Shown here one piece after another: positions 1 through 64,000 of a stretch of 64,000 nucleotides of DNA (positions are counted from its first letter, which is position 1; each line of letters begins with the position of its first letter). The notes under the pieces were generated by a model. The model was not told where the DNA came from. It did no database searches and saw nothing but the letters and a program-made list of their open reading frames with translations. A program made the position numbers and the translations under genes. This DNA comes from Clostridia bacterium (GTDB taxonomy: Bacteria > Bacillota > TC1 > UBA5767). The DNA lies in NCBI GenBank assembly GCA_016887505.1, contig CP069393.1, positions 2,131,001 to 2,195,000 on the forward strand, written 5' to 3'.

Positions 1-327
1 TTAGTGGGTATGCTGATGAAGGGGATCGGGTTTGAAGTGCATGATATAGGTGTAGATATTGCACCGCTACAATTTGTTAAGGAAGCACAGAAAATTGGTG
101 CTGATATAGTATGTATTTCTTCGCTTCTGACGACCTCCATGATTAATATGAAATGGGTTATTGATGAGTTTGAAATCCGAGGGATTCGAGATAAGCATCT
201 TATTATGGTTGGTGGCGCCTTGGTCACTTCCCAGTTTGCCAAGCAAATCGGAGCAGATTTGTTTTCAGCTGAGGCGGGTGCGGCAGCTAGGTTGGCACGG
301 AAGCAATTGATAGAGAGAAATTCATAG
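1..327 (+). CDS. Corrinoid (B12-binding) protein, C-terminal part
   Basis: The frame is open from the first base, so the gene starts left of the window; about 108 C-terminal residues remain. They match the second half of the B12-binding domain of methyltransferase-associated corrinoid proteins (MtbC/MtgC/MttC group): an ISSLLTTSM strand-turn and the glycine-rich IMVGGALV segment that lines the nucleotide tail of cobalamin. The DxHxxG cobalt-ligand motif would lie upstream. The remaining part closely resembles the next gene's product (ISALLTTTM, MVGGAPV), so the two are tandem paralogues. Such proteins carry a methyl group on cobalamin between a substrate-specific methyltransferase and a second methyltransferase; those partners are not in view. 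It ends 74 nt before the next start, probably in the same operon. Confidence 0.85.
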   Translation, partial: LVGMLMKGIGFEVHDIGVDIAPLQFVKEAQKIGADIVCISSLLTTSMINMKWVIDEFEIRGIRDKHLIMVGGALVTSQFAKQIGADLFSAEAGAAARLARKQLIERNS

Positions 328-401
328 TTGGTAGCGGGTGATGTTGTGCACAGATGATGTTTTTAGGAGATATCCTAACAGAAACGTAAGGAGTGAACGA
401 T

Positions 402-1040
402 ATGAGTATTTTAGAGGAATTGGCAGAAGCTGTTGAATTGGGAAAACCTGATGAAGCAATTGCGAAAACACAAGAAGCGATTGAATTGAAGATGAGTCCT
501 TTGGATATCATGAATAAAGGTTTGATCGTGGGCATGGACATCATAGCTGAAAAGTGGTCCAGAAATGAAGTCTTCATACCTGAAATCTTGGTAGCTGCTA
601 TGGCCCTAACACAGTCGGTTGAGCTTTTAAAGCCCTTGCTATTGGATGGAGATGTGAAACCGGTGGGTAAGGCTGTAATTGGAACCGCCAAAGGTGATTT
701 GCATGATATTGGTAAAAATCTGGTTAAGCTGATGATGACTTCTGCTGGATTTGAAATGATTGATTTGGGTACGGATGTTTCGGATGAGGATTTTGTGACG
801 GCTGTCAAGGAAAATGGTGCGGACATTCTCATGATATCTGCCCTATTAACTACCACAATGACTTATCAGAAGTTAATCATAGAATCGTTAGAGAAGAGTG
901 GTTTAAGAGATCAGGTTAAAGTAATGGTTGGTGGTGCTCCTGTATCGCAAGAATTTGCCGATGATGTAGGGGCGGATGGCTTTGCAGTAGATGCTGTGGC
1001 TGCGGTCAAGGTAGCAAAGAAATTGCTTTTAGCAAGTTAA
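402..1040 (+). CDS. Corrinoid methyl-carrier protein (MtgC/MttC-like)
   Basis: A 212-residue cytoplasmic cobalamin protein with the two-part layout of its family: an N-terminal helical cap (about residues 1-85) and a C-terminal Rossmann-like B12-binding domain. The signature GDLHDIGKN is present, with His101 as the expected lower cobalt ligand; ISALLTTTM and MVGGAPV follow at the usual spacing. ATG 402 is chosen because AAGGAG lies 8 nt upstream; an in-frame GTG at 393 overlaps that ribosome site. The family accepts methyl groups from compounds such as methylamines, glycine betaine or methoxylated aromatics; the substrate cannot be told without the methyltransferase gene. A B12-controlled cobT downstream supports a local corrinoid theme. 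Confidence 0.9.
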   Translation: MSILEELAEAVELGKPDEAIAKTQEAIELKMSPLDIMNKGLIVGMDIIAEKWSRNEVFIPEILVAAMALTQSVELLKPLLLDGDVKPVGKAVIGTAKGDLHDIGKNLVKLMMTSAGFEMIDLGTDVSDEDFVTAVKENGADILMISALLTTTMTYQKLIIESLEKSGLRDQVKVMVGGAPVSQEFADDVGADGFAVDAVAAVKVAKKLLLAS

Positions 1041-1185
1041 TCTAAAAAAAATTGGTAGGGTGATTGTGGCATACTTGGTTTCTTGTATTTAGAAAAAATG
1101 ACAAAAGATATTTGTTATATAGATGGAGTCTTGTAAGGAATGTATATTGTGGGAAGAGTGGTTTCTTGCTACAATACTATTAAAT

Positions 1186-1345
1186 GAATAGAGCCTTGGG
1201 TGCCCTGTAGGGGAGAATAAGGGAATCGGGTGTGAATCCCGAGCGGGCCCGCCACTGTAAAGACTGAGTCGTGTTCATGTGCCACTTCGTAAGAGGGAAG
1301 GCGAATGCGATGATGACGTTGAGCCAGGAGACCTGCCCAAGACGA
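1186..1345 (+). promoter_or_regulatory. Cobalamin riboswitch aptamer
   Basis: The conserved core of the cobalamin riboswitch is readable: GGTGCC near 1199, the GGGAATCGGGTG stem with its partner AATCCCGAGC, the B12-box-like CCCGCCACTGT at 1249-1258, and the distal GAGCCAGGAGACCTGCC at 1321-1337. It ends about 50 nt before an intrinsic terminator and 150 nt before cobT, so it most likely turns transcription of cobT off when adenosylcobalamin is plentiful. Confidence 0.95.
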
Positions 1346-1394
1346 CTTTGCTGATTTCGATAGCACGATCAGCTTAGGTGAGGATGATGGAAAA

Positions 1395-1424
1395 TCCATG
1401 CCAGACTTGGTGTGGGTTTTTTTT
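1395..1424 (+). terminator. Riboswitch expression-platform terminator
   Basis: An 8-bp stem (1395-1402 with 1409-1416, including G-T pairs) around the loop AGACTT is followed directly by eight T (1417-1424). It lies between the cobalamin aptamer and cobT with no coding sequence between, as expected of a transcription-attenuating riboswitch. Confidence 0.8.
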
Positions 1425-1495
1425 GTTGCCTGCATAGGTCTTCAAGCGTCTGCTTTCGAAGAAAAAACGTGAGCTCGAAGGAGCAAGGAGGAACT

Positions 1496-2545
1496 ATGGA
1501 ACTACTAACGAATACACTTGAAAAAATTCAAGATTTGGATCGTGATGCTATGGATCAGGCTAGAAAGCGCATGGATAATCTGATTAAGCCTATGCGTAGT
1601 TTGGGTAGACTAGAAGATTTGGCAATCCAGATTTCTGGTATTACGGGAAAATTGCATGCTGAGTTAGATGATAAGGCGATTATTGTTATGGCGGCCAGTA
1701 ATGGTATCTGTGAAGAAGGAGTAGCGGCGGCCCCTTCAGATGTAACCCTCCTGATGACGAATTTCATTGGTTCTGGCGTGAGTGGGGTGCGTGCAATATC
1801 AAAGACGGCTGGTATAGATGTAATTACCGTGGATATTGGTGTGGACGGTGATGTGAGTGAAAAAAGTGTATTGTGTAAAAAAGTGAAATCAGGTACAGAT
1901 AATATGGCCAAAGGTCCGGCGATGAGTCGTGAAGAAGCTGTGAGAGCAATAGAAATCGGTATTGAAATTGCTACAGAAGAAATTCAAAAGGGTCGAAAAA
2001 TCTTGGGAACTGGTGAGATGGGTATAGGAAATACGAGTACGAGTACAGCTATTTTATCCGTACTGAGTGGTAAGGCAGTAGAAGAGATAGTTGGTGTAGG
2101 CGCAAACTTGCCTGAAGCTCAGGTAAGTAAAAAAGCCGCAGCGATTCGTAGAGCCATTGAAGTAAATAACCCCAATCCAGAGGATATCATTGATGTATTG
2201 GCCAAGGTTGGTGGCCTAGATATTGCTGGCATGGCAGGGGTAATGATTGCCGGAGCTGCAAATAGAGTGCCTGTGGTTGTGGATGGTTATATTTCTACGA
2301 TTGCTGCTTTGGTTGCTGAAAGACTTGATGAACGGGTAAAACATTATCTTATTGCTTCTCATGCGTCTTGTGAAAAGGGTGCTAAAACAGCTTCTGATCT
2401 GTTGGGATTAGATCCTATGTTGAATATGGAAATGCGCCTAGGTGAGGGCAGTGGAGCAGCGTTGGCCTTCCCAATCATTGAAGCGGCATCTCAATTGAGT
2501 AGACAGATGCTGACCTTTGAGGAAACTGGAATTATGGCAGTATAA
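1496..2545 (+). CDS. cobT: Nicotinate-nucleotide:dimethylbenzimidazole phosphoribosyltransferase CobT
   Basis: 349 residues, the normal CobT length. CobT transfers phosphoribose from nicotinate mononucleotide to the lower-ligand base to make alpha-ribazole phosphate in nucleotide-loop assembly of cobalamin. Recognisable family segments are KPMRSLGRLEDLA near the N terminus, GEMGIGNTSTSTAI in the middle and RLGEGSGAALA near the C terminus, which holds the family's catalytic Glu. ATG 1496 has GGAGG 5 nt upstream; the longer open frame upstream runs through the riboswitch and is rejected. No other cobalamin genes are adjacent, so this enzyme may serve lower-ligand exchange or salvage as well as synthesis. 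Regulation is by the riboswitch directly upstream. Confidence 0.96.
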   Translation: MELLTNTLEKIQDLDRDAMDQARKRMDNLIKPMRSLGRLEDLAIQISGITGKLHAELDDKAIIVMAASNGICEEGVAAAPSDVTLLMTNFIGSGVSGVRAISKTAGIDVITVDIGVDGDVSEKSVLCKKVKSGTDNMAKGPAMSREEAVRAIEIGIEIATEEIQKGRKILGTGEMGIGNTSTSTAILSVLSGKAVEEIVGVGANLPEAQVSKKAAAIRRAIEVNNPNPEDIIDVLAKVGGLDIAGMAGVMIAGAANRVPVVVDGYISTIAALVAERLDERVKHYLIASHASCEKGAKTASDLLGLDPMLNMEMRLGEGSGAALAFPIIEAASQLSRQMLTFEETGIMAV

Positions 2546-2562
2546 GTCTGCCTTAATGTAAA

Positions 2563-2595
2563 GGTTTTAGGCGGGATTTTCTCCCGCCTAAAACC
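2563..2595 (+). terminator. Hairpin after cobT
   Basis: A perfect 14-bp stem (GGTTTTAGGCGGGA with its complement, loop TTTTC) starts 17 nt after the cobT stop. It lacks an immediate T run, so it may act as a weak terminator or as a 3' end stabiliser. Confidence 0.6.
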
Positions 2596-2683
2596 CTACT
2601 AAGATTAATTTTATTCTTGCATTGTTATTGCCTCTACGGTACAATTCTTATGGATGTACGTTTGACCGACTACATCTTGATGT

Positions 2684-2759
2684 GGGGGGTTAGCTCAGAT
2701 GGGAGAGCGCCTGACTGGCAGTCAGGAGGTCAGGGGTTCGATTCCCCTATTCTCCACCA
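2684..2759 (+). tRNA. tRNA-Ala (anticodon GGC)
   Basis: 76 nt with encoded CCA. The acceptor stem GGGGGGT pairs with ATTCTCC, the anticodon arm CCTGA-CTGGCAG-TCAGG places GGC at positions 34-36, and the T arm has the GGTTCGATTCC loop. GGC reads GCC and GCU alanine codons. The body resembles known bacterial tRNA-Ala sequences. It stands alone between cobT and a histidine kinase gene. Confidence 0.95.
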
Positions 2760-2768
2760 TACCGATAT

Positions 2769-2806
2769 AATCCGAATTCTTTCCTGAGGGAGAGGATTCG
2801 GATTTG
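2769..2806 (+). terminator. Hairpin terminator after tRNA-Ala
   Basis: AATCCGAAT pairs with ATTCGGATT, extended inward by further pairs, 9 nt after the tRNA. The following TGTTGCG is only weakly T-rich. It is a likely 3' end for the tRNA transcript. Confidence 0.5.
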
Positions 2807-2834
2807 TTGCGTTATGGAGTAATATACTAGACTC

Positions 2835-2843
2835 TGATATAAT
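2835..2843 (+). promoter_or_regulatory. Extended -10 promoter for the sensor kinase gene
   Basis: CTGATATAAT gives a perfect TATAAT preceded by TG one base upstream (extended -10), 25 nt before the GTG start at 2869. No good -35 is present, which is usual for extended -10 promoters. Confidence 0.5.
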
Positions 2844-2868
2844 CATTTTAACAAAGTTATGAGGGGAA

Positions 2869-4881
2869 GTGACTGTTATCCAAGGTCTCATAAACAAGTA
2901 TCGATTGCTTATTATAATACTCGCTGCATTGTTAACCGTTATGGTTCTCATGCTTTTTGTCCGGCTTCCGGGTATGATAGATAAGGAACCTGAAAATATT
3001 ACTGTCCAAGAGGTAGATGGTGTTTTTAGTCTGAAAAACATTACAGATTGGGACGCAACCGTCATGCTACCACCTAGCCATATCTACTATCCTAACACCC
3101 TGCTGACACCGGAGGAGGTTGAGTTTGCGGTGCCGATCAGCACGACACAACTTGAGACGCTGCAAGCCGATTTTTTATCCCAACGTTTCATAGTAGCCTT
3201 GCCAGAAAATAACGATGTCTATTCTTTGACCTTTTCCTTGTCAGGCCGCCACGCCATGCGAGTCTATGTAAATGGTGAACTGGTTGGTCAGTCAGGGCAG
3301 CCTGGGACTACCAAGCAGGATACGGAGGTGTGGGAGAACAACTTGACCTGCTATGCCTCACCGATAAACGGGGAAATGGATATCATTTTACAGTCAGCCC
3401 AGTTTTACCACTATCGCAGTGGTGCGCAACTGGCTAGCTTGAGTCTTCAAAATACGGCTGCTGCGCCAAACAGCGGCCTAAGTGATAAAACCCATGGATT
3501 TTTTGTTATGGGTGCATTTTTGTGCGCAGCGGCAATACTACTGTGCATCTATCTCCTCCTGTCGCATACGAAAGCGACCTTATACTTTGTACTAGCCTGT
3601 CTTACCATGGCCTTGCGTGAGTGCATCCAAAGCCAGGCGTGGACATACTTTTCTGTTCTACCCGGAAATATATCATTTATGCTTGAATATTTAAGTGTCG
3701 TCTTACTTACGATTTTCCTATCTCTATATCTTGGCCAGTATGCTACTGGCAGATTTTTACATACGATTCAGTATACGGCAATTATCGGCTCTTTGATGTA
3801 TGGCCTATGCGTCTTGTTTGGTGACTCAGTCTTGTATACTTCCATCCTGATATATTACCAAATCTTGTTGGTGCTTTGTATTGTTCCCGGGATATCCGCC
3901 CTATTTTGGTCGATGCGTTATCCTAGCAAAGAACAGTCGGCTGCCTTGTATGGCATGGCCGTATTTTATCTGGCTGCTATAGGTGATATCTTGTTGTACA
4001 ACAATATATTTGGCTACCAACATCCCAAAACACCAATTTCTGAAGACGCCATGATGATTTTCGTGCTTGCTCAGACGGTGTCACTATTCCTGATGAATAA
4101 CAGTCTACTTGCTGAATCAAAGGCAACGGAGCAAAAACTGGCAGAAGAAAAGAATGCGCTGGAAAGTCTCAATCGTCTGAAAACTGAATTTTTAGGTAAT
4201 ATTTCTCATGAGCTCAAAACACCTCTTACCGTGATGTCTGGTTACGCACAGACTACGAACCAACTGGTTGATCGTCCCGGGGAGGTGGATGGCAGTGAAA
4301 TCTCTCGGAGGATGAAGCTAATTACCTCTGAAGCAGAGCGCCTTTCCCTGATGGTGGGCCATATTCTTGATGTGACGCGGATGGAAGAAGGACGCATGGT
4401 GATGGAAAAGCGCTCTTGCCACATCGATGAAATCATCCACGGGGCTGTCGAAATTCACTATCCTATGCTCAATAAAAATCAAAACCGATTGAAAATTCAG
4501 ATTGAACAGGGATTGGCAGATATTTGGGCTGATCCTGCCCGCATCTCGCAGGTAATTGTGAACTTGATTTCCAATGCGGTACGTTTTACCTCAGACGGGA
4601 TCATTACCATTTCTGCGAAGCAGAAGGAGGGTAAGATTTGTATCTGTGTTTCAGATACAGGGATTGGTATTGCACCGGAGCAGCAGGCGAGCCTGTTCGA
4701 GCGCTATGGAGGAAAACAAAAATCCGGTAGCGGTCAGGATACCGGCACCGGACTGGGATTATATATTTGCAAGCATATCGTGGAAGAGCATGGTGGAACC
4801 ATCTGGATTGAAAGCGAAGAAGGTAAGGGGACCTCTGTCTTTTTCACCTTGCCCCTTGCTACTAATACTGAACCTTGCTAA
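2869..4881 (+). CDS. 7TM-type sensor histidine kinase
   Basis: 670 residues. A first membrane helix (about residues 10-30) precedes an extracytoplasmic beta-rich domain (about 35-205) like 7TMR-DISM sensors, then about seven membrane helices (210-405), a short coiled coil and a HisKA-HATPase_c core. The H box is FLGNISHELKTP with His447, the N box DPARISQVIVNLISNAV, G1 DTGIGIAP and G2 GTGLGLYI. It should autophosphorylate on His447 in response to an extracellular ligand and pass the phosphate to the convergent response regulator next door. GTG 2869 is preceded by GAGGGG. The 3' end overlaps that regulator gene by 20 nt on the opposite strand, an uncommon arrangement for a kinase/regulator pair. 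Confidence 0.9.
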   Translation: MTVIQGLINKYRLLIIILAALLTVMVLMLFVRLPGMIDKEPENITVQEVDGVFSLKNITDWDATVMLPPSHIYYPNTLLTPEEVEFAVPISTTQLETLQADFLSQRFIVALPENNDVYSLTFSLSGRHAMRVYVNGELVGQSGQPGTTKQDTEVWENNLTCYASPINGEMDIILQSAQFYHYRSGAQLASLSLQNTAAAPNSGLSDKTHGFFVMGAFLCAAAILLCIYLLLSHTKATLYFVLACLTMALRECIQSQAWTYFSVLPGNISFMLEYLSVVLLTIFLSLYLGQYATGRFLHTIQYTAIIGSLMYGLCVLFGDSVLYTSILIYYQILLVLCIVPGISALFWSMRYPSKEQSAALYGMAVFYLAAIGDILLYNNIFGYQHPKTPISEDAMMIFVLAQTVSLFLMNNSLLAESKATEQKLAEEKNALESLNRLKTEFLGNISHELKTPLTVMSGYAQTTNQLVDRPGEVDGSEISRRMKLITSEAERLSLMVGHILDVTRMEEGRMVMEKRSCHIDEIIHGAVEIHYPMLNKNQNRLKIQIEQGLADIWADPARISQVIVNLISNAVRFTSDGIITISAKQKEGKICICVSDTGIGIAPEQQASLFERYGGKQKSGSGQDTGTGLGLYICKHIVEEHGGTIWIESEEGKGTSVFFTLPLATNTEPC

Positions 4882-5548
4882 AAATATACTCGTTTTTTCC
4901 TGCACTAGAAAGTTCAAACCAGCCACCGTCATCTAATTTAAGCTTTCTGCGTAGATTTGCCACGTGGGTCTTGACGGTTCCCACAGCACCAGGGGAAGGC
5001 GTGCCCCAGGCACGCCGGTAAATTTCATCCACACTCAGCCGCTGTCCTGCAAATAGGGCAAAGTAGCCGAGAAGTTGTAATTCCTTCATGGTTAGAGGAA
5101 TACTCTTGCCGTCCAGCACAGCTTCTCCTGCCAAAAAATCAATGGTCAAGGGGGGAAGCTCAATGATGCCCGCAGACATAAAGCCATTGCGGCGTAGTTG
5201 CGCCGCAACGCGTGCGCTTAAAACATTTAAATCATAGGGTTTGGTAACATAATCGTCCCCGCCCTGCAAAAGTCCCTTTACCACATTCTCATTTTCATTC
5301 CTGCAGGTCAGGAAGATAATGGGAATTTTTGTTTTTTGGCGTAGCTCACGACAGAAGTCGAAGCCTGAGCCATCTGGCATCATTACGTCCAAAAGAATTA
5401 GATCAGGGGCGTGCTCTTCTAGAAAAAAGCGTGCTTTGGAAAGCGTGGGAGCACAGATTATTTCATAGCCCTTTCCCTCAAAATATTCCTTATTGATTTC
5501 CAATACCTCGGTTTCATCCTCAATCAGCAATAACCTTGCTTTTTTCAT
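4862..5548 (-). CDS. OmpR/PhoB-family response regulator
   Basis: 228 residues on the minus strand, the only clear minus-strand gene here. The N-terminal receiver has the acidic pocket Glu10/Asp11, phospho-acceptor Asp54 in LLDVMMPDG, Thr81 and Lys103 in VTKPYD. The C-terminal winged helix (about 130-225) includes the recognition segment GTVKTHVANLRRKL. It is expected to be phosphorylated by the convergent kinase and to bind DNA as a dimer. An AGAGGTGA ribosome site lies just upstream of the ATG. Its promoter region faces the DUF2442-like gene and the SLH protein, which are transcribed divergently and are plausible targets; this is inference from position only. Confidence 0.93.
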   Translation of the reverse strand: MKKARLLLIEDETEVLEINKEYFEGKGYEIICAPTLSKARFFLEEHAPDLILLDVMMPDGSGFDFCRELRQKTKIPIIFLTCRNENENVVKGLLQGGDDYVTKPYDLNVLSARVAAQLRRNGFMSAGIIELPPLTIDFLAGEAVLDGKSIPLTMKELQLLGYFALFAGQRLSVDEIYRRAWGTPSPGAVGTVKTHVANLRRKLKLDDGGWFELSSAGKNEYIFSKVQY

Positions 5549-5725
5549 GGTTTCACCTCTTTATTCTTATAGTAAGTTTAGCACATTTTATTGTATAAAA
5601 GGAAGCTGGAAACCTTTCAAAAACAGATAAGATTTCTTAACCTTTTGCACAGAAAAGTTTATTTTTGCTAGGCTTACAGTATGACGAGTATGTAGAAATA
5701 TCTGGTGGAGATGAGGTGATATATC

Positions 5726-5974
5726 GTGTTGCAAATAATTCGAGTGGATATTTTAGACGGACAAACCCTAGATGTAGAGCTAAACAACGGTCATCTAATC
5801 CTCTTTGATACTAAGCGCCTGCCTAAAGAAAATTCCAGTTACGACAAGCTGCGGGATCTGGAGCTCCTTCCCCGCCCAAGTACCGATGGACAAAGTGTTT
5901 ACTGGCGAGATGGCACCCGTCTTGCATTAGGCGAAATTATGGCCTTGCTAAACAAGCAGGATAGCAATGAATAA
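5726..5974 (+). CDS. Small DUF2442-like protein
   Basis: 82 residues starting at GTG 5726, with GAGGTGAT about 8 nt upstream. The pattern (a beta strand, LNNGHLILFDTKRL, a conserved Leu-rich centre and SVYWRDGTRLALGEIM) resembles DUF2442, a small alpha/beta family often found near toxin-antitoxin or regulatory genes but with no settled function. It lies between the divergent response regulator and the SLH protein gene, whose start is only 20 nt downstream, so the two are probably cotranscribed. The molecular role is unknown. Confidence 0.65.
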   Translation: MLQIIRVDILDGQTLDVELNNGHLILFDTKRLPKENSSYDKLRDLELLPRPSTDGQSVYWRDGTRLALGEIMALLNKQDSNE

Positions 5975-5993
5975 TGAGGAGGTATTCTAAGAA

Positions 5994-8900
5994 ATGAAAC
6001 AAAACTGGAAAAAGATCAGTTGCATATTTTTCGCACTGTGTTTGGTGTTGTTCATGTTGCCTACGGTAGCATTAGCAGACGATGCCAACACCATAAAGAG
6101 TACTATTGAAGCGTACACGGGTGGGATAGGAAGCCTGTCGGCTGAGGTATCCGCAGATGGAAGCACCGTCACCGTCACGGGAAATGTGACGGATGCAACA
6201 CAGAAACTTACTCTTGAAATTAGCGCAGACGTAAGGGTAATTTGGAAAGCATCCATCAGCTCGACGGAAGAGTTTACCGGATATTTGGTGACTGTCTTTG
6301 GAGACGGCGTTTTAGAAGTGGCGCAAGGCGGTATGATTTCATCCACCCGTAGCACCTCCCTATTCAACCGTTCCACCGGCGGAGTCCTGGTTTCTGGTGG
6401 TACCGTTTCATCTGAAAACTTCGCTATATGGAATGATTCCACTGGCGAAGTCCTGGTTTCTGACGGTATAGTGGAAAATACAGGTAATGGTAGTGCCATA
6501 TGTAATAATTCTACTGGTGTCGTTAGGATATCGGGTGATGCCATCGTAAAAAACAAGGCAAAATATAGCCCTACAATAATGCAAAATGATGTTGGAGTAG
6601 ACACAGCAGACCGTATTATTATTGAGGGTGGTAGGGTGCAAAATGATGATTCTAGCAATGCCATCTACAATGCATCCGCTGGTGGGATCCGAATATCTGA
6701 CGGCATAGTTTCATCTAACGGCGGTTATACCCTATACAATGCATCCACTGGAAACATGTCTATATCCGGTGGTAGGGTTGAAGATATTGGCATTGGTGTT
6801 GCCATATACAATATTTCTACCGGCCTTGTTAGCATATCTGGAGGCACCGTCTCGGCCATAAGTAACTTTGTGGTACGTAACGATTCTACCGGTGTCATCA
6901 GGGTATCTGGTGATGCAGTCGTTCAAAATGAAGGTGAAGCCACAATAATACAATATAAGCCCGAAACGGACATTGCGGCAGACCGTATTATTATTGAAGG
7001 CGGTACAGTGAAAAATAAAGGCACTAAAAGTACCATCTACAACAATTCCGCCGGTGGGATTAGCATATCTGGTGGTACTGTTTCAGCTGCCACTGGTTCC
7101 GCTGTAAGCAACTACTCCACTGGTGTTGTTCGGGTGTCCGGAAATGCGATTGTCGAAAATGACTCGAATCTTCATGCTACGATTAGTCAGATAAATTCTG
7201 ATGAGGATACAGCAGATTGCCTTGTCGTCAATGGTGGTACAGTGAAAAATACTGGCAATAACGCAGCAATATCGAACAATTCAAATGGCAAGATCAGAGT
7301 GAATGGGGGCAAGGTCATATCTTCTAGCGGAGTTGCTATAAAGAACAGTTTTGCTGGAACGATTGAGATATCAGGCGGTATTGTACTGGCGCCTGGTTCA
7401 TCATTTGCAAGCATAATTTATGTGGGAAGCGCTAGCTTCACGGAAAGCGACATTACTGGGACAGGCATGTTGATTGCAGTGGACCGAGCGGCATTTACCC
7501 AGAAACAGAGCAGTGCTACGTCGACAAATCTCTATCTTTGGAAAATGGGCGGTGAGGAAAGTCCGGTCAGCAGTGCTGAATGGGCAAGGCAAAACGACAT
7601 AAGTGGTTTGCTCGTTACCAGTTTTGAACCGGATGTTTTTGTTCCACTGGACAAGGTGACGGTAGCCCTTGCGCCAAAAGCGACAGATTTTACGGCACCA
7701 GATTCCTTGATTTACGACGGCTCAGCAAAAGCCTACACGATGCCATCCGATATGGAAGCAAGCATATATTATGAGGGCCTAGATTCAACAATGTATACAA
7801 GTTCTACTATTGCCCCTACTGATGCGGGTAGATACAAAGTTACCGCAAACGTGGCGGAAAATGATGTATATTCTGCGGCAGATAACCTTGAAATTGCGAC
7901 GATGGTCATTAGGCCAAAAACAATAACACAAGATATGATTGCTGAGATTGGCCCTCAAAGTTATACCGGTCAGAAGATTATGCCGAGCGTAACAGTAACG
8001 GACGAAAGGCTGCTGGTGAAAGATACAGATTATTCAGTATCGTATAGTGAACAGGCGACCGTTCCTAGCGGTGGTAGTGTAACCGTAACTGGTCTAGGGA
8101 ACTACCAGGGAAGCGTCACAAAAAACTTTAGCGTTACCCCCTTGGAACTGACGATTACTGGTGCAACCGTTGAATCAAAGGTCTATGATGGCACAAAGAC
8201 AGCTACGGTTTCAAGCATCACCTTGGACGGTGATGTGGATAATATGCTACTCGGAACGGATTTTGTGGTGACAGGCGAGTTTGACGATGAAAATGCGGGA
8301 AGTAATAAACGCGTTTCGATAGACATAGCGCTTAGGAATACCGAAAAAGCGGTAAACTATATCCTTGCTGGCAACTATACGTTGACGAATCAGACCATTG
8401 CCAAAGGGATAGCGCCAATAATACCAGATGAAGTAGTTTCCCATAGAAATATGATGACCGGTGAAAAGACACTGTCCATAGCGGCCTTGGTTCCATCTGA
8501 TGCGGGAACGGTATCTTTCGCAAAAGGTACCGAGACCGATAGAAACAACATTATTGGCGACTGGTCGGTAGATCTAAGTGGGCAAGTGACTTATTCGCTT
8601 AATGGAGGTATGGTTGGGAATACTGCTACTATACCAATCATTGTGTCTACACCAAATTACCAGGACTTTACGCTCCATGTGGTTGTTACTTTGATTGATA
8701 AAGTAGTACCGTCTGTTGAGGTTGAGGATATTTCTGCTACCTATGGAGACCCTTTGCTGATTCAAGGTTCTGCCACGGTGGATAATAAGCCGGTGACTGG
8801 GACTTGGAGTTTTGTGGGTGATACAAGCAGTCTGGCAATCGGACCGAATCTTGTTATGGTTGCATTTGTCCCCACCGACGTTGATACGTATGCCGATGTG

Positions 8901-10403
8901 AGCCAACTAATCACGGTAACGCTTAGCAAGGCTACACCGACTGGTAGCCCCCAATATACACAAATTACAACAAGTGATAAGACCCTATCCGATGCAGGGC
9001 TTACTACGGAAGGGGGAAGCTTTAGCGTGCCAGGAACGGTAGCCTGGGTATTAAACAATACGACTAGAGTTGAGAAAAATACTGCATATTTATGGCAGTT
9101 CACACCGATCGATACTATTCACTATAATACCCTAAGTGGCAGTATCGTAGTGTATCCGTACAGTTCTGGTAGCAGTTCTTCTAGTAGTGGCAGAAGTAGC
9201 ACGACCACGCCATCTCCTAGTGTTAAGGGCTCGAGGGCTATAAGTACAGTAGCAGCAGAAACTGGTTCAGATGGTATGGCGAAGGCTTCGGTTAGACAGT
9301 CCCAAATGAGTACGGCTATTACAGCGGCGCAAAAAGCTGCTGTAAAAATGAGTGAAGTTCCCCAGGTGGAGATTCAAGTATCTGGCGCTTCTGATGCAAG
9401 CACATTGGAAACCCTCTTGCCAAGAACTAGCGTTCAAGCCTTGGTCACAGGCGAAATAGGGTCTTTGACGCTATCAAGTTCTCTTGCAAACATGACCTTG
9501 GATGCCCAGGCTCTCGTTACGATTGGTGATGAAGCTTCTGACGACGTGGCCTTTCGCATTACGCGCCTAGAAAGTAGCAGTCTTTCCAATGAGGCTAAGC
9601 AAGTTGTGGGCAACCGCCCGGTGTATGATCTTAGCGTCACTAGTGGTAGAAAAACCATAGCTCAATTTGATGGTGCGGTGAAGGTGTTCTTGCCTTACGC
9701 TCTGGCTGAGGGTGAAGATGAAAATGCGATTGTAGCCTACTATGTCAATGCGGATGGTGAGTTGGAATTGATGCGAAACTGCTATTACGATTTTGAAACA
9801 GAAGCCCTTGTATTTACCACTAGTCATTTTTCAACCTATGCCGTGGGCTACAACAAGATTGCATTTAGCGATGTGTCTGATCTAGCGTGGTATTCTGATG
9901 CAGTTACATATCTTGCCGCACGGGGAGTTACTTCTGGCACGACAGAAGACACGTTCAGTCCTGACGCGACCCTAAGTAGAGGACAGTTCATCACCCTGCT
10001 TTTACGGGCTTATGATATTGCTCCAGACGATTCTTCCTCCGATAACTTCATAGACGCGGGGAATACTTATTACACGGGTTATCTGGCAACAGCAAAACGA
10101 CTGACGATTTCTAGTGGTGTGGGCGACAATCAATTTGCACCAGAAAAAGCCATTACTCGCGAGGAGATGTTCACGCTACTATATAATGCTCTGACGGTTA
10201 TGGAGCAACTGCCTGAGGGAGATTCTGGTTCAAGTCTCTCTGACTTCACAGACAGGGCAAGCATCTCTACCTATGCGCAGGAGGCTATGGAGTATCTGGT
10301 GAAAACCGGTGTGGTCAGTGGCAATAAGGGCTACCTTAGCCCGAAGGCAACGACTACTCGTGCACAGATGGTGCAAGTACTCTACAATCTTTTGTCTAAC
10401 TAG
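5994..10403 (+). CDS. SLH-anchored surface protein with beta-helix repeats
   Basis: 1,469 residues, secreted. A signal peptide (hydrophobic core IFFALCLVLFMLPTVALA) is followed by a repetitive region (about 90-500) built on phrases such as ISGGTVS, YNNSTGVV, RVSGDA and ADRIIIEGG, the signature of a right-handed parallel beta-helix. Next come MBG/YDG-type immunoglobulin-like modules (about 560-820; KVYDGTK visible), further beta domains, a Ser/Thr-rich linker (about 1060-1080) and three C-terminal SLH modules (from about 1285; FSDVSDLAWYSDAV, ITREEMF, TTTRAQM). SLH modules bind pyruvylated secondary cell-wall polymer, so the protein is displayed on the envelope. Function of the helix, adhesion or a polysaccharide-active surface, is not decided by sequence. 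An AGGAGG site precedes the ATG. It may be under the neighbouring two-component system. Confidence 0.92.
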   Translation: MKQNWKKISCIFFALCLVLFMLPTVALADDANTIKSTIEAYTGGIGSLSAEVSADGSTVTVTGNVTDATQKLTLEISADVRVIWKASISSTEEFTGYLVTVFGDGVLEVAQGGMISSTRSTSLFNRSTGGVLVSGGTVSSENFAIWNDSTGEVLVSDGIVENTGNGSAICNNSTGVVRISGDAIVKNKAKYSPTIMQNDVGVDTADRIIIEGGRVQNDDSSNAIYNASAGGIRISDGIVSSNGGYTLYNASTGNMSISGGRVEDIGIGVAIYNISTGLVSISGGTVSAISNFVVRNDSTGVIRVSGDAVVQNEGEATIIQYKPETDIAADRIIIEGGTVKNKGTKSTIYNNSAGGISISGGTVSAATGSAVSNYSTGVVRVSGNAIVENDSNLHATISQINSDEDTADCLVVNGGTVKNTGNNAAISNNSNGKIRVNGGKVISSSGVAIKNSFAGTIEISGGIVLAPGSSFASIIYVGSASFTESDITGTGMLIAVDRAAFTQKQSSATSTNLYLWKMGGEESPVSSAEWARQNDISGLLVTSFEPDVFVPLDKVTVALAPKATDFTAPDSLIYDGSAKAYTMPSDMEASIYYEGLDSTMYTSSTIAPTDAGRYKVTANVAENDVYSAADNLEIATMVIRPKTITQDMIAEIGPQSYTGQKIMPSVTVTDERLLVKDTDYSVSYSEQATVPSGGSVTVTGLGNYQGSVTKNFSVTPLELTITGATVESKVYDGTKTATVSSITLDGDVDNMLLGTDFVVTGEFDDENAGSNKRVSIDIALRNTEKAVNYILAGNYTLTNQTIAKGIAPIIPDEVVSHRNMMTGEKTLSIAALVPSDAGTVSFAKGTETDRNNIIGDWSVDLSGQVTYSLNGGMVGNTATIPIIVSTPNYQDFTLHVVVTLIDKVVPSVEVEDISATYGDPLLIQGSATVDNKPVTGTWSFVGDTSSLAIGPNLVMVAFVPTDVDTYADVSQLITVTLSKATPTGSPQYTQITTSDKTLSDAGLTTEGGSFSVPGTVAWVLNNTTRVEKNTAYLWQFTPIDTIHYNTLSGSIVVYPYSSGSSSSSSGRSSTTTPSPSVKGSRAISTVAAETGSDGMAKASVRQSQMSTAITAAQKAAVKMSEVPQVEIQVSGASDASTLETLLPRTSVQALVTGEIGSLTLSSSLANMTLDAQALVTIGDEASDDVAFRITRLESSSLSNEAKQVVGNRPVYDLSVTSGRKTIAQFDGAVKVFLPYALAEGEDENAIVAYYVNADGELELMRNCYYDFETEALVFTTSHFSTYAVGYNKIAFSDVSDLAWYSDAVTYLAARGVTSGTTEDTFSPDATLSRGQFITLLLRAYDIAPDDSSSDNFIDAGNTYYTGYLATAKRLTISSGVGDNQFAPEKAITREEMFTLLYNALTVMEQLPEGDSGSSLSDFTDRASISTYAQEAMEYLVKTGVVSGNKGYLSPKATTTRAQMVQVLYNLLSN

Positions 10404-10501
10404 CTAGTTTGGGATTACCCTAGCTAAAGAGGCTAACGAATGAGCCTTATGGTTTGATTTCGTTCGGCTCAATCATATGGGAAAAACAGTAGATTAGTGG
10501 G

Positions 10502-10536
10502 TTAAGTCCCCTGGGTTCGTGGACCTAGGGGGTTAA
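10502..10536 (+). other. Long G/C-rich inverted repeat
   Basis: TTAA, CCCCTGGGT and their complements form a 13-bp stem (10502-10516 with 10523-10536) with one bulge and loop TCGTGG. It lies about 100 nt past the SLH gene stop and just before a true terminator. It has no T run and its role is unknown. Confidence 0.5.
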
Positions 10537-10554
10537 TACCGAAATAAGGAAAAA

Positions 10555-10599
10555 AATAGTAGAACCTTTTTATATGGAAAAGGTTCTACTATTTTTTTT
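10555..10599 (+). terminator. Strong intrinsic terminator after the SLH gene
   Basis: A perfect 16-bp stem (AATAGTAGAACCTTTT with its complement at 10578-10593), loop TATATGG, followed by eight T (10592-10599). The A run on the other side would let it work on both strands. Confidence 0.9.
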
Positions 10600-11318
10600 A
10601 TCTATTCTTTCCAATGAAGGTATTAAAGGTGTTTTTGCTACAAAGGTTGAGTGAAGAGAAAGTGGTTTATATAGGATTGCACGAACATGGTGAGTTCTAT
10701 CGGTAAATAAATGGAACTCCACCTTGAGAAATTTCGATATTCATTAGACGGAAAATGACTAAGTAGGATTGAGTTGTGTTCTGCTCGCCCACGATTACAT
10801 AAGTTCATTTAATTGCTGCTGGTAAGATTTAAATCGAAATAAAAGGAAGGGGCATTACGAAGATAATGAAAGATGAGTTGGTCTTGTGGAAGATGACGGA
10901 TGGTAGGACTCATCTTAGGTTAATCAGTAAATCACCAGAAGCAGTATTCAAATTTTAGACGCTAGCTTTGCTTGAATATGGGTGAAGTTAGGGCCATATT
11001 TTGCAAATCTTTACAATTCATTCGAAGGAAGTATTTAGATAGTAATTTTGTCGCCCATTTATATAGCATTGTTTGTGTATAGAATATAGAATAAAGTCAT
11101 AAAGAGAATCTTTGCAGGGTGTTTTATGGCACAACTAAGTTGCTCTCAAACGGTTAAGCCGTGCTACCTGCTAATGGCTCTGTTCTAATTACGGTTATTG
11201 ATTGATGTGAGTCCTAGGCTGAGGGAGATTGAAAACAGCCCAAGCAATTGTATGAAATGATGAAATTTAGCAATTTTTAAAAATAATATATTGAGAAAAA
11301 GTAGAGGAGGAATCAATC
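10600..11318. other. Noncoding stretch before the MoaE-like gene
   Basis: About 720 bases without a convincing gene. Stop codons are frequent in all frames. The longest local reading frame with any ribosome site is 30 codons (10866-10958), which matches nothing I recognise. GGTGAGTTC near 10689 and GGAACTCCACC near 10712 form an imperfect inverted repeat. AT content is high. It may be eroded accessory DNA, which would fit the IS 600 bases further on, but no remnant can be identified by eye. Confidence 0.4.
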
Positions 11319-11726
11319 ATGGCAGATAAACAATCTTCAAGAGCAATACCTTCTATCGATGCATGGCTAAAAGAGGCAAAAGAAGATCCCAAGGCATTGG
11401 AAAATGGAATGTACTTAGTTCACAATGGCGTAGTAAGAAGAACTCCGAAGGTCAAAGTGCGTCAGGGAATAGACAATGGTTCTGAAGTTACTGGTATGGA
11501 GTTTTCATTTGATGAGCAGAAAGTGAATGAGGCTATTGAAGAGGCCTACAAACTGGAAGGAATATTCCATATCAGGGTATGGTTAAACGAGGGCTACTTG
11601 TCGGTAGGAGACGACATCATGTACGTGTTAGTTGGAGGAGATATTAGGCCTCATGTTATTGATGCTCTACAGTTTTTAGTTGGGAAAATAAAGACCGAAT
11701 GTGTAACTGAAATTGAAAAGAATTAA
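11319..11726 (+). CDS. Divergent MoaE-like protein
   Basis: 135 residues. The layout follows MoaE, the large subunit of molybdopterin synthase: GMYLVHNGVVRRTPK near the N terminus, a central beta-alpha unit, then RVWLNEGYLSVGDDIMYVLVGG matching the family's R-x-G-L-x-v-G-D segment, and a final helix with GKIK. The lysine of the WK-x-E motif that MoaE needs for thiocarboxylate transfer is not there: the end reads ECVTEIEKN. So it may be a non-catalytic or altered relative rather than a working synthase subunit. No moaD, moaA or other cofactor gene is adjacent. GAGGAGG precedes the ATG. The next gene is the IS transposase. Confidence 0.7.
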   Translation: MADKQSSRAIPSIDAWLKEAKEDPKALENGMYLVHNGVVRRTPKVKVRQGIDNGSEVTGMEFSFDEQKVNEAIEEAYKLEGIFHIRVWLNEGYLSVGDDIMYVLVGGDIRPHVIDALQFLVGKIKTECVTEIEKN

Positions 11727-11861
11727 TTGTGTTAAAGAAAATCAAAATGCTATCGAAAAGAATTTTAAAGATTAGACAGAATTATTATATGGTAGTTCGA
11801 ATATTAGTAAACCACCTCATAAGGGCGTATGTTAGTGTAAAGTTACTATGGGACGAATGAT

Positions 11862-13370
11862 ATAAAAATAAAAAGAAGATCTCTAAGCTGTGTTATTATA
11901 ATTTCGACGAAAAAACCAACACAAGGAGACCTTCTATGAACGACATTATACAGGAAATCGCAGAAATTATCACTATGGAATTCGGAAATCAGATAGACCT
12001 TTTGACTGCTGGAGGACATGATATCTCAAGTAGCATCATTGGCTTTGGTGAAGCACTCGATAAAGTGGGTGGCATACTTGTGGGTAAGGCTATGGAGGCA
12101 CTGAACCAGGCTCTGGTGGATAGTGAGGAACGGAAAAGGTATTGGGTAGTTAAGAACAAGGCGGACAATAAGACCCTTTGTACCAAGTTCGGGCAAGCGA
12201 AGCATGCCAGAACTTGTTTTCAGAACAAGATTACTGGTGAGTGCTGCTATTTGGCTGATGAGATGGCGGGACTTGCACCGCATGACCGTATGGACACCTC
12301 CTTGAAGGCAAAGCTAGTGGAGGAAGCGATTGATATTTCATATGGTAAGAGCGGCGATTCAGTTGCTGAATCCCTGCAGTTCAGCCCGCAGACGGTGATG
12401 AACACCATACGGGAACTTGGGGAAGTAGAAAATGATGAGGTTGAGTTATCTTCCAAATTGCCTGAAAAAAAGAAGCTTCAAACACTGTACATCGAAGCGG
12501 ATGAAGACCATGTAGCATTGCAGAACGGACGAGTTGTAGAGCCTAAAATCGTCTATGTTCACGAAGGGTACAGACAACCAGGCAAGGATCGCAGAGAACT
12601 GATTAACGCTCGTTATTTTGGCGGCGTATACCCTAAGAGCGAGGACTTGTGGCTGGAGGTAGCAGACTACCTGGAACAGGTCTACGACTTAGACGCGGTC
12701 GAGCACATCTATCTTTCTGGAGATGGTGCATCCTGGATAAAGAGCGGTATTCAGTGGATTCCGGGAAGTGAATTCGTTCTGGACGGATACCACTTAAAGA
12801 AGTATGTGATGGTCGCCACAGGCCATATGCCATTCATGAGACGATTCATGTGGGAGTATATTAACGAGGGAGACCTAGATAACCTGAGATTCCTGTTTGA
12901 AGCTATTCTGCATGGTACAGAGGAAAAGAGCAAGCGCAAAGCCGTCTATACTGCTAGAGACTATATCCTCAGACACTGGGAAGCAATATTGAAAAGACAG
13001 CGTGAGGATTATTACGGTTGTAGTGCTGAATCTCATGTTAGCCATATTTATTCCGCCAGGATGAGTTCAAGACCACTTGGTTGGAGTGTTGAGGGTGCTG
13101 ACCAAATGGCGCGTTTGCGAGTGTTCAGCAAAAACGGTGGCAACGTATACGATCTGATGATGGACAGAAAACGACAGGTTCAAGTTGAGGAGAGAATAGA
13201 GCGATTGGACAAGCGCATCCAACTCAAGAGAACTAGTTCTAGCTACTACATGAACGTCGGAAATCTAACGGTATTGGGGATTGGAAAGCGCACCAGTCTT
13301 TTCAAGGCATTGAGTGCAGTACGAGCCATTTAGATAAATTTTGACAGTGGGAGAGTTCTATCTTTTTAAT
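11862..13370 (+). mobile_element. ISLre2-family insertion sequence (ends approximate)
   Basis: The transposase gene is bracketed by imperfect inverted ends: left AAAAAGAAGATCTCTAAGCTGTG from 11870, right (minus strand) AAAAAGATAGAACTCTCCCACTGTC from about 13367. I could not fix the exact outer bases, and no direct repeat of 8-9 bp is evident on either side, so the limits are estimates. A new promoter-like sequence lies just outside the right end. Confidence 0.7.
11936..13333 (+). CDS. ISLre2-family transposase
   Basis: 465 residues, close to the full length of ISLre2 (UPF0236) transposases. Recognisable parts are an N-terminal helical region, the sentence YIEADEDHVALQ that begins the catalytic core with its first acidic residues, the central IYLSGDGASWIKSG with DGYHLKKY immediately after, and a C-terminal region with SAESHVSHIYSARMSSRPLGW. 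No frameshift or stop interrupts it, so the element may be active. ATG 11936 has AAGGAGA 7 nt upstream. It inserts between the MoaE-like gene and the rhodanese lipoprotein. Confidence 0.93.
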   Translation: MNDIIQEIAEIITMEFGNQIDLLTAGGHDISSSIIGFGEALDKVGGILVGKAMEALNQALVDSEERKRYWVVKNKADNKTLCTKFGQAKHARTCFQNKITGECCYLADEMAGLAPHDRMDTSLKAKLVEEAIDISYGKSGDSVAESLQFSPQTVMNTIRELGEVENDEVELSSKLPEKKKLQTLYIEADEDHVALQNGRVVEPKIVYVHEGYRQPGKDRRELINARYFGGVYPKSEDLWLEVADYLEQVYDLDAVEHIYLSGDGASWIKSGIQWIPGSEFVLDGYHLKKYVMVATGHMPFMRRFMWEYINEGDLDNLRFLFEAILHGTEEKSKRKAVYTARDYILRHWEAILKRQREDYYGCSAESHVSHIYSARMSSRPLGWSVEGADQMARLRVFSKNGGNVYDLMMDRKRQVQVEERIERLDKRIQLKRTSSSYYMNVGNLTVLGIGKRTSLFKALSAVRAI

Positions 13371-13381
13371 CCCAAAGTATC

Positions 13382-13410
13382 TTGACGCGATCAGGGCGTA
13401 TAGTAATAAT
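13382..13410 (+). promoter_or_regulatory. Promoter for the rhodanese lipoprotein gene
   Basis: TTGACG (13382-13387), a 17-bp spacer and AATAAT (13405-13410), 27 nt before the start codon. It lies immediately beyond the right end of the IS. Confidence 0.55.
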
Positions 13411-13436
13411 ATAAAGATTGGTGAGGAGGTAGTATT

Positions 13437-13958
13437 ATGAAAAAGAGTTTTCTGATTGTCCTGACTATAGTGGCATTACTTTTCCTAGTTGTAGGGTGTG
13501 CCCAAACTGCTGAACCAGAACCTGATGCTGAAGAAATGATGGAAGAACCGGCTGAAGAGATGATGGAGGAGCCAGCAGAAGAAATGATGGAAGAACCAGC
13601 AGAAGAAATGATGGATAAAACCGTAGGTATGATGACGGATGCTGGCTATCTAGATGTAACACCGGAAGAAGCAAAAATGTTGATAGACACCATGCCAGAT
13701 TTAATGATTATTGACGTTTCTCCGAAGTATGACGAAGGTCACCTTCCTGGAGCCATCAACTATTACGTTGGAGACGGTTCATTAGACGATGCAATACCTG
13801 ATTTGGATATGAGTAAACCGTATCTAGTGTATTGTCACGTTGACAGCGCTTCCATTTCTGGATCAGTAAAATTAGTTGATGCAGGATTTACCCCAGTGTA
13901 TAGACTTATTGGTAATTACGCTGCTTGGGTAGACGCAGGATATCCCACTGAAAAGTAA
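13437..13958 (+). CDS. Rhodanese-domain lipoprotein with acidic Met-rich repeat
   Basis: 173 residues. A type II signal peptide ends in the lipobox LVVG-Cys21, so the mature protein is anchored to the outer face of the membrane. Residues about 30-60 are a low-complexity stretch of three and a half EEMMEEPA units. A rhodanese fold follows (about 65-172), with LMIIDVSPKYDEGHLPGAIN and an active-site loop YCHVDSAS in which Cys133 is the likely catalytic residue. Such extracytoplasmic rhodaneses handle sulfane sulfur or act in redox relay; the substrate is unknown. The stretched linker may hold the domain off the membrane or bind metal through Met and Glu. GGAGG precedes the ATG. A terminator follows. 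Confidence 0.88.
   Translation: MKKSFLIVLTIVALLFLVVGCAQTAEPEPDAEEMMEEPAEEMMEEPAEEMMEEPAEEMMDKTVGMMTDAGYLDVTPEEAKMLIDTMPDLMIIDVSPKYDEGHLPGAINYYVGDGSLDDAIPDLDMSKPYLVYCHVDSASISGSVKLVDAGFTPVYRLIGNYAAWVDAGYPTEK
13530..13615 (+). repeat. 24-bp in-frame tandem repeat (3.6 units)
   Basis: Units at 13530, 13554, 13578 and a partial one at 13602 encode EEMMEEPA. Units differ only at a few third positions (GAA/GAG, CCG/CCA, GCT/GCA), so the copies are recent or kept uniform; slipped-strand length change is likely. Confidence 0.9.
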
Positions 13959-14002
13959 GAGCTAGTTTAGACTAGACTGTTAGCTTGTTAAAAAAAGATG
14001 TT

Positions 14003-14050
14003 AAGGATGGATTTTCTCCGTATCATACGGAGAGAACCCATCCTTTTCTT
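14003..14050 (+). terminator. Terminator after the rhodanese gene
   Basis: AAGGATGG pairs with CCATCCTT across a second inner stem (CTCCGT with ACGGAG), followed by TTCTT. It is 45 nt after the stop codon. Confidence 0.75.
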
Positions 14051-14217
14051 ATGGAAGTTATTATATGGCTATAAGTAGCTGAGTGCTTTGGACAAACAAG
14101 AGAAAGGCATATAGGTTGGTGATGGGCCGAGGGGAGATTAGTAGAAGATTTCTAAGCGAATTACTGTTATAATAGGGATAATTGACATATATATAGTAAG
14201 GGAAAAGGGAGAGAATA

Positions 14218-15170
14218 ATGAAAAAAAAATAACCTCTATGGCAATAATTGGACTAATCATATTGCAACTAATCACAATTAGCAAAGTATCTAATCTTGAA
14301 GTGAAAATTCAAAATATGCAAAGCCAATTAAATTCGGAAAGAAACGACCTTAGAAATGAAATGTCCAGCATTTCAAGTAGAATAAAGAATGAACTAGAAC
14401 AACAGTCGAGCATACTGGATTCCTTTGAATATGAGATTGGCATGCTGGATGAAGAAACCTTAAGTGCCCCAGTAACATTTCGAGTAGTACCCAAACAAAA
14501 GAGTCAAGGCATGATAGCGGAACTGTATTATGGAGATAGGACTGTAGAAATGCAGGCTCAGGGAGCGGGATTTACGACTACATTCGATATTGGTTTATTT
14601 GAAGAGGAAGATTGTAGAATTAATCTTAGCGCTGCAGGCACAGACAATATTGAATCGTTGGACTTTGAACCGAGAGAAATAAGGAGAAAATATTTACCCA
14701 GTTTCTATGCATTCTACCATGATTTTGGTCAGGGAACCTATGAAAATGGTGCCTATCAGACGGAAGGTATAGTAGATATAAATGTCAAGCCGGACGGTAT
14801 ACATGGTATTACAATTGAATCGGTTGAATTGATAGTGACTTTAGATGGAAACGTGATCTCACATATTGAACCTAGCCTAGAAAAGGAATCGACGGAGTAA
14901 GCTCTTTCCCCCGAAGAACAATCTTTTCTACCTGAATTTCATATCGATCAAAGCTTCAAGATGGATCCATCACAGAGACTACGATTTATCGTTGTGGGTC
15001 AGGATTCCTTGGGACTCGTGCACAGTATTGTCATCAATGATATAAGAATTGATTCATCCAATAACAATGATGTTATTTACGAAGAAGCGATTATGGATAA
15101 TTGGGAGATTATTACAGATGCTCAAGGCAATGTGCTGTCAGGACCCGAAGACTATGTTTTGGTACAATAA
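14218..15170 (+). pseudogene. Interrupted gene for a membrane-anchored coiled-coil protein
   Basis: ATG 14218 has a GAGAG site upstream but runs through nine A straight into TAA. One extra A would give MKKKITSMAII and join the long frame that follows: a membrane helix, a coiled coil (about 20-60) and a beta-rich domain, open to TAA at 14898-14900. Beyond that stop the same frame continues sensibly (ALSPEEQSFLPEF and on) for 90 codons to 15170. So two lesions, a short homopolymer and one in-frame stop, split what looks like a single protein of about 317 residues. I recognise no family. Options are a decayed gene, sequence error at the A run, or transcriptional slippage on A9 for the first lesion; slippage does not explain the second. 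Confidence 0.65.
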
Positions 15171-15347
15171 GGGGGGAATTTTATTTCGATATATGCTATT
15201 TTGCAAAAATGACTTAGAAGCGGAAAAATTGAATCTGGAAGGTAAAACATAAAATAGCAACTTCGAAGAATTACCAATAGAAATGCTGTAGCTACTAGAA
15301 GAATAGGTGGTTTATTAGATGGAGAATCTATGAACTGAAGTTTTGTC

Positions 15348-15390
15348 AAAGGCTCCTTGGCTTATAATTTAAGCCAAGGAGCCTTTGCTT
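15348..15390 (+). terminator. Bidirectional-type terminator before the sugar operon
   Basis: A perfect 16-bp stem (AAAGGCTCCTTGGCTT with its complement at 15371-15386), loop ATAATTT, followed by TGCTTTT. It isolates the operon from the broken gene upstream. The rest of 15171-15490 holds no gene; I see no clear -35/-10 pair for the operon in the 100 nt after the terminator. Confidence 0.85.
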
Positions 15391-15490
15391 TTATAAATTT
15401 ATAAAAAGGTAGGAGGATTTTTTATTGTAATGTCGAATATTCAATACTAAATAGATACTTACATACTGTAACTAAGTAATGGAGGGAATA

Positions 15491-17344
15491 ATGGCTGGCT
15501 ATACCGGAAAAATAATTAAACTAGATTTATGTACCAACCAGGTGCAGATTGAATACAAGGATGATGAATTTTATAGACTGCATTTTGGTGGACGCAATAT
15601 TATTTGTCATTATCTAATGAATGAATTGCCAGAGTATACTGACCCTTTGGCTCCAGACAATTTGTTGATTTTTGCAACTGGAGTAGTGACCGGAGTACCA
15701 CTGGCTGGTTGTGGTCGGAATAGTGTTGGTGCTAAATCACCAGTTACTGGTGGATATGGAGAAGCAGAAGCAGGAGGATATTTTGGCGCTGAATTGAAGA
15801 AAGCGGGTTATGACGCCCTCGTAATTAAAGGGAAAGCGAAAAAGCCAGTAATTTTGATTATTGAGGATGAAAATATCAGGATTGAGGATGCAGGAAATCT
15901 CTGGGGCCAGAAAGTTGCTGATGTTGATAAATATCTTAAGGAGAGCATTCATAAGACAGTACGAACAGCCATAATAGGACCTGGTGCTGAGAAATTAGTC
16001 CAATATGGATGCATTTTAAACGACATTGTCCATGCTTACGGAAGGAATGGAATTGGGGCAGTTATGGGCTCTAAGAATCTAAAAGCTGTTGCAGTTAAGG
16101 GAACTGGAAAGGTTGAATTGGCGGCTCCTGAAGAAATTAAGAGGATTGCCAAATGGTTCAAGGAAACTAGCGATATAACCATGGGATGGGCAAAGAGTAT
16201 GGGTACACCAGGGTCGCTATTGGTGCAAAACTTAATTGGTGGGCTTCCAACAAGAAACTTTCAAGAAGGATGTTTTGAAGGTGCTGAGAAGATTTCCGGG
16301 GAGAGTATGCATGAAAAGTATCTAGTTGGTAGGGATACATGTTTTGCTTGTTCAGTACGCTGCAAGCAAGTAGTTAAGATTAACAACGAACGGATTAAAG
16401 TCGATTCTGTTTATGGTGGCCCGGAGTATGAGACACTAGCAGCATTCGGATCCATGTGTGGTGTGGATGACTTAGAATACATATGCAAGGCGAATGAGTT
16501 ATGCAATGCTTATTCAATAGATACTATTACAACTGGTAATGTAGTAGCTTTTTTTATGGAACTCTTTGAAAAGAAAAAAATACCTAAGGAATATCTAGAT
16601 GGTGAAGATTACTCTTTCGGCAATGCTGTTGCCATGCTTCGACTTATAGAAATGATTGTAAACCAGAAAGGTGTTGGGCGAGAATTATCAAAAGGAATAG
16701 ATTCTTTTGCTAGATTGATAGGGCTTGCGGATGATGACGCAGTGCTCACTATCAAGGGTCAGCCCCCAGCCTTCCATGATCCCAGAATAAAAAAAGGGCT
16801 GGGCATTGGTTATGTTATGTCTCCGACTGGTGCGGACCATAATCATAATATATTTGATGAACAATATGAAGAGGGTAGTTGGGGAATGGCTCTTATGGAT
16901 TCATTCGGAATTCATAAGGGAATTCCAAAAGAAGTGCTTAATAAGGATAAGGTTAGAATGCTAGTTTTCGGCCACTATCATTTTAGTCTCTTCAATAGTT
17001 TGGTAATGTGCTATTTTATGCCCTACAGCAACGAAACCATTAAGGAAATTGTTAATGCAGCTACTGGCTGGAATACCACAATTTTTGAATTAATGCAGGT
17101 TGGTGAGAGAAGCATCAATTATGCCAGACTATTTAATTTACGCGAGGGTCTGAGTGTTTTAGATGATGAAATGCCAAAACGATTTAAAAAGGTCGCGGTA
17201 GGACCTGAGGGTAAAGATTTAGTTGAAGAACAAGACTATCTTCAAGCGAAGAAAGACTATTACGCCATGATGGGGTGGGACGAAATGGGCGTGCCCACAC
17301 ATGGCAAACTACTGGAATTGCAGTTAGAAGATTTTGCGTGGTAG
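15491..17344 (+). CDS. aor: Aldehyde:ferredoxin oxidoreductase (tungsten type)
   Basis: 617 residues, full length for the AOR family, which oxidises aldehydes to acids with ferredoxin, using a tungsten bis-pterin and one 4Fe-4S cluster. Cluster ligands are in place: Cys284, Cys287 and Cys291 (TCFACSVRC) and the distant Cys507, matching the known C-x2-C-x3-C plus distal Cys pattern. N-terminal GGRN, LAGCGRNSVGAKSP and GYGEAEAGG shape the pterin site. ATG 15491 is used because GGAGGG is 5 nt upstream; an earlier ATG at 15479 overlaps it. It heads a tight 13-gene run with sugar genes, so a sugar-derived aldehyde such as glyceraldehyde is a better guess than general detoxification. GAPOR and FOR belong to the same superfamily and cannot be fully excluded as activity. 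Confidence 0.93.
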   Translation: MAGYTGKIIKLDLCTNQVQIEYKDDEFYRLHFGGRNIICHYLMNELPEYTDPLAPDNLLIFATGVVTGVPLAGCGRNSVGAKSPVTGGYGEAEAGGYFGAELKKAGYDALVIKGKAKKPVILIIEDENIRIEDAGNLWGQKVADVDKYLKESIHKTVRTAIIGPGAEKLVQYGCILNDIVHAYGRNGIGAVMGSKNLKAVAVKGTGKVELAAPEEIKRIAKWFKETSDITMGWAKSMGTPGSLLVQNLIGGLPTRNFQEGCFEGAEKISGESMHEKYLVGRDTCFACSVRCKQVVKINNERIKVDSVYGGPEYETLAAFGSMCGVDDLEYICKANELCNAYSIDTITTGNVVAFFMELFEKKKIPKEYLDGEDYSFGNAVAMLRLIEMIVNQKGVGRELSKGIDSFARLIGLADDDAVLTIKGQPPAFHDPRIKKGLGIGYVMSPTGADHNHNIFDEQYEEGSWGMALMDSFGIHKGIPKEVLNKDKVRMLVFGHYHFSLFNSLVMCYFMPYSNETIKEIVNAATGWNTTIFELMQVGERSINYARLFNLREGLSVLDDEMPKRFKKVAVGPEGKDLVEEQDYLQAKKDYYAMMGWDEMGVPTHGKLLELQLEDFAW

Positions 17345-17369
17345 TTGAATAAGAAAGCACAGGTAAAAT

Positions 17370-19553
17370 ATGTATATTGATAATAATGAATGGATAAGCA
17401 TTGAATTAGCTCAAGATGAAGTTTTTCGTTTTCGCCCAATAATTAAAAATACAACAGGAGTCATAACTGAGTATTTTCCAAGAGAAATATCGAACCGAAA
17501 TGTTAAATGCTTCGACTCATCCAATAAGGAAATAATAATCCAGGCAGATTTTGGGTCAGATAAACACAATTTTATAATTGAAGGTGAAGAAGAAGGTGTA
17601 TCACAAGATGATTGGATAGGAATAATTATCGATGCAGGTGACGAGGACCATTATTTGGGATTCGGAGAAAGCTTTGAATCCTATGACCAAAAAGGTATGG
17701 AAGTGGATCTATGGGTTACGAATGGAGCGTTTGGTAAATATCGCTATAAACCTATTCCTTTTTTCTTAAACCCAAGAGGTTATGGGCTGAGCATCAATTT
17801 AGATAGGAGAAGCCTTTGTAGACTACAGTGTCCTGACCAAAAAAAGAGTGCTACTTTGGTGAGTGCTGATGAAAAATTTGATTTTAGTCTTATTGTACAA
17901 GATAACCTTAAAAAAATACTGAAGATTTATATGGAGAGCGTAGGTAAACCTGAATTACCAGAAGAATGGGTATTCGGTCCATGGAAATCAAGGGACTGGC
18001 AATTGGAAAATCAGGAATCAGTCCACAATGATTTTCATAAACAAAGGAACCTAGGTATTGCTGCTACCGTAAAATTGATTGATGCCTCTTGGCAGTCTAG
18101 TTATATAACTTTTGATTTTCACAAAGAACGCTTTCCATTTCCTGAAAAAATGATGGCAGAAGCTCAAAAAATGGGCTATAAAATCATACTCTGGGTTGCT
18201 CCTTGGATGTCTCTGGAATCAGAAAGTTATGAAGAAATGCATAGGAAGGGATTTTTAGTAAAAGACAAGGATGGAAATCCTTATGTGACAAGATTAGGAA
18301 ACGATCCAGGATTTGTAGGAACATGTTTTGATTTTACAAATCCGAGTTTTATCAAGTACTGGAAAGAAAAAATTTCAAAATTAATGGATATAGGTGTTGC
18401 GGGCTTTAAGACAGATTTTGGTGAGCAGATTGATGAAGATGCCGTATTTTACAATGGAAAGTCTGGGAGAGAAATGCATAATATCTTTCCATACTTATAC
18501 AACAAGGCAACATGGGACGTTGTAAAGGAAAGAAAAGGCTACCTGTTAGGTAGATCAGCATGGAGATTTTCTCAGAGTATACCAGGTGTTTGGGCCGGTG
18601 ATCAGACGAGTGATTTTTGCAGATGGAGTGGGTTGCCGAGTGCTATTACAGCTGGAATCACGGCGGGCCTTTCCGGATTTGGATTTTGGACCAGCGATAT
18701 AGGGGGGTACTTTTCGAGTCCTGACAAGGAAACTTTACTTAGGTGGACACAGTTTGGTACATTTTCTCCTGTTATGCAACTGCACGGCATGGGAGAGCAC
18801 GACCCGTGGAAATATGATGAAGAGACCTTGGTGACTTATCGAAAATATTCGGAATTGCGCATGAGATTATTGCCTTATATCTATGCAAGCGCCAAGGAAG
18901 CGAGCAATGCAGGAATCCCCATGATGCGCGGCTTAGCATTGGAATATCCAAGAGATAGTGTGCTATACGAAAATGTAGCAAATCAATATGAATACTTTTT
19001 CGGTGAAGGGATTCTTTGTTGCCCGATTTGTTTTGGAGGCACGAAAAGGCAAGTATATCTTCCAGAAGGCGACTGGTGTGACTGGTGGAGTGGAGAAATC
19101 TATGAGGGAAATAAAGCATATTGCATCCAGGCTGAATTGACTAAGACACCTTTATTTCTTAAAAAAGGCGCTATTATTGCCACCTATGACCAAGCCATGA
19201 TGACGACTGAGCCGGTAAATGGAAAAAAACCATCGAGACCGGATTTAGTTTTTGAAATTTATCCAGGCGTTTTAGGTGAATTTGAATCGAGTGAAGGGGT
19301 AAAGGTTGCTTACAACTTGGAAAAAGACCGAATAATTGTTTCTCTGAAAGGATTATCTAAGGGACAGAAAATTGGACTCAAATTTAGGGGAGAATATAAA
19401 ATTATCCAGTGTGATACTTGCGAGGTTCTGAAAATAGGAAGTCAGAAATCTTTGCCAGCAATTCTGCTTGGTGGGAACTTTTTGATGCAAAGGATAGATA
19501 TAGAGGCCCAAAAAGATGGAGATTGTACCTTAATATTGGGATATAAGGAGTAA
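17370..19553 (+). CDS. Glycoside hydrolase family 31 (alpha-glycosidase)
   Basis: 727 residues, no signal peptide, so cytoplasmic. A GH31 N-terminal beta domain with GDEDHYLGFGESFES leads to the catalytic barrel. The nucleophile is Asp349 in GFKTDFGEQ, the same phrase as in alpha-xylosidase YicI; the acid/base is probably Asp411 in GVWAGDQTS. The family cleaves alpha-glucosides, alpha-xylosides or related sugars with retention. The Arg/Trp pattern of sulfoquinovosidases is not evident. The start has only a weak ribosome site 25 nt after aor, and the aldolase begins 4 nt after the stop, so translation is probably coupled. It would release the monosaccharide that the rest of the operon uses after ABC import. 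Confidence 0.92.
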   Translation: MYIDNNEWISIELAQDEVFRFRPIIKNTTGVITEYFPREISNRNVKCFDSSNKEIIIQADFGSDKHNFIIEGEEEGVSQDDWIGIIIDAGDEDHYLGFGESFESYDQKGMEVDLWVTNGAFGKYRYKPIPFFLNPRGYGLSINLDRRSLCRLQCPDQKKSATLVSADEKFDFSLIVQDNLKKILKIYMESVGKPELPEEWVFGPWKSRDWQLENQESVHNDFHKQRNLGIAATVKLIDASWQSSYITFDFHKERFPFPEKMMAEAQKMGYKIILWVAPWMSLESESYEEMHRKGFLVKDKDGNPYVTRLGNDPGFVGTCFDFTNPSFIKYWKEKISKLMDIGVAGFKTDFGEQIDEDAVFYNGKSGREMHNIFPYLYNKATWDVVKERKGYLLGRSAWRFSQSIPGVWAGDQTSDFCRWSGLPSAITAGITAGLSGFGFWTSDIGGYFSSPDKETLLRWTQFGTFSPVMQLHGMGEHDPWKYDEETLVTYRKYSELRMRLLPYIYASAKEASNAGIPMMRGLALEYPRDSVLYENVANQYEYFFGEGILCCPICFGGTKRQVYLPEGDWCDWWSGEIYEGNKAYCIQAELTKTPLFLKKGAIIATYDQAMMTTEPVNGKKPSRPDLVFEIYPGVLGEFESSEGVKVAYNLEKDRIIVSLKGLSKGQKIGLKFRGEYKIIQCDTCEVLKIGSQKSLPAILLGGNFLMQRIDIEAQKDGDCTLILGYKE

Positions 19554-19557
19554 AAAA

Positions 19558-20418
19558 ATGAGTTATGTAAATGGAACAGAAATGTTAAGAAAAGCCATGA
19601 ACCAGGGGTATGGTATTGGGGCATTTAATGTTTACAATTTTGAAACAGTGAAAGCCGTTATTCAAGGAGCTTCTGAAGCTAAGGCACCGGTAATGATTCA
19701 GATATGGCCAGGATACTTTGATATGGGTGTCATATCAGCAAAAAGCATTGCTTCCATTGTAAAGGCGGAAGCAGAGGCAGCGGACATACCTGTGTCCCTT
19801 CATCTTGATCATTGCGAGAATCTTGAAGGCATAATGCAGTCCATTGTTGCTGGATTTGGAAGTGTGATGATTGATGCATCAGTTCATAAATACGCTGATA
19901 ATGTGCGTATTAGCAAAAAAATTGTAGAAATTGCCCATTGTGTTGGAGTAGGTGTTGAGGCTGAATTGGGACATGTTTCGTTTGGAGATTGTAGTGCCGA
20001 AGGTGCAGAAGGGCAAAATGTACTAACTCTACCTGAGGAGGCAGCTTCTTTTATTAAAGACACCAATGTAGATTCTCTGGCTATATCTGTAGGGACAGTC
20101 CATGGGATATATAAGGAAGAACCAAAGTTGGACTTTTCAAGAGTGGAAAGAATTAGTGAGATTACAGATATTCCATTGGTATTACATGGTTCATCCTATG
20201 TTGCTGAAGAGGAGCTTAGTAGGATGATTAAATGTGGCATTACTAAGGTGAATTTTGCTACTGAACTATCCATAAATATGGTATCGGGTATTAAAGAAGC
20301 AATAAAATCTAATCCGGACTGTATATTTGCGAACGAAATAACTGGTGTTGGAATGGATAAAGTTAAAACATTGGTTAAACAAAAAATTGCTGCACTGGGA
20401 GCAGAGGGGAAGGGTTGA
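19558..20418 (+). CDS. Class II ketose-phosphate aldolase
   Basis: 286 residues of the zinc-dependent fructose/tagatose-bisphosphate aldolase family (FbaA/GatY/KbaY type). Visible motifs: GIGAFNVYN at the N terminus, LHLDHCEN with catalytic Asp84 and zinc ligand His85, VEAELGHVSFG, VGTVHG with a zinc His, and LHGSS for phosphate binding. It cleaves a ketose phosphate to dihydroxyacetone phosphate and an aldehyde. If the substrate is a ketose 1-phosphate, the aldehyde is non-phosphorylated and would suit the AOR upstream. Position between the glycosidase and a PfkB kinase supports a dedicated catabolic role rather than the main glycolytic one. Confidence 0.92.
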   Translation: MSYVNGTEMLRKAMNQGYGIGAFNVYNFETVKAVIQGASEAKAPVMIQIWPGYFDMGVISAKSIASIVKAEAEAADIPVSLHLDHCENLEGIMQSIVAGFGSVMIDASVHKYADNVRISKKIVEIAHCVGVGVEAELGHVSFGDCSAEGAEGQNVLTLPEEAASFIKDTNVDSLAISVGTVHGIYKEEPKLDFSRVERISEITDIPLVLHGSSYVAEEELSRMIKCGITKVNFATELSINMVSGIKEAIKSNPDCIFANEITGVGMDKVKTLVKQKIAALGAEGKG

Positions 20419-20419
20419 T

Positions 20420-21400
20420 ATGGAACGCAGAATTGACGTTGTAGGTTTAGGTGATCCGTGTATAGATTTCATTATAGGTATACCTTTTTTGCCCAAAGAC
20501 AATGAGAGCCTTGAAATAGAGGATTACAGTGCTCAAGGCGGGGGAAAGGTGGCAACTGCTTTATGTGTTCTAGGAAAGATGGGATACAAAACTGAACTGA
20601 TAGGTTCGACAGGAAAAGATAATTTTGGAGATAGGATTATTAAGGAACTTGAAGAATTTGGCGTAGACATAGAGCATGTAAATCGTTTGAATGCTCCGTC
20701 ATCCTTTTCTGTGGTTTTAACCAATAGGGATACTAAGTCTAGAAGCATTCTTTGGAGACATGGATGTAGTCAAAAATCTGACGGCAAGCTAGCTGACTCG
20801 CTATTAGGCTCAAGCAGATATTTTTACTGCGCTGATTATTCTGAGGTAACTCTTGAATGGTTGAAGGTAGCCAGAAGGCTTGAATGTGAGACTATCTTCG
20901 ACGGAGATTTTTTCGATATGGGATTTGAAAAAATTATTCCCTATATTGATCATTTGATTGTTTCTGAAGAATTTTATCTAGATTACCAAAAAAGCCAGGG
21001 GCAAGTAGCGATTGAAAGCTTTCTCAGACAGCTTTCAGAATTAGGACCTAAGGTCGTAATATTGACGCTAGGAGATAGAGGACTTGTTGCATCTTGCGAT
21101 TCAAATATATTTACCCTACCTGCTTATAGCGTGGAAGTACAGGATACCTTGGGTGCTGGGGATGTTTTTCACGGAGCCTATGTAGCTGCCTTACTAGATG
21201 GAAAGCGAGACAGGGAAGCTTGTGAGTTTGCCTCTGCTTCAGCAGCGGTAAGCACCCTGGGTGTTGGCGGCAGAAGCGCAATAATGGAAAAGGATAAAAT
21301 TCTGGCGTTTATGGAGAGCGGAACAATAGATAATGATTGTTTGAATCAGAATATTGAACGATACAGAAACAAATTCCTTGGAGGAAAAGTTTATGAGTAA
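20420..21400 (+). CDS. PfkB-family carbohydrate kinase
   Basis: 326 residues. An N-terminal GLGDPCIDFIIG strand, the di-Gly AQGGGKVATAL sugar loop, and the C-terminal anion-hole motif DTLGAGDVFHGAY with catalytic Asp248 define the ribokinase/fructokinase fold. It phosphorylates a sugar hydroxyl with ATP; the exact sugar and carbon are not readable. ATG 20420 lies one base after the aldolase stop; the open frame extends further upstream but that part overlaps the aldolase. In this operon it should supply the aldolase's phosphorylated ketose. Confidence 0.92.
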   Translation: MERRIDVVGLGDPCIDFIIGIPFLPKDNESLEIEDYSAQGGGKVATALCVLGKMGYKTELIGSTGKDNFGDRIIKELEEFGVDIEHVNRLNAPSSFSVVLTNRDTKSRSILWRHGCSQKSDGKLADSLLGSSRYFYCADYSEVTLEWLKVARRLECETIFDGDFFDMGFEKIIPYIDHLIVSEEFYLDYQKSQGQVAIESFLRQLSELGPKVVILTLGDRGLVASCDSNIFTLPAYSVEVQDTLGAGDVFHGAYVAALLDGKRDREACEFASASAAVSTLGVGGRSAIMEKDKILAFMESGTIDNDCLNQNIERYRNKFLGGKVYE

Positions 21401-22583
21401 GCGGCTTGGAGTCAGAGATATTGGAGAATACAACAGAAAGAGAATACTTAGAATCCTAAGAGAAATACCCGATATCTCGCGAGCGGAGCTGGTTAAGGAA
21501 ACTAGTTTAGCAGCCCCTAGTATATCCCGAATCGTGGCAGAGTTAATTGATGCTGGCCTGATTCAAGAAGTAGGTATCGGAACTTCTAAAGGAGGCAGAA
21601 AGCCAATATGCCTTCGAATAAATCCGAATGCTAGGTATGTCATTGGAGTTGACATAAAGCCTGATAAAGTTATGTTTGTTCGAAGCAATTTGTATTCAAT
21701 TATATTGGACCGTATCGAAATACCCTTGAAAATTAAAAGCAATCAGTCCGATGCGGTTAAATATATAATTGATGAACTTGGGAATTTTATTGAGAGTACT
21801 GGAATTGATATGTCAAATTTGGTTGGGATAGGTATTGCTGTTCCAGGATTAATTGATTCCCTAAATGGTGTGGTTCGTTATTCATCGCATCTAGATTGGA
21901 AAAATGTTCAACTAAGAAAGTTAATTAATGAAAAAATAGATGTATCTGTTTATTTAGAGAACACAACTACGGCAGCTATGATCGCAGAACGTTGGGAAGG
22001 TCATGGAAAAAATCTAAAGAATTTCATATATCTATATATAGGAGAAGGTATAGGTGCAGCCTACATCTTAAATGATCAGATTTATCGGGGCTCATACTAC
22101 AGTTCTATAGAATTAGGACACACCATTATATGCCCTAAAGGAGACTTGTGTAGTTGTGGTAAATATGGTTGTTGGGAGGCCATGGCTTCTTCAAGAGCTT
22201 TGCGCAAATCCTATCTCCGTTACAAGAAACAACAAAACCAGGAAATTAGAGATTTTTCAGCAGATTTTGATGAACAAGACCAGATGGTACAGGCAATTCT
22301 TCTTGACGAAAAAGACGGAGTGAAAGCGATAAGAGAATGCATGGATTACCTAGTCATTGGCCTAGTTAATGTAGTGAATACATTTATTCCTGAACGAATC
22401 GTTATCAATGGGTGGCCGAGATATCTACGAGCTAACCAGAAGCTTGAAATACTGAATGAAGTAAAAGAGAAAGCGATGAATGGACTGGAAGATATTATTG
22501 ATATTGAATATTCTGAACAAGCAAAAGATGGTCCAATTAAAGGGGCGACAATGACCGCACTGAATGACTTTTTTTCTGTGTGA
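21393..22583 (+). CDS. ROK-family transcriptional repressor
   Basis: 396 residues, NagC/XylR type. An N-terminal winged helix (about 8-70; RAELVKETSLAAPSISRIVAELI) is fused to a ROK domain with GVDIKPDKV, GIGIAVPG, and the zinc site GHTIICPKGDLCSCGKYGCWE in shortened form here as GH plus three Cys in CSCGKYGC. ROK repressors release operator DNA when their sugar binds. The start at 21393 overlaps the kinase stop by 8 nt, so the repressor is made from the operon it presumably controls. No clear operator repeat was found in front of aor. Confidence 0.92.
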   Translation: MSKRLGVRDIGEYNRKRILRILREIPDISRAELVKETSLAAPSISRIVAELIDAGLIQEVGIGTSKGGRKPICLRINPNARYVIGVDIKPDKVMFVRSNLYSIILDRIEIPLKIKSNQSDAVKYIIDELGNFIESTGIDMSNLVGIGIAVPGLIDSLNGVVRYSSHLDWKNVQLRKLINEKIDVSVYLENTTTAAMIAERWEGHGKNLKNFIYLYIGEGIGAAYILNDQIYRGSYYSSIELGHTIICPKGDLCSCGKYGCWEAMASSRALRKSYLRYKKQQNQEIRDFSADFDEQDQMVQAILLDEKDGVKAIRECMDYLVIGLVNVVNTFIPERIVINGWPRYLRANQKLEILNEVKEKAMNGLEDIIDIEYSEQAKDGPIKGATMTALNDFFSV

Positions 22584-22596
22584 GAGGAGAGTAATT

Positions 22597-23706
22597 GTGT
22601 CAAGAATTGAAGAAGTGAACAAAAAAGTTGCTAGAATGAGAAATTTATTGGATGAAAGAGACCTAGAGGCAGTTTGGGTTTCAGAACCTCAGAACATCGC
22701 ATGGTTAACTGAGGGTGGATACAATCGGGTTGACGTAACTTCTCCATGGGGAAGTTTTGGAATTCTTTTAACTAGAACTGATAAATATGTTGTTGCTGCG
22801 AGTAATGAATCATACAGAATAATGAATGAAGAAGTGTTTGATTTGGGCTTTGAATTGGTTAGCTATGACTGGAATGAGGGCTACAATGATTTGATTGTAG
22901 AAAATATGATGGCTGGTAAGAGGGTTGGTAGTGACCGTAATCAGGAGTTTGCAGTAAGTATTGCTCAAGATATGACTATTTTACGTAGTCAATTAAATGC
23001 GAGAGAAAAGAATGATTACCGGAAACTTGCAAATGAAACCGCAGAGATTTTGCACCATGTTTTGGGTGGTGTTAGGAAGGGACAGACTGAGTTACAAATA
23101 GCGGGTCGAATAGCCGAGGGATTCATATCTAAAGGAATTTTGCCACAAGCAATTTTTGTTGCATCTGATGAACGAAGAAAAGAATGCAAACATCCAATTC
23201 CATCTAGTAAAAAGGTGAAAGAAATTGTAAGTGTATCTATATGTGGTATGCGGAATGGCCTTGTCGTTTCCCAGACCAGAGAGATTGCATTAAGAAAACT
23301 AAGTGAGGAAGAAAAGAAGGACAAGATTTCTGTACTAAAAGTTGACTTAGCTTATTTTGAGAATACAAAGCCAGAAAAATTAAGTGGTCAAATTTTGCAA
23401 AGTGGCATAGATGAGTATGCCATACAAGGTTGGCCGGATGAGTGGAAAAAGCATCATCAAGGAGGGAGGACCGGATATTTAGGAAGAGAATATGTGGCTA
23501 CACCGGAATCGGATGACCTTGTCTTGTGTGATCAGGCTTTTGCGTGGAATCCGACAATAAATGGTTTTAAATCAGAAGAGACTTTTTTCTTGGATGGAAA
23601 TAAGCCGGAAATAATTGGTCTTGATGGAGAGTGGCCAATGATTGAAATTGAATATAAGGGTAAAAAATATATTAGACCAGATGTAATGATTATAAAAGGA
23701 GAATAA
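22597..23706 (+). CDS. M24-fold protein lacking most metal ligands
   Basis: 369 residues from GTG 22597 (GAGGAG upstream). The two-domain creatinase/aminopeptidase P layout is clear: an N-terminal creatinase-like domain (about 1-135) and a pita-bread domain. But the residues that bind the metals are changed: the usual D-x10-D strand reads VSVSICGMRNGLVVSQTRE, the EPG loop reads AWNPTING, while a His (KKHHQGGRTGY) and the last Glu (FKSEETFF) remain. It is therefore unlikely to be a standard dinuclear metallopeptidase. Close spacing to both neighbours places it firmly inside the sugar operon, where a peptidase would be out of place. Creatinase shows that this fold can do non-peptidase hydrolysis without metal. 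Function unknown. Confidence 0.82.
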   Translation: MSRIEEVNKKVARMRNLLDERDLEAVWVSEPQNIAWLTEGGYNRVDVTSPWGSFGILLTRTDKYVVAASNESYRIMNEEVFDLGFELVSYDWNEGYNDLIVENMMAGKRVGSDRNQEFAVSIAQDMTILRSQLNAREKNDYRKLANETAEILHHVLGGVRKGQTELQIAGRIAEGFISKGILPQAIFVASDERRKECKHPIPSSKKVKEIVSVSICGMRNGLVVSQTREIALRKLSEEEKKDKISVLKVDLAYFENTKPEKLSGQILQSGIDEYAIQGWPDEWKKHHQGGRTGYLGREYVATPESDDLVLCDQAFAWNPTINGFKSEETFFLDGNKPEIIGLDGEWPMIEIEYKGKKYIRPDVMIIKGE

Positions 23707-23707
23707 T

Positions 23708-25033
23708 ATGAAAATTGGATTTGTAGGATTTGCGGATTTGTATAGTTTCAATTATGAAGCTGGAAAAGATGAATACGCTAAGAGTGTTGAGCTGTTGAAA
23801 AGCATCAAAGATAGTGAGCTAGTATCGATTGAAGAAACAATAACGAACCCACAAATGGCAATTGAAGCGAACCGTATTTTTTTAGATAAAGGGATTGACG
23901 TTTTAATAATCCAGAATTCTACTTTTGGGTCTGGAGAATCATTGGTTAGACTGGTAGAAAACTTACCTGATCCTATAGCCTTATGGGGAATTCCTGAACC
24001 TAAAATTAAGAATCGCTTACAATTTAATTCGCTCTGTGGCGTAAATCTTAATGCTAGTTTACTTAAAAATCTGGGAAGAAAATATAAATATTTTTATGCC
24101 CAACCGGATGAAAAGCTATTACGAGAAATGGAAGATTGGCTCAAAGTAGTGGATACCATCAAATACCTTAGAAATGCAACCATTGGTTTGTTTGGGTATC
24201 ATACACCAGGTTTTTATACATTTGGATTAAATGAATTAAAATTGAAAAAAAAGATAGGTCCAATCATCCAACACGTAGACCTTTCTGAGGTTTATAGCGA
24301 GTCAAAATCTATTGGTAAGGATCAACTGAGTTCTACCCTAAACAAAATAAAGAGTTTGGTGGATAACTCAGAAGAAATGGGCGCAGAAAAAAATGAGTTA
24401 TTCTGCAGAACTAACGTAGCGTTTGAACATATTGTAGAGAAATATAATTTTGATGCTGTGGCCATTAAATGTTGGAGTGAATTTATTGTGGATTATGGGC
24501 AGTGCGTTTGTGGTAGCTTAAGTCGTTTGGTTGATAAAGGCATCATGGCCGGCTGCGAAGGGGATATATTGGGAACGATTACTTCCATGATTCAGGACAA
24601 ATTATCTGATGAGAGACCTTTCATGGCTGATTTAGTGGAAGCAGATTTCGATAGTAATGAACTTGTTCTTTGGCATTGTGGCTCCGCACCTACAAAAACA
24701 GCAGCAAAAAATATAAATTTTGGTAAGACATTTGGTATTAATGGTATGAATTTGGAATTCACAATTAAGCCTGGTGAAGTAACCTTGTTCCGCTTGGGAG
24801 AAATTGAGGGTGAGTATAAGATTCTTTTAGCAAAAGGCGAAGTATTGCCAGACCGTGAAGTTATGGGGGGAACCGGCGGTGTGGTTCATCTAAATGGAGA
24901 TAGCAAAAAATTGGTAGATACTATTATGTATGAAGGATTTGAACATCACTTAGGTTTGGCATATGGCAATATGGTTGATCAAATAACTGAATTTGGTAGA
25001 TTGCTGGAGATTCAAACCATTGTTATTGATTAG
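23708..25033 (+). CDS. L-fucose/arabinose isomerase-like protein
   Basis: 441 residues, cytoplasmic. It follows the fucose isomerase family: N-terminal Rossmann-like domains (DVLIIQNSTFGSGES, IALWGIPEP) and a C-terminal domain with metal-ligand-like positions in KCWSEF (Glu), CEGDILG (Glu/Asp) and LWHCGSAP (His). The family interconverts aldoses and ketoses with manganese; members with altered sugar specificity are known. Starting one base after the M24-like gene, it would turn the released aldose into the ketose needed by the kinase and aldolase. It is shorter than classic FucI (about 590 residues), as are many family members of unassigned substrate. Confidence 0.85.
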   Translation: MKIGFVGFADLYSFNYEAGKDEYAKSVELLKSIKDSELVSIEETITNPQMAIEANRIFLDKGIDVLIIQNSTFGSGESLVRLVENLPDPIALWGIPEPKIKNRLQFNSLCGVNLNASLLKNLGRKYKYFYAQPDEKLLREMEDWLKVVDTIKYLRNATIGLFGYHTPGFYTFGLNELKLKKKIGPIIQHVDLSEVYSESKSIGKDQLSSTLNKIKSLVDNSEEMGAEKNELFCRTNVAFEHIVEKYNFDAVAIKCWSEFIVDYGQCVCGSLSRLVDKGIMAGCEGDILGTITSMIQDKLSDERPFMADLVEADFDSNELVLWHCGSAPTKTAAKNINFGKTFGINGMNLEFTIKPGEVTLFRLGEIEGEYKILLAKGEVLPDREVMGGTGGVVHLNGDSKKLVDTIMYEGFEHHLGLAYGNMVDQITEFGRLLEIQTIVID

Positions 25034-25044
25034 AGGAGAATAAT

Positions 25045-26175
25045 ATGAAAATAGTAAATGCGGAAGCAATTTTTCTACGTCATCCTTTGTCAGGTGAATT
25101 TAGGCCAACATGGGGTACTGGCTTAGTTCAAACGGAGCTTCCTATGACATTAATCAAGATTGAAGTGGAAGACGGAACCCTTGGCTATGGTGCGATACCT
25201 TGCAATGGGAAAGAAGGCGTGATTGGATTTGATACCTTCATTAAGCCTGAACTAGTGGGAACAGATATATTTCAAACCGAAAAGATTTCAAGATTGCTAA
25301 GAAACGCTAGTTTACGTATGACATGGCCTTGGGGTGTTGAAATGGCTGTCTGGGATGCTGTTGGGAAGATTGCTAAATTACCCATTCATAAAATGTGGGG
25401 AGGCGAGAAAAGCAAGATTCCTGTTTATGCGAGTTTAGGAGAAAACAAGCCATTAGATGTTCGCATTAATGAAGTTAAAAAATTGAAGAGCCTGGGATTC
25501 GCTGCGGTGAAGCTAAGGTTTAGGAATAATCAACCTAAAGAAGATTTAAAATGCGTAGAAATGGTGCGAAAAGAACTTGGTGATGATTTCGGTATTATGG
25601 TAGATGCTAATCAGGCAGATGCACTTCCTGGATCGAGTGAATTCTTTGCATGGGACTATAAGCTAGCTTACCAAATTGGCAAGGAACTGGAGCGTTATGA
25701 CGTAATATGGTTGGAGGAACCACTATCCAGATTTGATTATAAAGGACTTCAATTTCTCAATGAAAAATTGAATTTGAAATTGGCCGGTGGTGAGAAAAAT
25801 CAAATGGCGAATGAGTTCAAACAACTGATTGATGATAATTGCTTTGATATCCTGCAAGGTGATTCCAGCTTCTCAGAAGGAATGTTCCAGCTTAGGAAAA
25901 TTGCAGCCTATGCTGAAATAAACTACAAGGAATTTATTCCTCATACTTGGAGCAACTGTATTGGATTAAATGCTAATCTTCAGCTAGCAGCTTCACTTCC
26001 AAATTGCTCATGGTTTGAGTTTCCTTATGAAGAACCCGGATGGAATTTTGAAGTTAGTTCATATCTGCTTAGAAATGGTCATGAAATCAAGGACGGTTTC
26101 ATAACAGTTCCTCAAGGACATGGATTAGGTATGGAATTTGACACGGATCGCATTGAGAAATATACAGTGAAGTAG
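25045..26175 (+). CDS. Enolase-superfamily sugar-acid dehydratase/racemase
   Basis: 376 residues of the mandelate racemase/muconate lactonising type. The N-terminal capping domain is followed by a barrel with Lys156 in VKLRF, metal ligands Asp187 (MVDANQ), Glu224/225 (WLEEPLSR) and Glu250 (GGEKN), and His300 in FIPHTWSN. The Lys/His pair on opposite faces is typical of the mandelate racemase subgroup, which includes acid-sugar dehydratases. It may divert or epimerise an acid form of the sugar. The N-terminal phrase TWGTGLVQTELPM does not point to one substrate. Separated by 11 nt from both neighbours. Confidence 0.88.
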   Translation: MKIVNAEAIFLRHPLSGEFRPTWGTGLVQTELPMTLIKIEVEDGTLGYGAIPCNGKEGVIGFDTFIKPELVGTDIFQTEKISRLLRNASLRMTWPWGVEMAVWDAVGKIAKLPIHKMWGGEKSKIPVYASLGENKPLDVRINEVKKLKSLGFAAVKLRFRNNQPKEDLKCVEMVRKELGDDFGIMVDANQADALPGSSEFFAWDYKLAYQIGKELERYDVIWLEEPLSRFDYKGLQFLNEKLNLKLAGGEKNQMANEFKQLIDDNCFDILQGDSSFSEGMFQLRKIAAYAEINYKEFIPHTWSNCIGLNANLQLAASLPNCSWFEFPYEEPGWNFEVSSYLLRNGHEIKDGFITVPQGHGLGMEFDTDRIEKYTVK

Positions 26176-26186
26176 GTGATGTTCGC

Positions 26187-27266
26187 ATGGCTAAAGTGGT
26201 AATAGATAATGTTGACAAGTATTACGGAGATAACCAGGTTGTTTTTGGTATAAATCTAGAAGTTAAAGATGGAGAGTTCCTTGTGCTAGTTGGACCATCT
26301 GGATGCGGAAAGTCTACAACACTAAGAATGATTGCCGGTTTGGAAGATATTTCTAAAGGAAGTATTTGGATTGGAAATAAGGATGTGACTGGTGAGGCAC
26401 CTAAGGATAGAGATATTGCTATGGTTTTCCAAAACTATGCCTTGTATCCACACAAGAATGTATATGAAAATTTAGCATTTGCACTGAAGTTACAGAAGAA
26501 ACAAAAAAAAGAAATTGAGGAAAGGGTTAATGAAGTGGCTAATATTCTTGGGCTACAAGAATATTTAGACAGAAAACCCAAACAACTTTCTGGAGGTCAG
26601 AGACAGCGGGTTGCTCTGGGAAGAGCAATTGTCAGAAAGCCAAGTGTGTTTCTGATGGATGAACCACTCTCGAATTTGGATGCGAAGCTAAGAGTATCAA
26701 TGAGAGCGGAGATATCAAAACTGCATAAGTGTTTAAAGACAACCACCGTATATGTTACCCATGATCAAACGGAAGCGATGACTCTTGGCGACCGGGTTGT
26801 AGTGATGAAAGATGGTCGAATTCAACAGGTTGGAACGCCATTGGAAATCTATGAAAATCCTGCAAATATGATGGTGGCCGGTTTTATTGGATCACCGGGC
26901 ATGAACTTTGTTATTTGCCGTGTAGTAGAACAAGATAATTGTCTATTTATTCAGAATAATGAACTGAAAGTACCTGTTCCGGTTGCGGTCGCAGAGCGAC
27001 TTAAACCATACGAAAATCAGAAAATAGCAGTAGGTATTAGACCAGAACATTGTTATTTATCTGATGGTAGTGGAGCGTTGGAAACAGAAATACAGGTTGT
27101 AGAAACTATTGGTGGAGATTCCTTCTTGCATACTGAAAAGGGCGATACCAATCTGATTGTCAAATGTAGTAGTAAAGAAGCTGTAGGTATTTCAGAAAAA
27201 TTCAATATTGATATCGATGTAGAGCAGATGAAATTCTTTGATTGTGCCACTGGAAAGAAAATATAG
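26187..27266 (+). CDS. UgpC/MalK-type ABC transporter ATPase
   Basis: 359 residues. Walker A GPSGCGKST, Q loop VFQNYALYPH, signature LSGGQRQR, Walker B VFLMDEPLSNLDAKLR and the switch VTHDQTEAMT are intact; the C-terminal about 115 residues form the OB-fold regulatory domain of the MalK/UgpC group (GIRPEHC). It powers sugar import with the two permeases and lipoprotein downstream. ATG 26187 follows GTAGGTGATG. The next gene begins 65 nt later. Confidence 0.95.
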   Translation: MAKVVIDNVDKYYGDNQVVFGINLEVKDGEFLVLVGPSGCGKSTTLRMIAGLEDISKGSIWIGNKDVTGEAPKDRDIAMVFQNYALYPHKNVYENLAFALKLQKKQKKEIEERVNEVANILGLQEYLDRKPKQLSGGQRQRVALGRAIVRKPSVFLMDEPLSNLDAKLRVSMRAEISKLHKCLKTTTVYVTHDQTEAMTLGDRVVVMKDGRIQQVGTPLEIYENPANMMVAGFIGSPGMNFVICRVVEQDNCLFIQNNELKVPVPVAVAERLKPYENQKIAVGIRPEHCYLSDGSGALETEIQVVETIGGDSFLHTEKGDTNLIVKCSSKEAVGISEKFNIDIDVEQMKFFDCATGKKI

Positions 27267-27331
27267 GGGAGGGGGTCAAATAATTTAGTGGAATCGTTGA
27301 AAAAAAATATTACCAAAGAAAGGTGAAGGAA

Positions 27332-28627
27332 ATGAAAGGAATGAAAAAAGTATTTATTGCTTTGCTACTAATGTCGTTGTTAGCTATGCCTGCCTGTTCT
27401 GCAAAAGAAGAACCAGCGCCGGAATCATCACAAACCGATGCCGACCCAGTAGAATTGGAACTTTGGATTTATGATGAGTTTTATAGTGATGGTGAATTTT
27501 CTCCAATCCAACGTGTCGTTGATGAATTTATGGACGAAAATCCCAATGTACAAGTAAACATTATTCCCACACCATATGGATCAAGTTCCTATCGGGATAA
27601 GTTTATTCAAGCGGCAACAGGCGGCGCTGGACCTGATATCATTCTATCAGATAATATATGGGTACCGCAATTAGCATCGATGGAACTAATCAAACCTATT
27701 GATGATATGTTTGCTGATCGTAGGGATGAATACTTTGATGGCACCATTGATGCTGGATCCTATAAAGGACAGATATATGGTGTTCCCTTCCATGTAGATG
27801 TGATGGTACTGTTCTACAATAAGACTAGATTTGCTGAAGCTGGATTAGATCCAAATGCTCCACCCACGACCTGGGATGAATTTAGGAATGATGCAATTGC
27901 CCTTACTGATGAAGAAAATGGTAAGTATGGTTTCGGAGGATTGTTTGGATGGACTGGAAGTTTCGAGTGGTTGCCGTGGCTATGGCAAAACGGTGGTAGT
28001 GTTTTGAATGAAGACCAGACAAAAGCGGTTTTCAATTCTCAAGAAGGTATTGAGGCCACTGAATTTTTCCTAAATCTTATTCTTAAAGATAAGGTAGTGC
28101 CTGATGCAGCTATGTCTTGGAAATCATGGGATGAACTAACTGCTGGATTTGCTAGCGGTACCATTGGTATGTGTGAAGGCATGAATGTCATGCTCAGTAA
28201 ACTTGATAAATTAGATGAAACTTTTGAATGGGGTGTAGCTGTACTTCCAAAACAAAAAGAAGCAGCTGCTACCTTGGGCGGTGGTCACTTTGTTATTAGT
28301 AATGAGTGTGAAAATCCTGAATTGGCCTATAAATTGATTGAGAAGATCACATCCGCTGATAATTTAGACATGATGGATGCTTATAGTCGACTTTCTGCTC
28401 GAAAGGATTCTGGCAATCAGAAAATGGCACAAGAAGATGAGCGTATAGCAGTCTTTGTTCAGGCTTTGGAAGATGCTAGACCTAGACCGACTATTCCAGA
28501 ATGGAGCACCATTGATTATGATACTATTCAACCAGCATTTGCCAAAATCCTTTGGGAAGGCGGCGACATCGAAGAGGAAATGAATAAGGCAGCAGAGATT
28601 GTAAATTCAGAAGTATTGTCTGATTAG
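27332..28627 (+). CDS. Extracellular sugar-binding lipoprotein (ABC transporter)
   Basis: 431 residues. A lipoprotein signal (hydrophobic FIALLLMSLLAMP then lipobox Cys) anchors a group 1 solute-binding protein (SBP_bac_1 fold; GAGPDIILSDNIWVPQLA, DEFRNDAIALT). It captures the sugar or oligosaccharide outside the cell for the two permeases that follow. ATG 27332 is chosen since AAAGGTGA lies 7 nt upstream; GTG 27323 and ATG 27341 are alternatives. Many aromatic residues in the binding region (GWTGSFEWLPWLW) suit stacking on sugar rings. A stem-loop after the stop probably raises its expression over the permeases. Confidence 0.93.
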   Translation: MKGMKKVFIALLLMSLLAMPACSAKEEPAPESSQTDADPVELELWIYDEFYSDGEFSPIQRVVDEFMDENPNVQVNIIPTPYGSSSYRDKFIQAATGGAGPDIILSDNIWVPQLASMELIKPIDDMFADRRDEYFDGTIDAGSYKGQIYGVPFHVDVMVLFYNKTRFAEAGLDPNAPPTTWDEFRNDAIALTDEENGKYGFGGLFGWTGSFEWLPWLWQNGGSVLNEDQTKAVFNSQEGIEATEFFLNLILKDKVVPDAAMSWKSWDELTAGFASGTIGMCEGMNVMLSKLDKLDETFEWGVAVLPKQKEAAATLGGGHFVISNECENPELAYKLIEKITSADNLDMMDAYSRLSARKDSGNQKMAQEDERIAVFVQALEDARPRPTIPEWSTIDYDTIQPAFAKILWEGGDIEEEMNKAAEIVNSEVLSD

Positions 28628-28635
28628 AATGTTTG

Positions 28636-28663
28636 AGGAAGAGGTGGTTAATCGCCTCTTCCT
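28636..28663 (+). other. Intercistronic stem-loop after the binding-protein gene
   Basis: An 11-bp stem (AGGAAGAGGTG with CGCCTCTTCCT, loop GTTAAT) lies between the binding protein and the first permease. There is no T run after it, so it more likely protects the upstream message from 3' decay or causes partial termination, the usual way to get excess binding protein. Confidence 0.65.
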
Positions 28664-28690
28664 TAATTCCAACGAAAGAAGGTTCTTACT

Positions 28691-29602
28691 GTGATAAATG
28701 ACATGAATCCACTGCCTAGGTGGAGAAAAAACGAGAAAAGAATTGGATTTTTATTAGTAATGCCAGCATTGCTAATTCTAGGCTTTGTTATTATTTATCC
28801 TTTAGGATTGAATATTTTTATGAGTTTTCAAAAAATCGTTCTAACTAAACCACAGCTGGGAACCCCGTTTATTGGTATAGAAAATTATCAGAAGGTGCTT
28901 AGTGATGAAATCTTTTGGCGTTCAGCAGGTCATACTGTTCTTTGGGTAATGTGTTCGGTATCTATACAGATAATATTGGGGCTTGGTGCAGCTTTGCTAT
29001 TGAATGCGCCAATTAAATTTAGAGGGGTACTTAGAGGAATTATTCTTATACCTTGGGTTACACCTGGTGTGGTAGCAGCATTAAATTGGCGTTGGATGTT
29101 AGATGGCCAGATGGGAATAATCAATAAGATTCTTGTGAATGCCCAAATTATTGAAAAACCTATTGCCTGGCTGGGCCAATATTCTACTGCTTTTCCAGCA
29201 GTTATTGTAGCACATGCTTGGAAGAATTTTCCATTTTCTATGCTGATGTTGTTGGCAGCCTTGCAGACTATTCCAAAATACCTTTATGAAGCAGCAGAAA
29301 TAGATGGGGCGAACCAAATACATAAATTTTTGCACATTACTATGCCTGAAATATGGCCCACGTTGTCTTTGACCGTGCTCTTAACTAGTATTTGGACATT
29401 CAATAATTTTGATACTATTTGGTTAATGACTGAGGGTGGACCATCACATGCAAGCGAAATTCTTACTACCATGGTGTATAAAACGGCTTTCCAAGCCTTT
29501 AACCTTGGTGAAGCTTCTTCATTGGCTGTATTAATGTTCATAATGTTGCTTGGCTTAGTAATTGTATACGGACGATTAATGGTGAAGAGGGAAGTAAAAT
29601 GA
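28691..29602 (+). CDS. Sugar ABC transporter permease (MalF type)
   Basis: 303 residues with six predicted membrane helices, first at about 20-42. The EAA loop that contacts the ATPase is EAAEIDGANQIHKFLHITMP. Start GTG 28691 has AAGAAGG about 8 nt upstream; an ATG four codons in is an alternative. It overlaps the next permease by 4 nt (ATGA). Together with that gene it forms the membrane channel for the imported sugar. Confidence 0.94.
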   Translation: MINDMNPLPRWRKNEKRIGFLLVMPALLILGFVIIYPLGLNIFMSFQKIVLTKPQLGTPFIGIENYQKVLSDEIFWRSAGHTVLWVMCSVSIQIILGLGAALLLNAPIKFRGVLRGIILIPWVTPGVVAALNWRWMLDGQMGIINKILVNAQIIEKPIAWLGQYSTAFPAVIVAHAWKNFPFSMLMLLAALQTIPKYLYEAAEIDGANQIHKFLHITMPEIWPTLSLTVLLTSIWTFNNFDTIWLMTEGGPSHASEILTTMVYKTAFQAFNLGEASSLAVLMFIMLLGLVIVYGRLMVKREVK

Positions 29603-30429
29603 ACCGGAAAAAAATGTGGATTTTTATAATATATGTGCTGATAGCGCTGATAGTAATCATTGCTGGATTTCCGTTTTTATGGATGGTTTCTACTTCAGTA
29701 AAACCAGACAATGAGATTTTAATGGGTGTCCCTAAATTTTTACCAAACCATTTCTATTGGAGATCCTATGTGGATGTTATGGTGAGTGGAAAATTCCTGA
29801 CATACTTTGGAAACAGTATGAAAGTTGCAGGTATAACTACGGCTATAACTATGGCTATTTCTATTTGTGCTGGATTAGCTTTTGCAAGATTTGATTTTAT
29901 CGGACGCAGAAAATTCCAAATATTTGTGCTCTTTGCCCAACTATTCCCACTAGTGCTTCTAATTACGCCGTATTTTAGAATAATGGGTGCTTTACATATA
30001 CTAGATAGTCATTTGGCACTGTACATGGCTTATACTTCATTTGTATTGCCATTTAGCATTTGGATGCTTACCAATTACTTCAAAAGTATTCCTGACGACA
30101 TGGAACAGGCTGCTATGATTGATGGTTGCACAAAGATTCAAGCTTTTGTTTGTGTAACCTTACCTTTAGCAGCACCTGGCATTGTAGCTACTACCATCAA
30201 TGCTTTTACTTTAGCATGGAATGAATTTCTTTTCGCACAAACATTCATAAATTCGCCAGCTCTCAGAACACTCCCTATTGGTTTGAGGTCATTTATGGGG
30301 CAATATGACACCCAATGGAATTTGTTGATGGCTGGTTCGGTAATTAGTGCTATTCCAGTAATCGTTCTATTTATGTTTCTTCAAAAATATCTAATAGCAG
30401 GACTATCTAACGGCGGAGTGAAAGGGTAA
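29599..30429 (+). CDS. Sugar ABC transporter permease (MalG type)
   Basis: 276 residues, six membrane helices, EAA loop EQAAMIDGCTKIQAFVCVTL. The N-terminal FPFLWMVSTSVKP is typical of MalG-like subunits. The start overlaps the upstream permease (ATGA), and its own stop shares one base with the glycerate kinase start (TAATG), indicating translational coupling through the end of the operon. Confidence 0.95.
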   Translation: MNRKKMWIFIIYVLIALIVIIAGFPFLWMVSTSVKPDNEILMGVPKFLPNHFYWRSYVDVMVSGKFLTYFGNSMKVAGITTAITMAISICAGLAFARFDFIGRRKFQIFVLFAQLFPLVLLITPYFRIMGALHILDSHLALYMAYTSFVLPFSIWMLTNYFKSIPDDMEQAAMIDGCTKIQAFVCVTLPLAAPGIVATTINAFTLAWNEFLFAQTFINSPALRTLPIGLRSFMGQYDTQWNLLMAGSVISAIPVIVLFMFLQKYLIAGLSNGGVKG

Positions 30430-31562
30430 TGAAAATTGTAGTAGCCCCAGATTCATATAAGGAATGTCTATCTTCGATGTTGGTAGCAGATGCTATTGAA
30501 GCAGGAATACGAAAAGTGAAGCCTGATACTGAGGTTTTAAAAGTTCCATTGGGTGATGGGGGAGAAGGTACGATTGCAGCTATCACCAGATCCTGTGCAG
30601 GGGAAATAATATGGATGAATTCACTAGACCCGTTAGGTAGACCGATAAAATGCCGAGTGGGTATGTTAAATTCTGGCAGGACCTTGCTTGTGGAAATGGC
30701 CAGTGCTTCTGGGCTTGACCTTCTTGCTGAACAGGAAAAAAATCCTATGCGTACGAGTACCTATGGGACGGGACTTCTGATTAAACAATGCTTAAACACA
30801 GAAGCGGAAGAAATATTGGTCACAGTAGGGGGAACTGCTACCTGTGATGCTGGAATTGGCTTGGGTGCGGCGCTAGGTGCAGTTTACCGTGATCGTGAAG
30901 GACATGAGTTGCAGCCAGTTGGAGAAAATTTGAAGCGAATTTGTGAAATAGATAGTTCAAATTTGGATAAGAGAATATTGGGAAAAAAATTTAGGGTACT
31001 CTGCGATGTGAATAATCCATTATATGGCCCTGAGGGAGCTTCGTATGTTTATTCTTCTCAAAAAGGAGCGACAAAGGAAGAAGTTATAGAATTAGACCAA
31101 GGCCTGAGAAATATGTCCTTGCTGGCTAAGGATACATTTGGGATTGAATTGGGAAAAATACCAGGAATGGGTGCTGGCGGCGGTGCTGCAGCGGGATTAA
31201 AACTCTTCTTAGGCGCGAAAATAGTGCCTGGGATAGAAGTGGTTTTAGAAATGCTCAAGGTAGAAGATAAAATTCTTACAGCGGATTTAGTTATTTCTGG
31301 AGAAGGGAGAACGGATGCCCAAAGTAAAAATGGAAAAGTAATTAGTGGACTTGGACGTCTATGCCAAAAACATGGCGTGCCATTACTAGTGTTATCTGGA
31401 AGCTTGGGTGAAATTTCCCAAGATTTATATGATATAGGCATTAGTGCGATTTTTGCGATTCAAGAGAAACCAATGACTTATAAAGAATCAATTCGAAATG
31501 CTTCAGAACTGATAACAGGGACTACAGAGAATTGTATAAGACTTTTTCAGTCAAAAAAATAG
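30429..31562 (+). CDS. Glycerate 2-kinase (GlxK/GarK family)
   Basis: 377 residues. Family motifs: VVAPDSYKECLSS at the N terminus, LGDGGEGT, TVGGTATCDAGIG, GMGAGGGAAAGL and DLVISGEGRTD. The family phosphorylates glycerate to 2-phosphoglycerate (E. coli GarK/GlxK) and so feeds lower glycolysis. As last gene of an operon that starts with an aldehyde oxidoreductase, it suggests that the aldehyde oxidised is glyceraldehyde and that the product re-enters metabolism as phosphoglycerate. No terminator is obvious after the stop. Confidence 0.94.
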   Translation: MKIVVAPDSYKECLSSMLVADAIEAGIRKVKPDTEVLKVPLGDGGEGTIAAITRSCAGEIIWMNSLDPLGRPIKCRVGMLNSGRTLLVEMASASGLDLLAEQEKNPMRTSTYGTGLLIKQCLNTEAEEILVTVGGTATCDAGIGLGAALGAVYRDREGHELQPVGENLKRICEIDSSNLDKRILGKKFRVLCDVNNPLYGPEGASYVYSSQKGATKEEVIELDQGLRNMSLLAKDTFGIELGKIPGMGAGGGAAAGLKLFLGAKIVPGIEVVLEMLKVEDKILTADLVISGEGRTDAQSKNGKVISGLGRLCQKHGVPLLVLSGSLGEISQDLYDIGISAIFAIQEKPMTYKESIRNASELITGTTENCIRLFQSKK

Positions 31563-31713
31563 TGCAATCAGTTTAGGCTTTTATAAAGAAGATGGTGTGA
31601 TGAGGGAGGAATTTCCTATTGTTACCGCATAGCAAGAATAAAGAAGGAATCTAAGGATATAGCAAGAAGTAGCAAGTAGCGAAGATTAAATAGTTATTTG
31701 GAGGGAAGTGCTA

Positions 31714-32052
31714 TATGGATACGATTGAAAGAAACTTGGCCTATTTCAAGGAAAAACATAAAGATATCTATGAGGCCTATGTTGCCTATGGGAAGACCTT
31801 ACATGAACAAGGTGGCCCCCTTACGAGAAGACTAGGTGGCTGGTCAAGATTGCCACTTCGACGAGTTGTCAAAATCCATATGCGCTGAAAACGCATATTA
31901 GAAAAGCATTGAAGAGTGGTTGCACTCGTGAAGAAGTTGAACATGCGATTCTCCTTACTGCACCGACAGCTGGCTTTCCTGTGATGATGGAAGGATTGCT
32001 GGTTTTACAAGAAGCGTTAGGGGATACGGATGAAATCGTGATGACAGAATAG
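31714..32052 (+). pseudogene. Frameshifted carboxymuconolactone-decarboxylase/AhpD-like gene
   Basis: ATG 31714 (GGAGGGAAG upstream) opens MDTIERNLAYFKEKHKDIYE, a standard start for small CMD/AhpD-fold proteins, but the frame closes at TGA near 31886. One base appears to be missing near 31822: with it, translation would read GPLxEKTRWLVKIATSTSCQNP and continue through LKTHIRKALKSGCTREEVEHA to the TAG at 32052, about 113 residues in all. The usual CxxC redox pair of AhpD is reduced to one Cys here. Either a genuine recent pseudogene or a one-base sequence error. Confidence 0.75.
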
Positions 32053-32149
32053 AAGATGTGAGATGACAAGGAGGCTTTTAGGGGTCTTCTTGTTTTATTT
32101 GACAGGATACTATACTATACTAATAGAAATTAACCTTTAGGAGAAAAAG

Positions 32150-33868
32150 ATGTATAAAAAGATAGCGATTCTATTAGCAGTTATATTCATCATCGGTGCA
32201 AGTGGATGCAGTGACAAAGAAAGGCCTGAGAAGGAAAATCCTAGCTCAGAAGATTTTTTTGGACAAGAGCAGGATACGACACCTGTAAAAGCGGTTGAAG
32301 TAAAAGATGAAGCAATGCTACAGTCGGTTTGGCAGGATTTACTTTACGACTCCATTACGAGTATTGGCAACCAAGAAAGTTTTGCTTCAACAAGCGAGCT
32401 CAGTGTTGAAACCATCGCGCAGTATGCTTTCTTTCGATACCAACGAGATTATGGCGAAGAAGCCCTAGAGCTTGGTGAAGATCAAAGAAAGCGAATTAAG
32501 GAGTCACAGATTCTGGAAATATCGGAACGGTATCTTGACCGTGAGGAATTAGATTTTTCAAAAGTTAGTGAACTTGATTATAGCTATCTTCCAGATGAAA
32601 AGGCGTTTGGCTATTATATGTCGATAGAAGAACCCACTGACTATACGGAAAATACAGCTTGGGGAATCCGGTTTGACAAGTTGGAACAATTATCCAATGG
32701 AAGATATAGGGCTACTTTAGTGGACTATGTAGACCAAGAAGAAGCCTTAGTAGAAACCTATTGGCGGTATGAACTGGGACGCAGAGAAGACGGAAGTTGG
32801 TATTTCATCAGCGGGACCAAGGAGCACCCAGATAACCACCTGGTGAAGATTGAAGGAAACTATACAGAGTATACATCAATCGGCGGCCATGAAACATCAG
32901 GTGATTCGAATTTTGTAGCACAATTAGATGAAAACCGAGCTTTAGTAGTGGGACAAAAAAAAGAGGAAAATGAATATGTAAGTTACCTAGGCGTCTTAAA
33001 TCTAAAGGACATGAGTATGGTAACGGAAATAGAGATCGAGGTAAAATACGGAGTCAGCTGGCAAGATGGGCAGATTATCGTGAAGGGAACGGATGCAGTC
33101 GTTGTATTGGATGATTCCTTAAAACAAAAGCAAAAGATTATGCTCCCAATAATTCTCAAGCAGGCCATTGACCAGGGTACTACGTATGACGATTCAAATA
33201 ATATTGTTCATTTCTTTCGAGATTACGATATTTCGCCAGATTTACAACATTTTTGCTATGCAGACGAAGAAGGATTGAAACTATTGGATGCAGGGAGTGA
33301 GGAAGTGCTACTTCTTAGTAAGACACTAGATTTAGGTTACGATCTACTACCCTACTCCTACTATATTGATTGTCATTTCGTTTCGGGAGGCAACAAGATC
33401 CTTACGGCAATGAGCGGCTATGAAGAGCTTTACGACAGATACCTGTATGATCTTGAAAACATGAGTGGACACTTATTAAAGGTAGGGGAATATGGATATT
33501 CTGCCTATCTTTCCGAGGCAGGGCAATTGCTCATAGCGACTAGCGAGTCGAACCTCATGCTGTATGACTTAGCCAAAGAAGAAAAGCGCTCCCTTGATAC
33601 CACAGAAGTAAAAGGCGCACAAGAAGACATCTCTCTGATGTATGCTGATTCGGGTCAATTTATTGCTTATGCAACTACAGAAGCCGAAACCTATACTACC
33701 TATATACATAGGATAGACACGGAAACAGACCAGATAGAGGCCAATATCCTCAAGATAGAAGAGGCCTCGGTCAATTTGATTGCTGTTTTGAATGATGGCA
33801 GAGTATTGGCTGCTTACTACCGCTATCCCAACGAATATGGTTATATTTTGAGCACAAAAGAAGAATAA
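32150..33868 (+). CDS. Orphan lipoprotein, possible beta-propeller
   Basis: 572 residues. A type II signal peptide ends in the lipobox GASG-Cys20; an acidic linker follows. Residues about 50-240 form a mixed alpha/beta region, and the rest (about 240-570) consists of repeating beta-rich stretches that read like propeller blades (DENRALVVGQKK, DGQIIVKGTDAVVVLDD, SPDLQHFCYADEEGLKLLD). I recognise no named family. It should sit on the outer face of the membrane. TAGGAG precedes the ATG. TTGACA at 32099 with TAATAG at 32121 (16-bp spacer) is a possible promoter. No neighbour explains its role. Confidence 0.75.
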   Translation: MYKKIAILLAVIFIIGASGCSDKERPEKENPSSEDFFGQEQDTTPVKAVEVKDEAMLQSVWQDLLYDSITSIGNQESFASTSELSVETIAQYAFFRYQRDYGEEALELGEDQRKRIKESQILEISERYLDREELDFSKVSELDYSYLPDEKAFGYYMSIEEPTDYTENTAWGIRFDKLEQLSNGRYRATLVDYVDQEEALVETYWRYELGRREDGSWYFISGTKEHPDNHLVKIEGNYTEYTSIGGHETSGDSNFVAQLDENRALVVGQKKEENEYVSYLGVLNLKDMSMVTEIEIEVKYGVSWQDGQIIVKGTDAVVVLDDSLKQKQKIMLPIILKQAIDQGTTYDDSNNIVHFFRDYDISPDLQHFCYADEEGLKLLDAGSEEVLLLSKTLDLGYDLLPYSYYIDCHFVSGGNKILTAMSGYEELYDRYLYDLENMSGHLLKVGEYGYSAYLSEAGQLLIATSESNLMLYDLAKEEKRSLDTTEVKGAQEDISLMYADSGQFIAYATTEAETYTTYIHRIDTETDQIEANILKIEEASVNLIAVLNDGRVLAAYYRYPNEYGYILSTKEE

Positions 33869-33930
33869 TGTCAGACCGTTCTAACATAAAAAATTCTTTT
33901 AAAAATATTGTCTAATAATTGTCTAATTTT

Positions 33931-33958
33931 TTGCATTTTCCTAGTCTGGGTGTATAAT
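33931..33958 (+). promoter_or_regulatory. Strong sigma-A-type promoter for a structured RNA
   Basis: TTGCAT (33931-33936), 16-bp spacer ending in TG-containing GGGTG, then perfect TATAAT (33953-33958). Transcription would start at about 33965, exactly where the closing stem of the RNA begins. Confidence 0.75.
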
Positions 33959-33963
33959 TATAT

Positions 33964-34237
33964 TACAATCCAAGGATAACCTAATGCTCTAGTTACAAAG
34001 TTTGTTGATAGGTAAAAAGCGAGGGAAGCCCTTGCTGGTTAAGTGTTAATGGAACCGAGTAGTTTAGTGGTTAGTTTCTTGCTTGGATGTAACTGTAAAG
34101 TACAAGGCGCTAGATGAATTCTAGTCGTGGAACCTATGGAAATACGGAAGCAGCCATGTTGGGTAAAAAAAGAAGCTGGGAAGAGCAAATGAAGTTTCGT
34201 TGGATTGGGGAGCAGTCATAGGGCTGCTCCTTTTTTT
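33964..34237 (+). ncRNA. Unassigned structured RNA, about 270 nt
   Basis: The stretch has its own promoter and terminator and no plausible reading frame. The ends pair: CAATCCAA (33966-33973) with TTGGATTG (34200-34207). Inside, TGCTCT pairs with AGAGCA, AGTTACA with TGTAACT, and three hairpins can form (GCGAGGG/CCCTTGC, CTAGA/TCTAG, ACC-TATGG/CCATG-GGGT). This is a multi-branch fold rather than a rod. It does not show the conserved cores of SRP RNA, RNase P, tmRNA or the riboswitches I know. TGCTCT could also pair with GGAGCA of the terminator, an alternative that a riboswitch could use. A separate promoter lies between it and the next gene. Confidence 0.6.
34209..34237 (+). terminator. Terminator of the structured RNA
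   Basis: A 9-bp stem (GGAGCAGTC with GGGCTGCTCC, T-G pair included) around ATA, followed by seven T. Confidence 0.88.
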
Positions 34238-34272
34238 GTGCCTAAAAATGGATGGAAGAGGCAACTCGCTTC

Positions 34273-34301
34273 TTTACATTCTGGAATTCTGGTTGTACAA
34301 T
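34273..34301 (+). promoter_or_regulatory. Promoter of the split dehydrogenase operon
   Basis: TTTACA (34273-34278), 17-bp spacer and TACAAT (34296-34301), 44 nt before the GTG start. Directly downstream, TTAGACATAGGAC (34302-34314) partly matches the TTGTTAGACATATAGAC motif at 38671 and may be a weaker operator. Confidence 0.6.
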
Positions 34302-34345
34302 TTAGACATAGGACGTAGGTACGAGTTTATGGAGGAGGAAATCAC

Positions 34346-34663
34346 GTGGATAATGAAAAGATGCACCCCATTGTGGACTTTGAAGAAGATAGGTTAGTCG
34401 AAGTTACTGTCAATGGGAAAAAAATGATGGCTGCCAAGGATAAACCCATCGCAGCCGCTTTGTTTAAAGCAGGCGTGGATGTATTTCGCATAACAGAAAA
34501 GTTAAAAAGCCCACGGAGTTTATTTTGCGGCATTGGTCAGTGCAACGACTGTGTTATGGAAGTAAACGGCATTCCGAATGTCAGAACTTGCGTCACGATG
34601 GTTGAAGAAGGCATGGTCATCAACACGCAAGAAGGCTTGGGAAAGATAGGTGAGCTTGAGTGA
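34346..34663 (+). CDS. 2Fe-2S subunit of a flavin amine/imino-acid dehydrogenase
   Basis: 105 residues from GTG 34346, with GGAGGAGG upstream. It resembles the N-terminal ferredoxin-like part of sarcosine oxidase alpha and HcnA-type subunits: VTVNGKKMMAAKDKPIAAAL, then CGIGQCNDCVMEVNG and a distant Cys (VRTC) give four cluster ligands. It would pass electrons from the flavin subunits. Its stop overlaps the next start (GTGA). Confidence 0.88.
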   Translation: MDNEKMHPIVDFEEDRLVEVTVNGKKMMAAKDKPIAAALFKAGVDVFRITEKLKSPRSLFCGIGQCNDCVMEVNGIPNVRTCVTMVEEGMVINTQEGLGKIGELE

Positions 34664-35745
34664 AAAAAGCGGAGATATTGATTATTGGAGCTGGACCAGC
34701 AGGACTTGGTGCAGCCATTGAAGCTTCTAGACTAGGAGCCAAGGTTATATTGTTGGATGAAAACAAAAAAGCCGGTGGTCAATTGTTTAAGCAAATCCAT
34801 AAATTCTTTGGAAGCAAACAGCACTATGCTGGGGTGAGAGGATTCCAAATTGGCGAAGAACTATTAAAACAAGCTAAGGATTTAGGTGTTGAGGTGATGT
34901 TAGACGCAAGGGCTCTTGGACTTCTAGATGATGGATCTATGGCTGTGCTGGATAAGGGCAGGCTAACACATATCGGTGCCAAAAAAATTATTCTTGCGAC
35001 CGGAGCAAGAGAAAATGCTGTTTCCTTTCCAGGCTGGACCTTGCCAGGTGTTATGACAGCTGGTGCAGCGCAGACCTTTAGCAATGTGTACGGCACGCTG
35101 GTGGGAAAGAATATCCTGATGGTAGGGACCGGAAACGTCGGCCTTATTGTAAGCTACCAGCTGATGCAGGCCGGAGCTACTGTAAAAGGACTAGTCGAAG
35201 TCGTCCCCAGAGTGTCTGGATATGGGGTACATGCAGGAAAAATAAAGCGGGCTGGTGTCCCTATTTGGACTTCCCATACGGTTGTTGAGGCAAGGGGAGA
35301 TAAGCGCGTTCAAGAAGCAATCATCGCGCAGGTAGATGAAAAATTCAAGCCGATTCCTGGAACGGAACGCTCCCTAGAAGTAGATACCATCTTGTTAGCA
35401 GTAGGTCTAACCCCAAAAGTAGAGTTGGCGAGGATGGCCGGTTGCAAGCTTACCGTTGAACCAGCTCTAGGGGGCCACCTTCCCCTACACAATGAAGAAA
35501 TGAAAACCAGCAACCAAAATGTCTATGTCTGTGGCGATATTGCCGGTGTGGAAGAAGCGAATACAGCGCTGGATGAAGGACGATTAGCAGGTCTATCGGC
35601 AGCTAGAGCTTTGGGCTATGGTGATGAAGTCACGGATGCAAGGAAGGAAGAATTCAATGCGGGGCTTTGCGCTTTACGCATGGGAACATTTGGCGAAAAA
35701 CGACTGGCCTGTAAAGAAAGAATCATGAAGGAGTGGAGCTGGTGA
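34660..35745 (+). CDS. FAD/NAD-binding subunit of the split dehydrogenase
   Basis: 361 residues. A GAGPAGLGAAIEASRLGA Rossmann motif for FAD, an ATGAREN turn, a second nucleotide site (MVGTGNVGLIVSYQLMQAGA) and a terminal CGDIAGVEEANTALDEGRLAG segment place it with HcnB / sarcosine-oxidase-alpha-like flavoproteins. Such proteins usually carry a C-terminal BFD-like 2Fe-2S domain; here the protein stops before it and that domain is encoded separately at 36250. GTG start overlaps the upstream stop by 4 nt. Confidence 0.9.
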   Translation: MKKAEILIIGAGPAGLGAAIEASRLGAKVILLDENKKAGGQLFKQIHKFFGSKQHYAGVRGFQIGEELLKQAKDLGVEVMLDARALGLLDDGSMAVLDKGRLTHIGAKKIILATGARENAVSFPGWTLPGVMTAGAAQTFSNVYGTLVGKNILMVGTGNVGLIVSYQLMQAGATVKGLVEVVPRVSGYGVHAGKIKRAGVPIWTSHTVVEARGDKRVQEAIIAQVDEKFKPIPGTERSLEVDTILLAVGLTPKVELARMAGCKLTVEPALGGHLPLHNEEMKTSNQNVYVCGDIAGVEEANTALDEGRLAGLSAARALGYGDEVTDARKEEFNAGLCALRMGTFGEKRLACKERIMKEWSW

Positions 35746-36248
35746 TGAGTAATAGTTTAATAGAAAAAGGGTATATCGAAGTCGAGGATATCTTGGAGGA
35801 TATAAACTATCCAAGCAAAGAGCGTTTCACAAAGGGTCCGGTCGCCATCATTGAATGCATGCAAGAGATTCCTTGTAATCCCTGTAAGGATGCTTGTCCA
35901 CATGGCGCAATTGTCCTAGATGGCTTGGTTAAACGTCCCCAACTTATTGAGGAAAAATGTATTGGTTGTGGACTTTGCATAGCAGCTTGTCCCGGACAGT
36001 CCATCTTTGTCGTAGATAAATCGAAAGAGGTAGGTAGCGTAACCTTTCCCTATGAATATCTTCCCATCCCAGAAGTTGGTATGGAAATTATTGCAGTAGA
36101 TCGTTCTGGAAAAGAGGTCTGCGCTGCCAGTGTAATCAAGGTGGTGGATTCCAAAATGATGAATAAGACTAGACTCGTTACCATCCGTGTACCAGTGGAT
36201 AAAGTAGACGAAGTGCGTTTTATGAAACGCTTGGGAGCAGGTGAGTAG
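35745..36248 (+). CDS. 4Fe-4S ferredoxin-type subunit
   Basis: 167 residues. Two cysteine clusters, CNPCKDACPHGAI (C-x2-C-x3-CP) and CIGCGLCIAACPG, bind two 4Fe-4S centres; an N-terminal segment and a C-terminal beta domain (about 100-165) surround them. It is probably the electron exit of the complex. ATG 35745 overlaps the previous stop (TGATG) with GGAG close upstream; GTG 35733 is an alternative start. Confidence 0.88.
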   Translation: MSNSLIEKGYIEVEDILEDINYPSKERFTKGPVAIIECMQEIPCNPCKDACPHGAIVLDGLVKRPQLIEEKCIGCGLCIAACPGQSIFVVDKSKEVGSVTFPYEYLPIPEVGMEIIAVDRSGKEVCAASVIKVVDSKMMNKTRLVTIRVPVDKVDEVRFMKRLGAGE

Positions 36249-36249
36249 A

Positions 36250-36522
36250 ATGGACAAGAAGAGTGAAATTATCTGTCGTTGTGAAGAAATAAGCAAGGAA
36301 GAGATTGAAGCAGCCATTGCCGATGGACGAACTACAGTTACTGGCATCAAACGCCAAACTCGAGCTGGCATGGGTGCATGCCAAGGCCGGACTTGCTCTA
36401 AACTGATTATGCGGATACTACAAGAAAAAGGGGTACGGGATATGAAAGATATAGACATAGATACCCCGAGAAGTCCGATTGTACCTGTGGCGGTAAAGAG
36501 CATATCAAGCGAGGAAGAATAG
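36250..36522 (+). CDS. BFD-like 2Fe-2S protein
   Basis: 90 residues. CRCEEISKEEIEAAI begins a bacterioferritin-associated-ferredoxin-like domain, with CQGRTC completing a C-x-C ... C-x4-C set for a 2Fe-2S cluster. This is the piece missing from the FAD/NAD subunit at 34660, so a domain normally fused has become a separate gene. ATG 36250 comes one base after the upstream stop; GTG 36241 would overlap. Confidence 0.88.
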   Translation: MDKKSEIICRCEEISKEEIEAAIADGRTTVTGIKRQTRAGMGACQGRTCSKLIMRILQEKGVRDMKDIDIDTPRSPIVPVAVKSISSEEE

Positions 36523-36538
36523 AGGTTGAGAAAACACA

Positions 36539-37687
36539 ATGAATAAATTTGAAGCAATTGTAGTAGGAGGTGGCTATCCCGGTTGCTCCATCGCCTACCA
36601 TTTATCCAAAGCTGGAGTCAAGACTTTATTGCTAGAAAAAAAAGAGATTTCCAGTGGCGCGTCCGGCGGGAATTTCGGATGTATTCAGGTGCAGGATGCC
36701 AGTTTGGGACTTAGTCTAGATCTGACCATGAGGAGCTTCCCGAGAGTCATGAACTATGAACAGGAATTGCAAACCGACTTAGAACTTACCTCGGTTGGTT
36801 CCTTAATTGCGGCTGTCAATGAAGCGGAGATGCAAGAACTGGACACCTTATATCGTGGAAAGATTGAGGGCGGACTAGATATTCATATGTATGGCCCGAA
36901 GCAGCTGAAAAAGGCTGAGCCTAATATGAATGTGGACAAGTTTTTGGGAGCCACGTATTTTAAACAAGGACGTTTGAATCCATTTAAACTAATGTATGCC
37001 TTTTTGCGAAAAGGTAGAGAGTATGGCCTTAGCGTACAAGAGCAGACCAGAGTAAAAGAACTCTATATGGAAGGCGGTAAGGTGAAGGGTGTGACCCTTA
37101 CCAGTGGGAAGACCATTTTTGCACAACAGGTCATCATAGCAGCGGGTGCTTGGACCAAGGAACTCTGTAAGACGGCAGGACTACTGGTACCAATTGAATA
37201 CGTAAGAGCAGAAGGTTTTGTAAGTGAAAAGCTCAAGCCCTTTTTGAATAATTACTATTCATCTGCTTCCTTTTTTACGGAAGCACATGACGTGGATGGT
37301 GTGGGAATGAGCTTGTGCATGGGACAGACTCAGTCTGGGAACCTATTGATTGGTGAGACGAGTAAGCCTGGCAACGTACTTCCAGATGACGCATCAAGAC
37401 GTAGCTCGTATGAGCATTTTATAAAAACCAAGGAGGCGCTCAGCGAATATTTCCCTGCCTTGAAGGATATGAATCTACTACGGGCTTGGTCTACGGTATC
37501 TCCCTATACGGATACCATGGAGCCAGTATTGGGACAAGTAGGCCCGGAAGGGCTACTGGTAGCAGCAGGCTTTAAGAGTTGCGTTATCATGACAGCTGTA
37601 GTCGGTGACATCATGACTGATTTGGTTACCAAAGGCGATACCTTCTGCGACCTATCTGGTTTCAATGCCCAAGTTAGGCCGCTTTAA
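36539..37687 (+). CDS. DadA/HcnC-type FAD-dependent oxidoreductase
   Basis: 382 residues. VGGGYPGCSIAYHLSKAG is the FAD-binding start of the glycine/D-amino-acid oxidase group, GASGGNFGC the next conserved turn, and AAGAWTKELC plus AAGFKSCVIMTAVVGDIM close the cofactor site. It is likely the substrate-oxidising subunit (amine, sarcosine-like or imino acid such as hydroxyproline). The first Gly motif has Tyr where Ala is usual. Together with the four preceding genes it makes a five-gene complex related to HcnABC and to dye-linked proline/hydroxyproline dehydrogenases; the substrate is not known. Confidence 0.9.
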   Translation: MNKFEAIVVGGGYPGCSIAYHLSKAGVKTLLLEKKEISSGASGGNFGCIQVQDASLGLSLDLTMRSFPRVMNYEQELQTDLELTSVGSLIAAVNEAEMQELDTLYRGKIEGGLDIHMYGPKQLKKAEPNMNVDKFLGATYFKQGRLNPFKLMYAFLRKGREYGLSVQEQTRVKELYMEGGKVKGVTLTSGKTIFAQQVIIAAGAWTKELCKTAGLLVPIEYVRAEGFVSEKLKPFLNNYYSSASFFTEAHDVDGVGMSLCMGQTQSGNLLIGETSKPGNVLPDDASRRSSYEHFIKTKEALSEYFPALKDMNLLRAWSTVSPYTDTMEPVLGQVGPEGLLVAAGFKSCVIMTAVVGDIMTDLVTKGDTFCDLSGFNAQVRPL

Positions 37688-37711
37688 TACAATTGCTAGA
37701 GCCTATATTTC

Positions 37712-37736
37712 AAAAAAAGGGAAATGTTCCTTTTTT
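37712..37736 (+). terminator. Terminator after the dehydrogenase operon
   Basis: AAAAAAAGG-GAA pairs with TTCCTTTTTT with one bulged G; the second arm doubles as the T run. It lies 24 nt after the stop codon. Confidence 0.65.
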
Positions 37737-37792
37737 ATGAACCTAATTAGATGCTGCTTATACTAGGGGTTACCACGGAAGAGGACCAAAAA

Positions 37793-38512
37793 ATGATGAA
37801 ACTACGAAAAGCCAAACCACTCTATATTCAGGTTAGAGATCTTTTGGTACAAAATATTATGAGCATGGAACCAGGTAATAATCGTTTACCTTCCGAGGAG
37901 GAATTAACAAAACAATTGGGTGTTAGTCGCTCTACTGTGCGTGAGGCGATGCACGATTTGATCCTCCAGGGCGTAGTAAGCAAGAGACACGGAAAAGGGA
38001 ATTATGCCCATCCGGCAGTACTCAAGGTACCTTACCGCATCGACTACGATCCGGATTTTAGATCCTTGCTAAACGATCCAGATAAAACGCTTAGCATTAA
38101 AGCAAGCCCCTACAGTACTGCTCCTGCTTCAGAAAAGATGGTGAAGAGGTTGCCTTCTGCGGCTGGTGAAGAGGTCTATCGCTGGGACTGGGAATACTAT
38201 CTGGATGACACGCTCTTTGTAATTGCGACAGAAGAGATTCCCAAAAAGTATTTTTTGCGTGAACCGCAAGATAGCGACGAATTCTCCGTCAAAGAATTTG
38301 TAGCCAACTACTGTGACAAGGATTTGGCCTATTTTATATCTTGGATTAATGCTAGTGAACGGCCTCAAGTGGCCGCACGCTTTGGGGTTAGCCAGACAAT
38401 CATACAGGATTGGGAGGAAGTCTACCACGATATTGAAGACCACGCAATCTGCTATTGTGAAGTTTATTTTAATCCGGAATGCCTAGAGGTTGCCCTGTTG
38501 ACCTCCCTGTAG
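37793..38512 (+). CDS. GntR/HutC-family regulator (first copy)
   Basis: 239 residues. N-terminal winged helix (LYIQVRDLLVQNIM ... LPSEEELTKQLGVSRSTVREAMHDL) and a C-terminal UTRA ligand domain. ATG 37793 has GAGGA 7 nt upstream; the open frame runs back to 37751 without a ribosome site. HutC-type regulators sense small metabolites such as amino-acid or purine derivatives. It sits between the dehydrogenase genes and a terminator, so it probably controls the former. Confidence 0.9.
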   Translation: MMKLRKAKPLYIQVRDLLVQNIMSMEPGNNRLPSEEELTKQLGVSRSTVREAMHDLILQGVVSKRHGKGNYAHPAVLKVPYRIDYDPDFRSLLNDPDKTLSIKASPYSTAPASEKMVKRLPSAAGEEVYRWDWEYYLDDTLFVIATEEIPKKYFLREPQDSDEFSVKEFVANYCDKDLAYFISWINASERPQVAARFGVSQTIIQDWEEVYHDIEDHAICYCEVYFNPECLEVALLTSL

Positions 38513-38533
38513 TGTTTTGGTGATTAAATGGTT

Positions 38534-38587
38534 ACGGTGCTAGGTCAATTGGGTCTATCCAGTTGCATCTAGTGCCGTTTTCTTTTT
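38534..38587 (+). terminator. Terminator between the two GntR genes
   Basis: ACGGTGCTAG pairs with CTAGTGCCGT (two G-T pairs) around an inner AATTGG/CCAGTT stem; TTTTCTTTTT follows. The rest of 38513-38825 holds the promoter and two operator-like sites listed below. Confidence 0.75.
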
Positions 38588-38670
38588 ATCATGAATTGAT
38601 TGGAAAACAGCCTCATTCTGGAGCCTACAGAAGCAGATGTCCGTGATGGAAGAGCCATTTTTGGTTTAAG

Positions 38671-38690
38671 TTGTTAGACATATAGACATT
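38671..38690 (+). promoter_or_regulatory. Operator candidate 1 at the second gntR promoter
   Basis: TTGTTAGACATATAGACATT overlaps the -35 box (38683-38688). It shares TTGTTARACAT with two other sites at 38786 and 45036. Confidence 0.5.
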
Positions 38691-38711
38691 AGGCAAGAAG
38701 TTTGGTATACT
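38683..38711 (+). promoter_or_regulatory. Promoter of gntR-ygeY operon
   Basis: TAGACA (38683-38688), 17-bp spacer, TATACT (38706-38711); start expected near 38718, leaving a leader of about 108 nt. Confidence 0.6.
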
Positions 38712-38785
38712 TCAAACATAATATGAGTAGAAAAGACTCTGTTATTTGCAGGATTTTCAACTTTCGCATAGAATTAGATATATAG

Positions 38786-38804
38786 TTGTTAAACATCTGA
38801 ACAA
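38786..38804 (+). promoter_or_regulatory. Operator candidate 2 in the gntR leader
   Basis: TTGTTAAACATCTGAACAA is an inverted repeat with TTGTT/AACAA ends, 21 nt before the gntR start. It matches site 1 and the ssnA site. Confidence 0.55.
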
Positions 38805-38825
38805 TGACAGGAAGGCGAGGGAGAA

Positions 38826-39554
38826 ATGATTGTAAACAGACAACCCCTATACATGCAGATTGTGAATGAGTTGGAGAGCCGGGTCGAGAATGGTCTATAT
38901 GAAGATGGGGCAAGATTGGCATCAGAACCAGACTTGGCGGAAGAGTTTGGTGTAAGTAGAGGTACACTGCGTGAAGCATTGGGCATCTTAGAAAAAGACG
39001 GATATTTAATTAGAGAACACGGAAAAGGTTCTTTCATACGCACAAAGAATAAGGTATTTGCTGGAATTGAGCGCTTAGAAGCACTGACTGAGACCATCCG
39101 CAATGCTGGCTATGAAGCAGAAGACGAGGTTCTAGAAATTCGTGAAGAAGAATTATCCAAGTCAGAATGCAAGATGCTAGATCTTGAACCTAAGACCAGA
39201 GGCTTTGTGGTTGAAAGTCTGAGAAAAGCGAACGGTGTTCCGGTGATTTATTGCTACGATGTAATACCTGCTTATGTGGTCAATGACAGTCTGAAAAAAA
39301 TGCAGCAGCGAGCTGAATTCGAATGTATGACAGAGTTTTTAAAAAATGCTACTGAATATACACCATCCGAATATGATAGTACATTGACGGCTGTACTAGC
39401 AGAAGCACCATTGACAGATCTTCTCCAAGTGAAGGAGAACGCTCCGCTAATTAAAATGAGTGGAGTAATTTTGGCCTACAATGGCAGACCCATAAACTAT
39501 GGAGTTCAGTATTTTAATGGGGATGCCTACCAATTCCGATTGGTTAGGAAATAG
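38826..39554 (+). CDS. GntR/HutC-family regulator (second copy)
   Basis: 242 residues: winged helix (LYMQIVNELESRVENGLYED, LASEPDLAEEFGVSRGTLREAL) and UTRA domain. ATG 38826 follows GAGGGA closely. It is the first gene of the ygeY-ygeW-ygfK unit. Two copies of an inverted repeat lie in its own promoter and leader and a third at the ssnA promoter, so it is the likely autoregulated repressor of the purine cluster; the first GntR protein could share the sites. Confidence 0.92.
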   Translation: MIVNRQPLYMQIVNELESRVENGLYEDGARLASEPDLAEEFGVSRGTLREALGILEKDGYLIREHGKGSFIRTKNKVFAGIERLEALTETIRNAGYEAEDEVLEIREEELSKSECKMLDLEPKTRGFVVESLRKANGVPVIYCYDVIPAYVVNDSLKKMQQRAEFECMTEFLKNATEYTPSEYDSTLTAVLAEAPLTDLLQVKENAPLIKMSGVILAYNGRPINYGVQYFNGDAYQFRLVRK

Positions 39555-39591
39555 ATTTTACTTCAAAAAGAGAGTTTGAAAGGGGATTGCG

Positions 39592-40803
39592 ATGAGTATT
39601 GATTACAAAAAGATTTTAGAGCTGTCTGAAGGCTACAAAGAGGACATGACTCAGTTCCTGCGCGACATGATTGCCATTCCGAGCGAATCTTGTGACGAAG
39701 AAAAAGTTGTCAAAAGAATCGCCGAGGAAATGGAAAAAGTTGGTTTCGATAAAGTAGAAATCGACCCCATGGGTAACGTTTTAGGTTACATAGGTCATGG
39801 CCCGCACCTGGTAGCATTGGATGCGCATATTGATACTGTTGGCATCGGTGAAATCAAAAACTGGGAATGTGATCCTTATGAAGGCAAGGTTGTCGGCGAT
39901 GAAATATGGGGCCGAGGCGGTAGCGACCAAGAAGGTGGCATGGCTTCCATGGTTTACGCAGGTAAAATTATTAAGGATTTGGGACTTGAAGATGAATATA
40001 CTCTTTTGGTAGCAGGTACTGTTCAAGAAGAAGACTGTGATGGCCTATGCTGGCTGTACATGATCGAACAAGGCGGTATCAAACCGGAATTCGTAGTTTC
40101 TACGGAACCTACAAGCTGCCGCATTTATCGTGGCCATAGAGGAAGAATGGAAATTAAGGTAGAAGTTACTGGTATTTCTTGTCATGGCTCTGCGCCGGAA
40201 CGTGGCGACAATGCAATTTACAAGATGGCACCGATTATTAATGAGCTGAGAGCTCTAAACGAAAACTTACATTACGATGAATTTTTGGGTAAAGGAACCT
40301 TGGCTATATCTGAAATTTTCGGAAAAACACCTTCTCGTTGTGCAGTAGCCGATGGTTGTACTATCTCTATCGATAGAAGACTTACGGATGGCGAAACATG
40401 GCAAGAAGCATTAGAAGAAGTAAGAAGACTGCCGAGCGTGAAAGAGGCAGGAGCAGTAGTTAGTCTTTACAAGTATGAAAGACCTTCTTGGACTGGCTTA
40501 GTTTATCCTACGGATTGTTACTTCCCAACATGGGTAATTCCAGAAGAACATCCTGCAACGCAGACGTTGGCAACAGCGTATAAAGAACTCTTTGGTGAAG
40601 ATCCAGTCATCGACAAGTGGACTTTCTCAACCAATGGCGTAGCCATTATGGGAAGACATGGTATTCCGGTAGTCGGATTTGGACCTGGCCATGAGGACCA
40701 AGCGCATGCTCCTAACGAAAAAACTTGGAAGAGCGAGTTGGTGAAAGCTGCAGCTATGTATGCAGCGATTCCCATCAACTACACCCAGAACTTTGTTAAA
40801 TAA
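39592..40803 (+). CDS. ygeY: YgeY, M20-family amidohydrolase/peptidase
   Basis: 403 residues. M20 metal-site motifs: [20 protein letters not shown], the catalytic pair in [15 protein letters not shown] and the last His in [13 protein letters not shown]. Matches YgeY, the putative selenium-associated hydrolase found with ygeW and ygfK in anaerobic purine-degrading clusters. It is thought to hydrolyse an amide in a purine-breakdown intermediate such as a diaminopropionate derivative; that step is not settled. Dinuclear zinc is expected. Cytoplasmic. Confidence 0.93.
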
Positions 40804-40830
40804 TTATTAATTTAATTTTAGGAGGATATT

Positions 40831-41814
40831 ATGAAAACGTTATTCAGAGGAAAGCACTTTATTACCTTGCAAGAGTGGTCCAAAGAAGAAATTGATACCT
40901 TGATGGAAGTCGCGTTCGATTTGAAGAAAAAATTTGCGATGCGCGAGTTGACACCCCTCCTTCCCATGGAGACGGTATTTCTGATGTTTTTTGAAGCTTC
41001 TACCAGAACAAGAAACTCTATGGAAGCCGGCGCTACCCAGTTGGGCGCACACGCACATTTCCTAGATACCAGCACCATGCAGATTTCTCACGGTGAAGTA
41101 GCCAAAGATACGGCAAAGATACTAGGTAGCTACGGTCATGCCATTGCTTGTAGAAACTGTTTCTGGGGAATCGGAAATCAATATATCCGTGAAATGGCTG
41201 CTCACTCTCCAGTGCCTATTTTAAACTTGCAGTGTGACTTATATCACCCCATGCAAGGCGCAGCTGATTTAATGACCATGATCGAGAAACTAGGCGATCT
41301 CAAAGGCAAAAAAGTCTCCATCATTTGGGCCTATGCGACTAGCCACAAGAAACCTATTTCGGTACCACTTACGCAGGCACTTTTATTCCCGCGGTATGGT
41401 ATGGAAGTTACGCTAGCATATCCTGAGGGATATCCACTTCCCGACTGGGCCATTGAGCAAGCAAAACAGAATGCTCTTGAAAACGGTGGAACCTTCCGCA
41501 TCACCCATGATATTGACGAAGCTTTTCGCGATGCAGATGTAGTTATTCCTAAAAACTGGGGTAGCTGGGTTGCCGACCAAAGTGAAGCAGTTGTCGATGA
41601 TCGTTTGGAGTCAAATAAAGACTGGAAGTGTACTCAAGCAAGAATGGACATGACCAAAGATACATGTATATATATGCATGCCTTGCCGGCTGACCGGAAT
41701 AATGAAGTAGAAGATTCCGTAATTGACGGACCAAAATCTGTAATCTACGATGAGGCAGAGAATAGATTGCATACCGCAAAAGCTGTCATGGCTTTAACGA
41801 TGGGCGGCAGATAA
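40831..41814 (+). CDS. ygeW: YgeW-like carbamoyltransferase
   Basis: 327 residues of the aspartate/ornithine carbamoyltransferase family. The carbamoyl-phosphate loop is FEASTRTRNS, with ISHGEV and LNLQCDLYHPMQGAADL for the domain interface. The segment matching the ornithine-type HCLP reads MHALPADRN, so Cys is replaced by Ala. E. coli YgeW keeps HCLPAD and, from memory, has about 396 residues, longer than this. The ygeY-ygeW-ygfK context identifies it as the YgeW role, but amino-group acceptor and knotting may differ. AGGAGG precedes the ATG. Confidence 0.85.
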   Translation: MKTLFRGKHFITLQEWSKEEIDTLMEVAFDLKKKFAMRELTPLLPMETVFLMFFEASTRTRNSMEAGATQLGAHAHFLDTSTMQISHGEVAKDTAKILGSYGHAIACRNCFWGIGNQYIREMAAHSPVPILNLQCDLYHPMQGAADLMTMIEKLGDLKGKKVSIIWAYATSHKKPISVPLTQALLFPRYGMEVTLAYPEGYPLPDWAIEQAKQNALENGGTFRITHDIDEAFRDADVVIPKNWGSWVADQSEAVVDDRLESNKDWKCTQARMDMTKDTCIYMHALPADRNNEVEDSVIDGPKSVIYDEAENRLHTAKAVMALTMGGR

Positions 41815-41842
41815 ATTTAAGTGAACAAACATCTTTTTTATG

Positions 41843-41876
41843 GGGTTCCGGTTTAAATTCATTTAAACTGGAACCC
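41843..41876 (+). other. 16-bp hairpin between ygeW and ygfK
   Basis: GGGTTCCGGTTTAAAT pairs with ATTTAAACTGGAACCC (one G-T pair) around only two bases, so a cruciform is as likely as an RNA hairpin. There is no T run. It may moderate read-through into ygfK or stabilise the upstream message. Confidence 0.6.
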
Positions 41877-41904
41877 TCTCCACCATTCAAGAGGAGGTTT
41901 ACCC

Positions 41905-44900
41905 GTGAGTGACAAAATGAGACAGATTCCTTTTGGACAGTTGCTGGACTGGTGCTTGCAAGAATATGCGAGCGAATCAGCAATTTTCGGCATCCCCAAA
42001 GAGAAGTTTTATCGAACTGAAAATGAGGGTATGAAGTTGTTTGGAGAAAAACTAGCAACTCCAATCGGCCCTGCTGCAGGACCAAACACGCAGCTTGCCC
42101 AAAATATTGTGGCATCCTATCTTGCTGGCTCAAGATTCTTTGAGCTGAAAACCGTACAAATTTTAGATGAATTAGAATTTCCCAAACCTTGTATTCGCGC
42201 AGAAGACGAATGCTATAACACGGAGTGGTCTACGGAACTTTCCGTACAAGGAGCGTTCGAAGAATATGTAAAAGGTTGGTTTCTTTTGTATGTTCTAGAG
42301 CGAGAGCTGGGATTGGGTAAAGACAAGTCTTTCGTATTTAATATGAGTGTAGGATACGATTTGGAAGGCATAAAGACGCCCAAAGTGGATGCTTATATTG
42401 AAGGTATGAAAAATGCCAGTGACACGAATATTTTTAAAGAGTGTAAGCAGACTTTGTTAGATCGTATTGATGAGTTTGAAAATGTGGACGCTTCCTATGT
42501 ACAAGCAATCAGTCCTAATATTTGTAGCTCAGCAACTCTCTCTACAATGCACGGTTGCCCACCTGAAGAAATTGAATCGATTACCCGCTATTTATTGGGT
42601 GAAAAGAAACTCAACACCTTTATTAAGATGAATCCAACGCTGTTAGGCTATGACTATGTGAGAAAAGCTTTTGATGACATGGGTTATGACTATATTGTGT
42701 TGAAGGAAGAATCATTCACCCATGACCTGCAGTATGCCGATGGCATCGCCATGGTGCATCGCATTATGGACTATGCCAAGGAGTTGAACCTTGGTTTTGG
42801 TGTGAAGCTATCCAATACCCTACCTGTTCAGATTAAACGTGGAGAATTACCTGGCGACGAGATGTATATGTCCGGCCGGTCTCTCTATCCTTTGACTATC
42901 AATCTAGCGACTCGGGTAGCCACAGAATTTGATGGAAAGCTACCGATTTCTTATTCTGGTGGGGCTGATGTTTTCAATATTAAAGCTATTTACGATGCTG
43001 GTATTGGGCCAATCACCTTGGCAACGACGATCTTAAAGCCGGGTGGTTATATGAGACTGAACCAGATGGCTGCCTTGTTTGCTGATACACAAAAAGCAGA
43101 TATCATTGATGTTAAGGCACTTAAAAAGTTGGCTGACGAGGCTTTTTCGAAAGAAACCCACCGCAAAGAGTTTAGACCTGTTGATTCAAGAAAGACGGAT
43201 TTAGAACTACCTTTATTGGATTGCTTTATTGCCCCTTGTACTGTGGGCTGCCCCATTGAACAAGATATTCCCCAGTATTTAAAACTGGTTAGTGAAAAAC
43301 GCTATGATGAGGCCTTTGAGGTAATTACCACTAAAAATCCTCTTCCGGGGATAACCGGTACTATCTGTGATCACCAATGTATGTTCAAATGTACACGACT
43401 AGATTACGAAGAGTCTTTGGCTATACGAGAAATGAAAAAAATCGCTTTTGACCATGCTGCCAAAGCTTCTATCGAGAAATTGACTCCAGCTTCCTTAACT
43501 GGTGATGCGAAGGTCGCTGTGATTGGTGCTGGCCCAGCAGGCCTGGCCGCCGCTTGGTTTTTAAGAAAAGGTGGATTGAATGTTACGGTAATGGACAAGG
43601 AATCTGAAGCAGGCGGTACGGTACGGTACGTAATTCCAGATTTTAGAATTCCAACAGAAACGACGATGACAGATGTAGAAATGATTCGTAAAGCAGGTGT
43701 GGAATTTAAATTGGGTGTGAAACCTGAATTTTCCCTAGAGGACCTAAAGAAAGAATATGATTATGTCTTTTTAGGAATGGGTGCTTGTAAGGAAAATAAT
43801 ATTAAGCTGTCTCACAGCGATGTGAACGTTCTAAATGCCATCTCCTTCTTGAAAGATTACAAACAAGGCAAAGAGTTTGATTTAGGAGAACACGTAGTCG
43901 TAGCAGGCGCTGGTAACACAGCTATGGATACGGCAAGAGCGGCCACCAGGCTTCCAGGTGTGAAAGATGTATCCATTGTGTATAGACGTACTAAAAAACA
44001 AATGCCGGCGGATGCAGAAGAGCTGAAGATGGCACTAGAAGACGGCGTACTCTTTAAAGAACTCTTGAATCCGGATTCCTTGAGCGATGGAAAATTACAT
44101 TGCGCTGTAATGGAGCTGGGAGAATTAGATGAGAGTGGTCGTAGACGTCCAAAAGCAACGGGCGAATTTGTAGACTTGGCTTGCACTACGTTGATTTCAT
44201 CGATTGGTGAAAAAGTGGATGATGCTTTACTCACTCGATTGGGTATTGGGACTGAAAACGGTCTAGCCAAACTCTCGGTTACTGGCGAGACTAGTGTGCA
44301 GAATGTCTACCTGGGTGGGGATATGAAGAAGGGCCCATCTACTGTGGTTAAAGCGATTGCGGATGCAACAGCTGCCGCCAAAGATATTCTTGCTAAAGAA
44401 AAGATTGAGATAGACTTGTCTATTAAAGGATTTGATCTAGGAGAAGAGAAGATATGGGAACGCAAGGGTAATTTGGAACTGAGAAAAGAAGCCACATCCG
44501 AGGGCGAACGTTGCCTGGGATGTCAAGAAGTATGTGAGATTTGTATGGAGGTTTGCCCCAATCGCGCGAATGTTGCGGTAGAAATTGATGGCAGAGTCCA
44601 AATCATCCACATTGACGGGATGTGCAATGAGTGTGGCAACTGTGAAATCTTCTGTCCATATAGCGGGGCACCGTATAAAGAAAAATTCACTTTGTTTTGG
44701 AGTGAAGAGGATTTCCAGAGTTCAGAGAATAAGGGATTCCTACTGTTAAGGGGTGGTGCTAATCCTAAGTTCAAGATTCGTTTGGAAGAAGAAACGGTCA
44801 TTGAATTCGACGATACTGGAAAGTGTGATGATGCATTATTGGATGCGGACATTGCGTCATTGATTTATCAGTGCTATCTCGATTATTCTTGGCTCTTTTC

Positions 44901-44907
44901 CGAATAA
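41905..44907 (+). CDS. ygfK: YgfK, putative selenate-reductase-type flavoprotein
   Basis: 1,000 residues. An N-terminal TIM-barrel-like domain (about 1-420; resembles dihydropyrimidine dehydrogenase), then a cysteine-rich helical domain with CIAPCTVGCPIEQDIP, GTICDHQCMFKC, a GltD-like FAD/NAD part (VIGAGPAGLAAAWFL; second site VVAGAGNTAMDTARAA) and C-terminal ferredoxin clusters CLGCQEVCEICMEVCP and CNECGNCEIFCP. YgfK is known from E. coli as part of the selenium/purine cluster; it probably moves electrons between NAD(P)H and a pyrimidine- or purine-derived substrate. GTG 41905 has GAGGAGG upstream. Confidence 0.92.
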   Translation: MSDKMRQIPFGQLLDWCLQEYASESAIFGIPKEKFYRTENEGMKLFGEKLATPIGPAAGPNTQLAQNIVASYLAGSRFFELKTVQILDELEFPKPCIRAEDECYNTEWSTELSVQGAFEEYVKGWFLLYVLERELGLGKDKSFVFNMSVGYDLEGIKTPKVDAYIEGMKNASDTNIFKECKQTLLDRIDEFENVDASYVQAISPNICSSATLSTMHGCPPEEIESITRYLLGEKKLNTFIKMNPTLLGYDYVRKAFDDMGYDYIVLKEESFTHDLQYADGIAMVHRIMDYAKELNLGFGVKLSNTLPVQIKRGELPGDEMYMSGRSLYPLTINLATRVATEFDGKLPISYSGGADVFNIKAIYDAGIGPITLATTILKPGGYMRLNQMAALFADTQKADIIDVKALKKLADEAFSKETHRKEFRPVDSRKTDLELPLLDCFIAPCTVGCPIEQDIPQYLKLVSEKRYDEAFEVITTKNPLPGITGTICDHQCMFKCTRLDYEESLAIREMKKIAFDHAAKASIEKLTPASLTGDAKVAVIGAGPAGLAAAWFLRKGGLNVTVMDKESEAGGTVRYVIPDFRIPTETTMTDVEMIRKAGVEFKLGVKPEFSLEDLKKEYDYVFLGMGACKENNIKLSHSDVNVLNAISFLKDYKQGKEFDLGEHVVVAGAGNTAMDTARAATRLPGVKDVSIVYRRTKKQMPADAEELKMALEDGVLFKELLNPDSLSDGKLHCAVMELGELDESGRRRPKATGEFVDLACTTLISSIGEKVDDALLTRLGIGTENGLAKLSVTGETSVQNVYLGGDMKKGPSTVVKAIADATAAAKDILAKEKIEIDLSIKGFDLGEEKIWERKGNLELRKEATSEGERCLGCQEVCEICMEVCPNRANVAVEIDGRVQIIHIDGMCNECGNCEIFCPYSGAPYKEKFTLFWSEEDFQSSENKGFLLLRGGANPKFKIRLEEETVIEFDDTGKCDDALLDADIASLIYQCYLDYSWLFSE

Positions 44908-44952
44908 CTGAACGTGAATGATAAGTGTAAAACATCATAGACACGACATGGA

Positions 44953-44984
44953 AAAAGGGCTGAGATAAATTCAGCCCTTTTTTT
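44953..44984 (+). terminator. Terminator after ygfK
   Basis: AAAAGGGCTGA pairs with TCAGCCCTTTT, loop GATAAAT, ending in seven T. Confidence 0.88.
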
Positions 44985-45028
44985 GAAAAGTATGCATTTT
45001 TGGAAGGAGTTTTTTCTGTTTTTACGAA

Positions 45029-45034
45029 TATACT
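45029..45034 (+). promoter_or_regulatory. -10 element of the ssnA-xdh promoter
   Basis: TATACT lies just before operator candidate 3; the -35 region (about 45006-45011) is weak. Confidence 0.35.
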
Positions 45035-45035
45035 A

Positions 45036-45055
45036 TATGTATAGATGTTTAACAA
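45036..45055 (+). promoter_or_regulatory. Operator candidate 3 at ssnA
   Basis: Read on the minus strand it is TTGTTAAACATCTATACATA, matching the sites at 38671 and 38786. It covers the expected transcription start, which fits repression. Confidence 0.55.
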
Positions 45056-45071
45056 GAGAATGGAGGCAACG

Positions 45072-46400
45072 ATGTTACTTATTGGAAATGGTCGACTGAT
45101 TACTAGGGACTCGGAAAATCCTTATTTGGAAAACGGAGCGATAGTGATTGAAGGCAACAAGATTAAAGCAGTCGGTGCGACGGCAACGCTAAGAGCGAAG
45201 TATGCAGAAGCAGAATATATGGATGCCAGGGGAAGACTTATCATGCCGGGCATGATAAATGCGCACCAGCATTTTTATAGTACGCTGGCTAGAGGAATGG
45301 CCAATGATGTTCCTCCTGCACGAAAATTTAGCGATATTCTAAATAACCTTTGGTGGAAGCTAGATAAACTGCTGACCTTGGAAGATGTGTATTATAGTGC
45401 TGCTGTTCCCTTGATTGAGGGGATAAAAAATGGTGTAACTACGGTGATGGACCACCATGCTAGTCCCTATCACGTAGATGGTTCACTAGGTATGATCATG
45501 GAGGCAGGAAAAGATGCTGGCGTTCGCCTTTCGACCTGCTATGAGGTATCTGATCGTGATGGAATAGAAATAGCAGAGGCGGGTATCCGGGAGAATATGG
45601 CGGCTATCCGAGCTGGTAAGGCAGATGACTCCGATATGTTTAAAGGGATGTTTGGTTTGCATGCATCGATGACCATTTCGGATGAAACAATGGATAAATG
45701 TTTGGCAGCTATGGCTGGTGAAGATGCAGGATACCATGTGCATTGTGCCGAAGGTATAGAAGATGTAGACGATGCCATAGCAAAGTACGGCAAACGTGTT
45801 ATTACTCGTTGGAATGATTTTGGCATACTCAATGAGAATTCCATTGCCGTTCACTGTATTCATGTGAACGATGAAGAAATTGACATCCTAAGCGAGAGTA
45901 AAGTTAAAGTGGTGCACAACCCAGAGTCCAATATGGGCAATGCTGTAGGGTGTGCTCCGTTACTGGAGATGAAGCAGCGTGGTGTGAATCTTGGGCTCGG
46001 TACGGATGGCTATACCTTTGATATGTTTGAATCTTGGAAGGTAGGGAATATTATCCATAAGCATGTGATGCAAGATTCTAATGTTGCATGGGGTGAGTTG
46101 CCTGAGATGCTCTTTGAAGAAAATGCGAACATCGTCAATCAGCATTTTTCCGGACGTGTTGGAAAACTGAAAGAGGGCTTCTATGCAGATGTTATTGTCG
46201 TTGACTATAATCCACCCACACCAATGAATTCGGATAACCTGAACAGCCACTTACTTTTTGGGGTAATGGGCAGACAGGTTGATACGACTATCATTAACGG
46301 CAAGATCATTATGAAAGACAGAATTCTCCAAGGCATTGATGAGCAAGCAATCTATGCCAAATCCAGAGAAAGAGCAATCGAGGTCTGGAAACAGATATAA
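45072..46400 (+). CDS. ssnA: SsnA-type amidohydrolase
   Basis: 442 residues. Amidohydrolase barrel with MPGMINAHQHFYS (metal His pair), HVHCAEG, SIAVHCIHV and LGTDGYTFDMF (metal Asp). It matches SsnA, a putative aminohydrolase/chlorohydrolase-like enzyme of the yge-xdh clusters, likely deaminating a purine or ring-opened product such as guanine-like compounds. ATG 45072 is preceded by GGAGG; the open frame extends to 45045 but that part overlaps the operator. First gene of the xdh unit. Confidence 0.92.
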   Translation: MLLIGNGRLITRDSENPYLENGAIVIEGNKIKAVGATATLRAKYAEAEYMDARGRLIMPGMINAHQHFYSTLARGMANDVPPARKFSDILNNLWWKLDKLLTLEDVYYSAAVPLIEGIKNGVTTVMDHHASPYHVDGSLGMIMEAGKDAGVRLSTCYEVSDRDGIEIAEAGIRENMAAIRAGKADDSDMFKGMFGLHASMTISDETMDKCLAAMAGEDAGYHVHCAEGIEDVDDAIAKYGKRVITRWNDFGILNENSIAVHCIHVNDEEIDILSESKVKVVHNPESNMGNAVGCAPLLEMKQRGVNLGLGTDGYTFDMFESWKVGNIIHKHVMQDSNVAWGELPEMLFEENANIVNQHFSGRVGKLKEGFYADVIVVDYNPPTPMNSDNLNSHLLFGVMGRQVDTTIINGKIIMKDRILQGIDEQAIYAKSRERAIEVWKQI

Positions 46401-46421
46401 GAGTTGTAGGGAGGAGAGGTT

Positions 46422-48728
46422 ATGGATTTTACTACTGTTGGTAAGAGTTATAAGAGGAAAGACGCTGCTGCCAAAGTGACAGGTAAGGCGCAGTACACAA
46501 GGGATATTGGCAGACGGAATATGTTGTATGCCAAAGTGAAGCGTAGCACCATCGCCCATGGCAATGTGATTCGCATTGATGCAAGTAAGGCGGAGGCTTT
46601 GGAAGGGGTAATTAAAGTATTTACACCGGACAATCTTCCCTGTGGTGTATATCCGACTGCGGGCCATCCACATAGCTTGGATCCCGCGCATCAAGATATA
46701 GCGGACAGAATGGCACTAACGAAGAAGGTACGTTTTTATGGAGATGAAGTAGCTGCCGTTGTAGCAGTAGATGAATTAACGGCTAAGAAGGCGCTAGACC
46801 TGATCGAGGTGGAATACGAAGAGCTTCCTTTCTATCTAGACGCGGAAGAAGCATTGAAGGAAGATGCAGTTGAAATTCATGAAAATAGCAAAAATATCAT
46901 CGGACATAATTCTTATACGGTGGGAGATGTAGACATCCGCGAAGCATTCGCTATGGCTGACTATGTTTTTGAAGATGTATTGGAAGTAAAGCCGGTGCAG
47001 CATTGCCACCTAGAGAATCACGTAGCCTATGCCTATACAGAAGGTAATGGACGTCTTGTGGTGATGAGTTCCACCCAGATTCCTCATATTTGTAGAAGAA
47101 TCCTATCTCAGGCACTAAGTATACCTGCTGGTATGATCCGAGTGATTAAGCCCATTATTGGTGGTGGATTTGGAAACAAGCAGGATATATGCATTGAACC
47201 ACTAGTGGCCGCCATGTCATTGGCCCTAGGGGGTAAACCTGTTATGTATGATATGGACAGGGAAGAATGCATGAGTTGTACAAGAACGAGACATGGCGCA
47301 CGCTTCTATATGAAGACTGCTGTTAGAAAAGATGGACGTTTTCTTGCAAAAGAGCTCACGACGTATGGCAATGGTGGTGCCTATGCAGCCCATGGCCATT
47401 CACAAGTAGGTAAAATGGGAGGCAATTTCTACCGTACATATCCTGCAGAACTAGCAACCAAATACGAAGGGTATACGGCCTATACGAACTGCTCAGTGGC
47501 GGCGGCCATGCGGGCATATGGTATTCCGCAGATTACGTTTGCTGTTGAATCCCATGTGGATAATATTGCCAAAGCCATGAATATGGATCCAATAAAACTA
47601 CGCGAAATGAACATGGTAAAACAGGGATTCAAGGATAAATTGTCTGGTGTAACCATCAACACATGTGGTTTACCTGAAGTCATCAAGACGGCGAAGGAAT
47701 ACATTCATTGGGATGCCAAACGAGCAGAATATGCTCATCAAACGGGTGATAAGCGCCGAGGTGTGGGCTTTTCACTATTTAGCTACCCAACTTCTACTTG
47801 GCCGGTAGCCCTAGAAATTGCTGGAGCTCGTATGGTTATGAACCAGGACGGTTCAATCTGCCTGCAGATGGGCGCAACGGAGATAGGACAGGGTGCGGCT
47901 ACCGTATTTAGCCAAATGGCCGCTGAAACCATCGGCCTTACATTTGATATGGTTCATTTTGAAGAATTTACAGATACAGATATTTGTCCGTTCGATACGG
48001 GTGCTTATGCATCTAGACAGACCTATGTCGGCGGTAAAGCAGTCAAGAAGGCTGGGCTGATTATTAAGGATAAGATCTTAGTGCGAGCGGCGGAACTTTT
48101 GAGCTTAGAAAAGGGTGATTTGGACATAGAAGGTGGATACATCATACGAATAGACAACGGAGAAAAAGTATCTAGTGTTGAAGATATTGCAATGGATTCT
48201 TACTATAACCGGCATACTGCGGATACGATTTCAACAGATATCACGGCTACGGTGGAAACCAACGGTATTGCCTTCGGTGGTAGTGCTGCTGAAGTTGAAG
48301 TAGATATTCGTACTGGACGAGTAGAAATACTCAAGCTGATAAATGTCCATGATTCCGGAAAAATCATCAACCCTGTTCTTGCAGAAGGACAAGTGCATGG
48401 CGGGATGAGTATGTCGCTAGGATATGCCTTGTCCGAGGTGATGCTGTACAATCCAAAAAATGGTGCACCCAGAAATAACAACCTGTTGGACTATAAGCTC
48501 CCGACAATCATGGATACGCCGAAATTGGATGTTGGCTTTGTGGAATTGTATGAACCGACAGGCGCATACGGTAATAAGGCACTCGGAGAGCCGCCTACCA
48601 TTACGCCAGCACCTGCTATCCGGAATGCTATTTTGCATGCCACTGGTGTAACGGTGAACCAGTTGCCGATGAACCCGCAGGGATTGTTTGAGCATTTTGG
48701 TGCAGCCGGCTTAATTGAGGAGGTATAG
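46422..48728 (+). CDS. xdhA: Molybdenum hydroxylase large subunit (XdhA-like)
   Basis: 768 residues, standalone molybdopterin subunit of the xanthine dehydrogenase family. Cofactor motifs: IIGGGFGNKQD, MRAYGIPQ, GATEIGQGA; the catalytic Glu is Glu723 in ALGEPPTITPAP. With the two small genes that follow it makes a heterotrimeric purine or aromatic hydroxylase (Mo, FAD, 2Fe-2S). In yge clusters such enzymes oxidise hypoxanthine/xanthine and are often selenium-dependent; no Se signal can be read here. AGGAGAGG precedes ATG. Confidence 0.93.
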   Translation: MDFTTVGKSYKRKDAAAKVTGKAQYTRDIGRRNMLYAKVKRSTIAHGNVIRIDASKAEALEGVIKVFTPDNLPCGVYPTAGHPHSLDPAHQDIADRMALTKKVRFYGDEVAAVVAVDELTAKKALDLIEVEYEELPFYLDAEEALKEDAVEIHENSKNIIGHNSYTVGDVDIREAFAMADYVFEDVLEVKPVQHCHLENHVAYAYTEGNGRLVVMSSTQIPHICRRILSQALSIPAGMIRVIKPIIGGGFGNKQDICIEPLVAAMSLALGGKPVMYDMDREECMSCTRTRHGARFYMKTAVRKDGRFLAKELTTYGNGGAYAAHGHSQVGKMGGNFYRTYPAELATKYEGYTAYTNCSVAAAMRAYGIPQITFAVESHVDNIAKAMNMDPIKLREMNMVKQGFKDKLSGVTINTCGLPEVIKTAKEYIHWDAKRAEYAHQTGDKRRGVGFSLFSYPTSTWPVALEIAGARMVMNQDGSICLQMGATEIGQGAATVFSQMAAETIGLTFDMVHFEEFTDTDICPFDTGAYASRQTYVGGKAVKKAGLIIKDKILVRAAELLSLEKGDLDIEGGYIIRIDNGEKVSSVEDIAMDSYYNRHTADTISTDITATVETNGIAFGGSAAEVEVDIRTGRVEILKLINVHDSGKIINPVLAEGQVHGGMSMSLGYALSEVMLYNPKNGAPRNNNLLDYKLPTIMDTPKLDVGFVELYEPTGAYGNKALGEPPTITPAPAIRNAILHATGVTVNQLPMNPQGLFEHFGAAGLIEEV

Positions 48729-48731
48729 CAA

Positions 48732-49601
48732 ATGTACGATATTTCTAAATACAAAGAAGCGACTAGTGTCGAGGAGGCATTGAGATATTTAGGAGATGAC
48801 CCCAAGAGTATAGCCATAGCTGCTGGATCCGATGTCTTAATTAAAATCAGAGAAGGCAAGTTGGCTGGCGCTAGCTTGGTCAGTATTATCAAGATTGAAG
48901 AGTTGAAGCACATAACCATAGACGACGAAGAAAATATTCATATCGGCCCCTTGGTAAATTTCACGCAGCTTGAAGAAGATGCCATTATTAAGGAACGGAT
49001 TGGCTATCTGGGCAAGGCTGGCGGAACGATGGGAGGCCCCCAACTTAGAAACATCGCTACCATAGGAGGGAATATCTGCAATGGTGCTACCTCCGCAGAT
49101 TCTGGTTCGACCCTGGTATGTCTAAATGCTGAACTAGTGCTTACTTCTGAGGGAGGGCAACGCATACTGCCTATTGAAAAATTCTACATTGGACCGGGAA
49201 AAGTAGACTTGAAACCGGGAGAACTCCTGACTGACATTATCATCCGGAAAGATGAATATGCCGGGTATGAAGGCAAGTATACTAAGTTTGCTCAGAGAAA
49301 ATCTATGGATATTGCAACCATTGGTTGTGCTGTGATGATTAAAAAAGAAGGAAATACAATCAAAGACTTGCGCTTAGGCTATGGTGTAGCAGCACCGACA
49401 CCAGTTCGTTGCCCAATAACCGAAAAATTTGCGAAGGGCCTTGAACTGACAAGGGAAAATGCGCAGGCTATTGGTAAAAAAGCGCTCGAAGATGTGAGCC
49501 CGAGGGATTCTTGGCGAGGTTCTAAAGCGTACCGAGAGCAACTCATCAAAGTGTTGGCGGAACGCGCCATCATAGATATAGCTGAAGGCGGGGGTGAATA
49601 G
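48732..49601 (+). CDS. xdhB: FAD subunit of molybdenum hydroxylase (XdhB-like)
   Basis: 289 residues of the CO dehydrogenase/xanthine dehydrogenase medium subunit family. FAD motifs AAGSDVLIKIREG and TIGGNICNGATSADS are clear, and the C-terminal domain (about 170-285) has GYGVAAPTPVRC. It relays electrons from the iron-sulfur subunit to NAD or another acceptor. Starts 3 nt after the Mo subunit. Confidence 0.94.
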   Translation: MYDISKYKEATSVEEALRYLGDDPKSIAIAAGSDVLIKIREGKLAGASLVSIIKIEELKHITIDDEENIHIGPLVNFTQLEEDAIIKERIGYLGKAGGTMGGPQLRNIATIGGNICNGATSADSGSTLVCLNAELVLTSEGGQRILPIEKFYIGPGKVDLKPGELLTDIIIRKDEYAGYEGKYTKFAQRKSMDIATIGCAVMIKKEGNTIKDLRLGYGVAAPTPVRCPITEKFAKGLELTRENAQAIGKKALEDVSPRDSWRGSKAYREQLIKVLAERAIIDIAEGGGE

Positions 49602-49602
49602 T

Positions 49603-50067
49603 ATGCTAAAAAAAATCAGTTTAACAGTGAATGGAACCAAAAGAAGCGTAGAAATTGACGAGCGGGAGTCCTTGCTCGAGGTTTTGCGTGATAAATTGGG
49701 TCTTACTTCTGTAAAACAGGGATGCGGGGTCGGAGAATGCGGTGCATGTGCTGTATTAATTGACGGGATAAGCATCGATAGCTGCATCTATTTGGCTTCT
49801 TGGGCGGATGGCAAGGAAATTCGTACAGTGGAAGGTTTGGAAGTAGACGGGAAACTGTCTGAGGTACAACAGGCCTTTGTTGATGAGGGAGCGGTCCAAT
49901 GTGGATTTTGTATCCCTGGTTTTGTAATTTCGGCAACCGAGCTCAAGGAAAGTGGCAAGAAATATACCAGGGACGAGGTTAGAAGAGCCTTGTCTGGACA
50001 CTTGTGCCGTTGTACAGGCTACCAAAAAATCGTAGAGGCGACGGAGAAAGCGCTCGAGAAAAAGTAA
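49603..50067 (+). CDS. xdhC: 2Fe-2S subunit of molybdenum hydroxylase (XdhC-like)
   Basis: 154 residues with both 2Fe-2S sites: plant-type CGVGECGACAVLIDG...C and the helical CGFCIPG ... CRCTGY. ATG 49603 lies one base after the FAD-subunit stop; GTG 49594 is an alternative overlapping start. Completes the heterotrimer. Confidence 0.94.
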   Translation: MLKKISLTVNGTKRSVEIDERESLLEVLRDKLGLTSVKQGCGVGECGACAVLIDGISIDSCIYLASWADGKEIRTVEGLEVDGKLSEVQQAFVDEGAVQCGFCIPGFVISATELKESGKKYTRDEVRRALSGHLCRCTGYQKIVEATEKALEKK

Positions 50068-50083
50068 ACGGAAGGTACATATT

Positions 50084-52843
50084 ATGAAAGAGATCAGATT
50101 TACTTTGAATGGAGAGAAGATGCATGCTGAGGTGGACGGAGAGCAAAAACTCCTCGGCTATTTGCGAAATGAGACGCATCTGTATAGTGTGAAGAATGGT
50201 TGTAATACTGGCCAGTGTGGTGCTTGTACCGTCATCATTGATGGAAAAGCGAAACGAGCTTGTGTGACCAAGATGGAAAAATTGGATGGTGCCGTGATTG
50301 AGACACTGGAGAATTTACACAAAGATGGGTCACTGCATCCTATTCAGAAAGCGTTTATCCAAGGTGGGGCGATTCAGTGTGGTTTTTGTACTCCAGGTAT
50401 GATTATGGCCACCAAAGCCCTTTTGGATGTGAACCAAGACCCAAGTGATGAAGAAATTAAGCAGGCGTTGAAGTTTAATATCTGTCGTTGTACCGGCTAT
50501 GTTGCGATTTTGGAATCGGTACGTTTGGCAGGAAGATTTCTCAGGGGTGAGGAAGAATACCATGAGCCACAGGGCGATTTGGGTGTAGGAAAGTCTCCGT
50601 ATGGAAGAGATGTGGTGGCCAAGGCGATGGGCTTGCCCATCTTTGCGGACGACCGTTCTTTCGAAAATATGCTATACGGTAAATTGGTATACGCAAATAG
50701 GCCGCACGCCAAAATAGTATCCATTGATACTAGCAAGGCTGAAGCAATGGAAGGCGTAGAAACTGTCGCGACACATAAGGATATCCCAGGGTTTGACCGC
50801 TTTGGGTTAATTAACAAGAATCAGCAGATCCTAGCTGAAGATGAGGTCATTTTTGTAGGCGACCCAGTAGCAGTAGTATATGCTGAGACGCTAGAAATTG
50901 CCGAACAAGCAGCCAAACTGGTCGAGGTGGAGTATAAGGACTTACCAGGGGTGTTTACGCCCCAAGAGGCCATAGAATCGGATACAGTGTTCTTTCATGG
51001 CAAGAAGACCCTCAGTGAAACACAGGTGCACCGTGGTGACATAGAAAAGGGATTTGCACAAGCTGACGTGATCGTCGAGAATGAGTTTTACGTGCCTTTT
51101 GTGGAGCATGCTTATTTAGAACCGGAATGTGGTTTGTCCCACTATGATAGCAAGGGTGTTTTAGTCTTGTTAAGTTCCAGCCAAGGAAGCTACTCCTTTA
51201 AAACCATGATGATGGATATGTTGAAATTATCTGGGGATGAGGTACGGGTAATTGCTACCCCGGCCGGTGGAGCTTTCGGGGGTAAAGAGGAACCTACGGT
51301 TCAGTTACACTGTGCCTTGGGAACATATTTGACAAAAAGGCCAGTCAAAATAACCATGACCAGGGAAGAGTCCATTATGGCTTCTACCAAACGGCATGCT
51401 GAATGGCTAAATTACAAATTGGGTGCTAAGAAGGATGGTACACTGGTGGCCTTCAAGGGTGAAGCGCTGGTGGATACCGGGGCGTATGATTCGTTGGGAG
51501 CTCCTGTAACCTTTAGAACGGGAGTCTGCACAGCAGGCCCATATAGTATTCCCAATGTGGAAACCAAATCCACTAGTTACTACACCAACAATACGCCAGG
51601 AGGAGCCTTCCGTGGCTTTGGCAGTACGCAGGTAGCTTTTGCTTCCGAAGTGATGATGGATATGTTGGCTGAAAAATTAGGAATGGATCCTATCGACTTG
51701 CGTTTAAAGAACGCATTGAGACCAGGCTGGCAGACCATTACCGGACAGACCGTGGAACCAGGCACAGGATTGATTGGCACCATTGAGGTGGTGCGAGATT
51801 CATGGGAAAAACAAAAGGATAACTTCAAACCTTCTGGACCAAACAAGAAAATCGGTATTGGCTTTGCCTCTGCATACAAGAATGTAGGTTTAGGCACTGG
51901 CCTAAACGATAAGGCTGGGGCAGTCTTTGACCTTGTGGATGGGGAGATTACTGTATACCAAGGAGCATCTGAGATGGGCCAGGGTACAGGTATTGTAATG
52001 GGACAAATTGCGGCAACGGCTACAGGAATCCCTTACAAGGCCATTCGTGTCATTTCCAACGATACTGGTCTTTGTCCAGACGGGGAAGAAACCACAGCCT
52101 CTAGACAAGTATATATTTCCGGGCATGCCATAAAGTCTGCTGGCGAGGGATTTATGGATAACTTGAGATACTTTATCCTGAAGCACTTCGGTTTAGAAAG
52201 TGCTCAAATTCGTTATCTAACCGAAGGCATTGAAGATACTCGGACTGGAAACGTTATTTCCTGGCAAACGATTGGTGATAAGTTGCAGGAAACGGGAGAA
52301 AGCGTGCGCTTTGAAGTGGAACATTCCGCTCCGGACACCGTTCCACTACCGGCCAACAACTTGCCCAAAGAGGGAGATGACCCTCAAGAGTATAAGATTC
52401 ACTCCCAATACTGCTATGCAAGCCAAATGGCTATAGTAGAAGTAGATGAAACGACTGGCGACTATAGGGTCTTAAAGATTATTGCAGCCAATGATCTTGG
52501 TAAAGCCATTAATCCAAAGCAGGTTGAAGGCCAGATTGCCGGCGGAACTCTGATGGGAGTCGGGTATGGGACTAGCGAAGCATACATACAGGAAAAAGGA
52601 ATCGTAAAAACGAAGACCTTAGCCAAGTGTGGTGTTCCTAAAATTACCGATGCCCCTGATATTGAATGCTTGATTGTAGAAGAACCGGTGCTGGATGGAC
52701 CATATGGTGCCAAGGGCATGGGGGAACTTCCAGTTAATCCGGCAGCACCAGCCATTGTGAATGCAATTTACAATGCTGTAGGTGTTCGTATTACTTCTTT
52801 GCCTGCCACCAAGGATAAGGTAGCGAAGGCGCTGGGGCTGTAG
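50084..52843 (+). CDS. xdhD: Fused 2Fe-2S/molybdenum hydroxylase (XdhD-like)
   Basis: 919 residues in one chain: two 2Fe-2S domains (CNTGQCGACTVIIDG; CGFCTPGM ... CRCTGY) in the first about 160, then a molybdopterin domain with GGAFGGKEEPT, GGAFRGFGS, GASEMGQGTG and catalytic Glu881 in GMGELPVNPAAP. No FAD domain, as in Desulfovibrio aldehyde oxidoreductase and E. coli XdhD. In purine clusters this form is linked to hypoxanthine or other purine oxidation. It may share the FAD subunit just upstream or use a ferredoxin. A strong terminator follows. Confidence 0.93.
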   Translation: MKEIRFTLNGEKMHAEVDGEQKLLGYLRNETHLYSVKNGCNTGQCGACTVIIDGKAKRACVTKMEKLDGAVIETLENLHKDGSLHPIQKAFIQGGAIQCGFCTPGMIMATKALLDVNQDPSDEEIKQALKFNICRCTGYVAILESVRLAGRFLRGEEEYHEPQGDLGVGKSPYGRDVVAKAMGLPIFADDRSFENMLYGKLVYANRPHAKIVSIDTSKAEAMEGVETVATHKDIPGFDRFGLINKNQQILAEDEVIFVGDPVAVVYAETLEIAEQAAKLVEVEYKDLPGVFTPQEAIESDTVFFHGKKTLSETQVHRGDIEKGFAQADVIVENEFYVPFVEHAYLEPECGLSHYDSKGVLVLLSSSQGSYSFKTMMMDMLKLSGDEVRVIATPAGGAFGGKEEPTVQLHCALGTYLTKRPVKITMTREESIMASTKRHAEWLNYKLGAKKDGTLVAFKGEALVDTGAYDSLGAPVTFRTGVCTAGPYSIPNVETKSTSYYTNNTPGGAFRGFGSTQVAFASEVMMDMLAEKLGMDPIDLRLKNALRPGWQTITGQTVEPGTGLIGTIEVVRDSWEKQKDNFKPSGPNKKIGIGFASAYKNVGLGTGLNDKAGAVFDLVDGEITVYQGASEMGQGTGIVMGQIAATATGIPYKAIRVISNDTGLCPDGEETTASRQVYISGHAIKSAGEGFMDNLRYFILKHFGLESAQIRYLTEGIEDTRTGNVISWQTIGDKLQETGESVRFEVEHSAPDTVPLPANNLPKEGDDPQEYKIHSQYCYASQMAIVEVDETTGDYRVLKIIAANDLGKAINPKQVEGQIAGGTLMGVGYGTSEAYIQEKGIVKTKTLAKCGVPKITDAPDIECLIVEEPVLDGPYGAKGMGELPVNPAAPAIVNAIYNAVGVRITSLPATKDKVAKALGL

Positions 52844-52874
52844 AATATTGATAAAAAAATAGGACAAGTAGTGG

Positions 52875-52912
52875 ATGTTCTCACAGGCTATATACCTGTG
52901 AGAACATTTTCA
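52875..52912 (+). terminator. Terminator of the xdh operon
   Basis: ATGTTCTCACAGG pairs with CCTGTGAGAACAT (13 bp), loop CTATATA, then TTTTCATTTT. Confidence 0.9.
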
Positions 52913-52922
52913 TTTTCTTTGA

Positions 52923-52953
52923 TTGACAAGTAAACGAGCAAGGAGGTAATATA
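52923..52953 (+). promoter_or_regulatory. Promoter candidate for tuf
   Basis: TTGACA (52923-52928) and TAATAT (52948-52953) with a long 19-bp spacer; 50 nt before the start codon. Confidence 0.4.
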
Positions 52954-53002
52954 TACGTAATTGAGATTCGATGTCCGTGTATCCAAAGGAGGAAACCATA
53001 TT

Positions 53003-54205
53003 ATGGCTAAAAAGAAATTTGAAAGAACGAAACCGCATATTAATATTGGCACCATCGGTCACGTTGACCACGGCAAAACTACTTTGACCGCGGCCATCAC
53101 GATGACCTTGGCAAAAGCTGGCCTGGCTGAAATTAAGGATTATGCATCCATTGATAATGCGCCAGAAGAAAGAGAACGTGGAATCACCATCAACACTGCA
53201 CACGTTGAGTATGAAACTGAGAACAGACACTACGCACACGTAGACTGCCCAGGACACGCCGACTATGTTAAGAACATGATCACCGGTGCTGCTCAAATGG
53301 ACGGAGCTATCTTGGTAGTATCTGCAGCAGATGGCCCTATGCCTCAAACAAGAGAGCATATCTTGCTTTCTAAGCAAGTAGGCGTGCCTTACATCATTGT
53401 ATTTTTGAATAAATCCGACCAAGTAGACGACCCTGAGTTGTTGGAATTGGTTGAAATGGAAGTAAGAGAACTCTTGACCGAGTATGATTTTGATGGAGAC
53501 AACACTCCAATCGTAACTGGCTCCGCTTTGATGGCCATCGAAAAAGGTGATGGAACCAGAGAAAACGAGTTCAGTGGTCCAATCTGGGAACTGATGGATG
53601 CAGTAGATGCCTACATTCCAATTCCAGAGCGTGCTACCGACAAACCATTCCTGATGCCTGTAGAGGACGTATTCACCATTACCGGCCGTGGAACAGTAGC
53701 AACTGGTAGAGTTGAGCGTGGCGTGGTTAAAATCGGCGACAACGTAGAAATCGTTGGATTGCAAGAAGAAACCAGAAAAACGGTTGTAACTGGCGTAGAG
53801 ATGTTCAGAAAGCTTCTAGATCAAGCAGAAGCAGGAGACAACATCGGCGTACTGTTGCGTGGTGTAGATAGAAAAGACATCGAAAGAGGACAAGTACTTG
53901 CGGCTCCAGGAAGCATTCATCCGCATACGAAGTTCTCCGGCGAAGTATACATATTGACGAAAGAAGAAGGCGGAAGACATACACCGTTCTTCAACGGTTA
54001 CAGACCTCAGTTCTATTTCAGAACGACAGACGTAACTGGTATGGCAGATCTACCAGAAGGTATTGAGATGGTAATGCCTGGCGATAGAGTTGAGATGAGC
54101 GTAGAACTGATTACGCCGATCGCAATTGAGCCCGGACTGCGTTTCGCAATTCGTGAAGGTGGAAGAACTGTTGGCGCAGGGGTTGTATCTTCTGTAGCTG
54201 AGTAA
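53003..54205 (+). CDS. tuf: Elongation factor Tu
   Basis: 400 residues, full length. GTPase motifs [22 protein letters not shown] and the SAL-type GSALMA are present; the switch I segment is [11 protein letters not shown]. Delivers aminoacyl-tRNA to the ribosome. ATG 53003 has AAAGGAGG upstream. It lies before rpmG-secE-nusG rather than after fusA, as in several Clostridia that place one tuf copy here. Confidence 0.99.
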
Positions 54206-54216
54206 AGAAAACATTG

Positions 54217-54244
54217 AGCGAGCTCAAGGAGCTCGCTTTTTTTT
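54217..54244 (+). terminator. Terminator after tuf
   Basis: AGCGAGCTC pairs with GAGCTCGCT, loop AAG, then eight T. Confidence 0.92.
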
Positions 54245-54279
54245 GAATACAAGGATTCTGTGGTAACACAAGTTCTTTA

Positions 54280-54308
54280 TTGACACCCAAACGGGTTTAT
54301 GCTAAAGT
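54280..54308 (+). promoter_or_regulatory. Promoter of the rpmG-secE-nusG unit
   Basis: TTGACA (54280-54285), 17-bp spacer, TAAAGT (54303-54308). Confidence 0.55.
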
Positions 54309-54364
54309 TATTCAGTGGTATAGTAACTTGGCCTTGTAGGCTTAAAATACAGGAGGTGGGATTG

Positions 54365-54514
54365 ATGAGAGTAGGCATTACCTTGGAATGTACAGAATGC
54401 AAAAGACGAAATTACAGAACAACAAAAAACAAGAAGAATAATCCTGACAGAATGGAAATCAAGAAGTATTGTAGTTTCTGCAAAACACACACTGTTCACA
54501 AAGAAACCAAGTAG
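54365..54514 (+). CDS. rpmG: Ribosomal protein L33
   Basis: 49 residues, with the zinc-binding four-Cys form (Cys9, Cys12, Cys36, Cys39). ATG 54365 follows AGGAGGTGGG; the long upstream extension of the frame covers the promoter and is not used. Small basic protein of the 50S subunit. Confidence 0.97.
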
Positions 54515-54530
54515 CGAGTAGGAGAGAATT

Positions 54531-54755
54531 ATGGCTAGCAAAGAGACGAAGACCAAGAAGCCCGTCAAAAAAGTGACCAAGAAACGTTCCAGCTATTTTA
54601 AGGGCGTTTGGGCTGAACTAAAAAAAGTAAATTGGCCGAATCGAAAAGAGCTTCTGACATACAGTTATGTAGTTGTCGGCGCGATTTTAGCTTCTGCGCT
54701 ATTGATTTATTTGGCGGACACCGTCATTGCTGCAATTCTTCGAGTTTTAATCTAG
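54531..54755 (+). CDS. secE: Preprotein translocase subunit SecE
   Basis: 74 residues: a Lys-rich N terminus, the SecE phrase YFKGVWAELKKVNWPNRKEL and a single membrane helix (about 42-68). SecE clamps SecY in the Sec channel. It sits directly before nusG, the usual partner. GGAGAG precedes ATG. Confidence 0.96.
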   Translation: MASKETKTKKPVKKVTKKRSSYFKGVWAELKKVNWPNRKELLTYSYVVVGAILASALLIYLADTVIAAILRVLI

Positions 54756-54788
54756 TTGATTGCGCAAAGCATGGAAGGTGGGAATAAG

Positions 54789-55319
54789 ATGGATCGTGAA
54801 AAAGAGTGGTATGCAGTTCACACTTATTCAGGCTATGAAAACAATGTGAAAACCAACTTAGAGAAACGATTGGAATCCATGGGTATGGCCGAGGAAATTT
54901 TTAGAGTTGTGGTACCCACGGAAGAAGAAGTTCAGGTTAAAGATGGTAAACGCAAAACAGTCACAAGGAAAGTTTTCCCTGGCTATGTGCTGGTGGAAAT
55001 GATTATGACTGATAAATCATGGTATGTTGTGCGCAACACGCCTGGTGTAACTGGATTCGTAGGCGCAGGCGCCAAACCGGTGCCACTGAGTGAGCAGGAA
55101 GTAAATAGACTGCTTGGACAGATGGGCGAAATTGCAAGAGTTTTTGAGATTGACGTAGAAGTTGGAGAAAACGTCAAAGTTAAGACCGGCCCCTTTGCCG
55201 ATTTCGTTGGAAAAGTAGAGGAAATCAGTGCAGAGCAAGGCAAGATTTGGGTATTGGTATCCATGTTTGGAAGGGAAACCCCTTTGGAACTGGATTTTAA
55301 TCAAGTGGAAAAAATATAG
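54789..55319 (+). CDS. nusG: Transcription antitermination protein NusG
   Basis: 176 residues: N-terminal NGN domain ([34 protein letters not shown]) and C-terminal KOW domain ([16 protein letters not shown]). Binds RNA polymerase and, through KOW, ribosome or Rho. ATG 54789 follows AAGGTGGG; the upstream open frame is not needed. Confidence 0.98.
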
Positions 55320-55346
55320 TAAAACAAATAGAAGGAGGTGTGAAAC

Positions 55347-55769
55347 ATGGCAAAAAAGGTTATTGGCTTAATTAAATTACAAGTGCCTGCAGGCAAAGCT
55401 AATCCGGCTCCTCCGGTAGGTCCTGCTTTGGGTCAGCACGGTGTTAACATCATGGCATTCTGTAAGGAATTTAATGAAAAAACATCGAATCAGCCCGGCA
55501 TGATTATTCCGGTAGAGATTTCGGTTTTCGAAGATCGCTCATTCAGCTTTATCATGAAGACTCCACCGGCTCCAGTGTTGCTTAAAAAAGCAGCGGGAAT
55601 CGAGAAAGCTTCTGGCGAGCCGAATAAAGTTAAGGTAGCAACTGTTACCAAAGCGCAAGTAAAAGAGATTGCGGAATTGAAAATGAAAGACCTGAATGCT
55701 GCTGATGTGGACGCTGCGATGAGTATGATCGAGGGCACCGCAAGAAGCATGGGCATCGTGGTTGAATAG
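55347..55769 (+). CDS. rplK: Ribosomal protein L11
   Basis: 140 residues; [20 protein letters not shown] and the C-terminal RNA-binding part ending [10 protein letters not shown] are standard. Forms the L11 stalk base with the GTPase centre. AGGAGGTG precedes ATG. Confidence 0.99.
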
Positions 55770-55813
55770 TAACGTGGGAGACTAATACTCGTTTGTACCA
55801 CAAGGAGGAAAAC

Positions 55814-56509
55814 ATGGCAAAAAAGGGTAAACGTTATACAGATGCACTGAAAACGTACGACAGAACAGAATTGTTTGATGCTTCAGATGCAATGAAAATT
55901 GTTAAGGAAAACGCGAAAGCTAAGTTCGACGAAACGATTGAAGCACATGTAAGATTGGGTGTTGATCCAAAACATGCTGACCAACAAGTTCGTGGAACAT
56001 TGGTATTGCCACATGGTACTGGTAAAAGCAAGAAGATTCTAGTATTCGCTAAAGGCGAAAAAGAAAAAGCGGCATTAGACGCAGGCGCTGATTTTGTTGG
56101 TGCTGACGACTATGCAACTAAAATTCAAAGCGGATGGATGGACTTCGATGTAGTTATCGCTACTCCAGATATGATGGGCGTAGTCGGAAAATTGGGTAGA
56201 GTGTTGGGACCAAGAGGTTTAATGCCTAACCCTAAAATCGGCACGGTAACCATGGACGTGGAAAAAGCCATTGCTGAAGTGAAAGCTGGTAAAATTGAGT
56301 TTAGGGTAGATAAGACTTCTATCGTACACGTACCACTTGGTAAAGCATCATTCGACCAACAAAAGCTTGATGAAAACTTTGAAGGATTCATTAGTGCTTT
56401 GATTAAAGCTAAACCAGCTGCTGCAAAGGGAACTTATTTGAAAAGTGTAACAGTAAAATCCACTATGGGTCCTGGCGTGAAAATTAATCCAGCAAAGCTT
56501 ACCAAATAA
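55814..56509 (+). CDS. rplA: Ribosomal protein L1
   Basis: 231 residues; [18 protein letters not shown] and [14 protein letters not shown] are diagnostic. L1 binds 23S rRNA near the E site and often represses its own operon. ATG 55814 with CAAGGAGGA upstream. Confidence 0.99.
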
Positions 56510-56574
56510 GAATTGACATAAACTAAGATATCTGATAATATTCAGGAGCTTAGATTTGGATATAACTAAATAGA

Positions 56575-56680
56575 AAGACTGTAGACGGTATGGGGCCGAA
56601 AGGCTTAATGAATCCCAACTGAGGTTTGATAAAGGCAAAGAAATAGCCTCGGACTGTCTACGTCCGAGGCTTTAGTTTTT
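56575..56680 (+). promoter_or_regulatory. L10 leader with attenuator
   Basis: The RNA shows the L10-leader core (AGACTGTAGACGGTATGGGGCCGAAAGG in two parts, then TGAATCCCAACTGAGG). It ends in a terminator: AGCCTCGGAC (56645) with GTCCGAGGCT (56662), then TTTAGTTTTT. GTAGAC (56581) is complementary to GTCTAC (56656) in the terminator loop, so the two folds exclude each other. Excess L10-L7/L12 should favour termination before rplJ. Confidence 0.9.
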
Positions 56681-56702
56681 CCTATACGAAGGAGGTGTAA
56701 AC

Positions 56703-57230
56703 TTGACAAAGCAAAGAGAAATTAACAAAGATATCGTAAAAGAGATCCAAGGCAAACTGGAAACTGCTAGTTCTGTAGTTGTAACGGACTACCGTGGTTT
56801 GAATGTGGCCCAAGTGACCGAATTAAGAAAAGAACTGAGAGATGCAGGTGTTGAGTACAGAGTACTTAAAAATACCTTGACTCGTCTAGCAGCAAAAGAA
56901 AGTGGTATCGAAGGTCTAGAAGATACATTGACTGGCCCGAATGCAATTGCATTCTCACCAGATCCTGTTTCTGCAGCCAAAGTGTTGTATGAATTCGCTA
57001 AGAATTGTGATAAACTCGAAATCAAAGGTGGAGTATTAGAAGGAAAAGTAATTTCCACTGAAGAGCTGAAAGCTCTCTCGGAGTTACCATCCAGAGAAGT
57101 ACTGCTGTCTATGGTGCTGAGAAGCATGGTAGGACCACTTACCAATTTCGCATCAGTGCTGAATGCGCCGCTTAGAGATTTAGTAGGTGTATTGAGTGCA
57201 GTGAAAGAACAAAAAGAAGCCAACGCATAA
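56703..57230 (+). CDS. rplJ: Ribosomal protein L10
   Basis: 175 residues from TTG 56703, with AAGGAGGTG 8 nt upstream; no other start is possible without losing the conserved N terminus ([15 protein letters not shown]). [21 protein letters not shown] and [13 protein letters not shown] are typical. L10 anchors L7/L12 dimers and binds its own leader. Confidence 0.98.
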
Positions 57231-57268
57231 AGCGATTAGAAAATATTAAAATTAAAAGGAGAATTACA

Positions 57269-57643
57269 ATGTCTGAAAAAGTAACCCAAATTATTGATAT
57301 GGTAAAAGAAATGAGCGTTTTGGAACTGTCTGAAGTAGTAAAAGCGTTTGAAGAAGAGTTCGGCGTATCTGCTGCTGCTCCTGTAGCTGTAGCTGCTGCT
57401 GCTGCTCCTGCTGCCGCTGCTGCTGAAGAGCAAACTGAGTTTGACGTAATCCTTACCGCTGCTGGCGATAAGAAAGTTAACGCAATCAAAGCTGTTAGAG
57501 AGCTTACCGGTCTTGGACTGAAAGAAGCGAAAGCAGTAGTTGACGGAGCTCCTGCTCCAGTTAAAGAAGGCGTTTCCAAAGCTGATGCCGAAGCGGCTAA
57601 AGCTAAATTGGAAGAAGCTGGTGCAAGCGCAGAACTGAAGTAG
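57269..57643 (+). CDS. rplL: Ribosomal protein L7/L12
   Basis: 124 residues: N-terminal dimer domain, Ala-rich hinge (about 36-52) and C-terminal factor-binding domain ([10 protein letters not shown]-like [20 protein letters not shown]). The hinge is encoded by a run of GCT codons. Recruits translation GTPases. Confidence 0.99.
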
Positions 57644-57656
57644 TATTCAGAAACTC

Positions 57657-57686
57657 GCACCCACTTTGTTGTGGGTGCTTTTTTTT
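57657..57686 (+). terminator. Terminator after rplL
   Basis: GCACCCAC pairs with GTGGGTGC, loop TTTGTT, then eight T. It separates ribosomal genes from rpoBC. Confidence 0.93.
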
Positions 57687-57689
57687 CTG

Positions 57690-57717
57690 TTGACAAATAG
57701 TACATGTGTGATAAGAT
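57690..57717 (+). promoter_or_regulatory. rpoBC promoter
   Basis: TTGACA (57690-57695), 16-bp spacer, TAAGAT (57712-57717) with TGTG just before. The about 100-nt leader has a GCACGA/TCGTGC stem (57726-57745). Confidence 0.65.
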
Positions 57718-57823
57718 ATTAAAATGGCACGATTAGGCTGTAGTCGTGCGCTCATTTTGGCTTGCTAAGCCGGTTATAAAAGAGCAATGTGGAGTAGATT
57801 ATAGAAATGCTGGGGGTGGTTAA

Positions 57824-60800
57824 ATGGCAAATTCTTTAACTGACGTTCGTGCCGAGCGGCACACTTTTGCGAAGATTAAAGAAGTATTAGATATGCCGAA
57901 TTTGATTGATATTCAAAGAAAATCCTACGATTGGTTTGTGAATGAGGGTCTTGCGGCGATGTTTCAGGACATATCTCCCATTCAGGACTTCACGGGAAAT
58001 TTGAGATTGGAATTCATTGAGCATTCCATGGGAGAACCGAAATATTCTGTAGCGGAAGCACTAGAAAGGGATGTTACCCATTCTGCACCGCTGAGAGTAA
58101 AGGTCCGCCTGATCAATACTGAGACGGGAGAAATCAAACAACAGGAAGTTTTCATTGGAGAGTTTCCCCTTATGACAAGGACGGGTACATTCATTATCAA
58201 TGGCGCGGAACGAGTAATCGTTTCTCAGCTTGTACGTTCACCAGGTGTGTACTACAAGATTGAAATGAACCCTGATGGAAATGACATGTTCAGTTCTACC
58301 ATTATCCCCAACCGTGGGGCTTGGGTGGAATATGAAACGGATAAAGACGGATATCTGTTCACACGGATAGACCGTACAAGGAAAATACCGGCGACGGTAT
58401 TATTTCGTGCGCTCGGATACTCGACAGACGCACAACTACTTAAGAGATTCAACAATGACGAACGGATTATCCATACCCTGGAAAAGGACAATACCACCTG
58501 TAAAGAAGAAGCTTTAATAGAGATTTACAAGAAACTACGCCCGGGTGAACCCCCGACAGTTGACAGTGCAGAAAATCTTCTGCGTTCTTTATTCGGCGAT
58601 CCTAAACGTTACGATTTGGGTAATGTGGGCCGTTATAAGATTAATAAGAAGCTTAAACACGGTGCGCCCTTGTTTAAGAACGACGAAGATAAAAAGTTCA
58701 AGCATTATAATAGGCAGCTCGATTTAGAAGATATCACAGCTGCTATGGATTATTTCTTAGAACTTATGGATGGTAAACATGCCTCTGATGATATCGATCA
58801 TTTGGGTAACCGTCGGCTGCGTTGTGTTGGCGAACTGTTGCAAAATCAGTTCCGTATTGGACTGTCTCGTATGGAACGTGTCATCAAGGAACGTATGACC
58901 ATTCAAGATATTGAAGCGGTTAGTCCGCAAAACTTGATTAATATTCGCCCGGTTTCCGCAGCGATTAAGGAATTCTTTGGATCATCACAGCTGTCACAGT
59001 TTATGGACCAAACCAATCCCCTTATGGAACTAACCCACAAGCGAAGATTGTCTGCTTTGGGTCCTGGCGGTTTGTCTAGAGAACGTGCTGGATTTGAGGT
59101 GCGTGACGTACACCATTCCCACTATGGAAGAATGTGTCCTATTGAGACTCCAGAGGGTCCGAATATTGGATTGATTGGTTCTCTTGGTACCTATGGTCAG
59201 GTCAATGAATTTGGTTTTATTGAGACACCATACAGAAAAGTAGATAAAGAAAAAGGCAGGGTTACGGAAGAAATTGTATATGTAACTGCCGATGAGGAAG
59301 AAGCCTATACCATCGCTCAGGCCAATGCGCCTCTAGATGAAAACGGATACTTCGTTTCAGAAAGAGTGAATGCGCGTCATGGCGAGGATGTATTGATTAC
59401 GGACCCGTCACACTGTGACTACATGGACGTAACGCCTAAACAAGTTTGGAGTATTGCTACGGCATTGATTCCTTTCTTGGAACACGATGATGCCAACCGT
59501 GCCCTGATGGGTGCGAACATGCAGCGTCAAGCAGTTCCACTACTCTTAACAGAGTCGCCCTATGTGGGAACTGGTATGGAGAAAAAGATTGCCGAAGATT
59601 CCGGTGTATGCGAAATGGCGGAAGCGGATGGCGAGATTGTACGCGTGACAGGTGATGAAATCGTGGTGCAGACGGAAAATGGCACGCTGGAAAAACATCA
59701 TTTGGATAAATATAAGCGTTCCAACCAAGGTACCTGCATCAACCAGCGTCCAATCGTTAAGAAGGGACAAAAAGTTAAAGCTGGAGATGTACTCGCTGAC
59801 GGTCCTGCTACCGCAGGTGGCGAACTTTCACTAGGCCGTAACGTACTAGTTGCTTTTATGACCTGGGAAGGCTATAACTACGAGGACGCGATTCTTCTAT
59901 CTGAAAAGATGGTCAAAGATGATTATTATACATCGGTCCATATTGATGAGTTTGAATGTGATGCAAGGGATACCAAATTGGGTAGTGAAGAGATTACTCG
60001 AGATATTCCCAATGTGTCCGAAGAAAATCTGAAAAATTTAGATGCCACAGGCATCATCCGTATCGGTGCGGAAGTGCATCCGGGTGATATCTTGGTAGGA
60101 AAAGTAACACCAAAGGGCGAACAAGAACTGTCCTCTGAAGAAAAATTGCTGAGAGCCATTTTTGGCGAGAAAGCTAGAGAAGTCAGAGACAATTCATTAA
60201 AAGTTCCTCATGGTGAAGAGGGTATCGTCGTCGATGTGAAACGTTTCGACCGTGAAAGTGATGACGAACTACCTGCTGGCGTAAACCGATTGGTTCGTGT
60301 ATACATCGCCAAAAAACGTAAAATCTCCGTTGGAGACAAAATGGCTGGACGTCATGGTAATAAAGGTGTAATTTCTAGAATTCTACCGGAAGAGGATATG
60401 CCGTATCTTCCAGATGGCACACCAGTAGACATCGTTTTGAATCCACTAGGTGTACCGTCACGTATGAACATCGGTCAGGTTCTAGAGACCCACTTAGGCA
60501 TGGCTGCCAAGATCAAAGGTAAGAAGATTGCTACACCAGTATTCGATGGTGCTAGCGAGGATGATATCCACGAATGGTTGGCAGAAGTAGGCATGGACGA
60601 TACTGGCAAAACGGTACTGTACGATGGTCGTACTGGATTACCTTTTGACAACAGAGTAACTGCTGGATATGTTTACATGCTGAAATTGCACCACCTTGTA
60701 GATGATAAGATTCACGCCAGAAGTACTGGCCCGTATTCACTAGTTACCCAACAGCCGTTGGGTGGTAAAGCTCAGTTCGGTGGACAGCGTTTTGGTGAGA

Positions 60801-61249
60801 TGGAAGTATGGGCGCTTGAAGCATACGGTGCTGCGCATACATTGCAGGAAATCCTGACTGTAAAATCTGATGACGTGGTGGGTAGGGTGAAAACATACGA
60901 AGCCATAGTAAAAGGAGAAAACATTCCTGAACCAGGTGTGCCGGAATCTTTCCGTGTACTGATTAAGGAAATGCAGAGTTTGTGCCTTGATGTCAGAATT
61001 TTGAATCGCTTTGATCAAGAAATTGAGTTGAAGACAGATGATGATGACGATGACCGTAAAGATGACTCCTTGAGTTTTGACAGCAGCTATACTAAGGAAG
61101 ACAAAAATGACGCCGATACCGAAGAAGAGAAGAAGACGGAAGATGAGGACGTCGATACTTCTATATTTGAGGATCTTCACTTGGATGAGGACGATACGGA
61201 TTTTTCCGAGCATTTCTTGGAAATTGACTTGGAAGATGAAGAAGAGTAG
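57824..61249 (+). CDS. rpoB: RNA polymerase beta subunit
   Basis: 1,141 residues, complete. Diagnostic segments: the rifampicin-region [25 protein letters not shown] (shown in part), [41 protein letters not shown] and [22 protein letters not shown]. The last about 70 residues are a strongly acidic tail (DDDDD, EDEDVD, DLEDEEE) beyond the conserved body. Catalytic core of transcription with RpoC. Confidence 0.99.
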
Positions 61250-61275
61250 TTGCTTTATTAGCGAAAGGAGTGACT

Positions 61276-64000
61276 TTGTTGGACGCTAACAAATTCGATA
61301 AGATTAGAGTTTCATTGGCTTCGCCTGAACAGATTAGATCTTGGTCTAGCGGTGAGGTCAAAAAGCCGGAAACCATAAACTATAGAACACTCAAACCAGA
61401 AAAAGATGGTTTGTTCTGTGAAAGAATCTTTGGGCCTACCAAAGACTGGGAATGCCACTGTGGAAAATACAAACGTGTACGCTATAAAGGTGTCGTTTGT
61501 GACCGCTGTGGTGTGGAAGTGACCAAATCCAAAGTACGTAGAGAAAGAATGGGCCATATCGAATTGGCTGCACCAGTTTCACATATCTGGTATTTCAAGG
61601 GAATCCCCAGCAGAATGGGTCTCTTGCTCGATATTTCTCCTCGTGCTTTAGAGAAAGTACTCTACTTTGTATCCTATATTGTGACAGATCCTGGTGATAC
61701 GCCACTTATTCGGAAACAGATCCTGACGGAAACGGAGCACCGAGACTTTAGAAAGAAATACGGTGCAGATTTCCAAGCAGGTATGGGTGCTGAAAGTGTC
61801 CGTAAGCTACTGGAAGAAGTGGATCTCGAAAAAGAGAGCCACGAGCTGAAAGAAATTCTGAAGACTGCTACAGGACAAAAGAAGATACGGGCTACTAGAA
61901 GACTAGATGCTGTAGATAGCTTTTTGTCTTCTGGCAATCATCCTGAGTGGATGGTAATGGAAGTAATTCCCGTGATTCCGCCTGAACTGAGACCGATGGT
62001 CCAGCTCGATGGAGGCCGTTTCGCTACATCTGACTTGAATGATTTGTACAGAAGGGTCATCAACCGGAACAATCGACTGAAACGTCTGATTGATCTGATG
62101 GCGCCAGATATTATTGTGAGAAATGAAAAACGCATGCTCCAAGAAGCGGTGGATGCGTTGATAGACAATGGAAGACGAGGCAGGCCGGTAGCCGGACCAG
62201 GAAACCGTCCATTAAAATCCTTGTCGGATATGCTTAAAGGTAAGCAAGGACGTTTCCGTCAAAACTTACTCGGTAAAAGGGTGGACTATTCAGGACGTTC
62301 TGTTATCGTTGTGGGTCCAGATCTAAAAATGAACCAGTGTGGTTTGCCGAGAAAGATGGCCTTGGAACTATTTAAACCATTCGTTATGAAACGATTGGTA
62401 GACGATGGTATAGCCTATAACATCAAGAGTGCCAAACGTATGGTAGAAAAAGGTCATGATGCTGTTTGGGATGTTTTGGAAGAAGTTGCCAAAAACCACC
62501 CAGTACTATTGAACCGTGCACCTACCTTGCACAGATTGGGAATCCAAGCTTTTGATCCCGTTTTGGTGGACGGCAAAGCCATCCGCTTGCACCCGCTAGT
62601 ATGTACTGCATACAATGCCGACTTTGATGGAGACCAAATGGCAGTTCACTTGCCTCTTTCTCTAGAAGCTCAGTCGGAAGCTAGGTTATTGATGCTGTCA
62701 GTTAATAACATCTTGAACCCCAAGGATGGTAAGCCAGTGGCTACGCCAACCCAGGATATGGTTTTGGGTTCATACTACCTGACAGTTGAAAGAGATGGCG
62801 CCAAGGGCGAAGGCATGATTTTCAAGGATTACACCGAAGCCATGTTGGCCTATGAGTTTGGCGAAGTAACCGTGCATAGCAAGGTGAGCGTTCGTGTCAA
62901 TGGACATATGTTGAATACGACCATCGGCCGTTTGATCTTCAACTTTGAAATTCCCATTCCAGAAGAGCTAGGTTACTATAACGAGGAAATGGGCAAGAAA
63001 AAATTGGGTCAATTGGTAGCCAAGTGTTACGAAAAGCTAGGCGCCAATGCAACAGCAAACTTACTAGATGGTATCAAAGCCTTGGGTTACAAGTACTCAA
63101 CAAGGGCTGGACTAACTATTTCGGTAGCAGATATTACGGTACCGGAGAATAAGAAGGCCATTCTAGATGCAACTACAATAGAAGTTGACAAAATACAAAA
63201 GCAATTCAGAAGAGGTCTTTTGAGTGAGCAAGAGCGTTATGACAAAGTAATTCGTCTTTGGTCTACGGCGACGGAAGATGTAACCGATGCCATGATGAAA
63301 TCACTTGACCGATTCAACCCTGTGTACATGATGGCCAATTCTGGTGCACGTGGTAACGTACAGCAAATTCGTCAGCTGGCTGGTATGCGTGGCTTGATGG
63401 CAGACCCATCTGGTCGAATTATGGACATACCAATTAAAGCAAACTTCCGGGAAGGCCTAACGGTTTTGGAATACTTTATTTCAACACACGGTGCCAGAAA
63501 AGGTTTGGCGGATACGGCACTACGTACTGCTGACTCCGGATACCTAACCAGACGTTTGGTTGACGTTTCACAGGACGTCATCGTCCGTGAAATGGATTGT
63601 GGCAGCATAAAAGGCATCACCGTTTCCGAGATTAAAGAAGGAAACAACATGATTGAGCCGTTAGAGGAACGGATTGAAGGCCGCTATGCACTAGAAGATA
63701 TTTACGATAAGAGTTCTGGTAAAGTAATTGTCAAGGGCGGCGAGATGATTGATGCAACCACGGCGGCTGAAATAGTAGACGCGGGAATCAAGCAAGTTAC
63801 AATCCGCTCGGTTAGTACTTGTGAAACAGAGCATGGTGTATGTGCTAAATGCTACGGTAGAAACCTGGCAAACGGCATGAAGGTAGAACTTGGAGAAGCG
63901 GTTGGAACGATTGCAGCACAATCCATCGGTGAACCAGGAACCCAGTTGACCATGCGTACTTTCCATACTGGTGGTGTAGCCGGAGATGATATTACCCAGG
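61276..64000 (+). CDS. rpoC: RNA polymerase beta' subunit (3' part beyond window)
   Basis: 908 codons are in view with no stop; the gene runs off the right edge. Starts at TTG 61276 ([10 protein letters not shown], like other Firmicutes RpoC) with AAAGGAG upstream, 26 nt after rpoB. Zinc site CHCGKYKR ... CDRCGVE, catalytic loop [12 protein letters not shown], bridge-helix/trigger region [17 protein letters not shown] and the second zinc site [13 protein letters not shown] are all present. Confidence 0.99.

Follow-up and report, generated by a model that had tools for sequence, protein, structure and literature searches.

The locus is a run of 13 open reading frames at positions 15491-31562 of the analysed stretch of DNA (64 kb, referred to as the window), all on the plus strand, without internal stop codons and tightly packed. 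The first gene codes for an AOR family oxidoreductase, a single large subunit, putatively of the Class I WOR type, with both AFOR Pfam domains (15491-17344). It is followed by genes for a YicI-like GH31 glycosidase that retains the KTDFGE nucleophile region and the acid Asp (17370-19553), a class II (PF01116) aldolase that is probably specific for ketose 1-phosphates (19558-20418), a PfkB-family sugar kinase (PF00294; 20420-21400), a protein assigned to the ROK family of regulators with a winged-helix N-terminus (21393-22583), an M24 (prolidase/creatinase) fold protein with an apparently degenerate metal site (22564-23706), a sugar isomerase of predicted arabinose/fucose-isomerase fold that is distantly related to SftI/SqvD (23708-25033), and a putative acid-sugar dehydratase or epimerase of the mandelate racemase subgroup of the enolase superfamily, carrying KxR and PHTW motifs (25045-26175). 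The run ends with genes for a MalK-type ABC ATPase (26187-27266), an ABC sugar-binding lipoprotein (SBP; 27323-28627), two ABC permeases (28691-29602 and 29599-30429) and a glycerate kinase (PF02595; 30429-31562). The intergenic gaps are, in order, 25, 4, 1, -8, -20, 1, 11, 11, 56, 63, -4 and -1 nt. The initial annotation had described a tight 13-gene run, and both this description and its family assignments were borne out, the gaps measuring -20 to +63 nt.

Homologous operons were found on the contigs DUOV01000221 (L035/L055) and JAIPEX010000035 (L056), both from Bacillota MAGs, giving three operons including that of the window. The two contigs have in common with the window the order AOR-GH31-aldolase-PfkB-ROK-(M24)-isomerase-enolase family-SBP-permease-permease, and this sharing of gene order is more than chance would produce. 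The L056 operon lacks the M24 gene and its contig stops within the transporter genes. The ABC ATPase gene between the enolase-family and SBP genes is present in the window and missing from L035 and L056; on the L035 contig, a partial ABC gene lies upstream in divergent orientation. AOR is the first gene in all three operons, and thus its loss from homologous operons, which the initial annotation had named as evidence against its pathway, was seen in neither homologue. With the isomerase as query, a close-relative scan of genome contigs gave no match, whereas an alignment of the enolase-family proteins succeeded. No further isomerase copies were found within the window's own family and class, and a phylum-level search around the L056 genome recovered mostly already known genomes and no additional ortholog.

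The grouping of aor with the sugar genes is supported by the 25-nt gap between the AOR and GH31 genes and by the AOR start, which lies 3' of a terminator-like hairpin on the plus strand (15347-15387; 18-bp stem, 5-nt loop, CTTTTATAAA T tail) marking the putative boundary to the upstream genes. Past the glycerate kinase gene, the first convincing terminator-like site is at 32065. Since the scan overall did not yield more sites than shuffled sequences, these sites are suggestive only. A weak candidate operator half-site, CTAAGTAA (15472-15479, plus strand), corresponds to the motif YTAAGTAA. This motif, which was picked post hoc once the sequences were in view, occurs three times in the 64 kb, both strands counted, and also directly 5' of AOR in L035 (507) and L056 (1141, 1218).

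The operon AOR matched the Pfam domains AFOR_N and AFOR_C with 233 and 375 bits, respectively, and keeps the Glu of PfAOR (GPEYE) as well as a His aligned with PfAOR His448, residues which we take to be catalytic. Judged by these features, it is a member of the tungsten oxidoreductase (AOR/WOR) family, nearer by sequence to PfAOR than to the solved FOR and WOR5. The AORs of the three operons form one clade (support 100/100) with mutual identities of 54-56%; the genome's three other AORs, one of them of the PfAOR type (57%), lie outside this clade, at 27-35% identity to the operon enzyme. Neither in the window nor in L035 or L056 is there a small-subunit gene next to AOR. Aldehyde detoxification is the role of several characterised Class I WORs (PMC13328260), and the operon enzyme could likewise be a general detoxifier that is co-transcribed with the sugar genes by accident. 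We regard this as very unlikely, however, because the genome already owns a PfAOR-type enzyme and the operon AOR is a distinct clade in first position in three operons. Probably, it oxidises the aldehyde freed by the operon aldolase, using ferredoxin. In a 2026 classification of tungsten oxidoreductases, the physiological role was known for only 5 of 92 clades, and the text names no sugar-operon role for these enzymes (PMC13328260). The conserved tie of AOR to isomerase, kinase and aldolase offers a substrate that can be tested for one more of these clades.

The operon aldolase lacks the DPR arginine and the QxSxGAxKY Ser/Lys loop in all three operons, whereas the canonical FBP aldolases that these genomes encode (controls L120-L122, n = 3) retain both motifs. 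The DPR arginine and the Ser of QxSxGAxKY presumably bind the C6-phosphate, as taken from structures, and by this measure the operon enzyme is not a classical class II fructose-bisphosphate aldolase. Its closest characterised relatives, AgaY and the probable sulfofructose-phosphate aldolase 8q57, are nearly tied, and the SqiA-type 8q57 likewise lacks DPR. The absence of DPR from the operon aldolases and its presence in the FBP aldolases suggest a ketose 1-phosphate as the probable substrate. A strictly bisphosphate-specific aldolase would have spoken against the pathway of the initial annotation; the motif evidence, with the C6-phosphate arginine gone in three of three operons, argues against such specificity. 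The best solved relative of the kinase is the sulfofructose kinase 7ag6 (YihV) with 95 bits, a slim lead over ribokinase, which came second with 93 bits. Like YihV, the operon kinase belongs to PF00294, and not to the SqiK family (PF00365).

The isomerase gave no match to solved structures in phmmer, but its predicted model (pLDDT 91.4) found relatives, with TM scores of 0.86 to L-arabinose isomerase 4r1p and 0.80 to 1fui. Together with the putative metal ligands E284, D286, H323 and H414, which are invariant across 20 sequences, the model agrees with the initial annotation of a fucose-isomerase-like protein. The nearest characterised relative is the sulfoquinovose (SQ) isomerase SftI. The sulfoglycolytic relatives of isomerase, kinase and aldolase had been absent from the initial annotation. 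Against SftI/SqvD, the isomerase scored 290 bits (cut-off 700), compared to 460-536 bits for likely SQ clusters; the SQ-type clade's HPNRK motif is missing from it as well, which sets it apart from SQ isomerases. The GH31 enzyme lacks RxxW and HEGNRP, which we take to be the sulfoquinovosidase (SQase) signature residues of GH31, in all three operons; YihQ and L051 have both, and L044 retains HEGNRP. Neither a mutarotase (SqvB or YihR) nor a sulfonate exporter was found among the 13 genes. Since GH31 and isomerase are both without sulfosugar signatures, the sugar is probably not sulfonated, and sulfoglycolysis-like enzymes would thus be connected to a non-sulfonated sugar.

A sulfoquinovose operon, weighed seriously because of the relatedness to SftI, YihV and the SqiA-type aldolase, was rejected in view of the GH31 and isomerase signatures. 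The broader reading, in which the operon serves a sulfosugar (sulfoquinovose or sulfofucose) and AOR oxidises sulfolactaldehyde (SLA), would account for the sulfoglycolytic nearest relatives of three enzymes and has a parallel in L041 and L045, where AOR adjoins an SftI-like isomerase, a PF00365 kinase and a class II aldolase in clusters that are likely of the sulfo-EMP2 type. It appears most improbable given the same missing signatures, the low isomerase score and the lack of a mutarotase, exporter or canonical SLA dehydrogenase gene.

The initial annotation had further proposed that AOR oxidises the freed aldehyde to glycerate for conversion to 2-phosphoglycerate by the operon's glycerate kinase; the sugar would then be a plain hexose or ketohexose and the aldehyde glyceraldehyde. 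The glycerate kinase gene overlaps the last permease gene by 1 nt and is the second copy in the genome; the chemistry closes, and no exporter is required. This end of the pathway did not hold across the operons, however, as the kinase belongs to the operon in the window only. On the L035 contig, its gene follows metG and tatD and neighbours one for a 2-hydroxyacid dehydrogenase, a location because of which it was not counted as an operon member. In the L056 MAG, no member of the Pfam glycerate-kinase families PF02595 and PF05161 was found. Moreover, C6 phosphorylation would be simpler for an ordinary hexose and the enolase-family gene is left without explanation, so that we consider this exact scheme rather unlikely.

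Conservation of the enolase-family protein is among the highest, with 61% and 56% identity to its counterparts in the other two operons, and it comes closest to dehydratases for galactonate, talarate and arabinonate. Both this gene and the M24-fold gene had been left out of the initial scheme. The M24 protein has a prolidase fold, yet the five-ligand site (Asp, Asp, His, Glu, Glu) is incomplete, the second Asp missing and the first variable in an alignment read by eye, which sets it apart from metallopeptidases. The conservation and relatives of the enolase-family protein would fit an oxidative branch, in which AOR makes an aldonate from the free aldose (or a different aldehyde), the enolase-family protein dehydrates this to a 2-keto-3-deoxy acid, and the glycoside's second sugar is handled by isomerase, kinase and aldolase. 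An enolase-family (PF13378/PF02746) dehydratase acts in this way in sulfofucose breakdown (PMC12421959). The operon, however, holds neither a lactonase nor a 2-keto-3-deoxy-acid aldolase, and KDPG aldolase, the family searched genome-wide, was found in none of the three genomes. To our knowledge, no AOR enzyme uses free aldoses well, and altogether this branch seems unlikely. The classical Entner-Doudoroff (ED) pathway was likewise rejected on the absence of KDPG aldolase from the three genomes.

From the gene families and their order, we infer the uptake and breakdown of an alpha-glycoside via an EMP-like route with a ketose 1-phosphate intermediate, a proposal with about an even chance of being correct. 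GH31 would release a free aldose from the imported glycoside, the isomerase would convert it to a ketose, PfkB would phosphorylate this at C1, and the aldolase would split the ketose 1-phosphate into DHAP and an unphosphorylated aldehyde, which the dedicated AOR would oxidise to the acid while reducing ferredoxin. If the aldehyde is glyceraldehyde, the glycerate kinase of this genome may use the acid. The enolase-family protein is probably a dehydratase or epimerase for an acid, perhaps the one that AOR makes, and the M24 protein may act together with the isomerase. Phosphorylation at C1 suggests a sugar that cannot take a phosphate at C6, be it a deoxy sugar, a pentose or one modified in another way. 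Against this explanation, the well-conserved enolase-family protein has no certain place in it, a different AOR, one from a sulfonate cluster, was inactive with sulfolactaldehyde, lactaldehyde and acetaldehyde (PMC6278857), and only three operons are at hand, two of them in MAGs. If the route is true, the aldehyde would yield reduced ferredoxin directly, usable by an anaerobe for H2 formation or energy conservation. More tentatively, and possible rather than probable, the AOR clade is specialised as the oxidising step of such a pathway for C6-unphosphorylatable sugars and is matched by a sister arrangement in anaerobic clusters resembling sulfo-EMP2, where AOR would act on sulfolactaldehyde; the two together would be a branch of Bacillota sugar catabolism coupled to ferredoxin.

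Among known systems, the archaeal non-phosphorylative ED pathway resembles the proposed route in that an aldehyde is oxidised to an acid, on which glycerate kinase may act next, but the operon has an isomerase, a sugar kinase and a DHAP-forming aldolase, and glycerate kinase is not conserved in it. In Sulfolobus, glyceraldehyde is handled by xanthine-oxidase-family enzymes (PMC4726530) and not by AOR. GAPOR and CbGOR are WOR-family enzymes with a ferredoxin-linked step in sugar breakdown (PMC13328260), as proposed for the operon; theirs, however, replaces GAPDH and uses glyceraldehyde 3-phosphate, whereas the operon substrate is likely unphosphorylated. The sulfofucolytic ED pathway (SfcF dehydratase) likewise has an enolase-superfamily acid-sugar dehydratase near ABC sugar uptake genes (PMC12421959), but the operon is without its dehydrogenase, lactonase and KDSGal aldolase. 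The sulfo-EMP2 and hybrid sulfo-EMP pathways use SqvD/SftI, YihV or SqiK, and SqiA (PMC9594981). Unlike these, the operon has a GH31 that is not an SQase by signature, an isomerase without HPNRK, no SqvB/YihR mutarotase and no exporter, and AOR plus the enolase-family gene where they have SlaB or YihU. It shares with them an SftI/SqvD-family isomerase, a PfkB kinase (YihV) and a PF01116 aldolase (SqiA) that, DPR being absent as in 8q57, is predicted not to be bisphosphate-specific, as well as the proposed C1 phosphorylation and products, DHAP and an aldehyde. By this analogy, the best reading is that the operon would work like sulfo-EMP/EMP2, as a ferredoxin-coupled EMP-like variant.

All 13 reading frames of the sugar run at 15491-31562 lie on the + strand without internal stops and with intergenic gaps of -20 to +63 nt, in agreement with the tightly spaced gene run described in the initial annotation. 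The first gene, encoding a protein of the aldehyde:ferredoxin oxidoreductase family (AOR), begins at position 15491 and is preceded by a GGAGGG ribosome-binding site, and an 18-bp terminator-like hairpin (15347-15387) lies upstream of it; no convincing terminator was found in the short intergenic gaps within the run. Since promoter and terminator scans yielded no more sites than shuffled sequence, such sites carry little weight alone. A YTAAGTAA half-site, rare elsewhere in the window, lies at most about 100 nt ahead of the AOR gene in the window operon and both homologous operons below; as it was chosen by eye, we treat it as a lead on regulation. Pfam and NCBIfam agreed with the previous family calls, but the enolase-superfamily and M24-like (prolidase/creatinase-fold) proteins had been left out of the scheme. 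Downstream of the glycerate kinase gene, we noted what appears by eye to be a broken carboxymuconolactone-decarboxylase-like gene (31716-32052), and consecutive genes for a 2Fe-2S protein, an FAD oxidoreductase and a 4Fe-4S protein (34346-36248) that by eye resemble a proline or hydroxyproline dehydrogenase set.

In a phylum-wide sample of 399 genomes, the isomerase had a single ortholog (45% identity), all other matches being at or below 35%. The homologous operon around this ortholog, on DUOV01000221 (L035), reads AOR, GH31, aldolase, PfkB, ROK, M24, isomerase, enolase family, sugar-binding lipoprotein and two permeases. A scan with an enolase-family alignment recovered DUOV01000221 again, together with a third operon in the Halanaerobiales MAG JAIPEX010000035 (L056), which lacks M24 and whose transporter genes are cut by the contig end. 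AOR is retained as the first gene in all three operons (56% and 54% identity to the window AOR), and these AORs form one fully supported clade; its absence from homologous operons, named in the initial annotation as a refutation, was thus not observed. The 3' end is not conserved: beyond the L035 permeases come genes for a Gfo/Idh oxidoreductase, a TIM barrel resembling sugar isomerases and a PIG-L deacetylase. Glycerate kinase belongs to the operon in the window only; in L035 it lies 6 kb beyond, after metG and tatD, and neither of two glycerate kinase families searched was found in the L056 MAG. Half of the initial interpretation stands: comparison supports the core of the proposed pathway up to AOR, but not its glycerate end, with the kinase in one of three operons.

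The other three AORs of the window genome share 27-35% identity with the operon AOR, one of them being of the P. furiosus AOR type (57%). The Glu and His aligned to their P. furiosus counterparts are conserved in the operon enzyme. No small subunit gene is adjacent to it, as expected for Class I in the classification of PMC13328260, and family membership suggests ferredoxin as electron acceptor. Directly 3' of the L035 AOR (2374-2649) lies a ThiS/MoaD-like small protein gene with a GG C-terminus, a neighbour that the window AOR lacks.

Two features of bisphosphate aldolases, a DPRK motif and a QxSxGAxKY loop, are both missing from all three operon aldolases but present in a second PF01116 aldolase elsewhere in each genome. 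Among solved structures, AgaY and 8q57 are closest to the operon enzymes; 8q57, which we regard as the class II sulfofructose-1-phosphate aldolase SqiA, also lacks DPR. The DPR arginine takes part in binding the C6-phosphate. Together, motif loss, this kinship and the role of DPR favour a substrate without a second phosphate. The attribution of 8q57 is consistent with a 2023 paper cited in PMC12890257. A third PF01116 aldolase of the L056 genome (L124, G399:C138:14360-15190) likewise lacks DPR.

The predicted isomerase structure (pLDDT 91) resembles L-arabinose isomerase (TM 0.86) and L-fucose isomerase (0.80). Its sole strong NCBIfam match is the sulfoquinovose isomerase SftI, at 290 bits for a cut-off of 700, compared to 460-536 bits for isomerases from clusters with sulfoglycolytic features, whose HPNRK motif is missing from all three operon isomerases. 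The kinase is closest to the sulfofructose kinase YihV, with a margin of only two bits over a ribokinase. The M24-fold protein (22564-23706) has an apparently degenerate metal site; in at least 11 loci, such a protein accompanies an SftI-like isomerase, perhaps as a ring-opening or mutarotase helper. GH31 is nearest to the alpha-xylosidase YicI. Where sulfoquinovosidases carry RxxW and HEGNRP, both found in YihQ and in L051, all three operon enzymes share a WKSRDW loop; since both segments are missing, the operon substrate is probably not sulfoquinovose.

Most consistent with these data is a route in which a glycoside would yield an aldose, a ketose and a ketose 1-phosphate, the latter would be split to DHAP and a free aldehyde, and AOR would oxidise the aldehyde to an acid. 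Phosphorylation at C1 makes most sense when C6 is unavailable. Starting from a 6-deoxy sugar, the products would be lactaldehyde and then lactate; from a pentose, glycolaldehyde and then glycolate; and from a hexose, glyceraldehyde and then glycerate. The hexose option alone would explain the window's glycerate kinase. The enolase-family protein (56-61% conserved across operons; KxR and PHTW motifs) may serve as a dehydratase or epimerase of an acid. Since none of the three genomes has a KDPG aldolase, a classical ED branch is unlikely.

AOR also occurs, within the 15-20 kb covered, in three of 19 more distant isomerase neighbourhoods. L046 (9345-16097) combines it with an SftI-like isomerase, a split two-part transketolase and a homolog of the phosphosulfolactate synthase ComA. 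In L041 and L045, AOR is accompanied by a PF00365 kinase plus a class II aldolase, matching the sulfo-EMP2 set; their AOR genes (1469-3352 and 12284-14086, respectively) also lie beside an SftI-like isomerase and an M24-like protein. The AORs of these three loci are candidate sulfolactaldehyde oxidisers; a similar role was assayed in Desulfovibrio sp. DF1, where no activity was detected (PMC6278857). In L041 and L045, sulfolactaldehyde oxidation may possibly be linked to ferredoxin in anaerobic sulfo-EMP2-like clusters. Among known systems, EMP-type sulfoglycolysis is closest to the window operon, which is probably a variant of it serving another sugar.
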